From Streptomyces sp. NRRL F-5727 (GTDB lineage: Bacteria > Actinomycetota > Actinomycetes > Streptomycetales > Streptomycetaceae): a stretch of 54,121 bases of DNA. The translations under genes were made by a program, and so were the position numbers. The stretch is from the NCBI RefSeq assembly GCF_000719555.1, contig NZ_JOGX01000043.1, positions 1 through 54,121 on the forward strand, read 5' to 3'. The notes beneath the pieces are model-generated. The model saw only the letters and a list, made by a program, of their open reading frames with translations, had not been told where the DNA came from and did no database searches. This document shows positions 1 through 54,121 of the stretch, in pieces. Numbering within the stretch: the first letter of the stretch is position 1; each line of letters begins with the position of its first letter.

Positions 1-544
1 GAGCGGGCGCGGGGGCCTGGGCGGGGGCGGGGGTGGTCTGCGGCTCCGCGCCGGCGACGTGGACGCCGTGGTCGGTGGCCAGGCCCTCCAGGCCGTTGGC
101 CCAGCCCTGCCCGACGGCCCGGAGCTTCCAGCCGCCGGCCCGCCGGTAGAGCTCGGCGAGCACCATCGCGGTCTCCCCCGCGGCGTCCGTCACGTCGTAG
201 CGGGCGACCGGGGTGCCGTCGGGGGCGAACGCCTCCACCGAGAGCCCGGGCACGTCCCGGAGGGCGCCCCGGTCCGTGGAGCCGACGACGAGCACGCGGT
301 CCACGTCCGGTTCCAGCGCCGGCAGCCCGACCTCCAGCCAGTCGCCGCCGTCCTCGGCCCGGGCGAACCTCACGGCGCCGTTCGGGTGCGCCGGCTGGCC
401 GTGGAAGACCACGTCGGCGTCGCCCCGGACGAGCCCCCGCTCGGTGAGCAGGAGCGCCATCGCGTCCAGGCCCCGACCGCGTACGGCGATCCGCAGCGGC
501 ACCGAGGGCACGAAGCCGTTGCCCCCCTTGATCAGCGTCGTCAT
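1..544 (-). CDS. TerD family protein, 3' end outside window (partial)
   Basis: The reading frame starts at an ATG (complement of 542-544) and runs off the window start, so only about 181 residues are visible. The N-terminus MTTLIKGGNGFVPS, the later RVLVVGSTDRGAL and ETAMVLAELYRRAGGWKLRA are typical of the TerD/TerZ calcium-binding fold of tellurite and stress resistance proteins. A GAGGGGAAGGG stretch upstream can act as ribosome binding site. The visible end becomes Ala/Pro-rich (APAQAPAPAP), suggesting a linker to a second domain, as in longer Streptomyces TerD proteins; this is inference because the rest lies outside. TerD proteins bind Ca2+ and are linked to stress and membrane functions; the exact role here is unknown. 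Confidence 0.85.
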   Translation of the reverse strand, partial: MTTLIKGGNGFVPSVPLRIAVRGRGLDAMALLLTERGLVRGDADVVFHGQPAHPNGAVRFARAEDGGDWLEVGLPALEPDVDRVLVVGSTDRGALRDVPGLSVEAFAPDGTPVARYDVTDAAGETAMVLAELYRRAGGWKLRAVGQGWANGLEGLATDHGVHVAGAEPQTTPAPAQAPAPA

Positions 545-724
545 CGCGCTTCGACCCTTCCCCTCGTGTCCCCACCTGGTCGATCAAGGAAGATCCTCCG
601 CGACGCGCGGTCCCGGGACAAGAGCCGAGGACCGAGGTCCGCGCTCGCGCGAGTGCTCGGCCCGCCGCGGGGCAGTCGCGGGGTGAGGCACCGGTTCCGT
701 CCGGCCGTGCGAGGAGGTGACGAC

Positions 725-1312
725 GTGGTCCGCGACACCATCCTGGTCCAGGCGCCGCTGAAGCGGGTGTACGACCAGTGGACGCAGTTCGAGGAGTTCC
801 CGCGCTTCATGCACGGCGTGGTGGCGGTCAGGCAGACCGACGAGCGGCATCTGCACTGGCGGACGAGCATCGCCGGGGTGCGCCGGGAGTTCGACGCCGA
901 GATCGTCGACCAGGCGCCGGACGAGCGGATCGCCTGGCGCACCGTGGGCGGCGACGTACGCCAGCGGGGCGTCGTGACCTTCGAGCCGGTCGGCGCCACG
1001 CACACGCGCGTGCGGCTGGTGCTGGAGCTGGAGCCCGAGGGGCCGGCGGAGAAGGCGGCCGCGGCGCTGGGCGTGGTGTCCAGCCGGGTCTCGGGCGACC
1101 TGCGGCGCTTCAAGGACTTCGTGGAGGACCGGCACGGGGCGACCGGCGGCTGGCGCGGCCGGCTCCGGCCCGCCGGCGCGGCGCGCTCGCCGGGCGCGGA
1201 GCCCGGTCCCGTACCGCCTGCCCCACCCTCTCCACCCCCTCCTCCCCGCCCTCCCCCTTCTTCCGGTTCTCCCGGCTTCCCGGACGGGCGGCAGCCGATG
1301 CCGCCCCGCTGA
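725..1312 (+). CDS. SRPBCC (polyketide cyclase/dehydrase-like) family protein
   Basis: The 195-residue protein begins VVRDTILVQAPLKRVYDQW and continues with FEEFPRFMHGVVAVRQTD, HWRTSIAGV and ERIAWRTVGG. This is the START-like SRPBCC fold with a hydrophobic pocket, roughly residues 1-140. The GTG start is chosen because GAGGAGG at 711-717 sits correctly upstream; the frame stays open further upstream but lacks such a site. The last ~40 residues are Pro/Ser-rich and probably disordered. Members of this Streptomyces family are often annotated as cyclase/dehydrase or coenzyme Q-binding proteins, but no ligand can be inferred. It is divergent from the terD-like gene, and a small membrane-protein gene follows 58 bp downstream. 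Confidence 0.8.
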   Translation: MVRDTILVQAPLKRVYDQWTQFEEFPRFMHGVVAVRQTDERHLHWRTSIAGVRREFDAEIVDQAPDERIAWRTVGGDVRQRGVVTFEPVGATHTRVRLVLELEPEGPAEKAAAALGVVSSRVSGDLRRFKDFVEDRHGATGGWRGRLRPAGAARSPGAEPGPVPPAPPSPPPPPRPPPSSGSPGFPDGRQPMPPR

Positions 1313-1370
1313 CCCCCGGCGCCCGGCATCGGTCCGCCCGCCCGTTCCCCGACACTCGAAAGGCCCTGTC

Positions 1371-1526
1371 ATGGTCCCGCTCCTGCTCGTTCTCCTGTTG
1401 ATCCTGGTGCTCTTCGGCACCGGCTTCGCCGTCGAGGCCCTCTGGTACATCGCCCTGGCCGTGCTGGTCCTGTGGGTGCTCGGCTTCCTGTTCCACGGCT
1501 CGGGTTCACGGTGGTACCGCTGGTGA
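1371..1526 (+). CDS. small hydrophobic membrane protein
   Basis: A 51-residue frame starts MVPLLLVLLLILVLFGTGFA, followed by EALWYIALAVLVLWVLGFLF and the basic tail HGSGSRWYRW. Two hydrophobic segments (about residues 2-19 and 22-41) suggest a short two-pass membrane peptide. The sequence resembles small hydrophobic proteins common in Streptomyces genomes (lmo0937-like), recognised from memory. CGAAAGGCC just upstream (1358-1366) is a weak ribosome binding site. It may be co-transcribed with the SRPBCC gene. The function is unknown; stress-inducible membrane proteins of this type are widespread. Confidence 0.7.
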   Translation: MVPLLLVLLLILVLFGTGFAVEALWYIALAVLVLWVLGFLFHGSGSRWYRW

Positions 1527-1622
1527 TCCGCACCTCTCCCTCCCGGAGCTCGTCGCCCTCAGCGGGCGGCGGGCTCCCCGGCCGTCCCGGTGCCGTCCTC
1601 GCCCCGCCCTCCCCAAGTTAGT

Positions 1623-1633
1623 TTGATTTTCAA
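1623..1633. promoter_or_regulatory. AT-rich inverted repeat upstream of the AhpD-like gene
   Basis: TTGATTTTCAA is a perfect 4-bp-arm inverted repeat inside a wider imperfect one (AGTTTGA-TTT-TCAACC). The surrounding 1616-1640 stretch is strikingly AT-rich for this window and lies about 70 bp before the GTG of the AhpD-like gene. MarR-type redox sensors often use TTGA/TCAA half-sites, so a repressor site is plausible but unproven. Confidence 0.35.
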
Positions 1634-1704
1634 CCATCAGTCGGGGGATGATGTCCCCGCCACCCGCGGCACTCGCGGGACGAGGCAAGGCGAAGGAGCG
1701 GACA

Positions 1705-2184
1705 GTGAGCGACGCCGTGGCGGCACCGGCCGGGCAGCGGATCTTCCTCGACAAGCAGACCCCCGACGTCTTCAAGGCGTACGTCAGGACCGCCCAGACG
1801 GTCCGGGACGCCGCCGACGCCGCCGGGCTCGACCGCGTCCTGGTCGAGCTGGTGAACCTGCGCGTGTCCCAGCTCAACGGCTGCGCCTACTGCCTCGACA
1901 CCCACACCCGCGCCGCCCTCGCCGCCGGCGAGACCCCCCGCCGCCTCGGCGTGCTCGCGGCCTGGCGGGACACCCGGCTCTTCACCCCGAAGGAGCGGGC
2001 CGCCCTCGCCCTCGCCGAGGCCACCACCCACCCGGCCGAGGCCGACGCGCAGGACCGGGCCTACGCCGAGGCCCGCGAGGTCCTGGACGACGCCGCGCTC
2101 GCCGCCGTGATCTGGGTGGCCATCACCATCAACGCCTTCAACCGGGTGTCGATCCTCAGCAAGCACCCGGTGCGCGAGAGCTGA
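1705..2184 (+). CDS. AhpD-type / carboxymuconolactone decarboxylase family protein
   Basis: This 159-residue protein has the alkylhydroperoxidase D core: a helical LDRVLVELVNLRVSQLNGC segment, then the redox motif C60-A-Y-C63 with D65 and H67, followed by ERAALALAEATT and a C-terminal NAFNRVS helix. The CxxCxxxH motif is the proton-relay and disulfide centre of AhpD-like peroxidases. The GTG at 1705 is preferred over the ATG at 1648 because AAGGAG lies at 1693-1698 and the conserved fold begins near residue 12. It stands alone with an AT-rich upstream region. A role in reductive peroxide detoxification is inferred; the physiological partner is not visible. Confidence 0.85.
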   Translation: MSDAVAAPAGQRIFLDKQTPDVFKAYVRTAQTVRDAADAAGLDRVLVELVNLRVSQLNGCAYCLDTHTRAALAAGETPRRLGVLAAWRDTRLFTPKERAALALAEATTHPAEADAQDRAYAEAREVLDDAALAAVIWVAITINAFNRVSILSKHPVRES

Positions 2185-2340
2185 CACCCGCTCCGGCCCG
2201 GCGCCTCACCACCCCCGTCGAACAGACGGCCGGTCCCGGGCGGCGCGGACCGGTAAAGTCTTCGGGTCGCCCCGGCCGCCGCGCCGCCGAACCGCCGCCC
2301 GGGGCTCGCCCCCCTCCCCCGTACGACAGGTCCCTCTCCT

Positions 2341-3861
2341 TTGCCTTCCGCCGTCGCTCCCGCCTCCGCCTCCGCCTCCGCCCCGGCCGTCTCCCGGTTC
2401 CGGGGCCCCCTGCCCGACTGGATGCGCGATCCGCGGGTGTGGCGGACCGAGGTGCTGGCGGGGCTCGTCGTCGCCCTGGCGCTGATCCCGGAGGCCATCG
2501 CCTTCTCCGTGATCGCCGGGGTCGATCCGGCGATGGGGCTCTTCGCCTCGTTCACGATGGCCGTCACGACGGCGATCGTCGGCGGACGGCGGGCGATGGT
2601 CTCGGCCGCCACCGGGGCCGTGGCGCTCGTCATCGCGCCGGTCAACCGGGAGCACGGCGTCCAGTTCCTGATCGCCACGGTCATCCTCGCCGGCCTCTTC
2701 CAGATCGTGCTGGGGCTCGTCGGGGTGGCGAAGCTGATGCGGTTCGTGCCGCGTCCGGTGCTGGTCGGCTCGGTGAACTCGCTGGCCGCCCTGGTCTTCC
2801 TCGCCCAGCTCCCCGAGACCCGGAACGTGCCCGTGGCGGTGTACGGGCTCATCGCGGGCGGCATCGTCCTGCTCGTCCTCTTCCCGAAGGTGACGACGCT
2901 GATACCCGCCCCGCTCGTCACCATCACCGTCCTCACCCTGGTGACGGTGGCCGCCGGAATCGCGGTGCCGACCGTCGGCGACCGGGGCGAGCTGCCGTCG
3001 GCACTCCCCGTCCCCGGCCTGCCGGACGTGCCGTTCACCGCCGGCACGCTGGCGACGATCGCCCCGTACGCCCTCGCCGTCGCCCTCGTCGGGCTGGTGG
3101 AGTCGCTGCTGACGGCGAAGCTCGTCGACGACCTCACGGACACCCCGTCGAACAAGACCCGGGAGTCGGTCGGGCAGGGCGTCGCGAACGTCGTCACCGG
3201 TCTCTTCGGCGGCATGGGCGGCTGCGCCGTCATCGGCCAGACGATGATGAACGTCAAGGTGGCCGGCGCCAGGACCCGGGTCTCCACCTTCCTCGCCGGC
3301 GTGTTCCTGATGGTGCTGTGCGTGGTCCTCGGGCCGGTGGTCTCGCGGATCCCGATGGCCGCGCTGGTGGCGGTCATGGTGATCGTGTCCGTCGCCGCCT
3401 TCGACTGGGAGTCGGTCGCCCCGCGCACCCTGCGGCGCACCCCCGTCGGGGAGACCGTCGTCATGCTGGTCACGCTGGCCTGCGTCCTGGTCTCCCACAA
3501 CCTCGCGCTCGGCGTCGTCGTCGGCTCGGTCGCCGCCACCCTCGTCTTCGCCCGGCGGGTCGCCCGCCGCACCACCGTCACGTCGGTCGCCGACCCCGAC
3601 GGGACGACCGTCGTGTACCGGGTCTCGGGCGAGCTGTTCTTCGCCTCCGCGGAGGCGTTCGCCGACCGCTTCGACCACGCCGGCGACCCGGACCGGGTGG
3701 TGATCGACCTGTCCGCCGCACGGGTCTCGGACGCGTCGGCCGTCGCCGCGCTGGACGCCGTCGAGGCGGCGTACGCCCGGCGCGGCAAGACCGTCGAGAT
3801 CACCGGCCTCGACCCGGCCGGCGCGACCCTCCGCGACCGCCTCGCCCCCACCACGTCCTGA
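2341..3861 (+). CDS. SulP family inorganic anion transporter with C-terminal STAS domain
   Basis: The protein has about 506 residues. From residue ~36 it shows the SulP membrane domain (EVLAGLVVALALIPEAIAFS, then DPAMGLFASF, the VSAATGAVALV region and many hydrophobic helices). A STAS domain covers about residues 415-505 (VVYRVSGELFFASAEAF, RVVIDLSAARVSDASAV). SulP proteins move sulfate, bicarbonate, chloride or other anions, usually with H+ or Na+. Residue-level specificity cannot be read; the STAS sequence and short length resemble bacterial SulP/BicA-like proteins. The start is uncertain: TTG 2341 has no clear ribosome binding site and the first residues derive from a CCTCCG hexanucleotide repeat (ASASAS). 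An unusual hairpin pair lies directly after the stop. Confidence 0.85.
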   Translation: MPSAVAPASASASAPAVSRFRGPLPDWMRDPRVWRTEVLAGLVVALALIPEAIAFSVIAGVDPAMGLFASFTMAVTTAIVGGRRAMVSAATGAVALVIAPVNREHGVQFLIATVILAGLFQIVLGLVGVAKLMRFVPRPVLVGSVNSLAALVFLAQLPETRNVPVAVYGLIAGGIVLLVLFPKVTTLIPAPLVTITVLTLVTVAAGIAVPTVGDRGELPSALPVPGLPDVPFTAGTLATIAPYALAVALVGLVESLLTAKLVDDLTDTPSNKTRESVGQGVANVVTGLFGGMGGCAVIGQTMMNVKVAGARTRVSTFLAGVFLMVLCVVLGPVVSRIPMAALVAVMVIVSVAAFDWESVAPRTLRRTPVGETVVMLVTLACVLVSHNLALGVVVGSVAATLVFARRVARRTTVTSVADPDGTTVVYRVSGELFFASAEAFADRFDHAGDPDRVVIDLSAARVSDASAVAALDAVEAAYARRGKTVEITGLDPAGATLRDRLAPTTS

Positions 3862-3878
3862 CGGCTCCGGATACGGGC

Positions 3879-3909
3879 GGTTCGGTTTTCCGAACCCCCG
3901 GTTCGGGGG
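3879..3909 (+). terminator. two mutually exclusive hairpins between the SulP and ABC genes
   Basis: GGTTCGG (3879-3885), CCGAACC (3890-3896) and GGTTCGG again (3900-3906) allow two alternative stems: 3879-3885 with 3890-3896 around a TTTT loop, or 3890-3896 with 3900-3906. A further CCCCCG/CGGGGG stem (3895-3909) overlaps. It could be a Rho-independent-like terminator of the SulP gene or an operator/attenuator for the ABC operon starting at 3955. No U-tract follows. Confidence 0.5.
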
Positions 3910-3954
3910 CGGGCACCATCGCCCGGCCGGGGCCCGTCCGCCGAGGATGAGGGC

Positions 3955-4707
3955 ATGATCGAGACGGCGAAGGACATCGGGACGGAAGCAGCAGCGCGGG
4001 CGGAGGACCTGCGCCGCGTGTACGGGCGGGGCGGTGCGGCCGTACGGGCGCTGAACGGGGTGTCGGTGACCCTCGCGCCCGGCACGTTCACGGCGGTGAT
4101 GGGGCCGTCGGGCTCCGGCAAGACCACGCTGCTGCACTGCCTCGCCGGCATGGACCGGCCCACCGGCGGCTCCGTCTGGTGGGGCGGTACGGAGATCTCC
4201 CGGCTGCCCGAGCGGCGGCTGGCGGTCCTGCGGCGCAGCCGGGTCGGTTTCGTCTTCCAGGCGTTCAACCTGATGCCGGCGATGACCGTCGCCCAGAACG
4301 TCGAGCTGCCCGGCCGGCTGGCCGGCGCACGCCCCGACCGGGGCCGCGTCCTGGACGCCCTCGCCCGGGTCGGGCTCGCCGGGCGCGAGCGGCACCGCCC
4401 CGGGCAGCTGTCGGGCGGGCAGCAGCAGCGGGTGGCCATCGCCCGCGCGCTGGTCTCCCGCCCGCGGGTGCTCTTCGCCGACGAACCGACCGGCGCGCTC
4501 GACCGGGCCACCGGCCACGAGATCCTCGCCCTGCTGCGCGCCGGGGTGGACCGGGAGGGGCAGACCTGCGTCATGGTGACCCACGACCCGGTCGCCGCCG
4601 GGTACGCGGACCGGGTGCTGCTGCTCGCCGACGGGGTCCTGGTGGACGCGCTCGACCGGCCGTCCGCCGCGCGGGTCGCCGAACGCCTGAGCCGGCTGGG
4701 CGGGTGA
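3955..4707 (+). CDS. ABC transporter ATP-binding protein (MacB/LolD-like)
   Basis: This 250-residue ATPase has Walker A GPSGSGKTT at residues 50-58, a Q-loop (FVFQAFNLMP), the signature LSGGQQQR at 152-159, Walker B VLFADEPTGALD and the switch histidine in MVTHD. The phrase DEPTGALD and the FQAFNL Q-loop are characteristic of MacB/LolD/BceA-type exporters and of the FtsE-like ATPases that pair with FtsX-fold permeases. It overlaps the next gene by four bases (GTGA), so the two are translationally coupled. With the downstream histidine kinase and convergent response regulator it forms a typical cell-envelope or antimicrobial-peptide sensing/efflux module; the substrate is unknown. Confidence 0.93.
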   Translation: MIETAKDIGTEAAARAEDLRRVYGRGGAAVRALNGVSVTLAPGTFTAVMGPSGSGKTTLLHCLAGMDRPTGGSVWWGGTEISRLPERRLAVLRRSRVGFVFQAFNLMPAMTVAQNVELPGRLAGARPDRGRVLDALARVGLAGRERHRPGQLSGGQQQRVAIARALVSRPRVLFADEPTGALDRATGHEILALLRAGVDREGQTCVMVTHDPVAAGYADRVLLLADGVLVDALDRPSAARVAERLSRLGG

Positions 4708-6083
4708 GCCCGGTGGTCACGCTCGCCCTGGCGCCGCTCCGCCGGCGTCCGGCCGCCTTCGCCGGCCTTGCCGTCGCCCTCTTCCTGGCCATCGCCACCC
4801 TGACGCTGTTCGGCCTGCTGTTCGCCGCCGGTCTCACCGCCCGCGAGGAGGACCCGCGCGCGGTCGCCGGGCCCGGTCCGATGGTCATCGCGGGCGCGTT
4901 CGGGGAGATCGCCGTCCTGGTGGCCTTCTTCGTCGTGGTCAACGCGCTCGGCTTCGCCCTCCGGCAGCAGCACCGCGAACTCGCCCTGCTCCGCACCGTC
5001 GCGGCCACCCCCCGCCAGACGCGCCGTCTGGTCCGCGGCCAGGTCGTCGCGACGACGCTGCTGGTCACCGCGCCGGCGTGGGTCGCCGGCGCCGCCGCGG
5101 CCCGTCGCTTCCTCGGCGAGCTCCAGCGGCGCGGCATGGCCGCCCCCGGCCTGCGGGTGCCGGACACCCTCCTGCCCCCGGTGCTCGCCCTGGCGGCCGC
5201 CCTCGCCGTCGGCCTGGCCGGCACGGCCGTCGCCGCCCGGCGGATCTCCCGGATCGCGCCGGCCGCCGCCCTCGCCGCCAGTACGACCGAGCACGCGCGG
5301 ACCGGCGCGCCGCGACTGCTCGCCGGCGTCGGCGCGCTGGCCGGAGGCGCTCTGCTGCTGCGGCTGGCGGCGACGCGGCCGGTGGCGGAGGCGGACAAGG
5401 CGGGGCAGGCGGCGCTGCTCGGTTCGCTGGTGCTGCTGGTCGCGGTCGCCCTGCTCGGCCCGCTCGCGGCGCGTCTTCTGGCGGCGGCGTCGGGCGCGCC
5501 GGTCCGGCTGCTGGCGCCCCGGTCGGGATGGCTGGCCGACGCCCACCTGCGCGGGTACGCGCGGCGCCTCTCGTCCGCCGTGGTGCCCGTCGCGCTCCTG
5601 GTGGGCCTGTCGGGCACCATGTCGATCATGACGAGCACCGCGGGGAACGCACCGGGCACGACGGCGTCCGGCGTCACCTCGGCGACGGACGTGTGGCTGC
5701 GCCAGTGCGAGCTGGCGCTGCTGGTCTGCTTCGCGGCCGTCTCCACGGTCAACACCCTGGTCGCCGTGACCGCGGGGAGGCGCCGGGAGTTCGCGCTGCT
5801 GCGGCTGGTGGGCGCGACCTCGTCGCAGCTGCTGCGCATGCTGACCGTGGAGGCCGTGCTGACCACGGTGGTGGGCGTGCTGCTCGGCGCCGCCGTCGCG
5901 GGTGCCGCGGGCGCCGCTTTCAGCACGGCCGTGACCGGCTCGGCCGTACCGACCGTCCCCCTGGCCGCCTGCGGGTGGATCGTGGCGGGCGCGGCGGCGC
6001 TGACGGTCCCGGTCATCCTGGTGACGGGGGTTCGGGCGGTCCGTGGCCCGGCGGTGGAACGGGTGGGTGGTGACGGTGACTGA
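4704..6083 (+). CDS. FtsX-like ABC transporter permease
   Basis: The 459-residue membrane protein starts at a GTG overlapping the ATPase stop. It contains two FtsX-type units. The first runs from a leading helix (FAGLAVALFLAIATLTLFGL) through FALRQQHRELALLRTVAATP and two further helices; the second is marked by GRRREFALLRLVGATSSQLL and terminal helices. The repeated ALLR-VGAT pattern is diagnostic of FtsX/MacB permease cores. No large extracellular domain of the BceB kind is present. With its partner ATPase it probably exports or extracts an envelope-active compound. The reading frame overlaps the start region of the kinase gene, so transporter and sensor are made from one mRNA. Confidence 0.9.
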   Translation: MSPVVTLALAPLRRRPAAFAGLAVALFLAIATLTLFGLLFAAGLTAREEDPRAVAGPGPMVIAGAFGEIAVLVAFFVVVNALGFALRQQHRELALLRTVAATPRQTRRLVRGQVVATTLLVTAPAWVAGAAAARRFLGELQRRGMAAPGLRVPDTLLPPVLALAAALAVGLAGTAVAARRISRIAPAAALAASTTEHARTGAPRLLAGVGALAGGALLLRLAATRPVAEADKAGQAALLGSLVLLVAVALLGPLAARLLAAASGAPVRLLAPRSGWLADAHLRGYARRLSSAVVPVALLVGLSGTMSIMTSTAGNAPGTTASGVTSATDVWLRQCELALLVCFAAVSTVNTLVAVTAGRRREFALLRLVGATSSQLLRMLTVEAVLTTVVGVLLGAAVAGAAGAAFSTAVTGSAVPTVPLAACGWIVAGAAALTVPVILVTGVRAVRGPAVERVGGDGD

Positions 6084-7398
6084 GCCGCGAGGCCGGGGCG
6101 GGGGCGGCGCTCCTGGGGGCAGGTCGGGTTCTGGGGGCGGGTCGGGTTCTGGGGGCGGTGCCGGGGGCGGTTCCGGACCCGGGGGCAGGGGATGGTTCTC
6201 CCTCGGCGGCGGTGAATGGCTCTTCGCCGCCGCCGGGCTGCCGCTCGCCCTCCTCTGCGGCGGTTACGCGATCGCCGTCCTGTACGCGGGGGTGCTGCTG
6301 TCGCTCACGGTGCTGGGCCTGCCGTTCGTGGTCGCCGCGCTGCTGGGCGCGCGGGCGCTCGGCGCCCCGCACCGGAGGCTCGTCGGCCGGCTGCTCGGGG
6401 AACCGGTCGAGGCGCCGGCGCCGCTCCCCCGCGCCACGGGCCCGGTCGCGCGCGGCCGCGCCGTGCTGACCGACCCGGTCGGCTGGCGGACGCTGCTCTA
6501 CCTGGTGCTGCGGCTGCCGCTCGGCGTCCTGGGGTTCGCCGCCGCGGTGGCGCTCCCGCTCGGCTGCGGCTGGCTGATCGGCTTCCCGCTCTGGGTGCGG
6601 CTCCTGGAGACGGAGCCGCGGGCGTTCGGCTGGGCCGACGCCGTCTCCGTGCCGCTGGGTCTGCTGCTGCTCGCCGCGGTGCCCGGCGCGATCAGGGCGC
6701 TGAGCGGAGCCAACCGGCGGCTGGCGGCCCTGCTGCTCGGCCCGGCACCGGCGCAGCGGCGGGTCAGGCGGCTGGAGGCGGCCCGGGCCGTGCTGCTCGC
6801 GGAGAACACCGACCGGCTGCACCGCCTGGAGCGCGACCTGCACGACGGGACCCAGGCCCGGCTCGTCGCCCTGGCCATCACCCTCTCGCTCGCCGACGAC
6901 GCCCTCGCGCCCGCCGCGGGCCCGGACCTGGAGCGGACGCGCGGCCTGGTGGAGCGCGCCCGCGGCCAGACCGACGACACCATCGCCGAACTGCGGCTGC
7001 TCACCCGGGGGATCCGGCCGGTGGCGCTCGACGGCGGCCTCGCCGAGGCGCTGCCCGGACTGACCGCCACCTCGCCCGTACCCGTCGCCCTCCGCCTCGA
7101 TCTGCGGGAACGGCCGGACCCGGCGGTCGAGCGGGCGGTCTACTTCTGCGCCGCCGAACTCCTCACCAACGTCACCCGGCACAGTGGCGCGCGCGGGGCC
7201 GAGGTCGCGGCGAGCGCCGCCGGCGGCCGGGTCCGGCTGACCGTCCGCGACGACGGGCGCGGCGGTGCGGCGCCCGGCGGCGGCACGGGTCTGGCGGGGC
7301 TGGCCGAGCGGCTGGCGGCGGTGGACGGCGTCCTGACCGTCGACAGTCCGCCCGGCGGGCCCACCACGGTCACGGCGGAACTCCCGTCGCACCTGTGA
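6070..7398 (+). CDS. two-component sensor histidine kinase (HisKA_3/NarL type)
   Basis: The protein (about 442 residues from GTG 6070; GTG 6076 is also possible) starts with a Gly/Ser-rich tail (GGRSGSGGGSGSGGGAGGGS) encoded by an 18-bp repeat. A membrane sensor region with about four helices follows, then the dimerisation helix LERDLHDGTQARL with phospho-acceptor His at about residue 258. The HATPase domain has its N-box in ELLTNVTRHSG, a G1 box (RDDGRGG) and a G2 box (GTGLAGLAERL). The short-helix sensor resembles the kinases that pair with LuxR-type regulators and sit beside ABC exporters. Start codons overlap the permease stop. Its probable partner regulator lies tail-to-tail 11 bp downstream on the other strand, an uncommon arrangement. 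Confidence 0.9.
   Translation: MTVTEPRGRGGGGAPGGRSGSGGGSGSGGGAGGGSGPGGRGWFSLGGGEWLFAAAGLPLALLCGGYAIAVLYAGVLLSLTVLGLPFVVAALLGARALGAPHRRLVGRLLGEPVEAPAPLPRATGPVARGRAVLTDPVGWRTLLYLVLRLPLGVLGFAAAVALPLGCGWLIGFPLWVRLLETEPRAFGWADAVSVPLGLLLLAAVPGAIRALSGANRRLAALLLGPAPAQRRVRRLEAARAVLLAENTDRLHRLERDLHDGTQARLVALAITLSLADDALAPAAGPDLERTRGLVERARGQTDDTIAELRLLTRGIRPVALDGGLAEALPGLTATSPVPVALRLDLRERPDPAVERAVYFCAAELLTNVTRHSGARGAEVAASAAGGRVRLTVRDDGRGGAAPGGGTGLAGLAERLAAVDGVLTVDSPPGGPTTVTAELPSHL
6122..6157 (+). repeat. two perfect 18-bp tandem repeats in the kinase N-terminus
   Basis: GGTCGGGTTCTGGGGGCG occurs at 6122-6139 and again at 6140-6157, flanked by degenerate copies. Being in frame, it encodes repeated Gly/Ser residues, so copy-number change would lengthen or shorten the tail without frameshift. 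Confidence 0.9.
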
Positions 7399-7409
7399 GC
7401 GGTGCCCGC

Positions 7410-8084
7410 TCAGCCGGCGCTCTCCGCGAGGTACGTGAGGACGGCCTTCACGCGCCGGTTGTCGGTGTCGGTCGCGCGCAGGCCGAACTTCACGAAGACG
7501 GCGGCGACGTGCTTCTCCACCGCCCGCTCCGACACCACCAGCGACGCGGCGATGGAGCGGTTGGAACGGCCCTGGGCCATCAGCTCCAGCACCTCGCGCT
7601 CGCGCGCCGTCAGCGTGTCCACGGGACCGCGCCGCCCGCCGCGCATCAGCCCGGTGACGACCTCGGGGTCGAGCGCCGTGCCCCCGCCCGCGACCCGGTG
7701 CAGCGCCGCCACGAACTCGTCGGTGCGGGCGACGCGTTCCTTCAGCAGGTAGCCGACGCCCGCCGCTCCGTCGGCCAGCAGCCGGGCGGCCCAGACGGTC
7801 TCGATGTGCTGGGAGAAGACCAGGATGCCGACGTCGGGGGTGCGGGCCCGGATCTCGACGGCGGCACGGATGCCCTCGTCGGTGTGGGTGGGCGGCATCC
7901 GGATGTCCACCACGGCCACGTCGGGCCGGTGTTCGTCGACCGCTGCGACGAGCCCGGGCGCCGTACCGGCGGTGGCGACCACCCGGCAGCCGCGGGCGCC
8001 GAGCAGTTCGACCATGCCGTCGCGCAGGACGACGGAGTCCTCGGCCAGGACCACGCGGAGCTGTCTGTCGATCACCGTGCCCAT
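7410..8084 (-). CDS. LuxR/NarL-family response regulator
   Basis: The 224-residue regulator has a receiver domain (RVVLAEDSVVLRDGMVELL) with acidic pocket E15/D16, phospho-acceptor D60 (VVDIRMPP) and a conserved Lys in the YLLKERV turn. The C-terminus carries a LuxR-type helix-turn-helix (LTAREREVLELMAQGRSNRS, then ERAVEKHVAAVFVKFGL). The ATG at 8084 is chosen because the receiver fold starts there; the frame extends upstream without conserved sequence. It is convergent with the HisKA_3 kinase and is the only response regulator in the window, so it is the likely partner. Expected targets are the promoters of the ABC-kinase operon, about 4 kb away. Confidence 0.92.
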   Translation of the reverse strand: MGTVIDRQLRVVLAEDSVVLRDGMVELLGARGCRVVATAGTAPGLVAAVDEHRPDVAVVDIRMPPTHTDEGIRAAVEIRARTPDVGILVFSQHIETVWAARLLADGAAGVGYLLKERVARTDEFVAALHRVAGGGTALDPEVVTGLMRGGRRGPVDTLTAREREVLELMAQGRSNRSIAASLVVSERAVEKHVAAVFVKFGLRATDTDNRRVKAVLTYLAESAG

Positions 8085-8091
8085 TATCCGG

Positions 8092-8409
8092 TCATCCGGG
8101 AAGCGAACGGTCGGCCACCCGCCGCAGGTGCCCGGCGAAGACCTCGGCGGCGTCCGGGGTGAGGGTGCGCAGGGCGACCATGGCGGTGATGACGACGTCG
8201 CAGAGCTCCGCCTCGACGTCACCCCAGCTGTGGCTGGTCCCCTTCCGCGGGTTCTGTCCGGTGGCCCCGATCACCGCCTGCGCCGCCTCCCCGACCTCCT
8301 CGGACAGCTTGAGGACGCGGAGCAGGATCTCCTGGCCGGGCGGCAGCTCCTGATGGGCCGTGAGCCAGTCGTGGAGGCGGGCGATGGTGGTCCAGGTGTC
8401 GTCGGTCAT
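8092..8409 (-). CDS. MazG-like nucleotide pyrophosphohydrolase family protein
   Basis: This 105-residue all-alpha protein shows the metal-binding MazG pattern: SEEVGE with E37, E38 and E41, then ELCDVV with E68 and D71. Such EExxE...ExxD proteins hydrolyse non-canonical NTPs or dNTPs to monophosphates. The single-domain length fits MazG-like/iMazG proteins rather than the two-domain enterobacterial MazG. It starts at ATG 8409, and its stop lies 7 bp from the start of the response regulator gene on the same strand, so the two might share a transcript. The substrate is unknown. An imperfect GxxG loop between the motifs (GQNPRKGTSHSWGD) is longer than in some relatives. Confidence 0.8.
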   Translation of the reverse strand: MTDDTWTTIARLHDWLTAHQELPPGQEILLRVLKLSEEVGEAAQAVIGATGQNPRKGTSHSWGDVEAELCDVVITAMVALRTLTPDAAEVFAGHLRRVADRSLPG

Positions 8410-8451
8410 GGCGGCAGCCTGCCAGGCCGGACGACTCCGGGGAGCGCGGTT

Positions 8452-8838
8452 CTACGCCTGGACGTCCTGCGGGTACCAGCGGAGTTCGACCGTGTTGCCG
8501 TCCGGGTCCTTCACGTAGACGGACTGGGCCGAGCCGCGGGCGCCCCAGCGGGGGACGGGGCCCTCCAGGACGTCGAACGTGCCGGAGTCGATGACCTCCT
8601 GCCAGTCGAGCGGGTCGACGACGAGGCAGATGTGGTCGACGTTGGACTCGCCTCGCGGCCGGGAGAAGAGGTCGATGACGGTGCCCTCGTCGATCCGGAC
8701 GGACGGGAACGGCACCTTGCCGGCCCGCCACTCCTCGACCCGCTCCGGCGCGAGGCCCAGCCGGTCGGTGTAGAAGGCGAGGGCGCGCTCGACGTCGGTG
8801 ACGTTGAGGACGAGGTGGTCGAAGGCTTTGACGCGCAT
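8452..8838 (-). CDS. VOC family (glyoxalase/dioxygenase-fold) protein
   Basis: The 128-residue protein has two beta-alpha-beta-beta-beta modules: FDHLVLNVTDVERALAFYTD at the start and VYVKDPDGNTVELRWYP at the end. Possible metal ligands are H8 in the first module, the His of VDHICLVV in the middle and Glu of VELRW at the end, the usual H...H/E arrangement of VOC enzymes. It could be a metal-dependent lyase/dioxygenase or a binding protein; fosfomycin-type specificity is not evident. A sequence looking like a -10 box lies upstream near 8970-8980 on the minus strand. It is a monocistronic-looking gene. Confidence 0.82.
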   Translation of the reverse strand: MRVKAFDHLVLNVTDVERALAFYTDRLGLAPERVEEWRAGKVPFPSVRIDEGTVIDLFSRPRGESNVDHICLVVDPLDWQEVIDSGTFDVLEGPVPRWGARGSAQSVYVKDPDGNTVELRWYPQDVQA

Positions 8839-9254
8839 GCGGTGTCTCCCGTGTTTCCGTTCGGTGGTGCCGGTCCGACGGGGTCGATGACCGCGGCGGC
8901 GCTCGACCGCGCCCCCCGCCGCCCCCTCCGCGCCTCCGCGCGGCCTGACCGGCCCGCACCTCCCCCGTGCAGGTAGTGCCTATCACGGCGGACCGCCCGC
9001 GCCCCACCCCGTATCCGTCGCGCCGTCAGGCCGGCGGCGTCCGCCGGGCGATGCCGGCGGCGGGTATCCCGTGACGGTCGGCGTGCGGCAGGGGCGAGCG
9101 CGGGGGCCCGGAACGGGCGCACCGCGCCGTACCGGCTCGGGAAGCCGGTCCGCAGGGGCCTCCGTCGCACCCCCGCCCTCCGGAACCGGCGAGACCGGCG
9201 GCGCCGCCCCGCCGCCGCCGCGGGGCCGGATTCGGGTCCGTCGTGTCCGAAGCC

Positions 9255-9284
9255 TTGTCAGGTACCGCGCGGCGCCCCTATCGT
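9255..9284 (+). promoter_or_regulatory. predicted promoter of the PL1 pectate lyase gene
   Basis: TTGTCA (9255-9260) and TATCGT (9279-9284) are separated by 18 bp, a plausible sigma-70/HrdB-type promoter. The GAAAGCGCTTTC operator begins 8 bp after the -10 box. The same geometry (box, N18, box, then the same operator) is seen before the PL9 pectate lyase gene at 30 kb. Confidence 0.55.
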
Positions 9285-9292
9285 CACGCGCC

Positions 9293-9318
9293 GAAAGCGC
9301 TTTCTGGAGAGCGCTTTC
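9293..9318 (+). promoter_or_regulatory. tandem palindromic operators upstream of PL1 pectate lyase
   Basis: GAAAGCGCTTTC at 9293-9304 is a perfect 12-bp palindrome with a central GC-flanked CG step, and GAGAGCGCTTTC at 9307-9318 is a second copy with one mismatch. The form (AAAGCGCTTT) fits a LacI-family operator. The sites cover the expected transcription start, so binding would repress. An identical site lies before the PL9 gene. Confidence 0.65.
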
Positions 9319-9394
9319 TATGTTGCGTTACCCAGGGACGGGGCTGACGACGACATACGTCCGTGACCCCACGGACGTCTACGAAAGGGCAGGC

Positions 9395-10969
9395 ATGGGA
9401 CGACGATCCCCCTCCACCCGGCTCCGCGCGGCGCTGGCCGCCATGGCGGTCGCAGCGGCCACCGGCGCGGTCCTGACCATCCCGGAAGCCTCGGCCGCCA
9501 CCGCCGGCGCCACCGGCTACGCGAGCCAGAACGGCGGGACCACCGGCGGCGCGGGCGGCCAGACCGTCCGCGCGACCACCGGCACCCAGATCCACGCGGC
9601 CCTCTGCGGCCGCGCCTCCAGCAGCACCCCGATCGTCATCCAGGTCGAGGGCACCATCAACCACGCCAACACCGCCAAGGTCTCCGGCACCAGCTGCAAC
9701 ACCGCCGACGGCGTCATCGAGCTCAAGCAGATCAGCAACGTCACGCTCGTCGGCGTCGGCTCCGGCGCCGTCTTCGACCAGCTCGGCATCCACATCCGCG
9801 AGTCGAGCAACATCATCATCCAGAACGTGACGGTCAGGAACGTCAAGAAGTCCGGCTCCCCCGTCTCCAACGGCGGCGACGCCATCGGCATGGAGAGCGA
9901 CGTCCGCAACGTCTGGGTCGACCACGTCACCCTGGAGGCGTCCGGCGGCGAGTCCGAGGGCTACGACGGGCTGTTCGACATGAAGGACAACACGCAGTAC
10001 GTGACGCTCTCCTACAGCGTGCTGCGCAACTCCGGCCGCGGCGGCCTGGTCGGCTCCAGCGAGACCGAGCTGAGCAACGGCTTCATCACGTACCACCACA
10101 ACCTGTACGAGAACATCGACTCGCGCGCGCCCCTGCTGCGCGGCGGCATCGCGCACATGTACGACAACCACTACCGGCAGCTCAACGAGTCCGGCATCAA
10201 CTCCCGGGCCGGCGCCCGCGCCAAGGTGGAGAACAACTACTTCGAGGACTCCAAGGACGTCCTCGGCACGTTCTACACGGACGCGGCCGGCTACTGGCAG
10301 GTCGCCGGGAACGTCTTCGACAACGTGACCTGGTCCCCCGCCGGCACCGACTACCGCCCGGCGGGCCCGAACCCGGTCTCCAACACCTCGGTGTCGGTCC
10401 CGTACGCCTACACCCTCGACAACGCGTCCTGCGTCCCCGACGTGGTGGCGCGCACGGCCGGCGCCGGCAAGGGCCTGCTGGTCTCGGACGGCTCCTGCAC
10501 CCCGCAGACCCCGAGCCCGACGCCCACCCCGACCGCCACCGCGACGCCCACGCCCACCCCGACCCCCACGCCCACCCCGACGGCCACCGCCACCACCGCC
10601 CCGCCGTCCGGGACCAACCTGAGCATCGGCGCCGGCTCGGACGGTTCCAGCAAGGCCGACGGCACCAGCTACGGCAACGTCCGGGACGGCAGCCTGAGCA
10701 CGTACTGGTCGCCCGTCGGCACGACCGGCTCCGTCTCGGTCAAGTGGAGCGCCCCGACGACGATCTCGTCGGTCCGCGTCCGCGAGGCGTCCGGGGCGGG
10801 CACGGTCACCGGCTGGCGGCTGCTGAACGCCGACACCGGCGCCGTCCTCGCCACCGGCGGCGCGGCCGGCACGATCTCCTTCCCGGCGACCTCGCTGAGC
10901 AAGGTCACCTTCGAGATCACCGGCGCCACCGGCACCCCGCGGGTCGCCGAGTTCGAGACGTACGCGTAG
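9395..10969 (+). CDS. secreted PL1 pectate lyase with PT linker and C-terminal carbohydrate-binding-like domain
   Basis: The 524-residue protein has a Sec signal peptide (residues 1-~34, ending ASAATA). The PL1 parallel beta-helix spans about 35-365, with the family motif V173-W-V-D-H177, DGLFDMKDNTQYVTLSYSVL and the R244-A-P-L-L-R249 segment holding the catalytic arginine. Residues ~369-405 are a Pro-Thr repeat linker, followed by a ~115-residue discoidin-like module (NLSIGAGSDGSS, YGNVRDGSLSTYWSP, VAEFETYA), probably carbohydrate-binding. It cleaves pectate outside the cell by Ca2+-dependent beta-elimination. GAAAGGG (9384-9390) precedes the ATG. Two LacI-type palindromes in the leader suggest induction by pectin breakdown products. 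Confidence 0.93.
   Translation: MGRRSPSTRLRAALAAMAVAAATGAVLTIPEASAATAGATGYASQNGGTTGGAGGQTVRATTGTQIHAALCGRASSSTPIVIQVEGTINHANTAKVSGTSCNTADGVIELKQISNVTLVGVGSGAVFDQLGIHIRESSNIIIQNVTVRNVKKSGSPVSNGGDAIGMESDVRNVWVDHVTLEASGGESEGYDGLFDMKDNTQYVTLSYSVLRNSGRGGLVGSSETELSNGFITYHHNLYENIDSRAPLLRGGIAHMYDNHYRQLNESGINSRAGARAKVENNYFEDSKDVLGTFYTDAAGYWQVAGNVFDNVTWSPAGTDYRPAGPNPVSNTSVSVPYAYTLDNASCVPDVVARTAGAGKGLLVSDGSCTPQTPSPTPTPTATATPTPTPTPTPTPTATATTAPPSGTNLSIGAGSDGSSKADGTSYGNVRDGSLSTYWSPVGTTGSVSVKWSAPTTISSVRVREASGAGTVTGWRLLNADTGAVLATGGAAGTISFPATSLSKVTFEITGATGTPRVAEFETYA
10508..10600 (+). repeat. Pro-Thr/Ala-Thr codon repeat in the pectate lyase linker
   Basis: An imperfect 6-bp repeat of the form CCNACN (consensus CCCACG/CCGACC) encodes about 30 residues of alternating Pro-Thr and Ala-Thr. 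Such linkers are flexible and often O-glycosylated in secreted actinobacterial hydrolases. The repeat can vary in length without frameshift. Confidence 0.85.
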
Positions 10970-10980
10970 CGGTCGCGGCG

Positions 10981-12243
10981 TCAGAAGTCGATCGGGTCGC
11001 GGACGAGGGGGCAGGTCATGCAGTGGCCGCCGCCGCGTCCGCGGCCCAGCTCAGCGCCCACGATGGTGATGACCTCGATGCCCGCCTTCCGCAGCAGCGT
11101 GTTGGTCTGGGTGTTGCGGTCGTAGGTGAAGACCACGCCGGGCTCCAGGGCGACGGCGTTGTTCCCGCTGTCCCACTGCTGCCGTTCGGAGGCGTAGACG
11201 TCGCCGCCGGTCTCGATCACCCGCAGCCCGGGCAGGCCGAGGGCCTTGGCGACGACGTCCGTGAAGGGCGTGTCGCCCTCGTCGGTGATCTCGACGCCGG
11301 GGGCGCGGTCCGAGGGGCGCAGCGAGAAGGTGTGGACCGCGTCCATGATCTTCGGGTAGAGCGTGACGACGTCGCGGTCGGCGAAGGTGAAGACGGTGTC
11401 GAGGTGCATGGCGGAGCGCAGCTTGGGCATGCCCGCGACCACGACCTGCCGGGCGGCGCCGTGCTCGAACAGGGCGCGGGCGACCTGGGTGATGGCCTGC
11501 CGCGAGGTGCGCTCGCTCATGCCCATGAGGACGACGCCGTCGCCGACCGGCATGATGTCGCCGCCCTCGAAGGTGGCCTGGCCCCAGTCCTGCTCGGGGT
11601 CGCCCCACCAGACGGTGGCGTCCCTGAAGTCCGGGTGGTGGGTGTAGACCGCCTTCATGAGCAGGGTCTCGCCGTGCCGGGCGGGCCAGTACAGCGGGTT
11701 GAGGGTGACGCCGCCGTACAGCCAGCAGGTGGTGTCCCGGGTGTAGAGGGTGTTCGGCAGCGGCGGCATCAGGTACTCGCGGGCCCCGACGCCCTCGCGG
11801 GCCAGGGCCGCGTGGCCGGAGCGCACGTCCAGCGGCAGGTCGGCGGTGGAGAGGCCGCCGATCAGGTAGTCGGTGAGTTCGCGCGGGGCGAGCGAGTCGA
11901 GGAAGGCGCGGGTGTCGTCGATGAGCCCGAGGCCGACCTCGTTGGCGGTGATCTTGCGGTCGAGGAGCCATGCCCTCGCCTCGGGCAGGGCCATGGTCTC
12001 GGTGAGCAGGTTGTGCAGCTCGACGACCTCGACACCGCGCTGGACGAGCTTGTTGACGAAGTCGGCGTGGTCGCGCTGGGCGTTCTCCACCCACATGACG
12101 TCGTCGAAGAGGAGGTCGTCGGAGTTGGTCGGGGTCAGCCGGCGGTGGGCCAGGCCCGGCGAGCAGACGAGGACCTTGCGGAGCCAGCCGACCTCGGAGT
12201 GGACGCCGAGGGGGCGGGTGGCCTCGGGGGTGGCGGGATTCAT
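10981..12243 (-). CDS. arcA: arginine deiminase
   Basis: The 420-residue enzyme hydrolyses L-arginine to citrulline and ammonia. The N-terminal [61 protein letters not shown] and the C-terminal [10 protein letters not shown] are all conserved ADI segments; the nucleophile is Cys408. Length matches the family (about 405-420). ATG 12243 is chosen because GGAAAGGA sits just upstream; the longer upstream frame is made of 15-bp repeats and is not conserved. It lies downstream of an APC antiporter on the same strand with a 142-bp repeat-bearing spacer. No ornithine carbamoyltransferase or carbamate kinase is visible here, so any complete ADI pathway must be finished elsewhere. Confidence 0.96.
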
Positions 12244-12278
12244 CGCTGGCCGTTCCTTTCCGGAAGGGTCGTTTCTCG

Positions 12279-12368
12279 GGTCTGCTGCACTGGGGTCTGC
12301 CGCTCGCGGGGCTGCCGCACCCGGGACTGTCGCTCGCGGGGCTGCTGCCTGCGGGGTCGCCGCTCCCG
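12279..12368. repeat. six imperfect 15-bp tandem repeats in the arcD-arcA spacer
   Basis: Units begin at 12279, 12294, 12309, 12324, 12339 and 12354; a representative unit is GGGCTGCCGCACCCG and the others differ at a few positions. The array fills most of the 142-bp spacer. In one minus-strand frame it would encode a five-residue Ala/Pro-rich repeat. It might form RNA structure that tunes arcA relative to the antiporter gene, or simply be a neutral minisatellite. Confidence 0.85.
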
Positions 12369-12385
12369 GGGGCGCTCGCGGGCGC

Positions 12386-13846
12386 TCACAGTTCGATCCA
12401 GCCGACGGCGAGGGCGACGACGCCGACGGCGGCACCGGCCACGGAGAGGGCGCAGACGACCGCCTCGCGGGGGCTGAAGAGGCGCCGGCCCTGCTCCCGG
12501 CGGGCCTTGACGAAGAGCAGGGTGGCGGGGGCGTAGAGGATCAGGGAGACCAGGACGAACTTCAGCCCGGCCGCGTACAGCAGGAAGGTGGTGTAGAGGG
12601 TGGCGACGGCGGCGACGACGAGTTCGCGCCGGGTGCTGTCGCCGGTCACCCGGTTCTGCCGGGGCCGCAGGGCGATCTTGACGGCGAAGGCGGCGGCGAG
12701 GAGGAAGGGGATGAGGCTGAGGGCGCTGGTGAGGTCGAGGGCGAAGTTGAAGGCGTCGTCGGAGAAGGCGGTGACGACGAGCACGGCCTGGCTCAGCGCG
12801 GTGGTCATGAGCAGGGCGGGGGCGGGGACGTCGTTCTTGGTGGCGCGGCCGAGGAAGCGGGGCATGTCGTCGTCCTTGGCGGCGACGAAGAGGACCTCGG
12901 CGGCCATCAGGGTCCAGGCGAGGTAGGCGCCGAGGACGGAGACGACGAGGCCGACGCTGACGAAGACCTTGCCCCAGGTGCCGACGGCGGCCTCCAGGAC
13001 GCCCGCCATGGAGGGCTGGCGCAGTTCGGCGATCTCGCTCATGGGCAGGATGCCGTACGACACGATGGTGACCGAGGCGAAGACGGCGAAGACGCTGAGG
13101 AAGCCCAGGACGGTGGCGCGGCCGACGTCCTCGCGGCGCCGGGCGTGCCGGGAGTAGACGCTGGCGCCCTCGACGCCGAGGAAGACGAAGACGGTGGCGA
13201 GCATGGTGCCGCGGACCTGGTCGAAGAGGGAGCCCGCGTAGTCGGCGCCGGCGAAGTTGTCGGCGAAGACGGCGGGCTCGAGACAGAAGGCCGCGAGGAG
13301 GACGAAGACCAGGATGGGCACGATCTTGGCGACCGTGACGATCCGGTTGATCGCCGCCGCCTCCTTGACCCCGCGCCGGATGAGCAGGAAGAAGCCCCAG
13401 AGGCCGACCGAGGAGAGCACGATCGCGAGGGCGGTGTCCCCGTCGCCGAGGGAGGGTGCCACGGCGCCGATGGTCGACATGATGAGCACCCAGTAGGTGA
13501 CGTTGCCGACGCAGGCGCTGGCCCAGTAGCCGAAGGCGGAGAAGAAGCCCAGGTACTCGCCGAAGCCCGCCTTGGCGTACGCGTACACGCCGGCGTCCAG
13601 GTCGGGCCGGCGCACGGCGAGCGTCTGGAAGACGAAGGCGAGCATGAGCATGCCGGTGCCGGCGACGGCCCAGGCGATGAGCGCGCCCGCGACACCGGTC
13701 TCCTGGGCGAAGCGGCGGGGCAGTGAGAACACGCCGGCGCCGACCATGGAGCCGACGACCATGGCGGTGAGCGTCAGGAGGGTGAGCTTGACCGCCGGTG
13801 GGGGGCCGCCGGAGGCGGTCTCGGCGCTGGGTTCCGCTGTGGTCAT
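12386..13846 (-). CDS. APC-family basic amino acid antiporter (arginine/ornithine exchanger-like)
   Basis: This 486-residue membrane protein has about 12 hydrophobic helices. The first helix carries the APC substrate-binding signature ([14 protein letters not shown], residues ~31-44), followed by [22 protein letters not shown] and [14 protein letters not shown]. These match basic amino acid/polyamine antiporters (ArcD/ArcE-like of the APC superfamily). Placed immediately upstream of arcA on the same strand, it probably imports arginine in exchange for ornithine or citrulline; with no arcB nearby, arginine/citrulline exchange is also possible. The start ATG 13846 lies after a GCGAGGTACG leader. 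Divergent from the CBS gene, with about 210 bp of shared promoter region. Confidence 0.88.
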
Positions 13847-14058
13847 GGGGCGTACCTCGCCGGTGCGCTCGCGCCGCGGTTCGGCGCGAAGTGAAGAGCG
13901 TCGGGCCGCTCAGACTCTAGTGGCGAATGACCACTTATGCCCGTTTTGTTAGATCTTGTACGTGCTCCGCCGGCCGGATCGCGCATGCGGTCGGGGGGAC
14001 GGGGCAGCCGCCGTGTGTACGGGAGTCCACGACGTCACGAGGAGCGGCAGGGTTCGCC

Positions 14059-14481
14059 ATGACCAAGGCACGCGAGATCATGACTCCGGACGTGACCTGC
14101 GTCCGGAGCGACGAGAGCGTGGTCGAAGCCGCGCGGAAGATGGTCGAGCTCGATGTCGGCGCGCTGCCGATCTGCGGGCCGGACGAACGCCTGAAGGGCA
14201 TGCTCACCGACCGCGACATCGTGGTGCGGGTGGTCGCCGAGGGCCGTGACCCGTCCGCGTGCACCGCGGGCGAGCTGGCCCGGGGCGAGCTGGTGTGGGT
14301 CGGCGCCGACGACTCCCTGGAGCGGGTCCTGGAGCTGATGGCCGACCGGAGGATCCGCCGGATCCCGGTGATCGACGGACATGTGCTGGTCGGGATCATC
14401 GCCCAGGCCGACGTGGCCCGCCGGCTCCCCGACAGCACGGTCGGCGACCTGGTGGCGGACGTCTCCCGCCCGCCCGCCTGA
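14059..14481 (+). CDS. tandem CBS-domain protein
   Basis: The 140-residue protein is made of two CBS motifs: AREIMTPDVTCVRSDESVVE...GALPICGPDERLKGMLTDRDI (about 5-62) and ELVWVGADDSLERVLELMAD...RRIPVIDGHVLVGIIAQADV (about 74-124). Stand-alone Bateman modules of this type bind adenine nucleotides, and in actinobacteria they often accompany stress or hypoxia genes. ATG 14059 has AGGAG about 14 bp upstream, rather distant. It is divergent from the arcD-arcA pair; a shared response to energy limitation would make sense but is inference. The end is 18 bp from the convergent FMN oxidase gene. Confidence 0.9.
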   Translation: MTKAREIMTPDVTCVRSDESVVEAARKMVELDVGALPICGPDERLKGMLTDRDIVVRVVAEGRDPSACTAGELARGELVWVGADDSLERVLELMADRRIRRIPVIDGHVLVGIIAQADVARRLPDSTVGDLVADVSRPPA

Positions 14482-14499
14482 GGACCCGGCCCCGGACGG

Positions 14500-15678
14500 T
14501 CAGAGGCGGCGGAGCGCGCCCTCCGCGCGCAGGTCGGCGAGGGAGGGGTAGCCGTCGACGGCCATGATCAGGTCGGTCTCGGCCAGCAGCGAGCGCAGGA
14601 CGTGCACGACGCCGTCCTCGCCGCCGGCCGCCAGTCCGTACGCGTAGGGGCGGCCGACGCCGACGGCGGTCGCGCCGAGGGCGAGCGCCTTGACGGCGTC
14701 CGCGCCGGTGCGGACGCCCGAGTCGAAGAGGACGGGCAGTCCGTCGGCGGCCTCGACGACGCCAGGGAGGGCGTCGAGGGCGGGCAGTCCGCCGTTGGCC
14801 TGCCGGCCGCCGTGGTTGGAGCAGTACACCGCGTCCACCCCGCCGTCCCGGGCACGGCGCACGTCCTCGGGGTGGCAGAGCCCCTTGAGGATCAGCGGCA
14901 GGTCCGTGAGGGAGCGCAGCCAGGGCAGGTCGGCCCAGGTGAGGGGGTTGCCGAAGACGCCGACCCATTCGAGGATCGCGGCCCCGGGGTCCTCCTCGGG
15001 CGCCTTGGCGAGGCGGGCGCGGAAGACCGGGTCGGAGGTGTAGTTGGCGAGGCAGTGGCCGCGCAGCTGCGGGAAGTTGCTTCCGGCGAGGTCCCGGGGC
15101 CGCCAGCCGGTGACCCAGGTGTCGAGGGTGACGACGATCCCCCGGAACCCGGCGGCCTCGGCGCGCCGCACCAGGCTCTCCGCGAGGTCCCGGTCGGTGG
15201 GCGTGTAGAGCTGGAAGAAGCCGGGGGTGTCGCCGAACTCCGCGGCGACCTCCTCCATCGGGTCCGCGCTCAGGGTGGACGCGACCATGGGGACGCCGGT
15301 CCGGCGGGCCGCGCGGGCGGTGGCGAGGTCGCCGTGGCCGTCCTGGGCGCAGAGCCCGATGACGCCGACCGGGGCCATGAACAGCGGCGAGGGGAGCCGG
15401 AGCCCGAACAGGTCGACGCCCAGGTCCCGCTGGGTCGCCCCGACCATCATCCGGGGGACCAGGCCCCAGCGTTCGAAGGCCGCGACGTTCGCCCGCTGGG
15501 TGAACTCGTCGCCGGCCCCGCCCGCCACGTACGACAGCACCGACGGCGGCAGCGCCGCGCTCGCCCGGGCCTCCAGGTCGGCGTAGGTCATGGGGTGGGC
15601 GGGGAGGACGCCGCCGAGCCCGGCGAGGTAGATCTCGTTCTGGTAGTCGCCGTACCGCCCGCCGAACGCCCCGCTCAT
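14500..15678 (-). CDS. FMN-dependent alpha-hydroxy acid dehydrogenase (lactate 2-monooxygenase/oxidase-like)
   Basis: The 392-residue TIM-barrel flavoenzyme shows the family core: [20 protein letters not shown] near the start, [12 protein letters not shown] for FMN binding, [10 protein letters not shown], the long [21 protein letters not shown] loop, [15 protein letters not shown] and the catalytic H289 in [38 protein letters not shown] binds the FMN phosphate. The length and the loop sequence resemble lactate 2-monooxygenase (about 394 residues) more than bacterial L-lactate dehydrogenase LldD. It oxidises a 2-hydroxy acid with O2; the true substrate is undetermined. Start ATG 15678 precedes the conserved [20 protein letters not shown]. 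Confidence 0.88.
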
Positions 15679-15848
15679 CGTGGCCCCGCCCTTCCCTCGC
15701 CCTCCCGGCCCGGGCCCGCCCCGGCCGCCGGTGGCGCCCACGGTGCCAGGCCGCGGGCCGGAGCGCCATGGGCGGGGCGGCACGGGCGGGGCGCCGGGCC
15801 TCGCATATTCCGGTGCGTCAGGGAGCGGGCCGGTGGTGGAATCGCCGG

Positions 15849-16868
15849 ATGCGCATGAACGACGAGCGGACGACGGTGGTGGACCGGGGGCGGTTCCCGG
15901 ACGCCGTGACCCCCTGGGACGACGAGGAGTGGCGGCGGGACGTGCTCGGCTGGGCCGAGCACGTCCTGGCCGGACGCGGTCTGGAGGAGACCGGAGCGCG
16001 CGAGGTGCGGGTCCGCCCGTGGTCGGTGCTCGTGCGGTTCCGCACCGGCGAGGGCGAGCGGGACGCGGTGTGGCTGAAGGCGGGCGCCCCGTCGAACGCC
16101 TTCGAGGCCGGGCTGTCCCGCGCGCTCGCCGACTGGGTGCCGGGGCATGTGATGACCCCGCTGGCGGTGGACGCCGACCGCGGGGTGTCGCTGCTGCCCG
16201 ACGGCGGGCCGCTGTTCCGCGGGCTCGTCGACGCAGGCGAGGCCGGCCCGGAGGCGTGGACGTTGGCGCTGGGGCAGTACGGCGGCATGCAGCGGCGGCT
16301 CGTCCCGTACGCGGACCGGCTGGCCGGGCTCGGGGTGCCGCGGGCACGGACGCGGGACCTGCCGGACGCCTTCGACGCGCTCGTCGCCGACAACCCCTTC
16401 TTCGACGCGGACGAACGCGCCGCGCTGCTGCGCCGGCGGCCGCGGCTGGTCGAACTGTGCGCCGAGCTCGACGCGTACGGCCTGCCCGACTCGCTCGACC
16501 ACTGCGACCTGCACGACGGGCAGCTCCTGGCCCCGGCCCCCGGCCGCTTCACCTTCTTCGACTGGGGCGACGCGTCCGTCGCGCACCCCTTCGGCAGCCT
16601 CCTGGTCCCGGTGCGCGCGGTGCGGGAGGCGTACGGCCCCGAGCACGTGGCCCCTATGGTGGACGCGTACCTGGAACACTGGACCGGCCTGGGCCCGTCA
16701 CCGGCGGAGCTGCGACGGGCCGCGCGCCTCGCGGTCCGGCTGGCGGCACTGGGCCGCGCGGGCACCTGGTTCCGGCTCTTCCCCGGGACGCCGCTCGGCA
16801 GCAGCCACGACGCGAGCGCGTACTGGGTGCGGGAACTCTTCGCCGCCGAGGACCTGCTGGAGCCGTGA
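15849..16868 (+). CDS. aminoglycoside phosphotransferase-like (APH/ChoK) family protein
   Basis: The 339-residue protein has the kinase-fold Brenner motif H218-C-D-L-H222-D-G-Q225 and the metal-binding D238 in FFDWGD. The usual motif is HxDxHxxN; here the metal-binding Asn is replaced by Gln225, so catalytic competence is uncertain. The N-lobe Lys may lie in AVWLKAG. Such orphan APH-like proteins in Streptomyces seldom confer drug resistance and may phosphorylate small metabolites. ATG 15849 was chosen; a second ATG lies six bases later, and neither has a strong ribosome binding site. It faces lysA tail-to-tail with a 21-bp gap containing the 12-bp palindrome GGCCCCGGGGCC (16870-16881). Confidence 0.78.
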
Positions 16869-16889
16869 CGGCCCCGGGGCCCTGACGCC

Positions 16890-18239
16890 CTACAGACCGA
16901 CGTCGCGGGCGCGGAGGTCCGCCAGGGTCTCCCGCCGGACGAGCAGCCGGGCGGCGCCGTCGCGGACGGCGACGACCGGCGGCCGGCCGACGAGGTTGTA
17001 CGAGGAGGCCATCGACAGGTGGTACGCGCCGGCCACCGGCACCGCGAGCAGGTCGCCCGGGCGGAGGTCGGCCGGCAGGGCGACGTCCTCGGCGAGGAGG
17101 TCGCCCGCCTCGCAGTGGCGGCCGGCGACGGTGGTGCGGACGGCGGGGGCGGTGGAGCGGCGGCCGATCAGGCGGGGCGCGTACCGGACGCCGTACAGGG
17201 CGGGGCGCGGGTTGTCGCTCATGCCGCCGTCGACGGCGGCGAAGGTCCGGCCGCCGGCGGTCGTCTTGACCGCGAGGACCCGGTAGAGGGCGACCCCGGC
17301 CGGTCCGACGACGGCCCGGCCCGGTTCGACGAGCAGCCGGGGCACGGGCAGTCCGGCGGCGGCGCAGCTCTCGGTGAGGGCGGCGCGGAGCCGGCGGGCG
17401 AGGGCGGTCGGGTCGAGGACCGGATCGCCGGGCCGGTAGGCGATGCCGTGGCCGCCGCCGAGGTCGAGCTCCGGCAGGGCGACGCCGTGCGCGTCCCGGA
17501 CCCGGGCCATGAGTCCGACGAGCCGGCGCAGGGCGGTGAGGTAGGGCTTGACCTCGGTGATCTGGGAGCCGAGGTGGCAGTGCAGGCCGGTGAGTTCGAG
17601 CCGCGGCTGGTCGAGGACGCGGGCGACGGCGTGCTGCGCGTGACCGTCGCGCAGGGAGAGGCCGAACTTCTGGTCGTCCGTGCCGGTGCGGACCTTCGCG
17701 TGGCCCCCGGCGCCGATCCCGGGGGTCACCCGGAGCATGACCTTCTGGCGGCCGCGCGGCCCGACGGCGGCGGCGATCCGGGCGATCTCGGCCGGGCCGT
17801 CGATGACGATCCGGCCGACGCCGAGGCGCAGCGCGGTGTCGAGGTCGGCCGGGGACTTGGCGTTGCCGTGGAGGAGGATCCGCTCGGGCGGGAAGCCCGC
17901 GGTGACGGCGAGTTCGAGCTCGCCGGCGGAGCAGACGTCGAGGCCCAGTCCCTCCTCGTCGAGGAGGCGGACGAGGCCGCGGCAGAGGAACGCCTTGGCC
18001 GCGTAGTGCACCTCGGCCCCGGGTGCGGGGAAGGCGGCCCGGTAGGTGCGGGCGCGGTCGCGGATCTCGGCCTCGTCGAGGACGTAGACGGGGGTGCCGT
18101 GGGCGTCCGCGATGTCGGCCAGCGGCACACCGGCGAGGAGGACCCGGCCGCCGGGTTCCTCGGTGGCGGTGGCGGGCCAGACGGAGAACGCCCGGAGGGC
18201 GTCGACGGCTTCGTCGCCGAGCAGGTCGGTCACGGTCAT
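16890..18239 (-). CDS. lysA: diaminopimelate decarboxylase
   Basis: The 449-residue PLP enzyme makes L-lysine from meso-diaminopimelate. It has the fold-III alanine-racemase-like barrel with the PLP lysine K82 (VHYAAKAFLC), HCHLGSQI, the Gly-rich GGGHGI phosphate-binding loop, EPGRAVVG, the CEAGD motif carrying the catalytic Cys of the neighbouring subunit, and YHLSMASSYN near the C-terminus. The start ATG overlaps the stop of the upstream SAV_915-like gene (ATGA), so expression is coupled. Streptomyces usually keep a lysA beside argS/thrA; this copy, paired with a SAV_915-like protein, is likely a second copy or one used for another PLP amino-acid decarboxylation. That is inference from context. 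Confidence 0.93.
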   Translation of the reverse strand: MTVTDLLGDEAVDALRAFSVWPATATEEPGGRVLLAGVPLADIADAHGTPVYVLDEAEIRDRARTYRAAFPAPGAEVHYAAKAFLCRGLVRLLDEEGLGLDVCSAGELELAVTAGFPPERILLHGNAKSPADLDTALRLGVGRIVIDGPAEIARIAAAVGPRGRQKVMLRVTPGIGAGGHAKVRTGTDDQKFGLSLRDGHAQHAVARVLDQPRLELTGLHCHLGSQITEVKPYLTALRRLVGLMARVRDAHGVALPELDLGGGHGIAYRPGDPVLDPTALARRLRAALTESCAAAGLPVPRLLVEPGRAVVGPAGVALYRVLAVKTTAGGRTFAAVDGGMSDNPRPALYGVRYAPRLIGRRSTAPAVRTTVAGRHCEAGDLLAEDVALPADLRPGDLLAVPVAGAYHLSMASSYNLVGRPPVVAVRDGAARLLVRRETLADLRARDVGL

Positions 18240-18790
18240 GCGTCGTTCCCCCTCACGAACGCGTCGACGCGACGGGCGCAGGGCGTCGCCGGAAGGGCCC
18301 CGGGCAGGTCCGCGACGGTCTCCCGGGTGGGGGCGGGGGTGTAGGGGGCCGTGAGGACGGGGTCGACGGTCAGCGTGTGCACCCCGAGCGGGCGGGCGAG
18401 CGCGCGCAGCGCGGCCTCGGAGAGCGGGATCCAGGGCTGCGCGGCGCCGAGGGTGGCGCGGAGCCGCCCGGGGCTGGTGAAGGCGACGACCGTACGGGCG
18501 CCGACGGGCGTGCGGAAGAGGCGCGTCGAGACGCCGTGGGCTCCCGGCCGGACGGGCACGCAGAGCCGTCCGGCCGGGGCCGGTTCCCGCGGGTCGGCGT
18601 CGGCGTTTTCCGGGGCGGCGGATCCGGGGCGGGCGGATTCCGGGGCGGAGGGCGCCGGATCGACGGGCTCCGCGTCGGCGGGTGCCCTGTCGGCGGCTGC
18701 CCTGTCGACAGGCCGACGGCCGACCGGACTTCGATCGGCACGGTCTCGGTCCGCCGCGCCTCGGCCGGCGCTGAGCGGGGTGTGGGGCAT
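18236..18790 (-). CDS. SAV_915-like protein
   Basis: The 184-residue protein has a low-complexity N-terminal half (Asp/Arg/Ala/Pro-rich, e.g. AADRDRADRSPVGRRPVDRA) and a conserved-looking C-terminal half: GRLCVPVRPGAHGVSTRLFR, GARTVVAFTSPGRLRATLG, QPWIPLSEAALRALARPLGV and HTLTVDPVL. This pattern matches, from memory, the SAV_915 family of Streptomyces, with no known function. The start ATG 18790 has an excellent AGGAGG site. The N-terminal extension comes from imperfect short repeats (GCGGCTGCCCTGTCGAC-like), unlike shorter relatives. Four-base overlap with lysA implies one operon and perhaps linked roles. Confidence 0.7.
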   Translation of the reverse strand: MPHTPLSAGRGAADRDRADRSPVGRRPVDRAAADRAPADAEPVDPAPSAPESARPGSAAPENADADPREPAPAGRLCVPVRPGAHGVSTRLFRTPVGARTVVAFTSPGRLRATLGAAQPWIPLSEAALRALARPLGVHTLTVDPVLTAPYTPAPTRETVADLPGALPATPCARRVDAFVRGNDA

Positions 18791-19439
18791 GGGTGCCTCC
18801 TGCGTGCTCGGTCCCGCCGGGGGTGCGGCGGGGGCGTCCTCGCAGCTTTGCCCGGCAGGGGGCGGTCCGTCCCGGTCCCTGACGCGGTTCTGACGCCGGA
18901 TCGGCCGACTCTTGACGCGTTCGTCACGCCGGGGCGTCCCCGGCCCGGGCGGCGTCGGCGTGCGCGGGGTGGGGGCGGCGGGGCCCGCGCGCGCACGAGG
19001 ACGAGGCCGGGGAGGCTTCGCGCCGGGCCGGGCGGCGTGCGTGACGGACCTCCGGGGGCGCGTCGGGGGTGCGTGTCGCGCTGCGTGTCCCGCCGGGCGC
19101 GTGCTGGCACTTGGTGTCTCCCTGCGGTCGCGCGCCCTGCCCCGCCCCCACCTTCCGCTATACCGCCTGGGGGTATGTGATCCCCATGGGGTCGGGGCCA
19201 TCGCCGCCCTCGGCGGCCGGACGGCCGGGATGGCACCGCGTGCCTGGTCGGAGGGGACCGGGACGTCGGCTGGACGGAGGGGCCGGGAAGCTGGAAACCT
19301 CGGCGTTCGAGGACCCGATCACCGGTCCCGTACGTGCGCCGCCGCGAGGGGAGCGTGGCGCGGGCCCGTGATCGCCGCGTCCTCGAAGGCGCGTCCGCCG
19401 CACCCGTACGCGCCGGAACCGCGAGGAGGAGGACCACCG
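18791..19439. other. 649-bp intergenic region between the SAV_915-like gene and an unknown gene
   Basis: No gene with a supported start is seen. The left part holds repeated GACGC words (CTGACGC, TTGACGC) near 18870-18930 that could belong to the promoter of the SAV_915-lysA operon. The middle carries a 17-bp palindrome (19160-19176) and CCCCATGGGG (19182-19191). The rest is GC-rich with no codon structure; short frames on both strands look like shadows. Confidence 0.55.
19160..19176. promoter_or_regulatory. ATACC-GGTAT palindrome resembling a CsoR-type operator
   Basis: ATACCGCCTGGGGGTAT has 8-bp arms with a single mismatch around a central T. GC-rich pseudo-palindromes with ATACCC...GGGTAT ends are known for copper-sensing CsoR and related RcnR-fold repressors. 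No CsoR, CopZ or CopA gene is nearby, so the assignment rests on shape alone. It lies about 265 bp before the unknown gene at 19440. Confidence 0.4.
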
Positions 19440-20168
19440 ATGACCGCCGCCCGGGAAGAACGGCTCCAGCTCGACGCCGCGAGCGTCGACAACGCGAGGA
19501 CGACGCTGCTCCAGCTCCTCGCGCGGGCGGGGGTGTACTCCGGCGACGCGGAGGAGCTGATCGGCCTCGTCGAGGCGGGCGCGCTCGCCGTCGCGCACGA
19601 GACGCTGGCCGGCGCCGGACGGCAGGCGCCCCCGGGGAGCGGCGAGCCGTACAGCGCGGGCTGGCGCGACGGCTCACGGGCCGTCACCGAGGGGCTCGCG
19701 GGCCTCGCCGACCGGGCCCTGGGCGCGGCCGTCGCGGCGGAGGCCGGGGAGGACCCGGACGCCCGGCCGCGGGTGGGCCGGATGGAGGTCGAGCGGGCCA
19801 AGGTGGCGGTCGTCCCCCTGTACCTCACCTTCTCCGAGGAGTCCGACCTCGACCCAGAGGTCACCGAGCAGGTCCTCGCGGCCTCGCTCGCGACGATGGG
19901 GGTCCGCCAGCGGGCCTCGTACCCGGGACGGCTGACGGCGTTCGCGGCCGAGCACCGGCCCCATCTGGAGCGGCTGTACGCCACGTACGGGCCGGGCAGC
20001 GCGATCGCCATCCACGGGCGGTACACCCTCGTCCACTCCCCCACGAGCCTCGCCGTCCTGGAACGGCTCACCGCCCGCCCGGCGGAGCTGCGGGAGGAGT
20101 GGGACGCGGCCGAACTGCCGCCGGCCTGGCTGGACGGACTGACCCGCGCGTGGGACGCGACGGCCTGA
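19440..20168 (+). CDS. hypothetical protein, about 242 residues
   Basis: I do not recognise the family. The protein is soluble and helical by composition: MTAAREERLQLDAASVDNAR, a Leu-rich segment TTLLQLLARAGVYSGDAEEL, then VERAKVAVVPLYLTFSEESD and RQRASYPGRLTAFAAEHRPH, HLERLYATYGPGSAIAIHGR and LHSPTSLAVLERL-like sequence near the end. There are no Cys residues, signal peptide or membrane helices. A strong AGGAGGAGG precedes the ATG, so it is very likely a real gene. It is monocistronic, followed about 100 bp later by the carbonic anhydrase gene on the same strand, and preceded by a long intergenic region with a palindromic site. Confidence 0.7.
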   Translation: MTAAREERLQLDAASVDNARTTLLQLLARAGVYSGDAEELIGLVEAGALAVAHETLAGAGRQAPPGSGEPYSAGWRDGSRAVTEGLAGLADRALGAAVAAEAGEDPDARPRVGRMEVERAKVAVVPLYLTFSEESDLDPEVTEQVLAASLATMGVRQRASYPGRLTAFAAEHRPHLERLYATYGPGSAIAIHGRYTLVHSPTSLAVLERLTARPAELREEWDAAELPPAWLDGLTRAWDATA

Positions 20169-20271
20169 CGCCCCCCGCTCCAGGGACCGGCAGGGGTGCG
20201 CTCCGTCACAAGGGGCCCGGCGGGGGCGACCCGGTATAGCACGGACCCGGTCGCCCGCATAGGGTGGCGGC

Positions 20272-20904
20272 ATGCCCAGAACTTCTCCGGCCCTTGCTCT
20301 CGACGCGCTCCTCGAAGGCAACCGTCGCTTCGTCTCGGGCACGCCCGAGCACCCGAACCAGGACGCCGCCCGCCGCACCGAGCTGGCCCCCGGCCAGGAC
20401 CCGTTCGCCGTCATCCTCGGCTGTTCCGACTCGCGGCTCGCGGCCGAGATCATCTTCGACCGGGGGCTCGGCGACCTGTTCGTGGTCCGCACCGCCGGTC
20501 ACGTCATCGGCCCCGAGGTCCTCGGCAGCGTCGAGTACGCGACGAGCATCCTCGGCGCGCGGCTCGTCGTCGTCCTCGGCCACGACTCCTGCGGCGCGGT
20601 CGCCGCGGCCCGCGCGGCCGTCGAGGAGGGCTTCACGGCCGGCGGCTTCGTCCGGGACGTGGTGGAGCGCGTGACGCCGAGCATCCTGGCGGCCAGGACC
20701 GCCGGCCTGACGGCGGACAGCGACATCATCGACGAGCACATCCGGCACACCGTGGACCTGCTCCTGGACCGCTCCCGGCTGCTGTCCGACCAGGTCGCGG
20801 CGGGCGAGACGGCCGTCGTCGGACTCGGCTACCGGCTGGACGAGGGCAGCGCCCGCCTGGTCACCACGCGGGGCGTCGTCGCACCGGAGGGCACCCCGGT
20901 ATGA
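20272..20904 (+). CDS. beta-class carbonic anhydrase
   Basis: The 210-residue enzyme interconverts CO2 and bicarbonate. Zinc ligands C51, H104 and C107 are clear (GCSDSR and GHDSCGAV), with the D53-R55 dyad that gates the zinc site. FDRGLGDLFVVRTAGHVIGPEVLGSVEYA is the dimer-core segment. Length matches bacterial beta-CAs. It shares four bases (ATGA) with the downstream YrdC/TsaC gene, so the two proteins are translationally coupled. As TsaC-type enzymes consume bicarbonate, a substrate-supply role is suggested. ATG 20272 follows a promoter-like CCCGCATAGGGTGG (20255-20268), in which TAGGGT just before the start could give a nearly leaderless mRNA. Confidence 0.95.
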   Translation: MPRTSPALALDALLEGNRRFVSGTPEHPNQDAARRTELAPGQDPFAVILGCSDSRLAAEIIFDRGLGDLFVVRTAGHVIGPEVLGSVEYATSILGARLVVVLGHDSCGAVAAARAAVEEGFTAGGFVRDVVERVTPSILAARTAGLTADSDIIDEHIRHTVDLLLDRSRLLSDQVAAGETAVVGLGYRLDEGSARLVTTRGVVAPEGTPV

Positions 20905-21545
20905 CGACCCGCTTCGACTGCGCCGACCCGGCGGCCCGCGCGGCGGGCCTCGCCGAGGCAGCGGGCGCGGTGCGCCGCGGCGAGCTGGTGGTCCTGCCGA
21001 CGGACACCGTGTACGGCGTCGGGGCGGACGCCTTCGACCCGAAGGCGGTCGCCTCGCTGCTGGCCGCGAAGGGCCGCGGCCGCCACAAGCCCTCCCCCGT
21101 CCTGGTCGACTCGGCCGCCGCCCTCGGTGAACTGACCGACGAACTCCCCGACGCGGCCCGGGCGTTGGTCGACGCCTTCTGGCCGGGCGGGCTGACCCTG
21201 GTGGTCCGTCACCGCGCCTCCCTGGACTGGGACCTGGGCGAGACCGGCGGCACGGTGGCCGTCCGGATGCCCGACCACCCGCTGACCCTGGAGCTCCTCG
21301 CGACCACGGGCCCGCTGGCGGTCTCCAGCGCCAACCTCACGGACCACCCGTCACCGCAGGACTGCGACGCCGCCCAGGCGATGCTCGGCGACACGGTGGC
21401 GGTCTACCTCGACGGCGGCCGCACCGCCGGCGCGGTGTCGTCGTCCATCGTGGACCTCAGCGGCGAGACGCCGCGCCTGGTCCGCGACGGCGTCCTCCCG
21501 GTCTCCGAACTCCGCGCGCTCGTTCCGGACCTGATCGTCCCCTGA
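20901..21545 (+). CDS. Sua5/YciO/YrdC family protein (threonylcarbamoyl-AMP synthase-like)
   Basis: The 214-residue protein is a single YrdC domain. VVLPTDTVYGVGADAFD (about 31-46), the K58/R60-bearing AAKGRGRHKPSPVLV, the FWPGGLTLVV and GTVAVRMPDHP strands, and SSANLTDHPS are typical nucleotide and threonine binding segments. TsaC/Sua5 enzymes convert threonine, ATP and bicarbonate to threonylcarbamoyl-AMP for tRNA t6A37. The usual KxR...SxN signature is only approximately kept (KGRGRHKPS), and there is no Sua5 C-terminal domain. It may be a second paralogue beside the essential copy elsewhere. Coupled to carbonic anhydrase by an ATGA overlap; followed by a strong hairpin terminator. Confidence 0.88.
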   Translation: MTTRFDCADPAARAAGLAEAAGAVRRGELVVLPTDTVYGVGADAFDPKAVASLLAAKGRGRHKPSPVLVDSAAALGELTDELPDAARALVDAFWPGGLTLVVRHRASLDWDLGETGGTVAVRMPDHPLTLELLATTGPLAVSSANLTDHPSPQDCDAAQAMLGDTVAVYLDGGRTAGAVSSSIVDLSGETPRLVRDGVLPVSELRALVPDLIVP

Positions 21546-21570
21546 CGCACGGCTCGCATGCCTGGATCGA

Positions 21571-21616
21571 ACGACCGCGCCCCGGGGCCCCTGAGGGGCC
21601 GCCGGGGCGCGGTCGT
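21571..21616. terminator. strong bidirectional hairpin terminator
   Basis: ACGACCGCGCCCCGG (21571-21585) pairs perfectly with CCGGGGCGCGGTCGT (21602-21616). The interior forms a second stem, GGCCCC/GGGGCC, around TGA (21586-21600). It sits between the convergent YrdC-like and subtilase genes and would serve both. No T-tract is needed in this GC-rich context. Confidence 0.85.
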
Positions 21617-21630
21617 CGTGGTGTGGCGGG

Positions 21631-22851
21631 TTACGGGACCAGGCGGAGGAGGCGGTTCGGGGAGCCGTTGCCGGGGGTGGTGACCTTGTCGGGGGTGGCG
21701 CCGTTCACGAGGGCGGTGGCGACCTGGGCGGGGGTGGCGGAGGTGTGGCCGGCGAGGTAGACGGCGGCGGCGCCGGCGACGTGCGGGGTGGCCATGGAGG
21801 TGCCGGAGATGGTGTTGGTCGCCGTGTCGCTGGTGTGCCAGCCGGCGGTGATGGAGACGCCGGGGGCGAACAGGTCGAGGACGGCGCCGTAGTTGGACCA
21901 GCTCGCCTTGGCGTCGGTGTTGCTCGTGGCGCCGACGGTGATGGCCTCGGTGACCCGGGCGGGCGAGGTGTTGCGGGCGTTGACGCCGGAGTTGCCGGCG
22001 GCGACCGCGTAGGTGACGCCGTCCGCGATGGAGCGCTTGACCGCGTTGTCGAGGGTGGTGGAGGCGCCGCCGCCGAGCGAGAGGTTGGCGACGGCGGGGG
22101 CTCCGGCGGCGTGGTGGGAGGTCACCCAGTCGATGCCGGCGACGACACCGGCGGTGGTGCCGGAGCCGTTGGCGTCGAGGACGCGGACCGCGACGACCTT
22201 GGCGGCCTTGGCCACGCCGTAGGTGGAGCCGGCGATGGTGGTGGCGACGTGGGTGCCGTGGCCGTTGCCGTCCTGCGCGACGGTGTCGCCCTCGACGGCG
22301 TCGTAGCCGTTGACGGCCCGGCCCGCGAGCTCGCCGTGGCTGATCCGTACGCCGGTGTCGATGACGTACGCGGTGACGCCGGCGCCGGCGCTGTCCGGGT
22401 ACGTGTACGTGCCCGAGAGCGGCAGGGCGGCCTGGTCGATGCGGTCGAGGCCCCAGGGTGCGTTGGTCTGGGTGGCGTCCGCGCGGACGATCTGGTTCTG
22501 CTCGACGGTCGCCACCGCCGGGTCGGCGGCGAGGCGGCGGGCGGCCGCGGCGTCGAGGGTGACCGTGTAGCCGTTGAGGGCCGCGCCGAAGGTCTTGCCG
22601 ACCTTGCCGCCGTAACCGGCTATCAGACCGCGGCCCTTGGCGGAGCCGGCGGCGAAGCCGGCGTCCGGCTTGAGCGTGACGAGGTAGCTGCCGGCCACCG
22701 CGTCGGGCGAGCCCGCGGCGAGGACGACGCCCTCGGCGGGGGCGGGGGCGGCCTGCGCCGGGGCCACGGTGAGGCCGGTGGCGAGCGCGGCGACGGTGGC
22801 GGCCGAGGCGATGAGCGCCCGGCGGGCGGTGCGGTTCGCGGGGAGTGCCAT
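21631..22851 (-). CDS. secreted subtilisin-like (S8) serine protease with I9 propeptide
   Basis: The 406-residue precursor has a signal peptide (about 1-34, TVAPAQA) and an inhibitor I9-type propeptide (about 50-125, AGSYLVTLKPDAG to VEQNQIV). The catalytic domain begins near TQTNAPWGLDRIDQ. The triad is D165 (YVIDTGV), H198 (GNGHGTHVA) and S352 (GTSMATPHVAG), with the oxyanion Asn in AAGNSG. This order matches actinobacterial proteinase K-like subtilases. AGGAGGAA precedes ATG 22851. It stops with a TAA and shares a terminator with the YrdC-like gene. It is a broad-specificity extracellular protease; no dedicated regulator is adjacent. Confidence 0.95.
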   Translation of the reverse strand: MALPANRTARRALIASAATVAALATGLTVAPAQAAPAPAEGVVLAAGSPDAVAGSYLVTLKPDAGFAAGSAKGRGLIAGYGGKVGKTFGAALNGYTVTLDAAAARRLAADPAVATVEQNQIVRADATQTNAPWGLDRIDQAALPLSGTYTYPDSAGAGVTAYVIDTGVRISHGELAGRAVNGYDAVEGDTVAQDGNGHGTHVATTIAGSTYGVAKAAKVVAVRVLDANGSGTTAGVVAGIDWVTSHHAAGAPAVANLSLGGGASTTLDNAVKRSIADGVTYAVAAGNSGVNARNTSPARVTEAITVGATSNTDAKASWSNYGAVLDLFAPGVSITAGWHTSDTATNTISGTSMATPHVAGAAAVYLAGHTSATPAQVATALVNGATPDKVTTPGNGSPNRLLRLVP

Positions 22852-23337
22852 GGTGAGGGATTCCTCCTCTTGGCGTGGCGCCCGGGGTCGGGCGTCGCGG
22901 CGTGGGGGTCGCGTGCGGTCGCACGCACCGCCGGGGCGGGGGCCCCGCTCGGCGTGAGCAGCAGCCTGCGCCGCAACGGCCGGACGGATCAAGAAAGTTG
23001 ACCCCTTGTCATGCATCCGACACATGATGGACATGGAGACTCCGTCGATCCCCTGCCGAACCCCCATGAACCACCCCGCCCGCACCGCCGTCACGATCCG
23101 GCCGCGACCCTCCGGGACCGGCCACCGGACGGCACCGCACGAAAGCCGGACGGCCGGGGGAGGGATCGCGGGGGGGCCGCCGGGGGAACGCGGGGGAGGG
23201 ATCACGGGAGGACCGCCGGGGGAACGCGGGGGGGCCGCCCGGGGGACCGCGGGTCCGCGAGGGGGCCGCGGGGGACCCCGGGAGCGCCCCTCCCCCGCGG
23301 GGCCCGTCGTGATCCCCGCGTGCGCGATGATCGGGGC
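22852..23337. other. 486-bp intergenic region between the subtilase and a hypothetical gene
   Basis: Holds the divergent promoter regions. A relatively AT-rich patch at 22985-23045 (with TTGACC at 22998-23003) may contain promoter elements, but no confident -10 box can be paired. The right part has a 36-bp tandem duplication (23156-23227) and a G-rich track on the plus strand. No supported gene is present. Confidence 0.55.
23156..23227 (+). repeat. 36-bp direct tandem duplication, G-rich
   Basis: Copies at 23156-23191 and 23192-23227 begin GGGGGAGGGATC and end CCGCCGGGGGAACGC, differing at three positions, with a truncated third copy after 23228. The runs of five or more G suggest possible G-quadruplex folding ahead of the downstream gene. 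No spacers separate the copies, so it is not CRISPR-like. Confidence 0.85.
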
Positions 23338-23952
23338 ATGCACGAGAAGAGCCCGTCGGACACCGGCGCCCCCGCCCTCCCCCCGTATCAGGAGGGGCTG
23401 CGCCGGCGCCTCCTCGACGCCCCGGTCGTCCCGGCGCCGGCGCCGTGGCGGAGCGTGTTCGGCGGATACGCCGCCGTCGGCGGGCTCACCGGCGTCGGCT
23501 TCGGCGTGGACCCCGTCGGCGGGCACGACCTGGTGATGGTCGTCTCCTCCCAGGGGTACGGGGTCTTCGACTGCGTGACGGGCGAGCGGATCGCGCGGGA
23601 CCGGGACCCCGAGGACGACGGGCCCGACGGCACGCCCGACCTGTCGTGCCCCTGGATCGGGCCGCTCACCGGCCGACGGGCGCGTATCGCCGGACTGTTC
23701 GGGGGCGGGCTGCACAGCACCAGCGGCGACGGCTGGACCGTGGACGTCGAGGCCCCCGACTGGCCGAACCACCGGATCCTGCTGTCGGACAACGGCGGGA
23801 ACTGGCACCGGCCGCCGCACACCGAGGGCTGGTGGCACGTCCACCACTCCACCTGGTCGACGCTGCGCGCCGCCGGCTTCTCCCCTACGGGGCAGACGCT
23901 CGCGGTCGCCACCTCCAGCGACCTGACGCTGTGGACGCGCCGGCCCGCGTGA
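23338..23952 (+). CDS. hypothetical protein, about 204 residues
   Basis: I do not recognise a named family. The protein starts MHEKSPSDTGAPALPPYQEG and then has beta-rich stretches: AVGGLTGVGFGVDPVGGHDL, VMVVSSQGYGVFDCVTGERI and, near the end, AGFSPTGQTLAVATSSDLTL. These look like blades of a small beta-propeller (WD40-like spacing and a terminal LTLWTR), but this is tentative. A His/Trp-rich patch, WWHVHHSTWS, precedes the last strand. It has no signal peptide. The ATG follows GATCGGGGC, a weak ribosome binding site. It is convergent with the Rid gene 7 bp downstream. Confidence 0.65.
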   Translation: MHEKSPSDTGAPALPPYQEGLRRRLLDAPVVPAPAPWRSVFGGYAAVGGLTGVGFGVDPVGGHDLVMVVSSQGYGVFDCVTGERIARDRDPEDDGPDGTPDLSCPWIGPLTGRRARIAGLFGGGLHSTSGDGWTVDVEAPDWPNHRILLSDNGGNWHRPPHTEGWWHVHHSTWSTLRAAGFSPTGQTLAVATSSDLTLWTRRPA

Positions 23953-23959
23953 GGAGCCG

Positions 23960-24370
23960 TCAGGCGTCGAGGACGGCGGCGACGGCCTCGATCTCGACCA
24001 GCTGGTCGTGGTACCCGAGCACCGTGACGCCCATCAGCGTGCTCGGCACGTCGTGGGCGCCGAAGGCGTCCCGTACCACCTCCCAGGCGGCGACCAGGTC
24101 GGCCTGACGGGTCGTCGCGACGAGCACGCGGGTGCTGATGACGTCCTCGATGCCGGCGCCCGCGTCCTTCAGCGCCGTCCGCAGGTTCTCGACGCAGGCG
24201 GCGGCCTGCCCGGCGACGTCGCCGACGGCGACGGTCGCGCCCTCGGCGTCGAGCGGGCAGGCGCCCGCCAGGAAGATCAGCCGGGCGTCGGCCGGCGCGG
24301 TCGCCGCGTACGCGTACTCGGCGACGTCGGAGAGGGAGGAGGAACGGATCAGGGTGACGGCGCGGGGCAC
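23960..24370 (-). CDS. Rid (YjgF/YER057c/UK114) family protein
   Basis: The 136-residue protein shows the Rid fold: EYAYAATAPADARLIFLAGA, QAAACVENLRTALKDAGAGI and EDVISTRVLVAT, then GVTVLGYHDQLVEIEAVAAV at the end. The canonical RidA arginine lies in TRVLVAT (the reactive-enamine-binding Arg of RidA is in R-x-x-[VT] at this region), but this protein has HDQLVEIEAVA instead of the EIEAIA-plus-upstream pattern of RidA proper, so it may belong to a Rid subfamily without imine deaminase activity. GTG 24370 is preferred: GAGAGG stands six bases before it, and the frame upstream is basic and unconserved. Confidence 0.82.
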   Translation of the reverse strand: MPRAVTLIRSSSLSDVAEYAYAATAPADARLIFLAGACPLDAEGATVAVGDVAGQAAACVENLRTALKDAGAGIEDVISTRVLVATTRQADLVAAWEVVRDAFGAHDVPSTLMGVTVLGYHDQLVEIEAVAAVLDA

Positions 24371-24443
24371 GGGGATCCTCTCGGCTGCGGGTGGCGGTGA
24401 CAGGGGCCGCACCCGGCCCCCGTCACGGGAACGTCCCACCCTG

Positions 24444-25226
24444 TCAGGCTTCCGTCGCCGCCTCGACCTCGTTTTCCGCGCCCCGGCGGGCATCGCCGTA
24501 CCGCACCGGCCCCAGCGCCTCCGGCAGCAGCCGCACCGCCTCCGCGACCGCCTCCCGGGCGGTGGCGAACGACCGCCCCGGATCCGACATGAGGCGGCGC
24601 AGCCGGTAGCCCCCCTCCCCGGTGCAGTACAGGCTCGGACCCACGACGTCCAGGGCCGGACGGGTCGCGGTGGAGAAGCGCAGAGCCCAGTGGCTCGTGA
24701 AGGGGTACAGCGCCCTCAACCGCGGTTCGGCGTACGCCGCTTCGACCAGGTCCCGGTGGGCGTACGCCCAGGGGGTGTCGAGTTCGGCCGCCTCCGTGCG
24801 CAGGTACCGCCACTCGGACTCCACCATGCGTGCGGGGTCGGGCTCGACCAGCTCCAGGTGGCCGGTGGGGCGGACGGAAGGGGCCGCCGCGTGGATCTCG
24901 TCCGGCGTCCGGCCGTCGTACCAGGCGCGGAGCGCCCGCGCGACCTGGTCCAGGTCGTCCGTCACGCCGTGGACGAGGGGCAGGTCGAGGAGCGGTACCC
25001 CTGCCCCGACCGACCACTTCCGCTCATGGGCCCGGGCGGAGACGCGCATCGCGTCCCGGTGCGGCAGCACGCTCCCACACGTGGCGCTGGTGAGCGGCCC
25101 GTCGTCGGGCGAGGTCAGGGGTACGTCGTCGAGGGCGCCGTCCGCGACCGCGCGGAGCGCGGCGGCGAGGCTGCCGGCGGCGGCGATGTCGGGGTACAGG
25201 ACGGCGGGTTCGGGAGGCGTCGGCAT
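24444..25226 (-). CDS. DUF6193-like protein
   Basis: The 260-residue soluble protein begins MPTPPEPAVLYPDIAAAGSL and contains ERKWSVGAGVPLLDLPLVHG, ARALRAWYDGRTPDEIHAAA, ESEWRYLRTEAAE, the conserved-looking ALYPFTSHWALRFSTATRPA and GYRLRRLMSDPG near the end. From memory this matches the DUF6193 family found in Streptomyces and sometimes called natural product biosynthesis-associated; no biosynthetic genes are adjacent, so that label should not be taken as function. It starts at ATG 25226 and lies on the same strand as the MFS exporter gene, 26 bp upstream, possibly in one transcript. Confidence 0.6.
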   Translation of the reverse strand: MPTPPEPAVLYPDIAAAGSLAAALRAVADGALDDVPLTSPDDGPLTSATCGSVLPHRDAMRVSARAHERKWSVGAGVPLLDLPLVHGVTDDLDQVARALRAWYDGRTPDEIHAAAPSVRPTGHLELVEPDPARMVESEWRYLRTEAAELDTPWAYAHRDLVEAAYAEPRLRALYPFTSHWALRFSTATRPALDVVGPSLYCTGEGGYRLRRLMSDPGRSFATAREAVAEAVRLLPEALGPVRYGDARRGAENEVEAATEA

Positions 25227-25252
25227 GGCGCCGATTCTCCCTGGTCCGCGCG

Positions 25253-26596
25253 TCAGCCGGTGGGGGTCGGCCAGTGGCGGTGGAGGGCGTCGATGCGGAA
25301 GGTGTGGACGTGCCGGTGGTCCGGGCCGGTCGCGGTGGCCATGTGGGGGTGACCGGCGGGGAGTTCGGGGTGCGTGTGCTCCAGTTGCTCCGGGTCGCCG
25401 CGCGGCCAGAGCCGGGCGGCGGCGACGGCGGCGGCCAGGGCGACGGCGGTGAGGGCGGCGGCGGAGACGGCGGTCCCCGCGCGGGCGGCGAGCCAGCCGG
25501 CCAGCGGGTACGTCAGCAGCCAGCATCCGTGCGAGAGGGAGAACCGGGCGGCGAAGACGGCGGGCAGGTCGGCGTCGGCCGCGGACCGGCGCAGCAGCCG
25601 GCCGCCGGGGGTGAGGACCGCCGAGGTGGCGGCGCCGAGGCAGAGCCAGACGGCGAGCAGTGCCGGCCAGGCGGCCGCCCGGTGCGCGTCGGCCCAGCCG
25701 GAGGCGAGTCCGGCGGTCAGCAGGCCGAGCGCGGCGGCGAGGACGGCGGCGGCGGGCAGCATGAGGGCCCGGTCGCCCGTCCGGTCGAGCAGGCGCGGCA
25801 GGAGCAGGGCCACGGCCATCGAGCCCGCCCCGTACGCGGCGAGGGCGAGGGACACGTCGCCGGGCGGCCGGGCCAGCCCGTCCTGGACGAGGACGACCGT
25901 GTCGACGAGGACCGCCGCGCCGGCCGCGGCGACGGCGAGGTCGAGGGCGAGCAGGGCGCGCAGCCGGGGCGTGGCGAGGAGGAGCCGGACGCCGAGGATC
26001 CGCTCGGCCGCCGGCCCCGGCCGGTCCTCCGGCGGGAGGCGCAGGGGGAGGACGAGGAGCGCGGAGAGGAGGAACCCGGCCGCGGTGCCGGTGAACAGCC
26101 ATCCGTACGGCACGAGGGCGAGGAGGGCGGCGGCCAGGACGGGGCTGGCGAGGCTCTCCAGGTCGTAGGCGAGCCGGGAGAGGGCGAGCGCCCGGGTGTA
26201 GTCGCGCTCCTCGGGCAGGACGCGCGGGATGGTCGCCTGGAAGGCGGGGGTGAAGACGGCGGAGGCGGCCTGGAGCAGCAGGACCAGCGCGTACACCTGC
26301 CAGACCTGGTCCACGAACGGCAGGACCAGCGCGGCGAGCAGCCGTACGAGGTCGGCGCCGACGAGCAGCGCCCGGCGCGGCACCCGGCGGGCCAGCGCCC
26401 CGGCGAGCGGGGCCAGACCGACGTACGCGGCCATCTTGAGCGCGAGCGCGGTGCCCAGCACGGCGGGCGCGTGCCCGCCGGCGAGGTCGTACGCGAGGAG
26501 GGCGAGGGCCACGGTCGCCAGGCCCGTGCCCGTGAGGGCGACGACCTGGGCCAGGAAGAGGTGCCGGTACGTGCGGTCGCGCAGGACGGACAGCAT
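25253..26596 (-). CDS. MFS exporter with C-terminal histidine-rich tail (possible Ni/Co efflux)
   Basis: The 447-residue protein has about 12 membrane helices and MFS_3-type loops (GALARRVPRRALLVGADLVR, AFQATIPRVLPEERDYTRAL). The cytoplasmic C-terminus (about residues 399-447) contains nine His (e.g. LEHTHPELPAGHPH, DHRHVHTF, ALHRHWPTP). NreB-type nickel exporters are MFS proteins with His-rich tails, and the neighbouring ArsR regulator resembles Ni/Co sensor KmtR, so metal export is a reasoned guess; this MFS branch also exports siderophores and drugs. ATG 26596 is preferred because GAGGG lies just upstream. A start at 26647 would place it on the operator-like palindrome. Confidence 0.8.
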   Translation of the reverse strand: MLSVLRDRTYRHLFLAQVVALTGTGLATVALALLAYDLAGGHAPAVLGTALALKMAAYVGLAPLAGALARRVPRRALLVGADLVRLLAALVLPFVDQVWQVYALVLLLQAASAVFTPAFQATIPRVLPEERDYTRALALSRLAYDLESLASPVLAAALLALVPYGWLFTGTAAGFLLSALLVLPLRLPPEDRPGPAAERILGVRLLLATPRLRALLALDLAVAAAGAAVLVDTVVLVQDGLARPPGDVSLALAAYGAGSMAVALLLPRLLDRTGDRALMLPAAAVLAAALGLLTAGLASGWADAHRAAAWPALLAVWLCLGAATSAVLTPGGRLLRRSAADADLPAVFAARFSLSHGCWLLTYPLAGWLAARAGTAVSAAALTAVALAAAVAAARLWPRGDPEQLEHTHPELPAGHPHMATATGPDHRHVHTFRIDALHRHWPTPTG

Positions 26597-26650
26597 GGGG
26601 ACGCCCTCGGTCGGCTCGGGTGCGGTCCCCTTCACCGTAGCCGACATGTG

Positions 26651-26666
26651 CATGTGTGCGCACATG
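26651..26666. promoter_or_regulatory. candidate ArsR operator upstream of the MFS gene
   Basis: CATGTGTGCGCACATG has perfect 6-bp arms (CATGTG/CACATG) around TGCG and is preceded by another ATGTGCATG motif. It lies in the promoter region of the MFS gene, between it and the ArsR gene. ArsR/SmtB repressors bind such imperfect 12-2-12-like dyads. The AT content here is higher than in surrounding DNA. Confidence 0.5.
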
Positions 26667-26720
26667 ACGATTACGAAACGGCGGGAAGCCGCGCCTGGAC
26701 CCCGTGCGGTGCCCGTCGCC

Positions 26721-26777
26721 TCAGACGTGTCCGTCGTGTTCATACGTGTCCGTCGTGTCAGACGTGTCCGTCGCGTC
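26721..26777. repeat. three ~19-bp tandem repeats after the ArsR gene
   Basis: TCAGACGTGTCCGTCGTGT (26721-26739), TCATACGTGTCCGTCGTGT (26740-26758) and a third copy overlapping by one base (26758-26776) form a tandem array that continues as GTCCGTCGCGTC up to the arsR stop codon at 26785. It occupies the spacer between arsR and the MFS promoter. Confidence 0.85.
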
Positions 26778-26784
26778 CGTCGCG

Positions 26785-27144
26785 TCAGTCGTGCCAGGGC
26801 TCCCCCGTCACCACATGGTCGGCCCGGTTCAGGGCCTCGACCACCAGCCGCTTGAGATGCCCGTCCGGCAGCGCGTACACCACCCGCCGCCCGTCCTTCC
26901 GGGCCTGGACGAGCCCGCCCAGCCGGAGTTTGGCGAGGTGCTGGCTGACCGCCGGCCGCGCCGCCCCGCACGCCTCCGTCAGCGCGCCGACGTCGGCCTC
27001 GCCCCGCGTGAGCAGCCAGAGCAGCTGCAGCCGGGTCGGGTCGCTGAGCAGCCCGAACACCTCGGCCGCCGCCGCGAGCTCGGGCGCCCCCGGCGTCCGC
27101 GGATGGACGGGGGACACGACCTGTTCACGTACGGGATCCGCCAT
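26785..27144 (-). CDS. ArsR/SmtB-family metal-responsive repressor, KmtR-like
   Basis: The 119-residue winged-helix regulator has EVFGLLSDPTRLQLLWLL, the recognition helix ARPAVSQHLAKLR (residues ~61-73) and wing KDGRRVVYAL. C-terminal residues H96, D109, H110 and H118 have the same spacing as the recalled Ni/Co ligands of Mycobacterium tuberculosis KmtR (H88, E101, H102, H110), with Asp replacing Glu. The CxC site of ArsR/CadC is absent. It should repress the adjacent His-tailed MFS gene and be released by Ni(II) or Co(II). ATG 27144 was chosen on the conserved start MADPVREQ. Metal identity is inference. Confidence 0.88.
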   Translation of the reverse strand: MADPVREQVVSPVHPRTPGAPELAAAAEVFGLLSDPTRLQLLWLLTRGEADVGALTEACGAARPAVSQHLAKLRLGGLVQARKDGRRVVYALPDGHLKRLVVEALNRADHVVTGEPWHD

Positions 27145-27247
27145 GGAGCCATCGTAGGGAGACGGGCGGGGCTGTTCAGGCCGTGGGGGCGCGGGCGCGG
27201 TGAGGCGCGGGCGCGGGCGCGGTGGGGCGCGACCGTGGGCGCGGGGA

Positions 27248-27290
27248 GGGCGTGGCCTTCGGTGCGGTGGGGGCGTGGCCTTCGGTGCGG
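27248..27290. repeat. duplicated 20-bp element upstream of the STAS gene
   Basis: GGGCGTGGCCTTCGGTGCGG is present at 27248-27267 and 27271-27290 (23-bp period). It lies in the 276-bp divergent region between the arsR and STAS genes, in a stretch already rich in GCGGGC repeats (27180-27245). Confidence 0.85.
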
Positions 27291-27420
27291 ATGCCGCACG
27301 CCGCCTGTCCGGGTGCCGGGACGGGTGACCGATCCGTGGACCGGTCGTGCGCGGGGGCGGGCTCTCGGGTGAGGATGCTGCGGACGGCCGGGACGTGGCC
27401 GGGAGCGAGGAGAGACGACG

Positions 27421-27825
27421 ATGACCATCGAGTGGCGCTACACCATCCACCCCGGCCTCGGTGTGCTCTCCTTGGCCGGCTTCCTCGGCCAGGAGGCCGT
27501 GGGGCGGTTCCAGGGGGCCGTCGGCTGGGCGCTCGCCCGCGGCACCGGCCCCGTGGTCCTCGACCTGACCGGACTGCGCGGCTGGTCCGACGGCGGCCGG
27601 CTCGCCGTGTCCGAGGCCGCATCGCGGCTGGCCGCCGAGGGGCGCGGGCTCGAACTGGCCGCCGTGCCGGGGAGCGGGGCGGGTGGCGCGCCGGACGGCG
27701 GCTTCGCCGACGGGCCGGTGGCCATCGCGGTGCACGGCGACCTCGCCGCCGCCCTCGCCGCCCACCGGGACCGGGGTGTCGAGGAACGCGCGTGGCGCAG
27801 CGACGCCTGGCCCGAGGGCGGCTGA
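27421..27825 (+). CDS. STAS-domain protein (anti-sigma factor antagonist-like)
   Basis: The 134-residue protein follows the STAS fold: WRYTIHPGLGVLSLAGFLGQ, PVVLDLTGLRGWSDGGRLAV and, later, PVAIAVHGDLAAALAAHRDR. S56 in GWSDGG occupies the position of the serine phosphorylated by anti-sigma kinases in SpoIIAA/RsbV proteins. The mid-region ELAAVPGSGAGG replaces the usual VRVRxVP segment. GAGGAG before the ATG supports the start. Streptomyces encode many such antagonists regulating SigB-like sigma factors; no anti-sigma or sigma gene is adjacent, so the partner is unknown. Confidence 0.78.
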   Translation: MTIEWRYTIHPGLGVLSLAGFLGQEAVGRFQGAVGWALARGTGPVVLDLTGLRGWSDGGRLAVSEAASRLAAEGRGLELAAVPGSGAGGAPDGGFADGPVAIAVHGDLAAALAAHRDRGVEERAWRSDAWPEGG

Positions 27826-27898
27826 GAGGGCCGACTGCCTGGCCGGGGGCAGCTGGGACAGAGGGCGGCCGAGGCCGAGGCGGCCGAGGGCGCCCCGG

Positions 27899-29113
27899 TC
27901 AGAACCAGTGCAGGCAGTGCGGCGGGCGCTCCGTGCGGAAGAGGGCGTCGGCGAGACCGGCCGCCTCCGGGTGATGGGCGCGGACGTGGCCCGCGCCCAC
28001 GAGGGTGCTGGGGGCCGTACCGCCGAGGTAGACCGAGCCCAGGTCGCTCACGTCCAGGGACAGGTCGGGGCCCCGGTCCGTCGGGACGCAGTCGGCCTTG
28101 CCGTCCCGGACGGTCAGCAGGTGGCGGCCGCGCTCACCGAGGAACGGGTCGTGGACGTCGAGGACGAGCTCGCCGTCCGTGAGCCAGCCGCGCGCGGTCA
28201 GCGCGCGCGGGACGTCGAGGATGCGCACCCACAGCCAGTCGGTGTCGTTTCCCACCTCGGCGGCCCGGTAGTCCGCGAAGCGGTGGCGCAGTGGATGGGC
28301 GGGCGGGACGTGCTTGAAGACGACCTTCTCGACCAGGTCGTGGTCGAGCGCGAAGCGGGCCAGCTCGGCGAAGACCGCGTCGTCGGCGGTGATGATCTCG
28401 TCGACCGTCAGCGTCCCTCCGTCGAGGGAGTACGAGGCGTACCCGTCCGGGTTCCCTTCGGCGTCCCGGTGGACGGCGACGTGCCGCGGCGCCTTCGCGA
28501 CCGGCGGCTGCCCCGCCCCGAGGGCCCACCAGCGGGGCGGCCGGGAGAGCGCACCGGGCCGGGCGCGGCGGTAGCGGTCGTAGACCTCTTCGAGGACGGC
28601 GCCGCCGTCGGCCCGCCGGACCAGCTCGACCGAGCCCGCCGGGGCGGGCGCCGTCGCGCGCGGGGCCGCGAACGCGCTCTGGTGGCGCTGTACGGTCATC
28701 CGCTGCGTGGAGGTCGCCGGTCCGTAGCCGAACCTGCGGTAGATGAGGGCCTCGGAGGCCAGCAGCACCGAGAGGATCTCGCCCCGCGCCCTCAGCTCGG
28801 TGAGCTGGTGCCGCATCATCGTGCTGAGCACGCCCTGGCGCCGGTGCGAGGGCAGGACGCCCACGGCGGTCACACCGGACACCGGGACGACGGTCTCGCC
28901 GGGCAGGGTGAGTTCGAAGGAGTACGCGCCGGCGGTGCCGACGGGGCGCCCGTCCGGGGCGACCGCGAGGAGGTTGCGCTCCATCTCCAGGGCCGACCAC
29001 CAGACACCACCGCCGTCTGCGCCCGGGGTCTCCGGGAAGCGCCCGAACGCGGCGTGCAAGGTGTCGACGAAGACACCGAGGTCCTCGTCGGTCGTGGGAC
29101 GGATCTCTACCAC
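27899..29113 (-). CDS. GNAT N-acetyltransferase, Eis-like
   Basis: The 404-residue protein has an N-terminal GNAT domain with the acetyl-CoA loop GVLPSHRRQGVLSTMM (about 85-100) and IYRRFGYGPAT, containing the Tyr used as general acid in Eis. A central domain (about 160-290) and a C-terminal sterol-carrier-like domain follow, ending CLHWF; the C-terminal Phe carboxylate serves as base in Eis. Such enzymes acetylate amines broadly, including aminoglycosides, but native Streptomyces targets are unknown. A possible promoter (TTGACC-N17-TGCACT) lies upstream. The ATG 29113 overlaps the basic stretch MVEIRPTTDEDLGVF, typical of GNAT starts. Confidence 0.9.
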   Translation of the reverse strand: MVEIRPTTDEDLGVFVDTLHAAFGRFPETPGADGGGVWWSALEMERNLLAVAPDGRPVGTAGAYSFELTLPGETVVPVSGVTAVGVLPSHRRQGVLSTMMRHQLTELRARGEILSVLLASEALIYRRFGYGPATSTQRMTVQRHQSAFAAPRATAPAPAGSVELVRRADGGAVLEEVYDRYRRARPGALSRPPRWWALGAGQPPVAKAPRHVAVHRDAEGNPDGYASYSLDGGTLTVDEIITADDAVFAELARFALDHDLVEKVVFKHVPPAHPLRHRFADYRAAEVGNDTDWLWVRILDVPRALTARGWLTDGELVLDVHDPFLGERGRHLLTVRDGKADCVPTDRGPDLSLDVSDLGSVYLGGTAPSTLVGAGHVRAHHPEAAGLADALFRTERPPHCLHWF

Positions 29114-29161
29114 TACGGCTGCCTCCTCGTGCCGGCCCCACGGCTCCGTGGCGCCCGCATC

Positions 29162-29190
29162 AGTGCACCGCCGCCCTGCGACCCGGTCAA
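29162..29190 (-). promoter_or_regulatory. predicted promoter of the Eis-like gene
   Basis: Read on the minus strand, TTGACC (complement of 29185-29190) and TGCACT (complement of 29162-29167) are spaced by 17 bp, about 48 bp before the ATG at 29113. The -35 is good and the -10 is weak. Confidence 0.45.
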
Positions 29191-29257
29191 ACGAATTAGG
29201 AGGTGGGGGCGCTGACGGGGCGACACGCGGAGGCGCGGTGCGTGCGCCCGGCCAGGC

Positions 29258-29689
29258 TCAGTCGAGGCAGAACTCGTTGCCCTCGACGTCCCGCATGTTG
29301 ATGCAGGACTCGTTGACACCGTCGGCGTACAGCGTCAGGTCGTGGACGGCGCCGAGCGCGACCAGGCGCGCGCACTCCGCCTCCAGGGCGGCCAGCCGCT
29401 CCGCGCCCACGAGCCCGGTGCCGGCCCGCACGTCGAGGTGCACCCGGTTCTTGACGACCTTGCCCTCGGGAACGCGCTGGAAGTAGAGCCGCGGCTCGTC
29501 GCCCACCGGGTTGATCGAGGCCCAGTCCGCACCCCGGCGCCCGGGCTCGGCGTCGTCGAACTCCTCCCAGGAGGCGAACCCCTCCGGCGCCGGCGGCGCG
29601 TCGTGACCGAGTACGGCGCACCAGAAGCGCGCGACCCGCTCCGGTTCGGCGCAGTCGAAAGTGATTTGAAGCTTCTTGATCGACGACAT
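29258..29689 (-). CDS. VOC family protein
   Basis: The 143-residue protein begins MSSIKKLQITFDCAEPERVA, followed by RFWCAVLGHDAPPAPEGF, then RLYFQRVPEGKVVKNRVHLD and INMRDVEGNEFCLD at the end. These are the paired beta-alpha-beta-beta-beta modules of glyoxalase-like proteins, close to the actinobacterial group annotated as VOC/glyoxalase with an RLYFQ-VPE-K-NR-HLD core. TATGAT on the minus strand lies 6 bp before the ATG, so a leaderless mRNA is likely. A metal centre is uncertain; H in NRVHLD and E in GNEFCLD are candidates. Function unknown. Confidence 0.8.
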   Translation of the reverse strand: MSSIKKLQITFDCAEPERVARFWCAVLGHDAPPAPEGFASWEEFDDAEPGRRGADWASINPVGDEPRLYFQRVPEGKVVKNRVHLDVRAGTGLVGAERLAALEAECARLVALGAVHDLTLYADGVNESCINMRDVEGNEFCLD

Positions 29690-29758
29690 CGGGCCATCAT
29701 AGGTCGGCGCTTCCGAGGGCTCCGGGCATTTTTCGCCCAGGCCGGGCCGGCCCACGGC

Positions 29759-29791
29759 GGTCCGGAGGCGGTCCGGAGGCGGTCCGGAGGC
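29759..29791. repeat. three perfect 11-bp tandem repeats
   Basis: GGTCCGGAGGC occurs three times in a row (29759-29769, 29770-29780, 29781-29791), upstream of the VOC gene start and away from any coding frame. Confidence 0.9.
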
Positions 29792-30027
29792 GGACCGGTG
29801 GCGCGTAGCAGACGCTCAACTACCGCTACGGGAAACACGCTTGAGTCGCGCTCCCGGCGCTGCCCCCACCACCCGTCCCCGCGACCGGAGTCGGCCCGGT
29901 CCCCCCTCGCCAGGGCGACGACCCCGAGGGCACGCCCCCGACGCCGCACCCTCGCACCCCCCGCGGCGCCGGACAGCAACCCCCACCCCTCGTTCATATT
30001 CCTGAACACCCATCACGTACCCGCATA

Positions 30028-30057
30028 TTGACGCGTCTCCGACACTCCCCCTAGCGT
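30028..30057 (+). promoter_or_regulatory. predicted promoter of the PL9 pectate lyase gene
   Basis: TTGACG (30028-30033) and TAGCGT (30052-30057) are 18 bp apart. The downstream palindrome starts 15 bp after the -10 box. Layout mirrors the PL1 gene promoter at 9255-9284. Confidence 0.6.
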
Positions 30058-30072
30058 CGGCGCCAGCACGCC

Positions 30073-30086
30073 AGAAAGCGCTTTCT
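30073..30086 (+). promoter_or_regulatory. perfect 14-bp operator palindrome before PL9
   Basis: AGAAAGCGCTTTCT is a perfect palindrome, identical over GAAAGCGCTTTCT to the site at 9293-9305 before the PL1 gene. It lies between the predicted promoter and the AGGAG at 30115-30119. Central CG and flanking A/T halves fit a LacI-family operator. Confidence 0.7.
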
Positions 30087-30125
30087 CGCCTGTGTCCGAG
30101 CCGCTTCCCCCACCAGGAGACACCG

Positions 30126-31706
30126 ATGCGCACCCCTTCCCTCGCCGTGAGCGTGGGCCTCGTCGCCGGCACTCTCGTCGCACTGTCGACCGCCGGCGGC
30201 GCCCAGGCCGCGACCGTCCGGTACGAGGCCGAGAGCTCGCCCGCCGTCTGTACCGGGACGATCGACTCCGACTGGACCGGGTTCTCCGGCAGCGGGTTCT
30301 GCAACGGCACCAACGCCACCGGCGCGCAGGCCCAGTTCAGCGTGTCGGCGCCCGCCGCCGGGAGCGCGACGCTCACCGTGCGGTTCGCCAACGGGTCGAC
30401 CACCGCACGCCCCGCCGACGTCGTGGTCAACGGGACGACCGTCGCCGCCGCCTCCTCGTTCGAGTCCACGGGTACGTGGACGGGCTGGACGTCCCGGACG
30501 TTCACCGTGCCGGTCGCGGCCGGCGCCAACACCGTCCGGCTCGTCCCGACGACCGCCGCCGGTCTGCCCAACATCGACTACGTCGAGCTGGCCACGGCCG
30601 ACTCCCCCGCCCCCTCCGGCCCCGCCCTCTACGTGTCGCCCGCCGGGACCGCGGGCGCCTCCGGCACCCAGGCCGACCCGACGACGCTCGCCTCCGCGAT
30701 CACCCGGATCGGCGCCGGTGGCACGATCTACCTGCGCGGCGGTACGTACGCGCACTCCACGACCGTCACCGTCGCCGCGGGCAACAACGGCACCTCCGCC
30801 GCCCGCAAGACGATCGCCGCCTACCCGGGTGAGACGCCGGTCCTCGACTTCTCCGCGATGGCGGAGTCCTCGTCCAACCGGGGGCTCGCCCTCAACGGCA
30901 ACTTCTGGCACGTGAAGGGCCTGATCGTGCAGCGCGCCGGCGACAACGGCATCTACGTCGGCGGCAGCGACAACGTCATCGAGCGCACGGTCACCCGCTT
31001 CAACCGGGACACCGGCCTCCAGCTCGGGCGGATCGGCTCCACCACCCCGCGCGACCAGTGGCCGGCCCGTAACCTCATGGTGAGCGTCGAGTCGCACGAC
31101 AACGCCGACGCGGCCGGCGAGAACGCGGACGGCTTCGCCGCGAAGCTGACCACGGGGCCGGGCAACGTCTTCCGGTACGCGGTCGCCCACCACAACATCG
31201 ACGACGGCTGGGACCTCTACACCAAGCCCGACACCGGCCCGATCGACCCGGTGACGATCGAGTACTCCCTCGCCTACACCAACGGCACCCTCTCCGACGG
31301 CACGGTGAACGCCAACGGCGACCGCAACGGCTACAAGCTCGGCGGGGAGTCGATCGCCGTCGACCACGTCGTGCGGCGCAGCATCGCCTACCGCAACGGC
31401 AAGCACGGCTTCACCTACAACAGCAACCCGGGCTCGCTGAAGGTCTCCGAGAACATCTCGGTCGACAACGCGCAGCGCAACTTCACCTTCGAGGCGGGTA
31501 CGTCGGTGTTCCGGGGCAACACGTCCTGCCGCAGCACGAGTTCGGGCACCAACGACAAGCTCGTGGGCGACGTGGACGGCACGAACCAGTTCTGGTCCGG
31601 TACGAACGGCTCGCGGTGCGCGAACCACAGCGGCGCCCTCGGCTGGTCGTTCGCCTCGAACGGTTCGCTCGTCGCCACCTTCGGGGGCCGGCCCGTCACC
31701 TGGTAG
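30126..31706 (+). CDS. secreted PL9 pectate lyase with N-terminal CBM35-like module
   Basis: The 526-residue precursor has a signal peptide (1-~29, TAGGAQAA). A carbohydrate-binding module follows (about 30-160; VRYEAESSPAVC, GFSGSGFCNG, ARPADVVVNG, NIDYVELATA), of CBM35/CBM6 type, and then a right-handed beta-helix lyase (about 175-526). The hallmark ENADGFAAKLTTGPGNVFRY plus AHHNIDDGWDLYTK supplies the Asp calcium ligands of PL9 enzymes, and a Lys in the coil serves as base in this family. It degrades pectate outside the cell. AGGAG precedes the ATG. Shares an operator with the PL1 gene 20 kb away. Confidence 0.93.
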   Translation: MRTPSLAVSVGLVAGTLVALSTAGGAQAATVRYEAESSPAVCTGTIDSDWTGFSGSGFCNGTNATGAQAQFSVSAPAAGSATLTVRFANGSTTARPADVVVNGTTVAAASSFESTGTWTGWTSRTFTVPVAAGANTVRLVPTTAAGLPNIDYVELATADSPAPSGPALYVSPAGTAGASGTQADPTTLASAITRIGAGGTIYLRGGTYAHSTTVTVAAGNNGTSAARKTIAAYPGETPVLDFSAMAESSSNRGLALNGNFWHVKGLIVQRAGDNGIYVGGSDNVIERTVTRFNRDTGLQLGRIGSTTPRDQWPARNLMVSVESHDNADAAGENADGFAAKLTTGPGNVFRYAVAHHNIDDGWDLYTKPDTGPIDPVTIEYSLAYTNGTLSDGTVNANGDRNGYKLGGESIAVDHVVRRSIAYRNGKHGFTYNSNPGSLKVSENISVDNAQRNFTFEAGTSVFRGNTSCRSTSSGTNDKLVGDVDGTNQFWSGTNGSRCANHSGALGWSFASNGSLVATFGGRPVTW

Positions 31707-31736
31707 GCCGCGAACCGCCCGCCCGTGCCCGCCCGT

Positions 31737-32393
31737 TCAGGAGCGGGCGCGGGCGCGCAGTTCCCTGCCGAGGGCGTACGCGGCCCACAGGTCGTCGCCC
31801 TCGTACCCGGCGCCGGCCAGTGCGCGCAGCGCCGGGGAGGCGTTGACGGCGACCGTGTGCCGCAGGACGAAGAACAGCGGCACGTCGGAGCCGGAGTCGC
31901 CGTAGGCGACGCAGGAGTCCCGGTCGATGCCGAGGGCGGTGCGGAGGCGGTCGACGGCGGTGACCTTGTCCTGGGGGACGAGGATCCTGGCGGGGTCGGG
32001 CGCCGCGCGGAACGGGGGCGGCGGGAAGCCGGAGGCCACCACCTCGTCGACGCCGAGGCCGCGGAGCCGGTCGGCGAAGAAGTCCGGCGACATCGTGACG
32101 ACGACGGCCCGGTCCCCCCTCTCCCGGATGTCCGCGAGGACGTCCGGGAGCCCGCCGATCCACGGGGCCCCGTCGAACGCCTCCGCGACGACGCCCGGGG
32201 TCAGCTCCCGCCACAGCCCGTGCAGGGCGGCGGCGAAGCCCCGGGTGTCGATGCTCCCGGCGGCGAACTCGCCCTCCAGTGCGCGGAGTTCGTCCAGACA
32301 GCCGAGCCGGGCGGCGATCTCCAGGCTGGCCGAGGTGTCCCTCAGCAGCGTGCCGTCCATGTCGAAGACGTGCAGCAGCCGTCCGTCCTCCAC
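31737..32393 (-). CDS. HAD-IB family phosphatase (SerB-like fold)
   Basis: The 218-residue protein has HAD motif I D11-M-D13-G-T-L, motif II in VVVTMSPDFF, a Lys in LVPQDKVTAV and motif IV YGDSGSDVPLF. The helical cap between motifs I and II (residues ~20-90) places it in subclass IB, with phosphoserine phosphatase-like enzymes. The substrate is probably a small phosphorylated metabolite. The GTG start at 32393 is chosen because GGGGAGG lies upstream and motif I begins at residue 9. It follows the FAD oxidase gene on the same strand after 59 bp and may be co-transcribed; a role in the nearby catabolic cluster is possible but not shown. Confidence 0.85.
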   Translation of the reverse strand: MEDGRLLHVFDMDGTLLRDTSASLEIAARLGCLDELRALEGEFAAGSIDTRGFAAALHGLWRELTPGVVAEAFDGAPWIGGLPDVLADIRERGDRAVVVTMSPDFFADRLRGLGVDEVVASGFPPPPFRAAPDPARILVPQDKVTAVDRLRTALGIDRDSCVAYGDSGSDVPLFFVLRHTVAVNASPALRALAGAGYEGDDLWAAYALGRELRARARS

Positions 32394-32452
32394 CGTGCCT
32401 CCCCGGGTCCGGGGATCAGCGTACGTCGCGGGCCGGGGCGGGGTGCTCGGGG

Positions 32453-33847
32453 TCAGCTGCCGAAGCCGAGGCCGAGGCGGTCGAGGGTGCGGAGCCACAG
32501 GTCGCGGCGGCCCTCGTTGCGGTCGGAGCGGGTGAGCGAGCGCTGGGTGAGACCGATGCCGATCGCGCGGGCCGGCTCGGGCGGGAAGGGCAGCGGCTTG
32601 CGGCGGACGAGTGCGAGGGAGGTGCGCTCGGTGCGGGCGCCGGCCAGCAGGTCGAGCATGACCTCGGCCCCGAAGCGGGTGGCGCCGACGCCGAGGCCGG
32701 TGAAGCCGGCGGCGTACGCCACCTTGCCGTGGTGGCTGGTGTCGAAGAAGACGCAGAAGCGGGTGCTGGTGTCGATGGCCCCGCCCCAGGCGTGGCTGAA
32801 GCGGACGCCCTCCAGCTGCGGGAAGGTCCGGAAGAAGGTGCGGGCCAGGGTCGCGAAGGTCTCCGGGCGCCGTTCGTTCTCGGCGCTGACGCGTCCGGCG
32901 TAGCGGTAGACGACGTCGTAGCCGCCCCACAGGATGCGGTTGTCGGCGGAGATCCGCACGTAGTGGAAGTGGTTCGCGGGGTCGGACCAGCCCTGGCGGT
33001 TCTTCCAGCCGACGGCGGCGAGCTGGTCCGCGGTGAGCGGTTCCGTCATCAGCGCGTAGTCGTAGACGGGCACCGTGTAGAGCCGGTGGCGGCGGAGCAG
33101 CGACGGGTAGGCGTTGGTGGCGAGGGCGACGCGAGGGGCGGTGACGCGGCCGTAGGGGGTGCGGACGGCGACGACGGCGCCGTGTTCGTCGAGGGAGAGG
33201 CCGGGAGTGTGCTCGTGGATGCGGACGCCGAGGTCGAGGCAGGCCCGCTTGAGGCCCCAGGCGAGGCGGGCCGGGTTGACCATGGCCGTGTCGCTCTTGT
33301 TCCACAGGCCGCCGAGGAAGGTCGGCGAGTCGATCTCGGCTCGGACGGCGTCGGCGTCGAGGAGGGTGGTGGTGGCGCCGTACCGTGCGGCGGTCTCGGC
33401 CTCCTCGGCCAGCCAGGGCAGCTGGTGGGGCTCGGTGGCGACGGTGAGGGAGCCGGTGCGCTCCCAGTCGCAGTCGATGCCGTACCGCTCGACGGCGTCC
33501 TCCATGGCCTGCAGGTTCTCGCGGCCGAGGCGTTCGAGGGTGGCGATCTCGTCGGGCCAGCGGTCGAGGCCGTTGCCGAGGCCGTGGGTGAGGCTGGACT
33601 CGCAGAAGCCGCCGTTGCGGCCGGAGGCGGCGTGGCCGATCTCCGTGCCCTCGATGAGGACGACGTCGGTGGCGGGGTCGCGTTCCTTGGCGACGAGCGC
33701 GGTCCACAGGCCGGCGTAGCCGCCGCCGACGACCAGGAGGTCGCAGGTGGTGCCGCCGACGAGGGCGGGGGTGGCCCGGGGGCGGCGGGGGTCGTCGAGC
33801 CAGAACGGCTTCGGTTCGGCGTCCCGCAGGGAGGTCAGGTGGTCCAT
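32453..33847 (-). CDS. DAO-type FAD-dependent amine/amino-acid oxidase (PuuB/glycine oxidase-like)
   Basis: The 464-residue flavoprotein has a Rossmann FAD motif LLVVGGGYAGLW (G41-x-G-x-x-G46), VVLIEGTEIGHAASGRNGGF, and a C-terminal FAD-contact segment (AGFTGLGVGATRFGA). The start of the mature protein (EPKPFWLDDPRRPRATPAL) and the ASGRNGG motif resemble gamma-glutamylputrescine oxidase-like DAO enzymes that oxidatively deaminate primary or secondary amines. AAGGACACC precedes ATG 33847. Its promoter carries a site identical over 21 bp to the TetR/amidohydrolase intergenic site at 41351-41371, which suggests control by that TetR and action on an amine released by the amidohydrolase. Confidence 0.85.
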   Translation of the reverse strand: MDHLTSLRDAEPKPFWLDDPRRPRATPALVGGTTCDLLVVGGGYAGLWTALVAKERDPATDVVLIEGTEIGHAASGRNGGFCESSLTHGLGNGLDRWPDEIATLERLGRENLQAMEDAVERYGIDCDWERTGSLTVATEPHQLPWLAEEAETAARYGATTTLLDADAVRAEIDSPTFLGGLWNKSDTAMVNPARLAWGLKRACLDLGVRIHEHTPGLSLDEHGAVVAVRTPYGRVTAPRVALATNAYPSLLRRHRLYTVPVYDYALMTEPLTADQLAAVGWKNRQGWSDPANHFHYVRISADNRILWGGYDVVYRYAGRVSAENERRPETFATLARTFFRTFPQLEGVRFSHAWGGAIDTSTRFCVFFDTSHHGKVAYAAGFTGLGVGATRFGAEVMLDLLAGARTERTSLALVRRKPLPFPPEPARAIGIGLTQRSLTRSDRNEGRRDLWLRTLDRLGLGFGS

Positions 33848-33931
33848 GGGGGTGTCCTTCGGATCGCGGAGGAGCCCGGTCGCGGGGCTCCTTCCGAGGT
33901 GCCGCCCATGAGACCGGGCCGCGCCCGGCAA

Positions 33932-33950
33932 GGTCAATGGTGTTGACGTA
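33932..33950. promoter_or_regulatory. TetR-type operator overlapping the FAD oxidase -35 box
   Basis: GGTCAATGGTGTTGACGTA contains GTCAA-TGGTG-TTGAC. Read on the minus strand, the 21 bases covering 33933-33953 equal 41351-41371 exactly. TTGACC (complement 33932-33937) can be the -35 box, with TCTCAT (complement 33908-33913) 18 bp later, so a bound repressor would block transcription of the oxidase. Confidence 0.75.
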
Positions 33951-33988
33951 AGGCGGCCGCCGAGGGCCCGGGAGGGGCCGCCGGCGGT

Positions 33989-34858
33989 TCAGCCCCGCGG
34001 GTCCCAGCGGTCGAGGAGCCCCTCCGCGATGCGGCGGGCGCCGGGGTCGTACCGCTGCGCGAGGGTGCGGAAGGTGCGCTCGGCGGCCTCGGCGGGCCAC
34101 TCCTCGGGGAGGTGTTCGGCGGGCAGGTACGGGTCGCGGCGGACGAGTTCCAGCCAGTCGGTGTGGAGCAGCAGTTGGCGGCCGAGGTCGTCGCGGGCGT
34201 CGGCGGAGGCCGGTGCTTCGCCGTCCCAGCGGGCGAGGAAGGCGCGGTATCCGGCGGCGACGGCGTCGAGGTCGAAGGCGGTACGGAGCAGGGCGCCCGC
34301 CTCGGTCGGCGCGGCGGCCTGCCCGTGGAAGGCCCTGATACGGTCCCCGAGCCCGAGCTCCGCCGCGAGGGGCGCGACGTCGACGCGGCCGGGGGCGGCC
34401 CACAGGCCGCTCTGGAGCGGGCCGAAGCCGGCCCAGACGAGCCGGGAGCGCAGGTCGTGACGCTCCCGGCGCCAGGATTCGGGGAGCGAGAAGCCGACGA
34501 GGGTCCAGGTGCCGTCCCAGGTCCGGTTGACGGCGCCGGTGCGCCGGACGCGCTCCTCGCCGTCGGCGAGCACGGCGGCGGCGCGGTCGGTGAGCGAGAA
34601 GTACATGCGGCGGCCGCGGCGGTGCCGGTCCAGGAGTCCCCGCCCGACCATGCGGGTCAGCGTGGAGCGGACGGCGTCCTCGCCGACGTCGGCGCGGGCG
34701 AGGGCGTCGATGACACCGGCCGAGGAGAGCGCGGTGCCGGTGCCGAGCACATGGATGCCGAAGAAGCTCAGCATCAGGGACTGGGGGCGGGGCGCGGAGC
34801 CGCGGCCGCCGGTGTCGGGCTCGGCGTCCGGGGTGCGCCGAGGGGCGGGTGGGATCAC
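33989..34858 (-). CDS. PaaX-family transcriptional repressor
   Basis: The 289-residue protein has the PaaX layout: a winged-helix N-terminal domain (SLMLSFFGIHVLGTG...VRSTLTRMVGRGLL, about 30-75), the middle segment TWTLVGFSLPESWRRERHDL and the C-terminal DLGRQLLLHTDWLELVRRDP with LPAEHLPEEWP. PaaX represses phenylacetate catabolism and is displaced by phenylacetyl-CoA; homologues sense other acyl-CoA thioesters. It is divergent from the SDR/amidohydrolase/acyl-CoA ligase/MaoC operon, which makes an acyl-CoA formed by that ligase its likely effector. GTG 34858 is a provisional start; the first ~28 residues are Pro/Arg-rich. Confidence 0.88.
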   Translation of the reverse strand: MIPPAPRRTPDAEPDTGGRGSAPRPQSLMLSFFGIHVLGTGTALSSAGVIDALARADVGEDAVRSTLTRMVGRGLLDRHRRGRRMYFSLTDRAAAVLADGEERVRRTGAVNRTWDGTWTLVGFSLPESWRRERHDLRSRLVWAGFGPLQSGLWAAPGRVDVAPLAAELGLGDRIRAFHGQAAAPTEAGALLRTAFDLDAVAAGYRAFLARWDGEAPASADARDDLGRQLLLHTDWLELVRRDPYLPAEHLPEEWPAEAAERTFRTLAQRYDPGARRIAEGLLDRWDPRG

Positions 34859-34922
34859 GGGGGACAGCGTAGGGGGGCGGGTTCCGGGCGCGGAGGCCCC
34901 GGCAGAAATATTCGGCACTTTA

Positions 34923-34951
34923 TTGACCGCAGACGGGAAGTTGCCTAACTT
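34923..34951 (+). promoter_or_regulatory. promoter of the SDR-ligase-MaoC operon with overlapping dyad
   Basis: TTGACC (34923-34928), a 17-bp spacer and TAACTT (34946-34951) form a good promoter. AAGTT-GCCT-AACTT (34938-34951) is a dyad overlapping the -10 box and is a natural operator candidate for the divergent PaaX protein. Surrounding DNA is AT-rich for this window. Confidence 0.6.
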
Positions 34952-35032
34952 TGGCGCCGCCGGTGCGTGTGCGAGGCGGCGATCCCGCGCCCCGCCCCCG
35001 GCGACCCTCGACTCACGGGAAGGACCCCGTCC

Positions 35033-36004
35033 ATGACCTCTCCTCAGGTGAATCCGGTGCATCCGGTGCGCCCGGCGGACCCGACAGACCCGGTGAATCC
35101 GGTGGATCTCACCGGCAAGGTGGCCGTCGTCACCGGCAGCGGCCGCGGCCTCGGCCTCGCCTACGCCCGTTCGCTGGCCGCCGCCGGCGCAGCCGTCGTC
35201 GTCAACGACGTGGACGCCGAGGCCGCCGGCGCGGCGGTCAAGGAGATCACCGAGGCGGGCGGCCGGGCCGTCGCCGAGGTGGTGCCGGTCGGCTCGACCG
35301 AGGCCGCCGAGGCGCTCGTCGCCCGGGCCGTCGACAGCTTCGGCCGGATCGACACGATGGTCACCAACGCGGGCGTGCTCCGCGACCGGGTGCTGTGGAA
35401 GATGACCGACGACGACTTCGACACCGTCGTCCAGGTCCACCTGCGCGGCACCTTCACCTGCGTCCGCGCCGCCGTCGAGCGCATGCGCGAGCAGGGCGAC
35501 GGCGGCCGGATCGTCGTCGCCGGCTCCCCCGCCGGACAGCGCGGCAACTTCGGCCAGACCAACTACGCCGCCGCCAAGGCCGGCATCGCCGCCATGGTCC
35601 GCACCTGGGCGATGGAGCTGGGCCGCGCGGGCATCACCGCCAACGCGGTCATCCCGGTCGCCGCGACCGCCATGACCAAGACCGTCCCGGTCTTCGCCCC
35701 GCACATCGAGGCCCTGGAGCGGGACGGCACGCCGTTCCCGGACAGCCTGCGCAAGGGCGAGGGCTTCGGCACCCCCGAGGACGTCGCCGGCCTGGTCGCC
35801 TTCCTCGCCTCGGACGCCTCCGCCGGCGTCACCGGCCAGTGCATCGGCATCGGCGGCGACAAGCTCGCCCTCTGGTCGCACCCGCAGGAGATCGCGGTGG
35901 CGTACGCGGACGGCGGCTGGAGCGCGGACGCGATCGCCGCCGCCTGGCCGGTCTCCGTCGGCCGCGCCCCGGAGACCTACGGCATCCCCGCCCCGGTCCT
36001 GTGA
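35033..36004 (+). CDS. SDR-family oxidoreductase (3-hydroxyacyl-CoA dehydrogenase-like, MFE-2 type)
   Basis: The 323-residue protein has the NAD-binding motif VVTGSGRGLG (about 32-41), VVVNDVDAEAAG, NAG near residue 118, and the catalytic S165...Y178-x-x-x-K182. The VVND sequence and long C-terminal tail (after GGDKLALWSHPQEIAVAYAD) are like the dehydrogenase unit of peroxisomal multifunctional enzyme type 2, which with a MaoC hydratase runs two beta-oxidation steps; a MaoC gene lies in the same operon. The N-terminus carries a Pro-Val repeat (NPVHPVRPADPTDPVNPVD) encoded by short DNA repeats and absent from usual SDRs. GGAAGGA precedes the ATG. It overlaps the next gene by four bases. Confidence 0.87.
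   Translation: MTSPQVNPVHPVRPADPTDPVNPVDLTGKVAVVTGSGRGLGLAYARSLAAAGAAVVVNDVDAEAAGAAVKEITEAGGRAVAEVVPVGSTEAAEALVARAVDSFGRIDTMVTNAGVLRDRVLWKMTDDDFDTVVQVHLRGTFTCVRAAVERMREQGDGGRIVVAGSPAGQRGNFGQTNYAAAKAGIAAMVRTWAMELGRAGITANAVIPVAATAMTKTVPVFAPHIEALERDGTPFPDSLRKGEGFGTPEDVAGLVAFLASDASAGVTGQCIGIGGDKLALWSHPQEIAVAYADGGWSADAIAAAWPVSVGRAPETYGIPAPVL
35051..35104 (+). repeat. degenerate 9-bp repeats in the SDR N-terminus
   Basis: Words of the form (A)ATCCGGTG(C) recur and encode NPV/HPV/DPV units (residues 7-24). The array is in frame and upstream of the first strand of the Rossmann fold, so it extends the N-terminus without disturbing the fold. Confidence 0.7.
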
Positions 36005-36885
36005 GCGGCGCCGTGATGGACCTCGACGCGCTCGTCGCCATCGACATGCACGCCCACGCGGAGGTGTCCGCGAAGGGCGCGGCGTCGCTCTCGGCCGAAC
36101 TGGACGCCGCCGCCGGCGCGTACTTCAAGGCGGAGCACCGGCACCCGACGCTCCCGGAGATCGCCGCGTACTACCGCGAGCGGTCGATGGCCTGCGTGGT
36201 CTTCACCGTGGACGCGGAGTCGACCACCGGCACCGAGCCGGTGCCGAACGAGGAGATCGCCGAGGCGGCCGCCGAGAACCCGGACGTCATCATCCCGTTC
36301 GCCGGCGTCGACCCGTACAAGGGCAAGGCGGCGGTTCGTCAGATCCGGCGGCTCGTCAACGAGTTCGGGGTCAAGGGCGTCAAGTTCCACCCGAACCTGC
36401 AGGCGTTCCACCCCAACGACCGGATGGCCTACCCCCTCTACGAGGCCATCGAGGACGCGGGCGCGATCGCGGTCTTCCACACCGGCCAGACCGGCATCGG
36501 CGCGGGCGCGCCGGGCGGCGGCGGGATCCGGCTGAAGTACTCGAACCCGATGGACGTGGACGACGTCGCCGCCGACTTCCCGGGCATGCGGATCGTCCTC
36601 GCCCACCCGTCCTTCCCCTGGCAGGACGAGGCGCTGGCGGTGGCGACGCACAAGCCGAACGTGTACATCGACCTGTCCGGCTGGTCGCCGAAGTACTTCC
36701 CGCCGCAGCTGGTCCGCTACGCGAACAGCCTCCTGCAGGACAAGGTCCTGTTCGGCTCGGACTATCCGCTGCTCACGCCGGACCGCTGGCTCGCCGACTT
36801 CGCCGGGCTGCCGCTCAAGGACGAGGTGCGACCGAAGATCCTGAAGGACAACGCGGCCCGTCTGCTCGGCCTCACCACCACCTGA
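36001..36885 (+). CDS. amidohydrolase family 2 protein (decarboxylase/hydrolase fold)
   Basis: The 294-residue TIM-barrel protein shows the metal-binding H17-A-H19 (AIDMHAHAE), VKGVKFHPNLQAFHPND with the central His, FHTGQTG, RIVLAHPSFPW and LFGSDYPLLTPDRW with the catalytic Asp. This family contains decarboxylases such as gamma-resorcylate decarboxylase and hydrolases of lactone or ring-cleavage products. GTG 36001 overlaps the SDR stop; ATG 36016 is an alternative. It sits between the SDR and the acyl-CoA ligase and presumably makes or processes the acid that the ligase activates. The reaction cannot be fixed from sequence alone. Confidence 0.87.
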   Translation: MSGAVMDLDALVAIDMHAHAEVSAKGAASLSAELDAAAGAYFKAEHRHPTLPEIAAYYRERSMACVVFTVDAESTTGTEPVPNEEIAEAAAENPDVIIPFAGVDPYKGKAAVRQIRRLVNEFGVKGVKFHPNLQAFHPNDRMAYPLYEAIEDAGAIAVFHTGQTGIGAGAPGGGGIRLKYSNPMDVDDVAADFPGMRIVLAHPSFPWQDEALAVATHKPNVYIDLSGWSPKYFPPQLVRYANSLLQDKVLFGSDYPLLTPDRWLADFAGLPLKDEVRPKILKDNAARLLGLTTT

Positions 36886-36896
36886 GGGAGGACGCC

Positions 36897-38426
36897 ATGC
36901 GCAACCAGGGCATCGGCTCCTGGCCGGCCCGCCGGAACCGCAGGAGCCCCCGCCGGACCGCCCTCGTGCACGAGGGCCGTTCGCTCGACTACGCGACGCT
37001 GCACGACCGCTCCACCCGCCTCGCCCACGCCCTGCGGGGCGCGGGCGTGGAGCGCGGGGACCGGGTCGCCTTCCTGGGCCCGAACCATCCGGCGTACCTG
37101 GAGACGCTGTTCGCCGCCGGGCTCCTCGGGGCGGTCTTCGTGCCGCTCAACACCCGCCTCGCCGCAGCGGAGTTGGCGTACCAGCTGACGGACTCCGGCA
37201 GCCGGGTGCTGGTGCACGCCCGGCAGCCGGAGGAGAAGGTGGCCGGACCGGCCTCGGCCGCCGGGACCGCCACCCTGCTCTCCGTCGAGGGCGAGGGGCC
37301 GGGCCTGGTGTACGAGGAGCTGCTCGCCGCCGCGCCGGCGGAGCCGCTCGACGAGGAGGTGGGGCACGACGACGTCTGCCTGATCATGTACACCTCGGGC
37401 ACCACGGGCCGGGCGAAGGGCGCCGTCCTCACCCACGGCAACATCGTCTGGAACAGCCTCAACGTCGTCGTCGACACCGACGTCGCCGCCGATGAGGTGG
37501 CCCTCGTCGGCGCCCCGCTCTTCCACACCGGCGCGCTCGGCATGAGCTGCCTGCCGACCCTCCTCAAGGGCGGCACGGTGGTGCTGGAGTCGGCCTTCGA
37601 CCCGGAGCGGGCCCTGCGCCTCATCGGGCGCCACGGCGTCACGGCGCTCTTCGGGGTGCCGACGATGTACGACGCGATGGCGGCCGCCCCCGGCTGGCGG
37701 GAGGCGGACCTGACCAGTCTGCGGCTCCTGCTGTGCGGCGGGGCGCCCGTCCCGAGCCGGACCGCCCGCGCCTACCTGGAGCGGGGGCTCGCCTTCGTCC
37801 AGGGGTACGGCATGACCGAGGCGGCGCCCGGCGCGCTGATCCTGGACCGTGCCGACTCGGCGCGCCGTGCCGGCACGGCGGGCGTCCCGCACTTCTTCAC
37901 CGACGTGCGGGTGCTGCGCGAGGACGGCTCGGAGGCGGCGCCCGGCGAGAAGGGCGAGGTCGTGGTGGCGGGGCCGAACGTGACCCCCGGCTACTGGAAC
38001 CTGCCGGAAGCGACCGCCGCGGCCTTCCGCGACGGGGGGCGTTTCCGTTCGGGCGACGTCGCCACCGTCGACGCCGACGGCTACGTCACGCTCGTCGACC
38101 GCCTCAAGGACATGATCATCTCGGGCGGGGAGAACATCTACCCGGCCGAGGTCGAGGAGGCCCTGCTCCGGCACCCGGACGTCGCCGAGGCGGCCGTCAT
38201 CGGCGTCCCCGACACCCGCTGGGGCGAAGTCGGCCGCGCGGTCGTCGTCCCGCGCGCCGGGACCTCCCCGACCGCCGAGGAGCTGCTCGCCCACCTCGGG
38301 GGCCTGCTGGCCCGCTACAAGATCCCGCGGAGCGTCGTGCTCGCGCCCGAACTGCCCCGCAACGCCACCGGAAAGCTGCTGAAGGGCCCCATCCGGGACC
38401 ACTACGGCAGCTCCCCCGCCCACTGA
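36897..38426 (+). CDS. AMP-binding acyl-CoA synthetase (ligase)
   Basis: The 509-residue enzyme is an ANL-family acyl-CoA ligase. P-loop YTSGTTGRAKG starts near residue 165, QGYGMTEAAPG lies in the A5 region, GRFRSGDVATVDADGYV and DRLKDMIISGGENIYPAEVE mark the hinge, and the C-terminal catalytic Lys (~493) is in NATGKLLKG. It converts a carboxylic acid, ATP and CoA to acyl-CoA, AMP and PPi. The length fits medium-chain or aromatic acid ligases. GGGAGGA is directly upstream of the ATG. Located after the amidohydrolase-2 and before the MaoC gene, it probably starts a CoA-dependent degradation route; its product is a candidate PaaX effector. Confidence 0.93.
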   Translation: MRNQGIGSWPARRNRRSPRRTALVHEGRSLDYATLHDRSTRLAHALRGAGVERGDRVAFLGPNHPAYLETLFAAGLLGAVFVPLNTRLAAAELAYQLTDSGSRVLVHARQPEEKVAGPASAAGTATLLSVEGEGPGLVYEELLAAAPAEPLDEEVGHDDVCLIMYTSGTTGRAKGAVLTHGNIVWNSLNVVVDTDVAADEVALVGAPLFHTGALGMSCLPTLLKGGTVVLESAFDPERALRLIGRHGVTALFGVPTMYDAMAAAPGWREADLTSLRLLLCGGAPVPSRTARAYLERGLAFVQGYGMTEAAPGALILDRADSARRAGTAGVPHFFTDVRVLREDGSEAAPGEKGEVVVAGPNVTPGYWNLPEATAAAFRDGGRFRSGDVATVDADGYVTLVDRLKDMIISGGENIYPAEVEEALLRHPDVAEAAVIGVPDTRWGEVGRAVVVPRAGTSPTAEELLAHLGGLLARYKIPRSVVLAPELPRNATGKLLKGPIRDHYGSSPAH

Positions 38427-38443
38427 CCTTCTGGAGAACCCCC

Positions 38444-38899
38444 ATGGCCCTCACCGTCCACGGCATCGACGGGATCCGCGCCCAGGCCGGCGCCGACCTC
38501 GGCCACAGCTCCTGGGTGGAGATCGCCCAGTCCCGCGTCGACACCTTCGCCGACGCCACCGACGACCACCAGTGGATCCACGTCGACCAGGAGCGGGCCG
38601 CCGCCGGCCCCTTCGGCGGCACCATCGCCCACGGCTACCTCACCCTCTCCCTCCTCATCCCCATGTGGAGCGAGCTGCTCCAGGTCGAGGACGTCTCGAT
38701 GGCCGTCAACTACGGCCTGAACAAGGTGCGTTTCCCCTCCCCCGTGCGCGTCGGCTCCAAGATCCGCACCCACGGTCGGATCGCCGCGGTCGAGGACGTG
38801 CGCGGCGGCGTCGAGGTCGTCGTCGACCTCACGGTGGAGATCGACGGCTCCGAGAAGCCCGCCTGCGTGGCCCAGGCGGTCTACCGCTTCCACGCCTGA
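38444..38899 (+). CDS. MaoC-like (R)-specific enoyl-CoA hydratase
   Basis: The 151-residue hotdog-fold protein has the hydratase-2 motif FADATDDHQWIHVDQERAAA with D41 and H46 as expected catalytic residues and GGTIAHGYLTLSLL following. NYGLNKVRFPSPVRVGSKIR is typical of Streptomyces and mycobacterial MaoC single-domain hydratases. It adds water to an enoyl-CoA to give a (R)-3-hydroxyacyl-CoA, the substrate for the SDR in this operon. CTGGAGA lies before the ATG. No acyl-CoA dehydrogenase or thiolase is adjacent, so the cluster completes only part of a beta-oxidation cycle unless others supply these steps. Confidence 0.92.
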   Translation: MALTVHGIDGIRAQAGADLGHSSWVEIAQSRVDTFADATDDHQWIHVDQERAAAGPFGGTIAHGYLTLSLLIPMWSELLQVEDVSMAVNYGLNKVRFPSPVRVGSKIRTHGRIAAVEDVRGGVEVVVDLTVEIDGSEKPACVAQAVYRFHA

Positions 38900-39023
38900 C
38901 CTCCCGCCCCGAAGAGGCGGCCGCCGCCCCGGCGACCGCCCCTTCGGCATGCCCCCGGCCGGACAGCGGGACGGTCACGCGCCGGGTACGGTTCTCCCCG
39001 CGCGCGGGACGAGGGAGGCGGAC

Positions 39024-40604
39024 ATGGCGGTGGAGCGGCCCGACGGGGTGGTGGGGCCTCTGGAGCGGGGGCTCGCCGTGGTGCGGGCCGTGGTCGACGG
39101 CGGCGGGCGGCGGGGGCTCGGGGAGGTGGCGCGGGCGACCGGGCTCGCCCGGGCCACGGTGGACCGGGTCGCCACCACGCTCACCGTCCTCGGGGTGCTG
39201 CGCGCCGAGGGGCGCGACCTGCTGCTCGCGCCGGGCGCGGCCGCGCTCGGCAACGCCTATCTGGACTTCTGCGGGCTGCCCGGGCTCCTCGGGCCGCATG
39301 CCGCCGCGCTCGCCGACGAGCTCGACGCGCCCGTGTCGCTCGCCGTCCCCGACGGGGACGGGGTCCGGTTCCTCACCCAGGCGACCCGGCGCCGGGCCAT
39401 GGCCATCTCGTTCCGGCCCGGCGACCTGCTGCCGGCCGAACGCTGCGCGCCCGGCGCCCTGTTCGCCGCCGGCTGGGACGCGGAGCGGTTCGCCGCGTGG
39501 CGGGAGTCGCACGGCGACGACGGCGGGTTCCCGGCGCGGGTGCGGGCGGCCCGCGAGCGGGGCGCGGCCGTCGACGACCAGCTGATCGAGCCGGGCCTGG
39601 TGGCCGTCGCCCTGCCGGTACGGGACCCGGCGGGGGCCGTCGTGTGCGCGGTCAGCGCCGTCAGCCACACCAGCCGGCACGACGCCGCCGCCCTGGAGGC
39701 GCTGGCCCTCGCCCCGCTCGCCCGGACCGTCGCCGCGATGGAGGCCGCGCTCGCCGCCGGACCACCGGCCGCCGCCGGGCCCGCCGCCCTGGCCGCCGGG
39801 CCCGCGCTCAAGGAGGAGCTGGGGTCGGGCTACCTCCAGTCGCTGGCCCGGGGGCTCGACGTGCTGCGCGCCTTCGGAGCCGTACGCGGGCCCGCCCGGC
39901 TCACCGATCTCGCCCGGCTCGCCGGGCTTCCCCGGGCGACCGCCCGGCGCTCGCTGATCACGCTGCGGCACCTGGGGTACGTACGGGAGGAGGCCGGGGG
40001 TTTCGTGCTCCTCCCCCGCGTCCTCGAACTCGGCCACGCCCTGCTGTCCGCGCTCACCCTCCCCGAGATCGCCACCCCGCACCTGGTCCGACTGGTGCGC
40101 GCCGTCCGGGAGTCGGCGTCGGTGGCGGTGCTCGACGGCGACGACATCCGGTACGTGGCGCGGGTGGCGGGCAGCCGCCTCCTGCACATCGACATCGTGG
40201 TGGGCACCCGCCTGCCCGCGTACGCCACCTCGATGGGGCGGGTGCTGCTCGGCGCCCTGCCGGAGGCGGAGCGGGACGCGCGGCTCGGGCGGATCACCCC
40301 GGAGGCCCTGACCCCCCGGACCCTGACCGGGCCCGAGGAGCTGCGGGAGGCCGTGGCGGCGACCGCCGGGCGCGGGTTCGGGTGGGTGGAGGAGGAGCTG
40401 GAGGAGGGGCTGCGGTCGATCGCGGTGCCCGTCCGGGACGGCGCGGGGCGGGTGGTGGCGGCGCTCAACGTCGCGCTGCACGCGGGCCGTTGCTCCCCGG
40501 AGGAGAGCCTGGACGCGCTCCTGCCACGGCTTCGGGAGACCGCCGGAGCCATCTCCGCGGACCTGGCGGCGGTGGGCCGTCACGCCCCCGTGGGGCGGTT
40601 CTGA
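39024..40604 (+). CDS. tandem double IclR-family regulator
   Basis: The 526-residue protein is two IclR proteins in one chain. The first half has a winged-helix (GPLERGLAVVRAVV...EVARATGLARATVDRVATTL, about 12-60) and effector domain up to ~240. The second half starts SLARGLDVLRAFGAVRGPAR (about 276) with RLAGLPRATARRSLITLRHL, and its effector domain (SVAVLDGDDIRYVARV, ATSMGRVLLGAL) ends near 510. Usual IclR regulators are ~250 residues and bind as dimers of dimers, so this fusion could bind DNA as a fixed dimer. The second half resembles PcaR/PobR-like aromatic-acid regulators. GAGGGAGG precedes ATG 39024. It probably controls the acyl-CoA cluster. Confidence 0.9.
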   Translation: MAVERPDGVVGPLERGLAVVRAVVDGGGRRGLGEVARATGLARATVDRVATTLTVLGVLRAEGRDLLLAPGAAALGNAYLDFCGLPGLLGPHAAALADELDAPVSLAVPDGDGVRFLTQATRRRAMAISFRPGDLLPAERCAPGALFAAGWDAERFAAWRESHGDDGGFPARVRAARERGAAVDDQLIEPGLVAVALPVRDPAGAVVCAVSAVSHTSRHDAAALEALALAPLARTVAAMEAALAAGPPAAAGPAALAAGPALKEELGSGYLQSLARGLDVLRAFGAVRGPARLTDLARLAGLPRATARRSLITLRHLGYVREEAGGFVLLPRVLELGHALLSALTLPEIATPHLVRLVRAVRESASVAVLDGDDIRYVARVAGSRLLHIDIVVGTRLPAYATSMGRVLLGALPEAERDARLGRITPEALTPRTLTGPEELREAVAATAGRGFGWVEEELEEGLRSIAVPVRDGAGRVVAALNVALHAGRCSPEESLDALLPRLRETAGAISADLAAVGRHAPVGRF

Positions 40605-40625
40605 CGCGGCACCGGAGAGGTGTTC

Positions 40626-41342
40626 CTACGCCTCGGCCTTCGCCGGGTCCGGGCGCAGGCCCGCCAGTGCCGTCAGCATGAGCTCCAGGGCGAAGGGGTA
40701 GCCGCTCTCCCGCATGTCGGCGGCGAGGAGCGGGAACGTGGCCGCGATGTGCGGGTGGGTCTCCGCCGGGAGGCGGCCGTAGACCTCTCCCCAGACCTCG
40801 GCGTCCGCCTCGCGCGCGGCCGGCGGCATCGCCCCGGCGGCGGCGTCCTGGGCGGCGAAGGCCAGCGCCTGGTCGACGAAGGCGTGGTAGGCGCGGACGG
40901 CCAGGGGGTCGGGGAAGCCGCCGTCCCGCAGGATGCCGAGGATCCTCTCGACCGCCCGCGTCTCGTGGCAGCGGCCGGTCGTGCGGTGCGCGGCGAGGAG
41001 GGCGGCCTGGGGCTGGGCGACGTAGGAGGCGTGGATGCGCAGGCCCAGCGCGCGCAGGTCCGCGCGCCAGTCGCCGGTCGCCTCCCAGCCCTCCTGCGCC
41101 CGGCCGATGACCTCGTCGGCGAGCGCGAGGAGCAGGGCGTCGGTGTTGCGGAAGTACCGGTAGAGGGCGCTGGGGTCGGCGCCGAGGGCCGCGCCCAGCC
41201 GGCGTACGGAGAGGGCTTCGGCGCCGTGCTGGGCCACCAGGCGCAGCGCGGTGTCGACGATGAGCCGTTCGGAGAGGACGGCGCCCTGCTTGGTGGGGCG
41301 GCGGCGCTGCCGGCTTCCTTCGGGTACGACGCGTGCGGACAT
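40626..41342 (-). CDS. TetR-family repressor
   Basis: The 238-residue regulator has a TetR HTH: RLIVDTALRLVAQHGAEALS followed by VRRLGAALGADPSALYRYFR (about 27-67), and an all-helical ligand domain with HRTTGRC and AVRAYHAFVDQALAFAAQ. It is divergent from the amidohydrolase-3 gene. Its own start is probably leaderless: on the minus strand TTTACA (complement 41373-41378), a 17-bp spacer made of the operator, TAAGGT (complement 41350-41355) and the ATG 7 bp later. The operator recurs before the FAD oxidase gene at 33.9 kb. The ligand is unknown, perhaps an amide or amine. Confidence 0.92.
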   Translation of the reverse strand: MSARVVPEGSRQRRRPTKQGAVLSERLIVDTALRLVAQHGAEALSVRRLGAALGADPSALYRYFRNTDALLLALADEVIGRAQEGWEATGDWRADLRALGLRIHASYVAQPQAALLAAHRTTGRCHETRAVERILGILRDGGFPDPLAVRAYHAFVDQALAFAAQDAAAGAMPPAAREADAEVWGEVYGRLPAETHPHIAATFPLLAADMRESGYPFALELMLTALAGLRPDPAKAEA

Positions 41343-41349
41343 GGCCGGG

Positions 41350-41378
41350 ACCTTACGTCAACACCATTGACGTGTAAA
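41350..41378. promoter_or_regulatory. divergent promoters with 19-bp TetR operator
   Basis: ACGTCAACACCATTGACGT (41355-41373) has perfect 7-bp arms around CACCA. It forms the spacer of the tetR promoter (TTTACA-N17-TAAGGT, minus strand). Read forward, TTGACG at 41367-41372 with TTCCAT 18 bp later can serve the amidohydrolase gene. A single bound repressor would shut both promoters. Bases 41351-41371 are identical to the site before the FAD oxidase. Confidence 0.78.
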
Positions 41379-41546
41379 CGGCTCGCGGGCTTCCATGGCG
41401 CCCGTCACCTGAACGGCGACGCCGGCCCGTTCCGGCCGCCGACGGGTCCGACCCGTCCGACGGCCGACCCCGCGGCGCTCCGCGCTCCGACCGGCCGTCG
41501 TCCGCCCCGCGCCCCCCGGGCGCGCCGCACGCAAGGGAGCCGCCGT

Positions 41547-43181
41547 ATGCCCCAGGCCGATCTGGTCTTCACCCGAGGCCCCGTCCTCACCCTGGATCCG
41601 GCGCGGAGCCGGGCCACCTCGCTCGCGGTGACCGGTGACCGGATCACCGCCGTCGGCCACGACGAGGTGCGCGAGCTGATCGGGCCCGGCACCGAGGTGG
41701 TGGACCTGACCGGCAAGCTGCTGCTGCCCGGTTTCCAGGACTCCCACATCCACGCGGTGGGCGGCGGCACCGAGCTCGCCGAGTGCGACCTCACCGGCAG
41801 CGTCGACGTCGCGCAGTACCTGGAGCGGATCCGGGAGTACGCCGAGGCGCATCCGGACCGGGAGTGGATCACCGGCGGCGGCTGGTCGATGGAGAGCTTC
41901 GAGGGCGGCATGCCGACCCGCGCGCTCCTCGACTCGGTCGTCCCGGACCGGCCGGTGCTGCTGTCGAACCGCGACCACCACGGCGCCTGGGCGAACACCC
42001 GGGCGCTGGAGCTGGCCGGTCTCACCGCCGCCACCCCGGACCCGGCGGACGGCCGGATCGAGCGGGAGGCCGACGGCTTCCCGAACGGCATGCTCCAGGA
42101 GGGCGCGACCGGTCTGGTCTCCCGCCTGGTGCCGGACAAGACCGCGGAGGACCGGCTGGCGGGCCTGCTGCGCGCGCAGCGGCTGCTGCACTCGCTGGGC
42201 ATCACCGGCTGGCAGGACGCGCTCCTCGGCGCCTTCAACGGCATGTCCGACCCGTCGGACGCCTATCTGACGGCGGCGAAGGACGGTTCGCTCACCGCCC
42301 GGGTGACCGGGGCGCTGTGGTGGGACCGCGAGCGCGGGGCCGAGCAGATCCCGGAACTGGTCGACCGGCGCGAGCAGTTGACCTCGGGGCGGTTCCGCGC
42401 CACCTCGGTCAAGATCATGCAGGACGGGATCGCGGAGAACTTCACGGCCGCGATGCTCACCCCGTACCTGGACGGCTGCGGCTGCGCGACCGGCAACTCC
42501 GGGCTGAGCTTCGTCGATCCGGTGGCGCTGCGCGGGCATGTGACCGAGCTCGACGCCCTCGGCTTCCAGGTGCACTTCCACGCGCTCGGCGACCGTGCCG
42601 TGCGGGAGGCGCTGGACGCGATCGAGGCGGCGGTCGGGGCCAACGGGCGGCGCGGCAACCGCCACCACCTCGCCCACCTGCAGGTCGTCCACCCCGAGGA
42701 CCTGCCCCGCTTCGCCGCGCTCGGCGCGATCGCCAACATCCAGCCGCTGTGGGCGGCGCACGAGCCGCAGATGGACGAGCTCACCATCCCGTTCCTGGGT
42801 CCGGAGCGGGCGGCCTGGCAGTACCCGTTCGGCTCGCTGTTGCGGGCCGGGGCGACCCTGGCGGCGGGCAGCGACTGGCCGGTCTCCAGCCCGAACCCGA
42901 TCGAGGGCATCCACGTCGCCGTGAACCGGCGGGACCCGGAGGCCGAGGACGACCGGGTGTTCTACCCGGAGGAGCGCCTCGACCTGCTCTCCGCGCTGAC
43001 CGCGTACACGGCCGGCGCGGCCCATGTGAACGGCCTCGACGACGCGGGCAGTCTGCTGCCGGGCCACCTCGCCGACCTCGTCGTGCTCGACCGGGACATC
43101 CTGGCCGCGCCGGCCGACGAGATCGCCGAGGCCCGGGTGGAGCGCACGTACGTCGGCGGCCGGCTGGTGTACGAGGCGTGA
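41547..43181 (+). CDS. amidohydrolase family 3 protein (NfdA/AepA-like)
   Basis: The 544-residue enzyme has an N-terminal beta-sandwich (LVFTRGPVLTLDPARSRATS), the metal motif GFQDSHIHAVGGG (HxH), a long insert with WITGGGWSMESFEGG, LSNRDHHGAWANTRAL, carboxylated-Lys region SVKIMQDGIAENFTA, HFHALGDRAVREAL, HLAHLQVVHPEDLPRF, and the Asp of AAGSDWPVSSPNP. These match the YtcJ/NfdA family that hydrolyses N-substituted formamides and other amides. AAGGGAGC precedes ATG 41547. It is divergent from a TetR regulator. A hydrolysis product amine could be the substrate of the FAD oxidase that shares its operator. Confidence 0.92.
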   Translation: MPQADLVFTRGPVLTLDPARSRATSLAVTGDRITAVGHDEVRELIGPGTEVVDLTGKLLLPGFQDSHIHAVGGGTELAECDLTGSVDVAQYLERIREYAEAHPDREWITGGGWSMESFEGGMPTRALLDSVVPDRPVLLSNRDHHGAWANTRALELAGLTAATPDPADGRIEREADGFPNGMLQEGATGLVSRLVPDKTAEDRLAGLLRAQRLLHSLGITGWQDALLGAFNGMSDPSDAYLTAAKDGSLTARVTGALWWDRERGAEQIPELVDRREQLTSGRFRATSVKIMQDGIAENFTAAMLTPYLDGCGCATGNSGLSFVDPVALRGHVTELDALGFQVHFHALGDRAVREALDAIEAAVGANGRRGNRHHLAHLQVVHPEDLPRFAALGAIANIQPLWAAHEPQMDELTIPFLGPERAAWQYPFGSLLRAGATLAAGSDWPVSSPNPIEGIHVAVNRRDPEAEDDRVFYPEERLDLLSALTAYTAGAAHVNGLDDAGSLLPGHLADLVVLDRDILAAPADEIAEARVERTYVGGRLVYEA

Positions 43182-43202
43182 CCCGGCGGATCCGTGCGTC
43201 CG

Positions 43203-44333
43203 CTAGCCGGGCCGTACGGAGGACTCCCGTACGTCGAGCCTGACCGGCACGAGCGATCCGCCGGTCTCCTGGAGGCCCTGTTCGAGTACGGCGACGAGGT
43301 GGGCGATCCCCGCCTCGGCGACCGCGTCGGGGCGCAGGCTCAGCGTCGTCACCGGCGGGTCGGTGTGCACGGCGGTCTCGTCCTCGCTGACACAGACGAG
43401 GAGCAGGTCGCCGGGGACGTCGTAGCCGTGCCGGCGGGCCGCGTCCAGCACGAGCGGCGGACTGGCCTCGGCGACCACGAGGAGGGCGTCGGGGCGTTCG
43501 GGACCGGCACCCAGGGCGGTCTCCACGGCCTGGATCACCGGCCCGTTGCCGGGCTCGGCGGCCCGCACGGTCAGCTGCGGCAGTCCGTGCGCGGCGCACC
43601 ACGCGCGGTGCGCCGCGTCCACCTCGCGGTGGAAGCGGGTGGTGCTGTCGGGGACGACGAGCACCGGCCGGCGGGCCCCCTGGGCGTGGACGTGGTCCAG
43701 GACCTGCCCGACGGCGTCGGCCGCGTCGACGTCCACCCAGTGGGCGCCCTCCCGGCCCTCCACGGACCGGTCGCTGAAGACCGGGATGCGGGCGGCCAGC
43801 AGGTCCTCGACGATCCGGTCGTCGGCGACGGGGTCGGCGACGACCACGGCGTCGAGGGGCAGCGCCGCCCACTCGCTCTGCAGCGAGCCGGCGGGCAGCA
43901 GCACCACCGCGTAGCCGCGCGCGAGCGCGGTGGCGGCGGTGGCGCCGGTGAGCCGGGCGAAGTACGGCGACTCCAGGAAGGTCCACGGGGTGTCGGCCAG
44001 CTCGCCGACGACGTAGCCGATCAGCCGGGCCCGTCCCGCGCGCAGCTGGCGCGCGGTGGCGTTGGGCCGGTAGCCCATGCGGCGGGCGGTCTCGCGGGCC
44101 TTCTCCCGGATCTGGGGGGAGAGCCGGCCGGTGCCGTTCAGGGCCGCCGACACGGTGGTCTTGGACAGTCCGGCCTCGCGCGCCACGTCGACGAGACGGA
44201 CGCGCGGGGCGGGCTGTGCGGTCCCCCGGGTCCCGCCGCGCGCCTCGTTCCGCCGTCCGCCGGGCGCGTCCCGCCCCGGGGTGGTCGCGTGCCGCTCCGG
44301 GGCCGCTCCGCCGTGCTCTGAAGCTTCGGTCAT
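43203..44333 (-). CDS. LacI-family repressor of the ABC importer
   Basis: The 376-residue regulator has an extra N-terminal tail of about 43 basic/Gly residues, then the LacI HTH (VRLVDVAREAGLSKTTVSAA, hinge helix PNATARQLRAGRARLIGYVV) and a periplasmic-binding-like effector domain with VRPDAVAEAGIAHLVAVLEQ near the end. The binding pocket cannot be read for a sugar or peptide ligand. ATG 44333 lies at the right edge of the divergent region; the ribosome binding site is weak. It lies head-to-head with an Opp-type importer whose promoter contains the perfect palindrome TGCGGGAACGTTCCCGCA, a natural operator for it. The tail-first end is convergent with the amidohydrolase gene. Confidence 0.9.
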   Translation of the reverse strand: MTEASEHGGAAPERHATTPGRDAPGGRRNEARGGTRGTAQPAPRVRLVDVAREAGLSKTTVSAALNGTGRLSPQIREKARETARRMGYRPNATARQLRAGRARLIGYVVGELADTPWTFLESPYFARLTGATAATALARGYAVVLLPAGSLQSEWAALPLDAVVVADPVADDRIVEDLLAARIPVFSDRSVEGREGAHWVDVDAADAVGQVLDHVHAQGARRPVLVVPDSTTRFHREVDAAHRAWCAAHGLPQLTVRAAEPGNGPVIQAVETALGAGPERPDALLVVAEASPPLVLDAARRHGYDVPGDLLLVCVSEDETAVHTDPPVTTLSLRPDAVAEAGIAHLVAVLEQGLQETGGSLVPVRLDVRESSVRPG

Positions 44334-44361
44334 GGGGCTGATGCTGCCATCCCCGTGACCA

Positions 44362-44416
44362 TTGCAAAACCGTTCCCGCAAACTGGCCGGAACTCTTGTG
44401 CGGGAACGTTCCCGCA
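44362..44416 (+). promoter_or_regulatory. LacI-type operators and promoter of the ABC importer operon
   Basis: TGCGGGAACGTTCCCGCA (44399-44416) is a perfect 18-bp palindrome with the central ACGT of LacI operators. A weaker copy, TTGCAAAACCGTTCCCGCAA (44362-44381), lies 37 bp upstream. The strong site fills the spacer of TTGTGC (44396-44401)-N17-AATACT (44419-44424), so binding would block the importer promoter; the two sites together allow cooperative binding or looping. Confidence 0.75.
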
Positions 44417-44475
44417 TCAATACTCGCTCCATCCCCCCAGCGCCCGTCACTACACCCGTAAAGGGGTGGGTCTGC

Positions 44476-46116
44476 ATGCGCACGCCCAGTTTCACCGCCC
44501 TCGCCTGTACCGCCGCCCTCGCGGCCTCCCTCACCGCCTGCTCCGGCGCCACCCAGCCCCAGCCGGGCACCTCGGGCACGGGAGCCGACTTCAAGGTCTC
44601 CCCCACCTCGCCGGCCGCGAAGGGCCCGCTCGACTCCTTCACCTGGTCGCTCTACGCGGAGCCGTACACCCTCGACTACGCCCTCGCGTACGACTACCCG
44701 CCCAACACCGTGCTCGCCAACGTCTGCGAGCAGCTGCTGCGGGTCACCCCCGACCTGAAGATCGAGCCCGGTCTCGCGGTCAAGTGGGACCGGCCCGACC
44801 CGCGCACCCTCGTCTACACCCTGCGGCCCGGCGTGAAGTTCCACGACGGCACCACCCTGACCGCCGACGACGTCGTCGCCTCCCTGAAGCGGCAGATGGA
44901 TCCGGCCACCGGCTCCCCCTGGGGCTCCGCGTTCAAGACCGTCGACGCGATCGAGAAGACCGGCCCGCTGGAGGTGACGATCCGCCTCGGCAAGGCCGAC
45001 GCCCTCTTCCACGAACTCCTCGCCGCCTCCCCCGGCACCGTCGTCAGCGCCGCCTCCCTCACGAAGGAGGGCAAGGACTACGGCACCCCCGAGGGCGAGC
45101 TGAACTGCACCGGCCCGTACGCGCTGGAGAAGTGGGCGCAGGGCGACAGCATCACGCTGAAGAAGCACCCGGACTACTGGGACACGAAGCTCGCCCCGAA
45201 GTCGGAGAAGGTGCGGTTCACCTTCATCGAGGACGCCGCCGCCCGCGCCAACGCCTTCCTCTCCGGCACCTCCGACGGCGGCTACATGGTCCCGTCGGCC
45301 TCCTTCGCCCAGCTCCGCGGCAGCGGCAAGGGCTCCCTCCTCTTCGGCCCCAACACCGCCGCCGCCAACCTGGCGGTCACCGACTTCAAGGGCACGCTCG
45401 GCGACGTGCGGGTCCGCAGGGCGCTGTCGATGGCGCTCGACCGGAAGAACATCGTCAAGGCGGCCGCCGGCGGCGTCGGCGTCCCCGCCAAGGCCCCCGC
45501 CGCCCGCGGCGCGTGGGCGCTCGTCCCCGAGAAGACCGCCACCCTGTACGACACGCTGCCCGAGCCCGCGTACGACCTGGCCGCCGCGAAGAAGCTGGTC
45601 GAGGAGGCCAAGGCCACCGGACGGAAGGTCACCCTCGCGACCAGCTCGATGGCCCCCGAGATCAGCGTCGTCGCCAACGCCGTACAGGCGGCCGGGCGGC
45701 AGATCGGCCTGGACGTGACGCTCAAGCCGGTCTCGCCGGACGCGTACAGCAACATCTTCGTCGACCCCGCCGCCCGCGAGGGCCTCGACCTGGTCATCAC
45801 CAACGGCTACGACAACACCCCGGACCCGCTGGAGTTCTACCAGTACCTGCGCACCGGCGACTTCGGGAACTACGGCAACTGGTCCGACGCCGAGTACGAC
45901 GTGGCCTTCGACCGCGCCAACACCGAGTACGACCCCGCCAAGCGCGCCGAACTCACCGCGAAGCTGCAGGAGATCGCGCTCGACCGGCTGCCGGTCATCC
46001 CGGTCTACGAGGCGCCCTACTCCGTCTTCCTCGGCAAGCGGATCACCGGCGCGCCGACCGGCATCGCCCAGCTCTACTACCCGTGGGCCGCGACGATCGG
46101 GGCCGCGCAGTCATGA
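44476..46116 (+). CDS. ABC transporter solute-binding lipoprotein (peptide/nickel/opine type)
   Basis: The 546-residue protein has a lipoprotein signal with lipobox L19-T-A-C22. The SBP_bac_5 fold shows TWSLYAEPYTLDYALAYDY, DPRTLVYTLRPGVKFHDGTT, NCTGPYALEKWAQGD and VRRALSMALDRKNIV. The family delivers oligopeptides, dipeptides, nickel chelates, opines or other solutes to Opp/Dpp-type permeases. AAGGGGTGGG lies upstream of ATG 44476. The start of the operon contains the LacI operators. It overlaps the first permease by four bases. The ligand is unknown; the catabolic neighbours suggest a carbon or nitrogen source rather than nickel. Confidence 0.93.
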   Translation: MRTPSFTALACTAALAASLTACSGATQPQPGTSGTGADFKVSPTSPAAKGPLDSFTWSLYAEPYTLDYALAYDYPPNTVLANVCEQLLRVTPDLKIEPGLAVKWDRPDPRTLVYTLRPGVKFHDGTTLTADDVVASLKRQMDPATGSPWGSAFKTVDAIEKTGPLEVTIRLGKADALFHELLAASPGTVVSAASLTKEGKDYGTPEGELNCTGPYALEKWAQGDSITLKKHPDYWDTKLAPKSEKVRFTFIEDAAARANAFLSGTSDGGYMVPSASFAQLRGSGKGSLLFGPNTAAANLAVTDFKGTLGDVRVRRALSMALDRKNIVKAAAGGVGVPAKAPAARGAWALVPEKTATLYDTLPEPAYDLAAAKKLVEEAKATGRKVTLATSSMAPEISVVANAVQAAGRQIGLDVTLKPVSPDAYSNIFVDPAAREGLDLVITNGYDNTPDPLEFYQYLRTGDFGNYGNWSDAEYDVAFDRANTEYDPAKRAELTAKLQEIALDRLPVIPVYEAPYSVFLGKRITGAPTGIAQLYYPWAATIGAAQS

Positions 46117-47066
46117 CCCGCTTCCTCCTCGGCCGGCTCGCCGGCCTGGTGGCGGTGCTGTTCGTGACCTCGGTCGTCGTCTTCGGCACCATCCACCTCG
46201 CCCCCGGCGACCCGGTCACCTTCCTCCTGCACGGCCGCCCCGCGACCCCCGAGACCGTGGCGGCCCTGCGGGCCGAGCACCACCTGGACGACCCGCTCGT
46301 CGTCCAGTACGGCAAGTGGCTCGGCGGCGTCCTCGGCGGCGACCTCGGCCGCTCCGCCCAGTACCACCAGGACGTCACCGCGCTCCTCGGCTCGCGGCTG
46401 CCCGGCACCGCCCTCCTCGTCGGTTACGCGGCGCTGCTCGTCACCGTCCTCGGCGTCGGCGCCGGCATCCTCGCCGCGCTCCGCCCCGGCCTCCTCGACA
46501 AGACCGTGCTCATCGGCACCGGCGTGGCCACCGCCACCCCCGCCTTCGTCACCGCGATCGCGCTGGTCTCGCTCTTCTCCGTACAGCTCGGCTGGTTCCC
46601 CGGTCCGGGCGGCGGCGCGGCCGAGGGGCTCGGCCCCCGGCTCCACCAGCTGACCCTGCCGGCCTTCGCGCTCGCCCTCACGTTCGCGGGCCTGCTCGCC
46701 CGGGTCACCCGCTCCGCGATGCTCGACGAACTGGGCCGCGAGCACGTCGAGGTGGCCCGCGCCCGGGGCGTCGCCGGCCGGACCGTGGTCCGCCGGCACG
46801 TGCTGCGGAACGCCCTCGGGCCGGTCGTCACCGTCGGCGGCACCATGCTCGCGGGCCTGCTCGTCAGCACCGCCATCGTGGAGACCGCCTTCGACGTCCC
46901 CGGCCTCGGCTCGCTGCTCGTCCAGTCGGTCACCGCCCAGGACTTCGCGGTCGTCCAGGCGGTCACGCTGCTCAGCGTGGCGGCGTTCGTCGTCGTCAAC
47001 CTCGCGGTCGACCTGCTCGCGTCGCTCATCGACCCCCGTCTCTCCCCCGGGGAAGGCTCCTCATGA
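46113..47066 (+). CDS. ABC transporter permease (DppB/OppB type)
   Basis: The 317-residue membrane protein begins MTRFLLGRLAGLVAVLFVTS, with the N-terminal signature HLAPGDPVTFLL after helix 1 and the EAA-loop EHVEVARARGVAGRTVVRRH in the cytoplasm. It has six predicted helices, matching the B-type permease. ATGA overlap with the binding protein and with the next permease implies coupled, equimolar synthesis. Confidence 0.93.
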   Translation: MTRFLLGRLAGLVAVLFVTSVVVFGTIHLAPGDPVTFLLHGRPATPETVAALRAEHHLDDPLVVQYGKWLGGVLGGDLGRSAQYHQDVTALLGSRLPGTALLVGYAALLVTVLGVGAGILAALRPGLLDKTVLIGTGVATATPAFVTAIALVSLFSVQLGWFPGPGGGAAEGLGPRLHQLTLPAFALALTFAGLLARVTRSAMLDELGREHVEVARARGVAGRTVVRRHVLRNALGPVVTVGGTMLAGLLVSTAIVETAFDVPGLGSLLVQSVTAQDFAVVQAVTLLSVAAFVVVNLAVDLLASLIDPRLSPGEGSS

Positions 47067-47932
47067 CCACCACCCTCACCACGGTGCCGTACCGCAGGCC
47101 GGGCCTGCGCGGGCTGCGCCTGCTCGGGCAGGGTCCGCTCTTCACGGTCTCGGTCGCGGTGCTCGCCGTGCTCGTCCTCGTCGCCGTGTGCGCGCCGCTG
47201 CTCGCCCCGTACGACCCCGAGGCGCTCGACCTGGGCGCGAGCCTGGTCGGCACCACGGGCGACCACCTCCTCGGCACCGACCAGTCCGGCCGCGACATCC
47301 TGTCCCGGCTGCTGCACGGCGCCCGCACCGGCCTCCTCGGCCCGCTCCTGGTCGTCGGCGTCTCCACCCTGCTCGGCACCCTGCTCGGCGTGGTGGCGGC
47401 CTGGCGCGGCGGCTGGGCCGACACCCTGCTCTCCCGCGCGATGGACCTGGTCTTCTCGATCCCCGGGCTGATGCTGGCGATCCTGCTGGTCGCGGTCACC
47501 GGCCCGGGCATGACGGCCCCGGTGATCGCGATGGCGGTCGCGTACACCCCGTACGTGGGACGCCTGGTGCGCGGCATCGCCCGGCAGGAGAAGGCACGGC
47601 CGTACATCGAGGCGTACGTGGTGCAGGGCTGGTCCGGCTGGACGGTCTGCGTCCGGCACCTGCTGCCCAACATCGCGCCGACGGTCTTCGCGCAGTCCGC
47701 GATGAACTTCGGCTACGCGCTGATGGACCTGGCGGCGCTCTCCTTCCTCGGCTTCGGCGTCCAGCCGCCGACCGCCGACTGGGGCGCCATGATCAACGAG
47801 GGCCAGGGCGCCGTCCTGCAGGGCGCGATGCTGCCGGCGCTCGCGCCGTCCGTGTGCATCGTGCTCGCGGTGGTGGCCTTCGGCATCGTCGGCGAGGGCC
47901 TCGCCGACCGCATCGCCCGTCGGGAGAAGTAG
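47063..47932 (+). CDS. ABC transporter permease (DppC/OppC type)
   Basis: The 289-residue permease has the C-type N-terminus (helix, then CAPLLAPYDPEALDL and HLLGTDQSGRDILSRLLHGAR), a central six-helix core and EAA-loop YIEAYVVQGWSGWTVCVRHL. The LGTDxxGRDxxSR motif is diagnostic of DppC/OppC proteins. It overlaps the OppB-type gene by four bases and is followed by two ATPase genes. Confidence 0.94.
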   Translation: MTTTLTTVPYRRPGLRGLRLLGQGPLFTVSVAVLAVLVLVAVCAPLLAPYDPEALDLGASLVGTTGDHLLGTDQSGRDILSRLLHGARTGLLGPLLVVGVSTLLGTLLGVVAAWRGGWADTLLSRAMDLVFSIPGLMLAILLVAVTGPGMTAPVIAMAVAYTPYVGRLVRGIARQEKARPYIEAYVVQGWSGWTVCVRHLLPNIAPTVFAQSAMNFGYALMDLAALSFLGFGVQPPTADWGAMINEGQGAVLQGAMLPALAPSVCIVLAVVAFGIVGEGLADRIARREK

Positions 47933-47937
47933 ACGAC

Positions 47938-48917
47938 ATGAACCACTCCACACCCCCTCCCGTCCTGGAGATCGACGGCCTGGAGCTGCGGCTCCCCGGC
48001 GACCGTGCCGCCCGGCCGATCCTCGACGGCGTCAGCCTGACCGTACGGCCCGGGGAGACCGTCGGCCTGGTCGGCGAGTCCGGCTCCGGCAAGTCCGTCG
48101 CCTGCCGCAGCGTCCTCGGCCTCCTCCCCAAGGGCGCCCGCACCGCCGGCGAGGTCCGGGTCGGCGGCGCGGACGTCCTCACCATGGACCGGGCGCGGCT
48201 CGCCGCGCTGCGGGCCCGAGAGGTCGCCATGGTCTTCCAGGACCCGCGCGCCTCCGTCAACCCGCTGCGCCGGGTCGGCGACTTCCTCACCGAGGGCCTC
48301 CGGGCCTCCGGCACCCCGGCCGCCCGGGCCACCGCGCGCGCCGAGGAACTCCTCGCCGCGGTCGGCATCCGCGACCCGCGCGGGGCGCTGCGCCGCCACC
48401 CGCACCAGTTCTCCGGCGGCATGCTCCAGCGGGTCGTCATCGCCGCCGCACTCGCCGCCGAACCGGCGCTGCTCGTCGCCGACGAGCCGACCACCGCCCT
48501 CGACGTCACCACCCAGGCCGAGGTCCTCTCGATCCTGGCCGGGCTGCGGGCCGAGCGCGGCACCGGCATGCTCTTCGTCACCCACGACCTGGAGCTGGCC
48601 GCCGCGATCTGCGACCGGGTGTACGTGATGTACGCGGGCCGGATCGTGGAGCACCGGTCCACCGACGAGCTGTTCGACCGGCCCCGGCACCCGTACACCG
48701 CCGGCCTGCTCCGCTGCACCCCGCGGATCGAGTCCGGCGCGCCCGCGCCCCGCCCGATCCCGGGCCGCCCGGTCTCGCTCGCCGAGGCGCCGCCGGGCTG
48801 CGCCTTCGCCGCGCGGTGCGCGCACGCGGTGGCGCGCTGCACGGAGGAGAAGCCCGAACCGGCACGGCACGGCGAGGGTTTCGCCGCGTGCCACCGCGCC
48901 GACGAAGGGATCGCGCT

Positions 48918-48921
<4 letters not shown>
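47938..48921 (+). CDS. ABC transporter ATP-binding protein (DppD/OppD type)
   Basis: The 327-residue ATPase has Walker A VGESGSGKSVACR, Q-loop MVFQDPRASVNP, signature FSGGMLQRVVIAAALA, Walker B LLVADEPTTALD and H-loop FVTHDLEL. The C-terminal oligopeptide-transporter extension (HPYTAGLLRCTPRI to CHRADEGIAL) carries Cys residues (ARCAHAVARC) that in DppD-type proteins bind an iron-sulfur or structural site. It starts 5 bp after the preceding stop and overlaps the next gene (GTGA). Confidence 0.94.
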
Positions 48922-49721
<800 letters not shown>

Positions 49722-49735
49722 GAGCCTCCGTCCGG

Positions 49736-51208
49736 TCATCCCCTCCCCGTCACCCGGTCGAGCACGGCCCGGACCGCCCGGACCACGGCGTCCCGCGACG
49801 CGTCCGTGCGGTCCAACGCCTCGAAGCCGTGCCGCCCCTCCGGCACGTCGACGATCTCGACGTCCGCCCCGTGCTTCCCGGCCGCGGCGAGGAACTCCTC
49901 CACCGTCGCCGCGAACGCGGGGTGCTCGCGTCCGGCGCGGACGAGGACCACCGGCAGCGGGCCGGCGCCCGCGAGCGCCGCCACCGGGCGGAAGCGGGTC
50001 TCGACCGTCTCCCAGCCGGGCGGCGCGGCGAGGACGGGGTAGGAGAGGGCGAGGCAGCGCAGCCACGGCGGCGGCGCCGCCAGCCAGTCCGCGGCGAGGA
50101 GGCCGCCGCCGGAGAAGATCCAGAGCGCGATCCGGTCCGGGTCGGTCCGGGGGTGGGCGCGGAGCCGTTCGACCGCCTCGGCCAGGTCGTCGGCGGCGCG
50201 GGCGTAGTCGGTCAGGGCGTACAGCCGGTGGTCGACGGTGGCGCCGACGACGCCGAGTCCGGCCAGGTGGCGGGCGTAGCCGCGGTAGAAGGGCATGTCG
50301 CGCGGGGTGGGGGTGCGGTCGGCGTCGACGGGGCCGCCGTGCACGAGCAGAACGGCGGGCCTGCGGTCCTCCCCGTCGGGCGGGTAGACGTCGAGGCGGC
50401 CGTGCCGCTCGTACGGGAACTCCCGCGTCTCCAGCAGGAACTCCACCTGCTCGTAAGAGGGTTGATCGTCGTCCAGGGTCAGCCGCCGCCCCTCCCCGAC
50501 GGCCGCCCGCACCAGCAGGTCGGCGAGTTCGGCAGGGTGCGTGAGCATCGGCCAGTGTCCGGCGGGGAGTTCGAAGAAGGCGTAGCAGGGACCGGCCAGT
50601 TTCCTCAGGTGCGGCGGTCCCGTCCGGACGAGCATCTCGACGACGTCGACGCCCGGCCCGTCGGCCGTGCACATCACCGCGGCGGCGGGCACCCGGTCCA
50701 CGGCGCCGCCGAGCCGCAGGGGTTCGGTGAGGGTGCCGGCGGGCTGCGGCACCGCCCGCCGGTCGAGGAGGGCGAGGTCGTCGCCGGAGAGCCCGTCGAG
50801 GCTGCCCCAGCGCGCCCACTCCTCCCCCCGGGGCGCCGGGAGCGGCGCGGTGTCGTGGCCGAGCCGGGCCCGGACGGTCTCGTCGCGGACGAGGAGCAGC
50901 GCCGGGTCGCCGTCCGAGGGCAGCCCGGCGGCGACGTACACCACCCGGGCGACCCGGTCCGGCCGCCGGTCGGCGGCGGCGAGCACGGGGTGGATGCCGT
51001 AGTCGTGCCCGACGAGGACGAGCTCCGGGTCGTCGAGCCGGTCGACGAGCTCCGTCAACTCCCGCACGTGCGTGCCGAGTCCGGCGTCGGGTGCGCCGTC
51101 CAGGGTCACCGGGCGGGCCGCGGCCCCGGCTGCCCGCAGCCGCTCCGCGACCCGTTCCCACAGCCACCCGCCGGTGAACGCGCCTCCCACCAGAACGAAC
51201 GTCGTCAT
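49736..51208 (-). CDS. two-domain alpha/beta-hydrolase fusion
   Basis: The 490-residue protein contains two alpha/beta-hydrolase domains. Domain 1 (about 1-240; FVLVGGAFTGGWLWERVAER) has the nucleophile elbow LVGHDYG, with Asp69 where most relatives have Ser (GHSYG); Asp nucleophiles are known in haloalkane dehalogenases and epoxide hydrolases. Domain 2 (about 270-490; AVLLVHGGPVDADR) has Ser366 in FSGGG and His460 in GRHGFEAL, a normal triad like dienelactone hydrolase/BD-FAE esterases. GAGGAGG precedes ATG 51208. It is divergent from a MerR regulator with a strong dyad between them. The paired chemistry is unknown. Confidence 0.85.
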   Translation of the reverse strand: MTTFVLVGGAFTGGWLWERVAERLRAAGAAARPVTLDGAPDAGLGTHVRELTELVDRLDDPELVLVGHDYGIHPVLAAADRRPDRVARVVYVAAGLPSDGDPALLLVRDETVRARLGHDTAPLPAPRGEEWARWGSLDGLSGDDLALLDRRAVPQPAGTLTEPLRLGGAVDRVPAAAVMCTADGPGVDVVEMLVRTGPPHLRKLAGPCYAFFELPAGHWPMLTHPAELADLLVRAAVGEGRRLTLDDDQPSYEQVEFLLETREFPYERHGRLDVYPPDGEDRRPAVLLVHGGPVDADRTPTPRDMPFYRGYARHLAGLGVVGATVDHRLYALTDYARAADDLAEAVERLRAHPRTDPDRIALWIFSGGGLLAADWLAAPPPWLRCLALSYPVLAAPPGWETVETRFRPVAALAGAGPLPVVLVRAGREHPAFAATVEEFLAAAGKHGADVEIVDVPEGRHGFEALDRTDASRDAVVRAVRAVLDRVTGRG

Positions 51209-51254
51209 CGCCGCCTCCTCGTACTCGTCTCCCGCTGCGGTCCCCGGCAGGCTA

Positions 51255-51278
51255 GGAACTCCCCCTGGGGGAGATTCC
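51255..51278. promoter_or_regulatory. MerR-type operator between the hydrolase fusion and merR
   Basis: CTCCCCCTGGGGGAG (51259-51273) has perfect 7-bp arms around T, extended by GGAA on the left and TTCC on the right with one extra base. Compact dyads of this kind, sitting in a stretched promoter spacer, are typical of MerR activators. TAGGGT (51297-51302) is a -10 candidate for the merR gene; TAGCCT on the minus strand (51251-51256) could serve the hydrolase gene. Confidence 0.65.
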
Positions 51279-51321
51279 ACCCCGCGCGGGGGCGGCTAGG
51301 GTCGGCCGCGGGAGGTGCGGG

Positions 51322-52230
51322 GTGGCGGACGCGGACGGGACGTGGAGCATCGGCGAGCTGGCCGGGCGGGCCGGGGTGACGGTGAAGACCGTGCGGTACT
51401 ACTCGGACCGGGGACTGCTTCCGGAGGCCGGGCGCAGCGGCGGCGGGCACCGGCGGTACGGCCCCGGGGCGCTGGCCCGGCTGCGGGAGATCCGGTCGCT
51501 GCGGGCCCTGGGTCTCGGCGTGCCCGAGGTGGCGCGGGCGCTGGAGGACGAGGGCCGGCTGGCGGACGTGGTCGCCGGGGAGCTGCGGGGCGTGGCGCGG
51601 GAGCGGGCGGCGCTGGCGTGGCGGGAGGCGTCGCTGCGGCTGCTCGCGGAGTGCGACGGCGCGGAGCGGGCCGAGCTGCTGCCGCTGTTGGGTGCGGCGG
51701 CACTGCCGCCGGACACGGACGCGGTGGTCCGGTTCTGGCGGCGGTCGCTGCCGGTGCGGCTGCCGGCCCCGCTGGTGGCGCGGGTTCTGGAGGAGGTCGT
51801 CCCGGTGCCGCCGGACGAGCCGTCGCCGGGTGAGGTGCGGGCCTTCGCCCTGCTGCGCGCGCTGGTGTCGGACCCCCGGCCGGAGCGGGCGCCGGCGCCG
51901 CCGCTGCGGGGGGAGCGGTACCGGCCGGCGGTGCTGTACGAGGGGCTGGCGGAGGCGTACGGCCTGGCGGCGGCGGAGGTGCGGGCGGGGCGGGCGCCCG
52001 GCGGCGCGGAGGCCGTGGACTGTTTCGCCGGGGCGTACGCGCTGGCGCTCGGGGAGGCGGACTCGGCGGTCTTCCGGCGGCGCCTGGTGGAGCTGCTGGG
52101 CCGCGAGGACACGGGGGTGATGGCCCGGTACTGGAAGCTGGTCGCCCCGCTCCAGCCGGCGGACCGGCCCGCTCTCGGCCTGCTGCACCACCACCTCACG
52201 GTGGCCCTGTCCGCGCCCCCGGCGGCCTGA
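51322..52230 (+). CDS. MerR-family regulator
   Basis: The 302-residue protein starts at GTG 51322 after GGGAGG. Residues ~8-75 are the MerR DNA-binding domain (WSIGELAGRAGVTVKTVRYY, RGLLPEAGRSGGGHRRYGPG, then ARLREIRSLRALGLGVPEVA) and a coiled-coil helix follows. The rest (about 100-302) is a long helical effector domain with no Cys metal loop, resembling TipA-like or drug/organic-ligand sensing MerR proteins. It is divergent from the alpha/beta-hydrolase fusion, and the dyad between them is its likely operator. The ligand is unknown, possibly a substrate of the hydrolases. Confidence 0.9.
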   Translation: MADADGTWSIGELAGRAGVTVKTVRYYSDRGLLPEAGRSGGGHRRYGPGALARLREIRSLRALGLGVPEVARALEDEGRLADVVAGELRGVARERAALAWREASLRLLAECDGAERAELLPLLGAAALPPDTDAVVRFWRRSLPVRLPAPLVARVLEEVVPVPPDEPSPGEVRAFALLRALVSDPRPERAPAPPLRGERYRPAVLYEGLAEAYGLAAAEVRAGRAPGGAEAVDCFAGAYALALGEADSAVFRRRLVELLGREDTGVMARYWKLVAPLQPADRPALGLLHHHLTVALSAPPAA

Positions 52231-52350
52231 CGTCCCGCCCGGGTCCGGTGCGCCGCCGGCCGGGTGAAGGGGGGTGTGCGGGGCGGTCCGCCGGGGAAGG
52301 CGCGCGGGGTGGCGTCCGGCCGGCGGGCGCTGGGTCAAGGAGGTGGTCCG

Positions 52351-53172
52351 GTGGCGGAGCCGACGACGGCACAGGCGCTGGGCGCGCCGTGCTGGCTGAG
52401 TCTGGCGGCGCGGGATCTGGACGCGGCGCAGCGGTTCTACGGCGCGGTGCTGGGCTGGACGTTCCGCAAGGGCGATCTCGAGGCGGGTTCGGCGTACGCG
52501 GTGGGCGAGCGGGACGGGGTACCGGTCGCGGGGATCGCCGCGCTGGCGGCGGAGCTGGCGGTGCCGGTGGCCTGGACGGTGTTCTTCGCGGTGGAGGACG
52601 CGGACGCGGCGGTGGCGCGGATCAGGGAGCGGGGCGGCACGGTGGGCGTGGGCCCGGTGGCGTACCCGCCGCAGGGGCGGGCGGCGCTGGCCACGGACCG
52701 GGACGGGGCCGCGTTCGCGGTGTGGGAGGGGCGGCTGGTGTCGCGCTGGCAGGTGGGCGAGCGGGGCGCCCCGGCGTGGGTGGAGCTGCACACCCGGGAC
52801 GCGTTCGACGCGGCGGTGTTCTACGCCGGGGTGCTGCGCTGGGCGGAGGACCTACCGGGCTGCTGCGACACCTCGTACGAGGAGGACCGGGTGGTGCTGC
52901 GCCGCGACGGGGTGGCGGTGGCCCGGCTCGACAGCGGTCCGGTGGAGGCGGCCTCGTCCCGTCCGCAGCTGCGGCCGCGGTGGCTGGTGCGGTTCCGGGT
53001 GCCGGATCTGGCGGCCTCGGTGGCGGCGGTGGGGGAGCACGGCGGGGCGGTGGTGCCGGGCGGCGAGTGGGGCGGGGCGAGGGAGCCGGAGACCGGGGGC
53101 GACGAGCGCCGGGTGGTGGTGCGGGATCCGGACGGGGCGCTGTTCACGCTGGAGGCGGACGGGACGGGGTGA
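52351..53172 (+). CDS. tandem VOC-domain protein
   Basis: The 273-residue protein has two VOC domains: residues ~14-128 (CWLSLAARDLDAAQRFYGAV...ALATDRDGAAFAVWEG) and ~140-270 (AWVELHTRDAFDAAVFYAGV...VVVRDPDGALFTLEADG). This double form is common in actinobacteria and often annotated as hydroxylase or glyoxalase; the metal-site residues are not obvious because the first-module His is replaced by Trp or Glu (CWLSL, AWVEL). GTG 52351 is preferred: AAGGAGGTGG precedes it closely, while the upstream frame is unconserved. A hairpin terminator follows the stop. Function unknown. Confidence 0.83.
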   Translation: MAEPTTAQALGAPCWLSLAARDLDAAQRFYGAVLGWTFRKGDLEAGSAYAVGERDGVPVAGIAALAAELAVPVAWTVFFAVEDADAAVARIRERGGTVGVGPVAYPPQGRAALATDRDGAAFAVWEGRLVSRWQVGERGAPAWVELHTRDAFDAAVFYAGVLRWAEDLPGCCDTSYEEDRVVLRRDGVAVARLDSGPVEAASSRPQLRPRWLVRFRVPDLAASVAAVGEHGGAVVPGGEWGGAREPETGGDERRVVVRDPDGALFTLEADGTG

Positions 53173-53213
53173 GCGGTACGGGTACGGGGCCGGCGGCCGC
53201 GTACCCGTACCGC
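53173..53213. terminator. perfect 13-bp hairpin after the double VOC gene
   Basis: GCGGTACGGGTAC (53173-53185) pairs perfectly with GTACCCGTACCGC (53201-53213) around a GC-rich 15-bp loop. It serves the VOC gene and could equally end the short minus-strand transcript from 53307. Confidence 0.85.
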
Positions 53214-53235
53214 CGCCGGGTCGGCGTGCCGGGGC

Positions 53236-53307
53236 TCAGGCGGTGCGGGGGGCGAGGACGCCGACGACGCCCCCGGGGCGTGTCTCGTCGGTCTGGGCGC
53301 GGTCCAC
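53236..53307 (-). CDS. candidate 23-residue small ORF divergent from marR
   Basis: On the minus strand AGGAGA (complement 53313-53318) lies five bases before a GTG, which begins a 23-codon frame encoding VDRAQTDETRPGGVVGVLAP and ending RTA. The operator triplet lies just upstream and a strong hairpin just downstream, giving it the form of a complete tiny transcription unit. It might be a regulated small peptide, or the leftover start of a divergent gene removed by deletion. No similarity is recognised. Confidence 0.35.
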   Translation of the reverse strand: MDRAQTDETRPGGVVGVLAPRTA

Positions 53308-53339
53308 GGGTCTCTCCTGGTGCCACGGAGGCGAGGCTT

Positions 53340-53388
53340 GTGCATCATGCACATTAATTGCATGACGCACAAGCCGTGCATGATGCAC
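53340..53388. promoter_or_regulatory. three 13-bp palindromic MarR operators at exact 18-bp spacing
   Basis: GTGCATCATGCAC (53340-53352), TTGCATGACGCAC (53358-53370, two mismatches) and GTGCATGATGCAC (53376-53388) repeat every 18 bp. The outer two are perfect around one central base. They lie just upstream of the marR ribosome binding site, in an AT-rich patch with ATTAATT, and would allow co-operative autorepression. Confidence 0.8.
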
Positions 53389-53417
53389 ATCCCTCGCGGC
53401 AGGAGAGAATGACGCCC

Positions 53418-53921
53418 ATGGACAAGCCCGTGGACCACCCCGTGGAGACGCCCCCGGACGGGCCGGTGGAGAAGGCCACCGACCGCGTCGAGTTCGAGAC
53501 GATGCTGCTCAGCCGGCACTCGCACCTCCACGCGCCGCGCGCCCGGGTCGGCGGCGGCGGACTCGACCGCAGCGCGTACGTGCTCCTCACCCGGATCCGG
53601 ATGCACGGGCCGATGTCCATCGGGCAGCTCACCGACGCCTTCGGGCTCGACACCTCCACCCTCAACCGGCAGACCGCGGCCATGCTGAGGGCCGGGGTCG
53701 TGGAGCGCATCCCGGATCCGGACGGCGGCATCGCCCGCAAGTTCCGCATCACGGAGGAGGGCGAGCGCCGCCTGGCGGCCGACCGCTCGTACAACATCGG
53801 CGGCCTCCAGCGGATCATGGAGCACTGGTCGCCCGAGGACGTGACCCGTTTCGCGGACTTCCTGGAGCGCTTCAACCGGGACATCGAGCGCCTGGAGGGC
53901 CGCCCCTGGCCCCGGAGCTGA
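53418..53921 (+). CDS. MarR-family regulator
   Basis: The 167-residue protein has a short Pro/Asp-rich N-tail, then the MarR fold: FETMLLSRHSHLHAPRARVG, AYVLLTRIRMHGPMSIGQLT, recognition helix AFGLDTSTLNRQTAAMLRAG, wing RIPDPDGGIARKFRITEEGE and C-terminal dimerisation helix VTRFADFLERFNRDIERLEG. ATG 53418 is preferred to ATG 53409 because AGGAGAG (53401-53407) is too close to the first. The three phased palindromes upstream indicate tight autoregulation. The ligand and other targets are unknown; the next gene starts 115 bp downstream. Confidence 0.9.
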   Translation: MDKPVDHPVETPPDGPVEKATDRVEFETMLLSRHSHLHAPRARVGGGGLDRSAYVLLTRIRMHGPMSIGQLTDAFGLDTSTLNRQTAAMLRAGVVERIPDPDGGIARKFRITEEGERRLAADRSYNIGGLQRIMEHWSPEDVTRFADFLERFNRDIERLEGRPWPRS

Positions 53922-53922
53922 C

Positions 53923-53944
53923 GGCCCGGGACCGGGGCCGGGCC
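53923..53944 (+). terminator. hairpin after marR
   Basis: GGCCCGG (53923-53929) pairs with CCGGGCC (53938-53944) around an 8-base loop, immediately after the marR stop codon. It is a plausible GC-rich intrinsic terminator. Confidence 0.6.
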
Positions 53945-54036
53945 CCCGCCTCACCCGTCCGGCGCGGCGGGCTCGCACCGGGCGCCCGGTGCGGTCAGGC
54001 TCGTCGGGAGGGAAGCCCAGGAGACGAGGTGCCGCG

Positions 54037-54121
54037 ATGCCCACCGCCGCCCGCACCCGCCTCCCCGCGGTCCCCCGTCGCCTCGCGCTCCCCCGCCTGC
54101 CCGGCCGCCTCGCCCGCCGCC
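54037..54121 (+). CDS. start of an unidentified gene, truncated by the window end
   Basis: AGGAGACGAGG lies just before ATG 54037. Only about 28 codons are visible (MPTAARTRLPAVPRRLALPR onward), Arg/Pro/Leu-rich, as in the cytoplasmic lead of a membrane protein such as a transporter. The family cannot be identified. Confidence 0.5.
   Translation, partial: MPTAARTRLPAVPRRLALPRLPGRLARR

Follow-up and report, generated by a model that had tools for sequence, protein, structure and literature searches.

The window analysed here, a 54,121-nucleotide stretch of Streptomyces sp. NRRL F-5727, contains a gene for a DAO-type FAD oxidase, a block of five genes that includes a PaaX-type regulator, and a divergent gene pair encoding a TetR-family regulator and an amidohydrolase-3 (Table 1). 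The expected domains were found in the TetR (PF00440 helix-turn-helix, 49.1 bits with a cut-off of 24; class-D TetR structures were among its PDB matches), the amidohydrolase (Amidohydro_3 with metal-site motifs, PF07969, 360 bits) and the oxidase (DAO-type FAD oxidoreductase, PF01266, 199 bits). Against curated NCBIfam families of named amine oxidases, 13 matches of the oxidase were listed, none of them a PuuB model; all 13 fell below cut-off, the best being TIGR03329 at 226.7 of 632.8 bits and pipecolate oxidase at 120.5 of 600. Homologues of the amidohydrolase carried generic names or none (best 120 of 7991), and its nearest solved relatives, 3igh and 3icj, are both uncharacterised. Six of its residues (H67, H69, K289, H343, H345, and D443) are invariant across 20 aligned sequences, the studied one included, and by analogy may serve as metal ligands. 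A predicted fold from a 20-row alignment was set aside (mean pLDDT 50.7). An amidase gene lies nearby in two relatives.

Table 1 Genes, operators and predicted promoters of the locus
Feature	Position	Strand	Remarks
DAO-type FAD-dependent amine oxidase-like protein, 464 aa	32453..33847	-	PF01266; second copy of core-genome paralogue
Predicted oxidase promoter	33908..33937	-	TTGACC (inside O2)-N18-TCTCAT
Operator O2	33931..33949	no strand	19-bp near-dyad upstream of FAD oxidase; 18/19 identical to O1
PaaX-type regulator	33989..34858	-	variable block, without operator
SDR	35033..36004	+	variable block, without operator
Amidohydrolase-2	36016..36885	+	variable block, without operator
Acyl-CoA ligase	36897..38426	+	variable block, without operator
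MaoC dehydratase	38444..38899	+	variable block, without operator
TetR-family regulator, 238 aa	40626..41342	-	PF00440 + PF02909
Predicted tetR promoter	41350..41378	-	TTTACA (41378-41373)-N17-TAAGGT (41355-41350); from sequence
Operator O1	41355..41373	no strand	perfect 19-bp dyad ACGTCAACACCATTGACGT between tetR and amidohydrolase-3 gene; direct reading
Predicted amidohydrolase promoter	41367..41396	+	TTGACG (inside O1)-N18-TTCCAT; from sequence
Amidohydrolase-3 (YtcJ-like), metal-dependent, 544 aa	41547..43181	+	PF07969

A shared dyad and its predicted promoters

Direct reading bore out the sequence-only claim of a 21-bp identity on opposite strands: positions 33933–33953 (GTCAATGGTGTTGACGTAAGG) and 41351–41371 (CCTTACGTCAACACCATTGAC) are exact reverse complements. 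The dyad claimed around CACCA is likewise present, with perfect 7-bp arms (ACGTCAA and TTGACGT). What had escaped the earlier reading is that the oxidase copy, taken in the O1 register (AGGTCAATGGTGTTGACGT), pairs in six of its seven arm positions. Both copies of the repeat sit in intergenic promoter regions, and the core has no third copy at up to two mismatches in the 7.95-Mb genome; at three mismatches, four further places appear.

The repeat word is AT-rich, and the sequence model puts its probability per position at about 1e-15. Long repeats are nonetheless common in GC-rich DNA—the window contains nine other direct 21-mer copies, and two of 40 order-3 Markov control sequences contained a 21–22 bp repeat—so that repeat length alone is weak evidence and conservation decides. 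Given the genome-wide uniqueness of the site and its retention in relatives (see below), which already refutes a chance match, we give that explanation a negligible probability.

Each copy overlaps a TTGAC −35 box followed 18 bp on by a −10-like hexamer, as originally described. The best −35/−10 pair for tetR itself had been missed: most of O1 falls inside its 17-bp spacer, and the predicted −10 ends 7 nt before the ATG, an arrangement of the leaderless type. Among 74 dyads upstream of TetR in the 80 loci compared, a TTGACA-like hexamer was present in 63 and TANNNT in 68, while on the oxidase side TTGAC and TCT(C/G)AT recurred at equal spacing in 16 of 16 sequences. On these predictions, then, the dyad takes up the spacer of the tetR promoter and gives the oxidase a conserved TTGAC −35. 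Counting against our explanation, TCTCAT and TTCCAT are poor −10 matches.

Conservation of the operator across genes and genomes

For the comparison we used 80 named loci (75 of the studied TetR and five, from Nonomuraea, of a sister TetR next to a saccharopine-dehydrogenase-like gene), whose counts are not independent events since relatives share ancestry. A site was called when the top matrix score of an upstream region exceeded that of every one of 821 control ORF upstream regions. The dyad lies upstream of TetR in 79 of the 80 loci, between the predicted −35 and −10 boxes, the exception being L205; with the sister loci removed, the count for the studied TetR proper is 74 of 75. The site is kept across relatives. 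A loose search that allowed any spacer and one mismatch with 7-bp arms matched 191 of the 199 genomes, which was not informative. A stricter pattern, in which spacer bases were fixed, gave 81 matches in the 199 genomes compared with nine for a reversed control; 61 of the 81 lay within 1.2 kb of a TetR homologue, among the homologues listed.

Oxidase genes were scored with a held-out matrix, built only from loci without an oxidase and set against the 821 control upstream regions. The site precedes all 15 oxidase copies found beside a TetR in the named loci and all seven second-copy oxidases of the genus set, which together make 20 distinct copies after removal of two shared genomes. These 20 form one side of a branch with support of 100/100, and their core paralogues (65–71%; in the studied genome at G000:C21:53689-55074) have the site upstream in 0 of 19 cases. 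The distance to TetR varies, with the oxidase within about 2 kb in eight of the 15 loci and the SDR/amidohydrolase-2/acyl-CoA-ligase/MaoC block in between in seven. In one genome (G175) the oxidase is unlinked, on a different contig, and retains the site; in another (G015), which lacks the second-copy oxidase, the site persists at the position that the oxidase occupies in G004 and G038. A close oxidase is present in only seven of 199 genus genomes (E ≤ 1e-228) and hence is not a core regulon member. At one locus (L162), a polyamine-oxidase homologue near TetR is without a site, which counts against our explanation.

The amidohydrolase gene has its own site in 32 of 32 loci lacking an APC permease gene, but in none of the 39 having one. 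There, the APC gene stands ahead of the amidohydrolase and carries the site (39/39; the permease is present in 39 of the 80 loci).

As to which protein binds, PaaX is encoded directly upstream of O2, and one could imagine PaaX or the neighbouring IclR or LacI, rather than TetR, on the dyad. We judge this very improbable: among the 79 loci with the dyad by TetR, PaaX is found in only six, IclR in ten and a LacI match in 23, and the sister TetR (57–62%) has a variant site with one half-site altered to TTGGC. PaaX and IclR were rejected as binders.

The earlier proposal that TetR controls its own gene, the amidohydrolase and the remote oxidase is thus strongly supported by sequence comparison, and we consider it highly probable that a TetR autorepressor with a shared dyad controls all three, the oxidase having been recruited with an operator copy. 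A TetR dimer would bind the dyad and repress its own gene by occupying the spacer of that promoter; for the amidohydrolase and oxidase genes it is the −35 that the dyad would cover, so that binding would shut all three promoters at once. Release would come from a small ligand, presumably an amine or amide. The older regulon may have consisted of TetR and amidohydrolase, in many species with the APC permease; the oxidase, a duplicate related to the core FAD oxidoreductase, would have joined it along with an operator copy. The catabolic block between TetR and oxidase would account for the 7.4-kb distance, and the operator could keep the oxidase within the regulon even where it lies on a different contig.

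The intervening block and the order of reactions

The sequence-only reading also had the resulting acid enter the acyl-CoA ligase/MaoC/SDR operon. In its broader form, this would make the whole stretch one pathway, with an aldehyde-derived acid passing to a separately PaaX-controlled block, which we regard as unlikely. The block does stand between TetR and oxidase in seven of 15 oxidase loci, L161, G004, and G038 have homologous blocks (61–73%) close to the locus, and four of five genus-set amidohydrolase-2 copies at ≥90% identity adjoin a site-bearing oxidase. However, matrix scoring of the named loci found no site upstream of PaaX, SDR, amidohydrolase-2, ligase, MaoC, IclR, LacI, or the ABC binding protein, and an amidohydrolase-2 relative is present in 74 of 199 genus genomes (E ≤ 1e-120), mostly ones without the studied oxidase, versus seven with a second oxidase. 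The oxidase is missing from one genome (G179) that carries a 90% amidohydrolase-2 copy, and the block relative of G166 lies about 1.1 Mb from TetR. Most of the seven block-bearing oxidase loci also have their own PaaX gene in the block. We rejected the block as a member of the same regulon; feeding of the acid into it is unsupported as regulation.

For the TetR regulon itself, an amide-to-amine-to-aldehyde route is plausible from its gene content: Amidohydro_3 is accompanied by a DAO-type oxidase, and relatives also have an APC permease that shares the site and fits amine catabolism. With the regulon unchanged, the chemistry might run in reverse, a PuuB-like oxidase first oxidising an N-acylated (e.g. 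gamma-glutamyl) amine and the amidohydrolase then removing the acyl group. The closest nameable described relatives of the oxidase are what we take to be predicted gamma-glutamylpolyamine oxidoreductases, and for these oxidation would precede amide cleavage; its core paralogue, moreover, adjoins genes for an ABC permease and a binding protein in the studied genome. On the other side, we know of no tested gamma-glutamyl activity in this Amidohydro_3 subgroup, and no gamma-glutamyl ligase was noticed in passing near these loci. In S. coelicolor, PMC5403932 gives SCO5671 as a predicted gamma-glutamylpolyamine oxidoreductase and SCO5667-70 as a predicted polyamine ABC transporter, and gene context suggests that SCO5671 is the orthologue of the core paralogue; yet in the same paper polyamines strongly induced all the predicted polyamine genes except SCO5671. 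Overall, we hold the reversed order to be somewhat unlikely.

Tentatively, the TetR regulon might serve amine salvage: TetR would sense an N-acyl amine or its amine and control both uptake (APC permease) and amide cleavage (amidohydrolase-3); some species would add an oxidation step, through a DAO-type oxidase that arose by duplication and came under TetR when it gained the 19-bp operator. The sister TetR, with its half-site-shifted operator, adjoins a carboxyspermidine-dehydrogenase-like gene, and a sister-type site lies at a polyamine-oxidase-type gene of G166 (a plain O1/O2 copy was rejected, as the site ends in TTGGC like those of the sister TetR); two regulators may therefore have split an ancestral polyamine-type regulon. 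The proposal provides uncharacterised amidohydrolases and amine oxidases across many Streptomyces genomes with a regulon that can be put to the test and with a defined operator. Since the operator accompanies a gene 7 kb off or on another contig, it could be used to find further pathway genes.

Comparison with known systems

The locus resembles local autorepressors of the TetR/TetA type, which control a drug exporter, in its HTH and TetR_C_1 domains and in a palindromic operator over divergent promoters that include the regulator's own; it differs in operator sequence and in its targets, which here are catabolic genes plus an oxidase that lies at a distance and is sometimes unlinked. NfdA, an N-substituted formamide deformylase, is grouped in PMC13081902 with other amidohydrolases of PF07969, the domain found in the studied amidohydrolase. 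The likeness to PuuB and the predicted SCO5671 is one of gene context: the core paralogue has ABC transport genes beside it, much as the numbering of SCO5671 places it next to a predicted polyamine ABC system (PMC5403932), whereas the studied oxidase belongs to a clade apart and has an operator of its own next to an amidohydrolase. In the open-access literature searched, no paper could be tied to the studied regulator, operator or gene set. Like the proposed TetR, EpuRI and EpuRII (SCO1614 and SCO5656), which according to PMC9397018 control ethanolamine/polyamine genes in S. coelicolor, are dedicated regulators of amine use in Streptomyces, but they are other regulators with other targets.

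A shared dyad ahead of tetR and the oxidase gene

Genes around the TetR regulator and the FAD oxidase in the window
Feature	Position	Strand	Remark
FAD/DAO oxidase	32453-33847	-	
PaaX	33989-34858	-	
SDR, amidohydrolase-2, acyl-CoA ligase, MaoC (block)	35033-38899	+	
Long PcaR-type IclR	39024-40604	+	526 aa
TetR	40626-41342	-	
Amidohydrolase-3	41547-43181	+	
LacI-type regulator and family-5 ABC binding protein	43203-46116		adjoin amidohydrolase
HAD-IB phosphatase	31740-32402		closely downstream of oxidase

Direct reading of the sequence confirmed that the 21-bp inverted match claimed in the sequence-only reading is exact and that the 7-bp-arm dyad at 41355-41373 forms a perfect 19-bp core; a second copy in the same register, at 33931-33949, carries one mismatch. 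The shared element is real. Its length by itself is weak evidence: a repeat of 21–22 bp was present in two of 40 order-3 Markov sequences, and further long repeats exist inside the window. The modelled probability of this AT-rich word is ~1e-15 per position, and a search of the 7.95-Mb genome, whose close relatives with names at this locus are Streptomyces, returned at up to three mismatches six matches, namely the two window sites (zero and one mismatch) and four others with three mismatches each.

On the oxidase side, TTGAC within the dyad is followed, 18 bp on, by TCTCAT (14 sequences) or TCTGAT (two), an arrangement kept in 16/16 sequences. For the TetR side we counted 74 dyads upstream of TetR in 80 loci. 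Of these, 63 are preceded by a hexamer that agrees with TTGACA at four or more of six positions, and 68 are followed by TANNNT (57 times as TAAGGT), the spacer being 17 bp. The window's own TAAGGT stops 7 nt short of the tetR ATG, so the tetR transcript is probably leaderless. Occupied by a TetR dimer, the dyad would mask a promoter element on either side, a geometry suggestive of repression.

Distribution of the site among relatives

TetR matches (E≤1e-20) occurred in 135 of 199 genus genomes (denoted G, with G000 that of the window; L, fetched locus stretches; C, contigs), and for 19 genomes we extracted the surroundings of TetR, 20 stretches in all and none longer than 20 kb. In nine of them (L067-L075; TetR at 81-92% identity, tblastn), amidohydrolase-3 adjoins TetR with the dyad between at 0–2 mismatches. 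G004 and G038 run amidohydrolase, site, TetR, site, oxidase, uninterrupted by the block, and G098 and G143 share the window's layout without IclR. In G166, two sites separate a divergent amidohydrolase and oxidase, and TetR lies ~4 kb off with its own site. The oxidase of G175 retains its site on contig C12 with TetR on C81, a distance of at least ~200 kb assuming that the nearest contig ends are joined; beside this oxidase lie an APC permease and then an amidohydrolase, the permease likewise having a site (four mismatches). G015 carries a site just past TetR (L071:9600-9618), at the oxidase start position of G004 and G038; no convincing gene reads from it, the genome has no close oxidase copy, and this operator looks like a relic.

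The pattern NNGTCAAYGNNGTTGNCNT gave 36 matches in 17 of the 19 genomes versus three for the reversed pattern, and GTCAAYGNNGTTGWCRT gave 81 in 69 of the 199 versus nine. For 61 of the latter, a TetR homologue from the E≤1e-20 list is no more than 1.2 kb away. The other 20 comprise seven oxidase, amidohydrolase or APC sites, two sites ahead of DUF3237 genes, and 11 matches that lack a gene assignment, about the number expected from the reversed control. The DUF3237 sites are unlinked to TetR (L146 near 10389, G143:C22:275389; L147 near 9527, G076:C21:31527, where the domain PF11578 was matched), making the gene a possible further regulon member.

To score gene families, we used 80 loci from named genomes (of 191 confirmed; query, an alignment of 12 TetRs), five of which hold a sister TetR beside a saccharopine-dehydrogenase-like gene (Nonomuraea; L219, L221, L226-L228). 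A symmetric matrix of 88 sites from these loci was applied to 300 bp upstream of each gene, with 821 ORF upstreams as controls. All controls were exceeded by TetR in 79/80 loci (74/75 without the sister type), by the APC permease in 39/39, by the oxidase in 15/15 and by amidohydrolase-3 in 32/71. Compared row by row, the 32 site-bearing amidohydrolase-3 genes are those of loci without an APC gene; the 39 lacking a site come from loci that have an APC gene, and there this gene bears the site. None exceeded the controls among PaaX (6), SDR (10), amidohydrolase-2 (9), ligase (8), MaoC (9), IclR (10), LacI (23) or ABC binding protein (24) genes. A polyamine-oxidase homologue in L162, close to TetR, stayed below them too; an amidase in L186 scored above them (15.8 bits) through a word that falls inside the neighbouring coding region. 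Because the 88-site matrix contained oxidase sites, we rebuilt it without the oxidase loci (59 sites from 65 loci); again 15/15 oxidases exceeded all 821 controls (24.1-32.5 bits versus a control maximum of 10.1), their sites ending 71-87 bp ahead of the ATG. In the proposed search of relatives the dyad accompanied TetR in all but one of the 80 loci and every oxidase copy beside a TetR; the oxidase is missing from 65 of the loci. That a single TetR controls tetR itself together with the amidohydrolase and the distant oxidase is well supported by this comparison.

As side observations, the PcaR-type IclR protein is matched over two stretches and looks like a tandem IclR, and its homologues stand beside TetR in 10/80 loci. 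The LacI-type regulator adjoins the amidohydrolase in 23/80 loci and the family-5 ABC binding protein in 24/80, both without an operator. HAD-IB phosphatase homologues (89-91%) follow the oxidase in L152, L153, L154 and L168.

The intervening block

The block lies between TetR and the oxidase in seven of 15 oxidase loci (L151-L154, L158, L167, L168; no PaaX match in the block of L154) and not in the other eight (L161, L164, L165, L171, L176, L178, L182, L211), where the gap reaches at most ~2 kb (L164); the 7.4-kb gap is therefore an interruption, whichever the evolutionary direction. Related blocks (61-73%) are found near L161 and, beyond the amidohydrolase, in G004 and G038. The block's amidohydrolase-2 occurs in 74/199 genomes (E≤1e-120). 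Five copies reach ≥90% identity: four stand beside a site-bearing oxidase and one in a genome without that oxidase (G179). Given this distribution, the block is an occasional neighbour and not a regulon member, and the suggested extension of the pathway into its genes, none of which bears a site, is not supported.

Possible chemistry and the second oxidase copy

The proposed amide-to-amine-to-aldehyde route is partly supported. Gene neighbours point to catabolism of amines or polyamine derivatives, in which the amide may be cut before or after oxidation. The APC permease has a PF13520 domain and PDB relatives; its hits to models of named amino acid/polyamine transporters all stay below the cut-offs. 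A PF01425 amidase adjoins it in G166 and lies near the amidohydrolase in L186. G166 has a fourth site, ~3 kb beyond TetR, ahead of a flavin amine oxidase of the polyamine-oxidase/LSD group (L077:11626-13026). The last bases of this site are TTGGC, an ending it shares with the sites of a sister TetR (57-62%; six of 19 genomes), so the sister regulator may read it. In G000, G004, G007, G162 and five Nonomuraea, the sister TetR has a saccharopine/carboxyspermidine-dehydrogenase-like gene beside it.

The G000 copy (62%; G000:C10:95091-95825, L085) has the operator variant GTCAACGGCGTTGGCAT; the pair also occurs in L086, L149 and L150, and L148 has a site between an APC permease and the dehydrogenase-like gene. 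The record of L159, titled Microtetraspora glauca NRRL B-3735, is possibly mislabelled, its G076 counterpart being placed in the window's genus.

We found no description of a TetR/amidohydrolase/oxidase regulon in the open-access papers searched. All 19 tested genomes have an oxidase match (E≤1e-60), and the 26 matches divide into seven close (76-100%) and 19 distant copies (65-71%); the close copy occurs in 7/199 genus genomes (counting copies at E≤1e-228 only). A site lies upstream of 7/7 close versus 0/19 distant copies. The 15 named-set and seven genus-set oxidases overlap (L167 = G143, L176 = G004), leaving 20 distinct copies, and a 39-row tree places these 20 site-bearing oxidases on one side of a branch with support 100/100. 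The distant copy in G000 adjoins ABC permease and solute-binding protein genes. According to PMC5403932, S. coelicolor SCO5671 is a predicted gamma-glutamylpolyamine oxidoreductase, which polyamines did not strongly induce, and SCO5667-70 a predicted polyamine transporter. We infer that SCO5671 and the distant G000 copy are orthologous.
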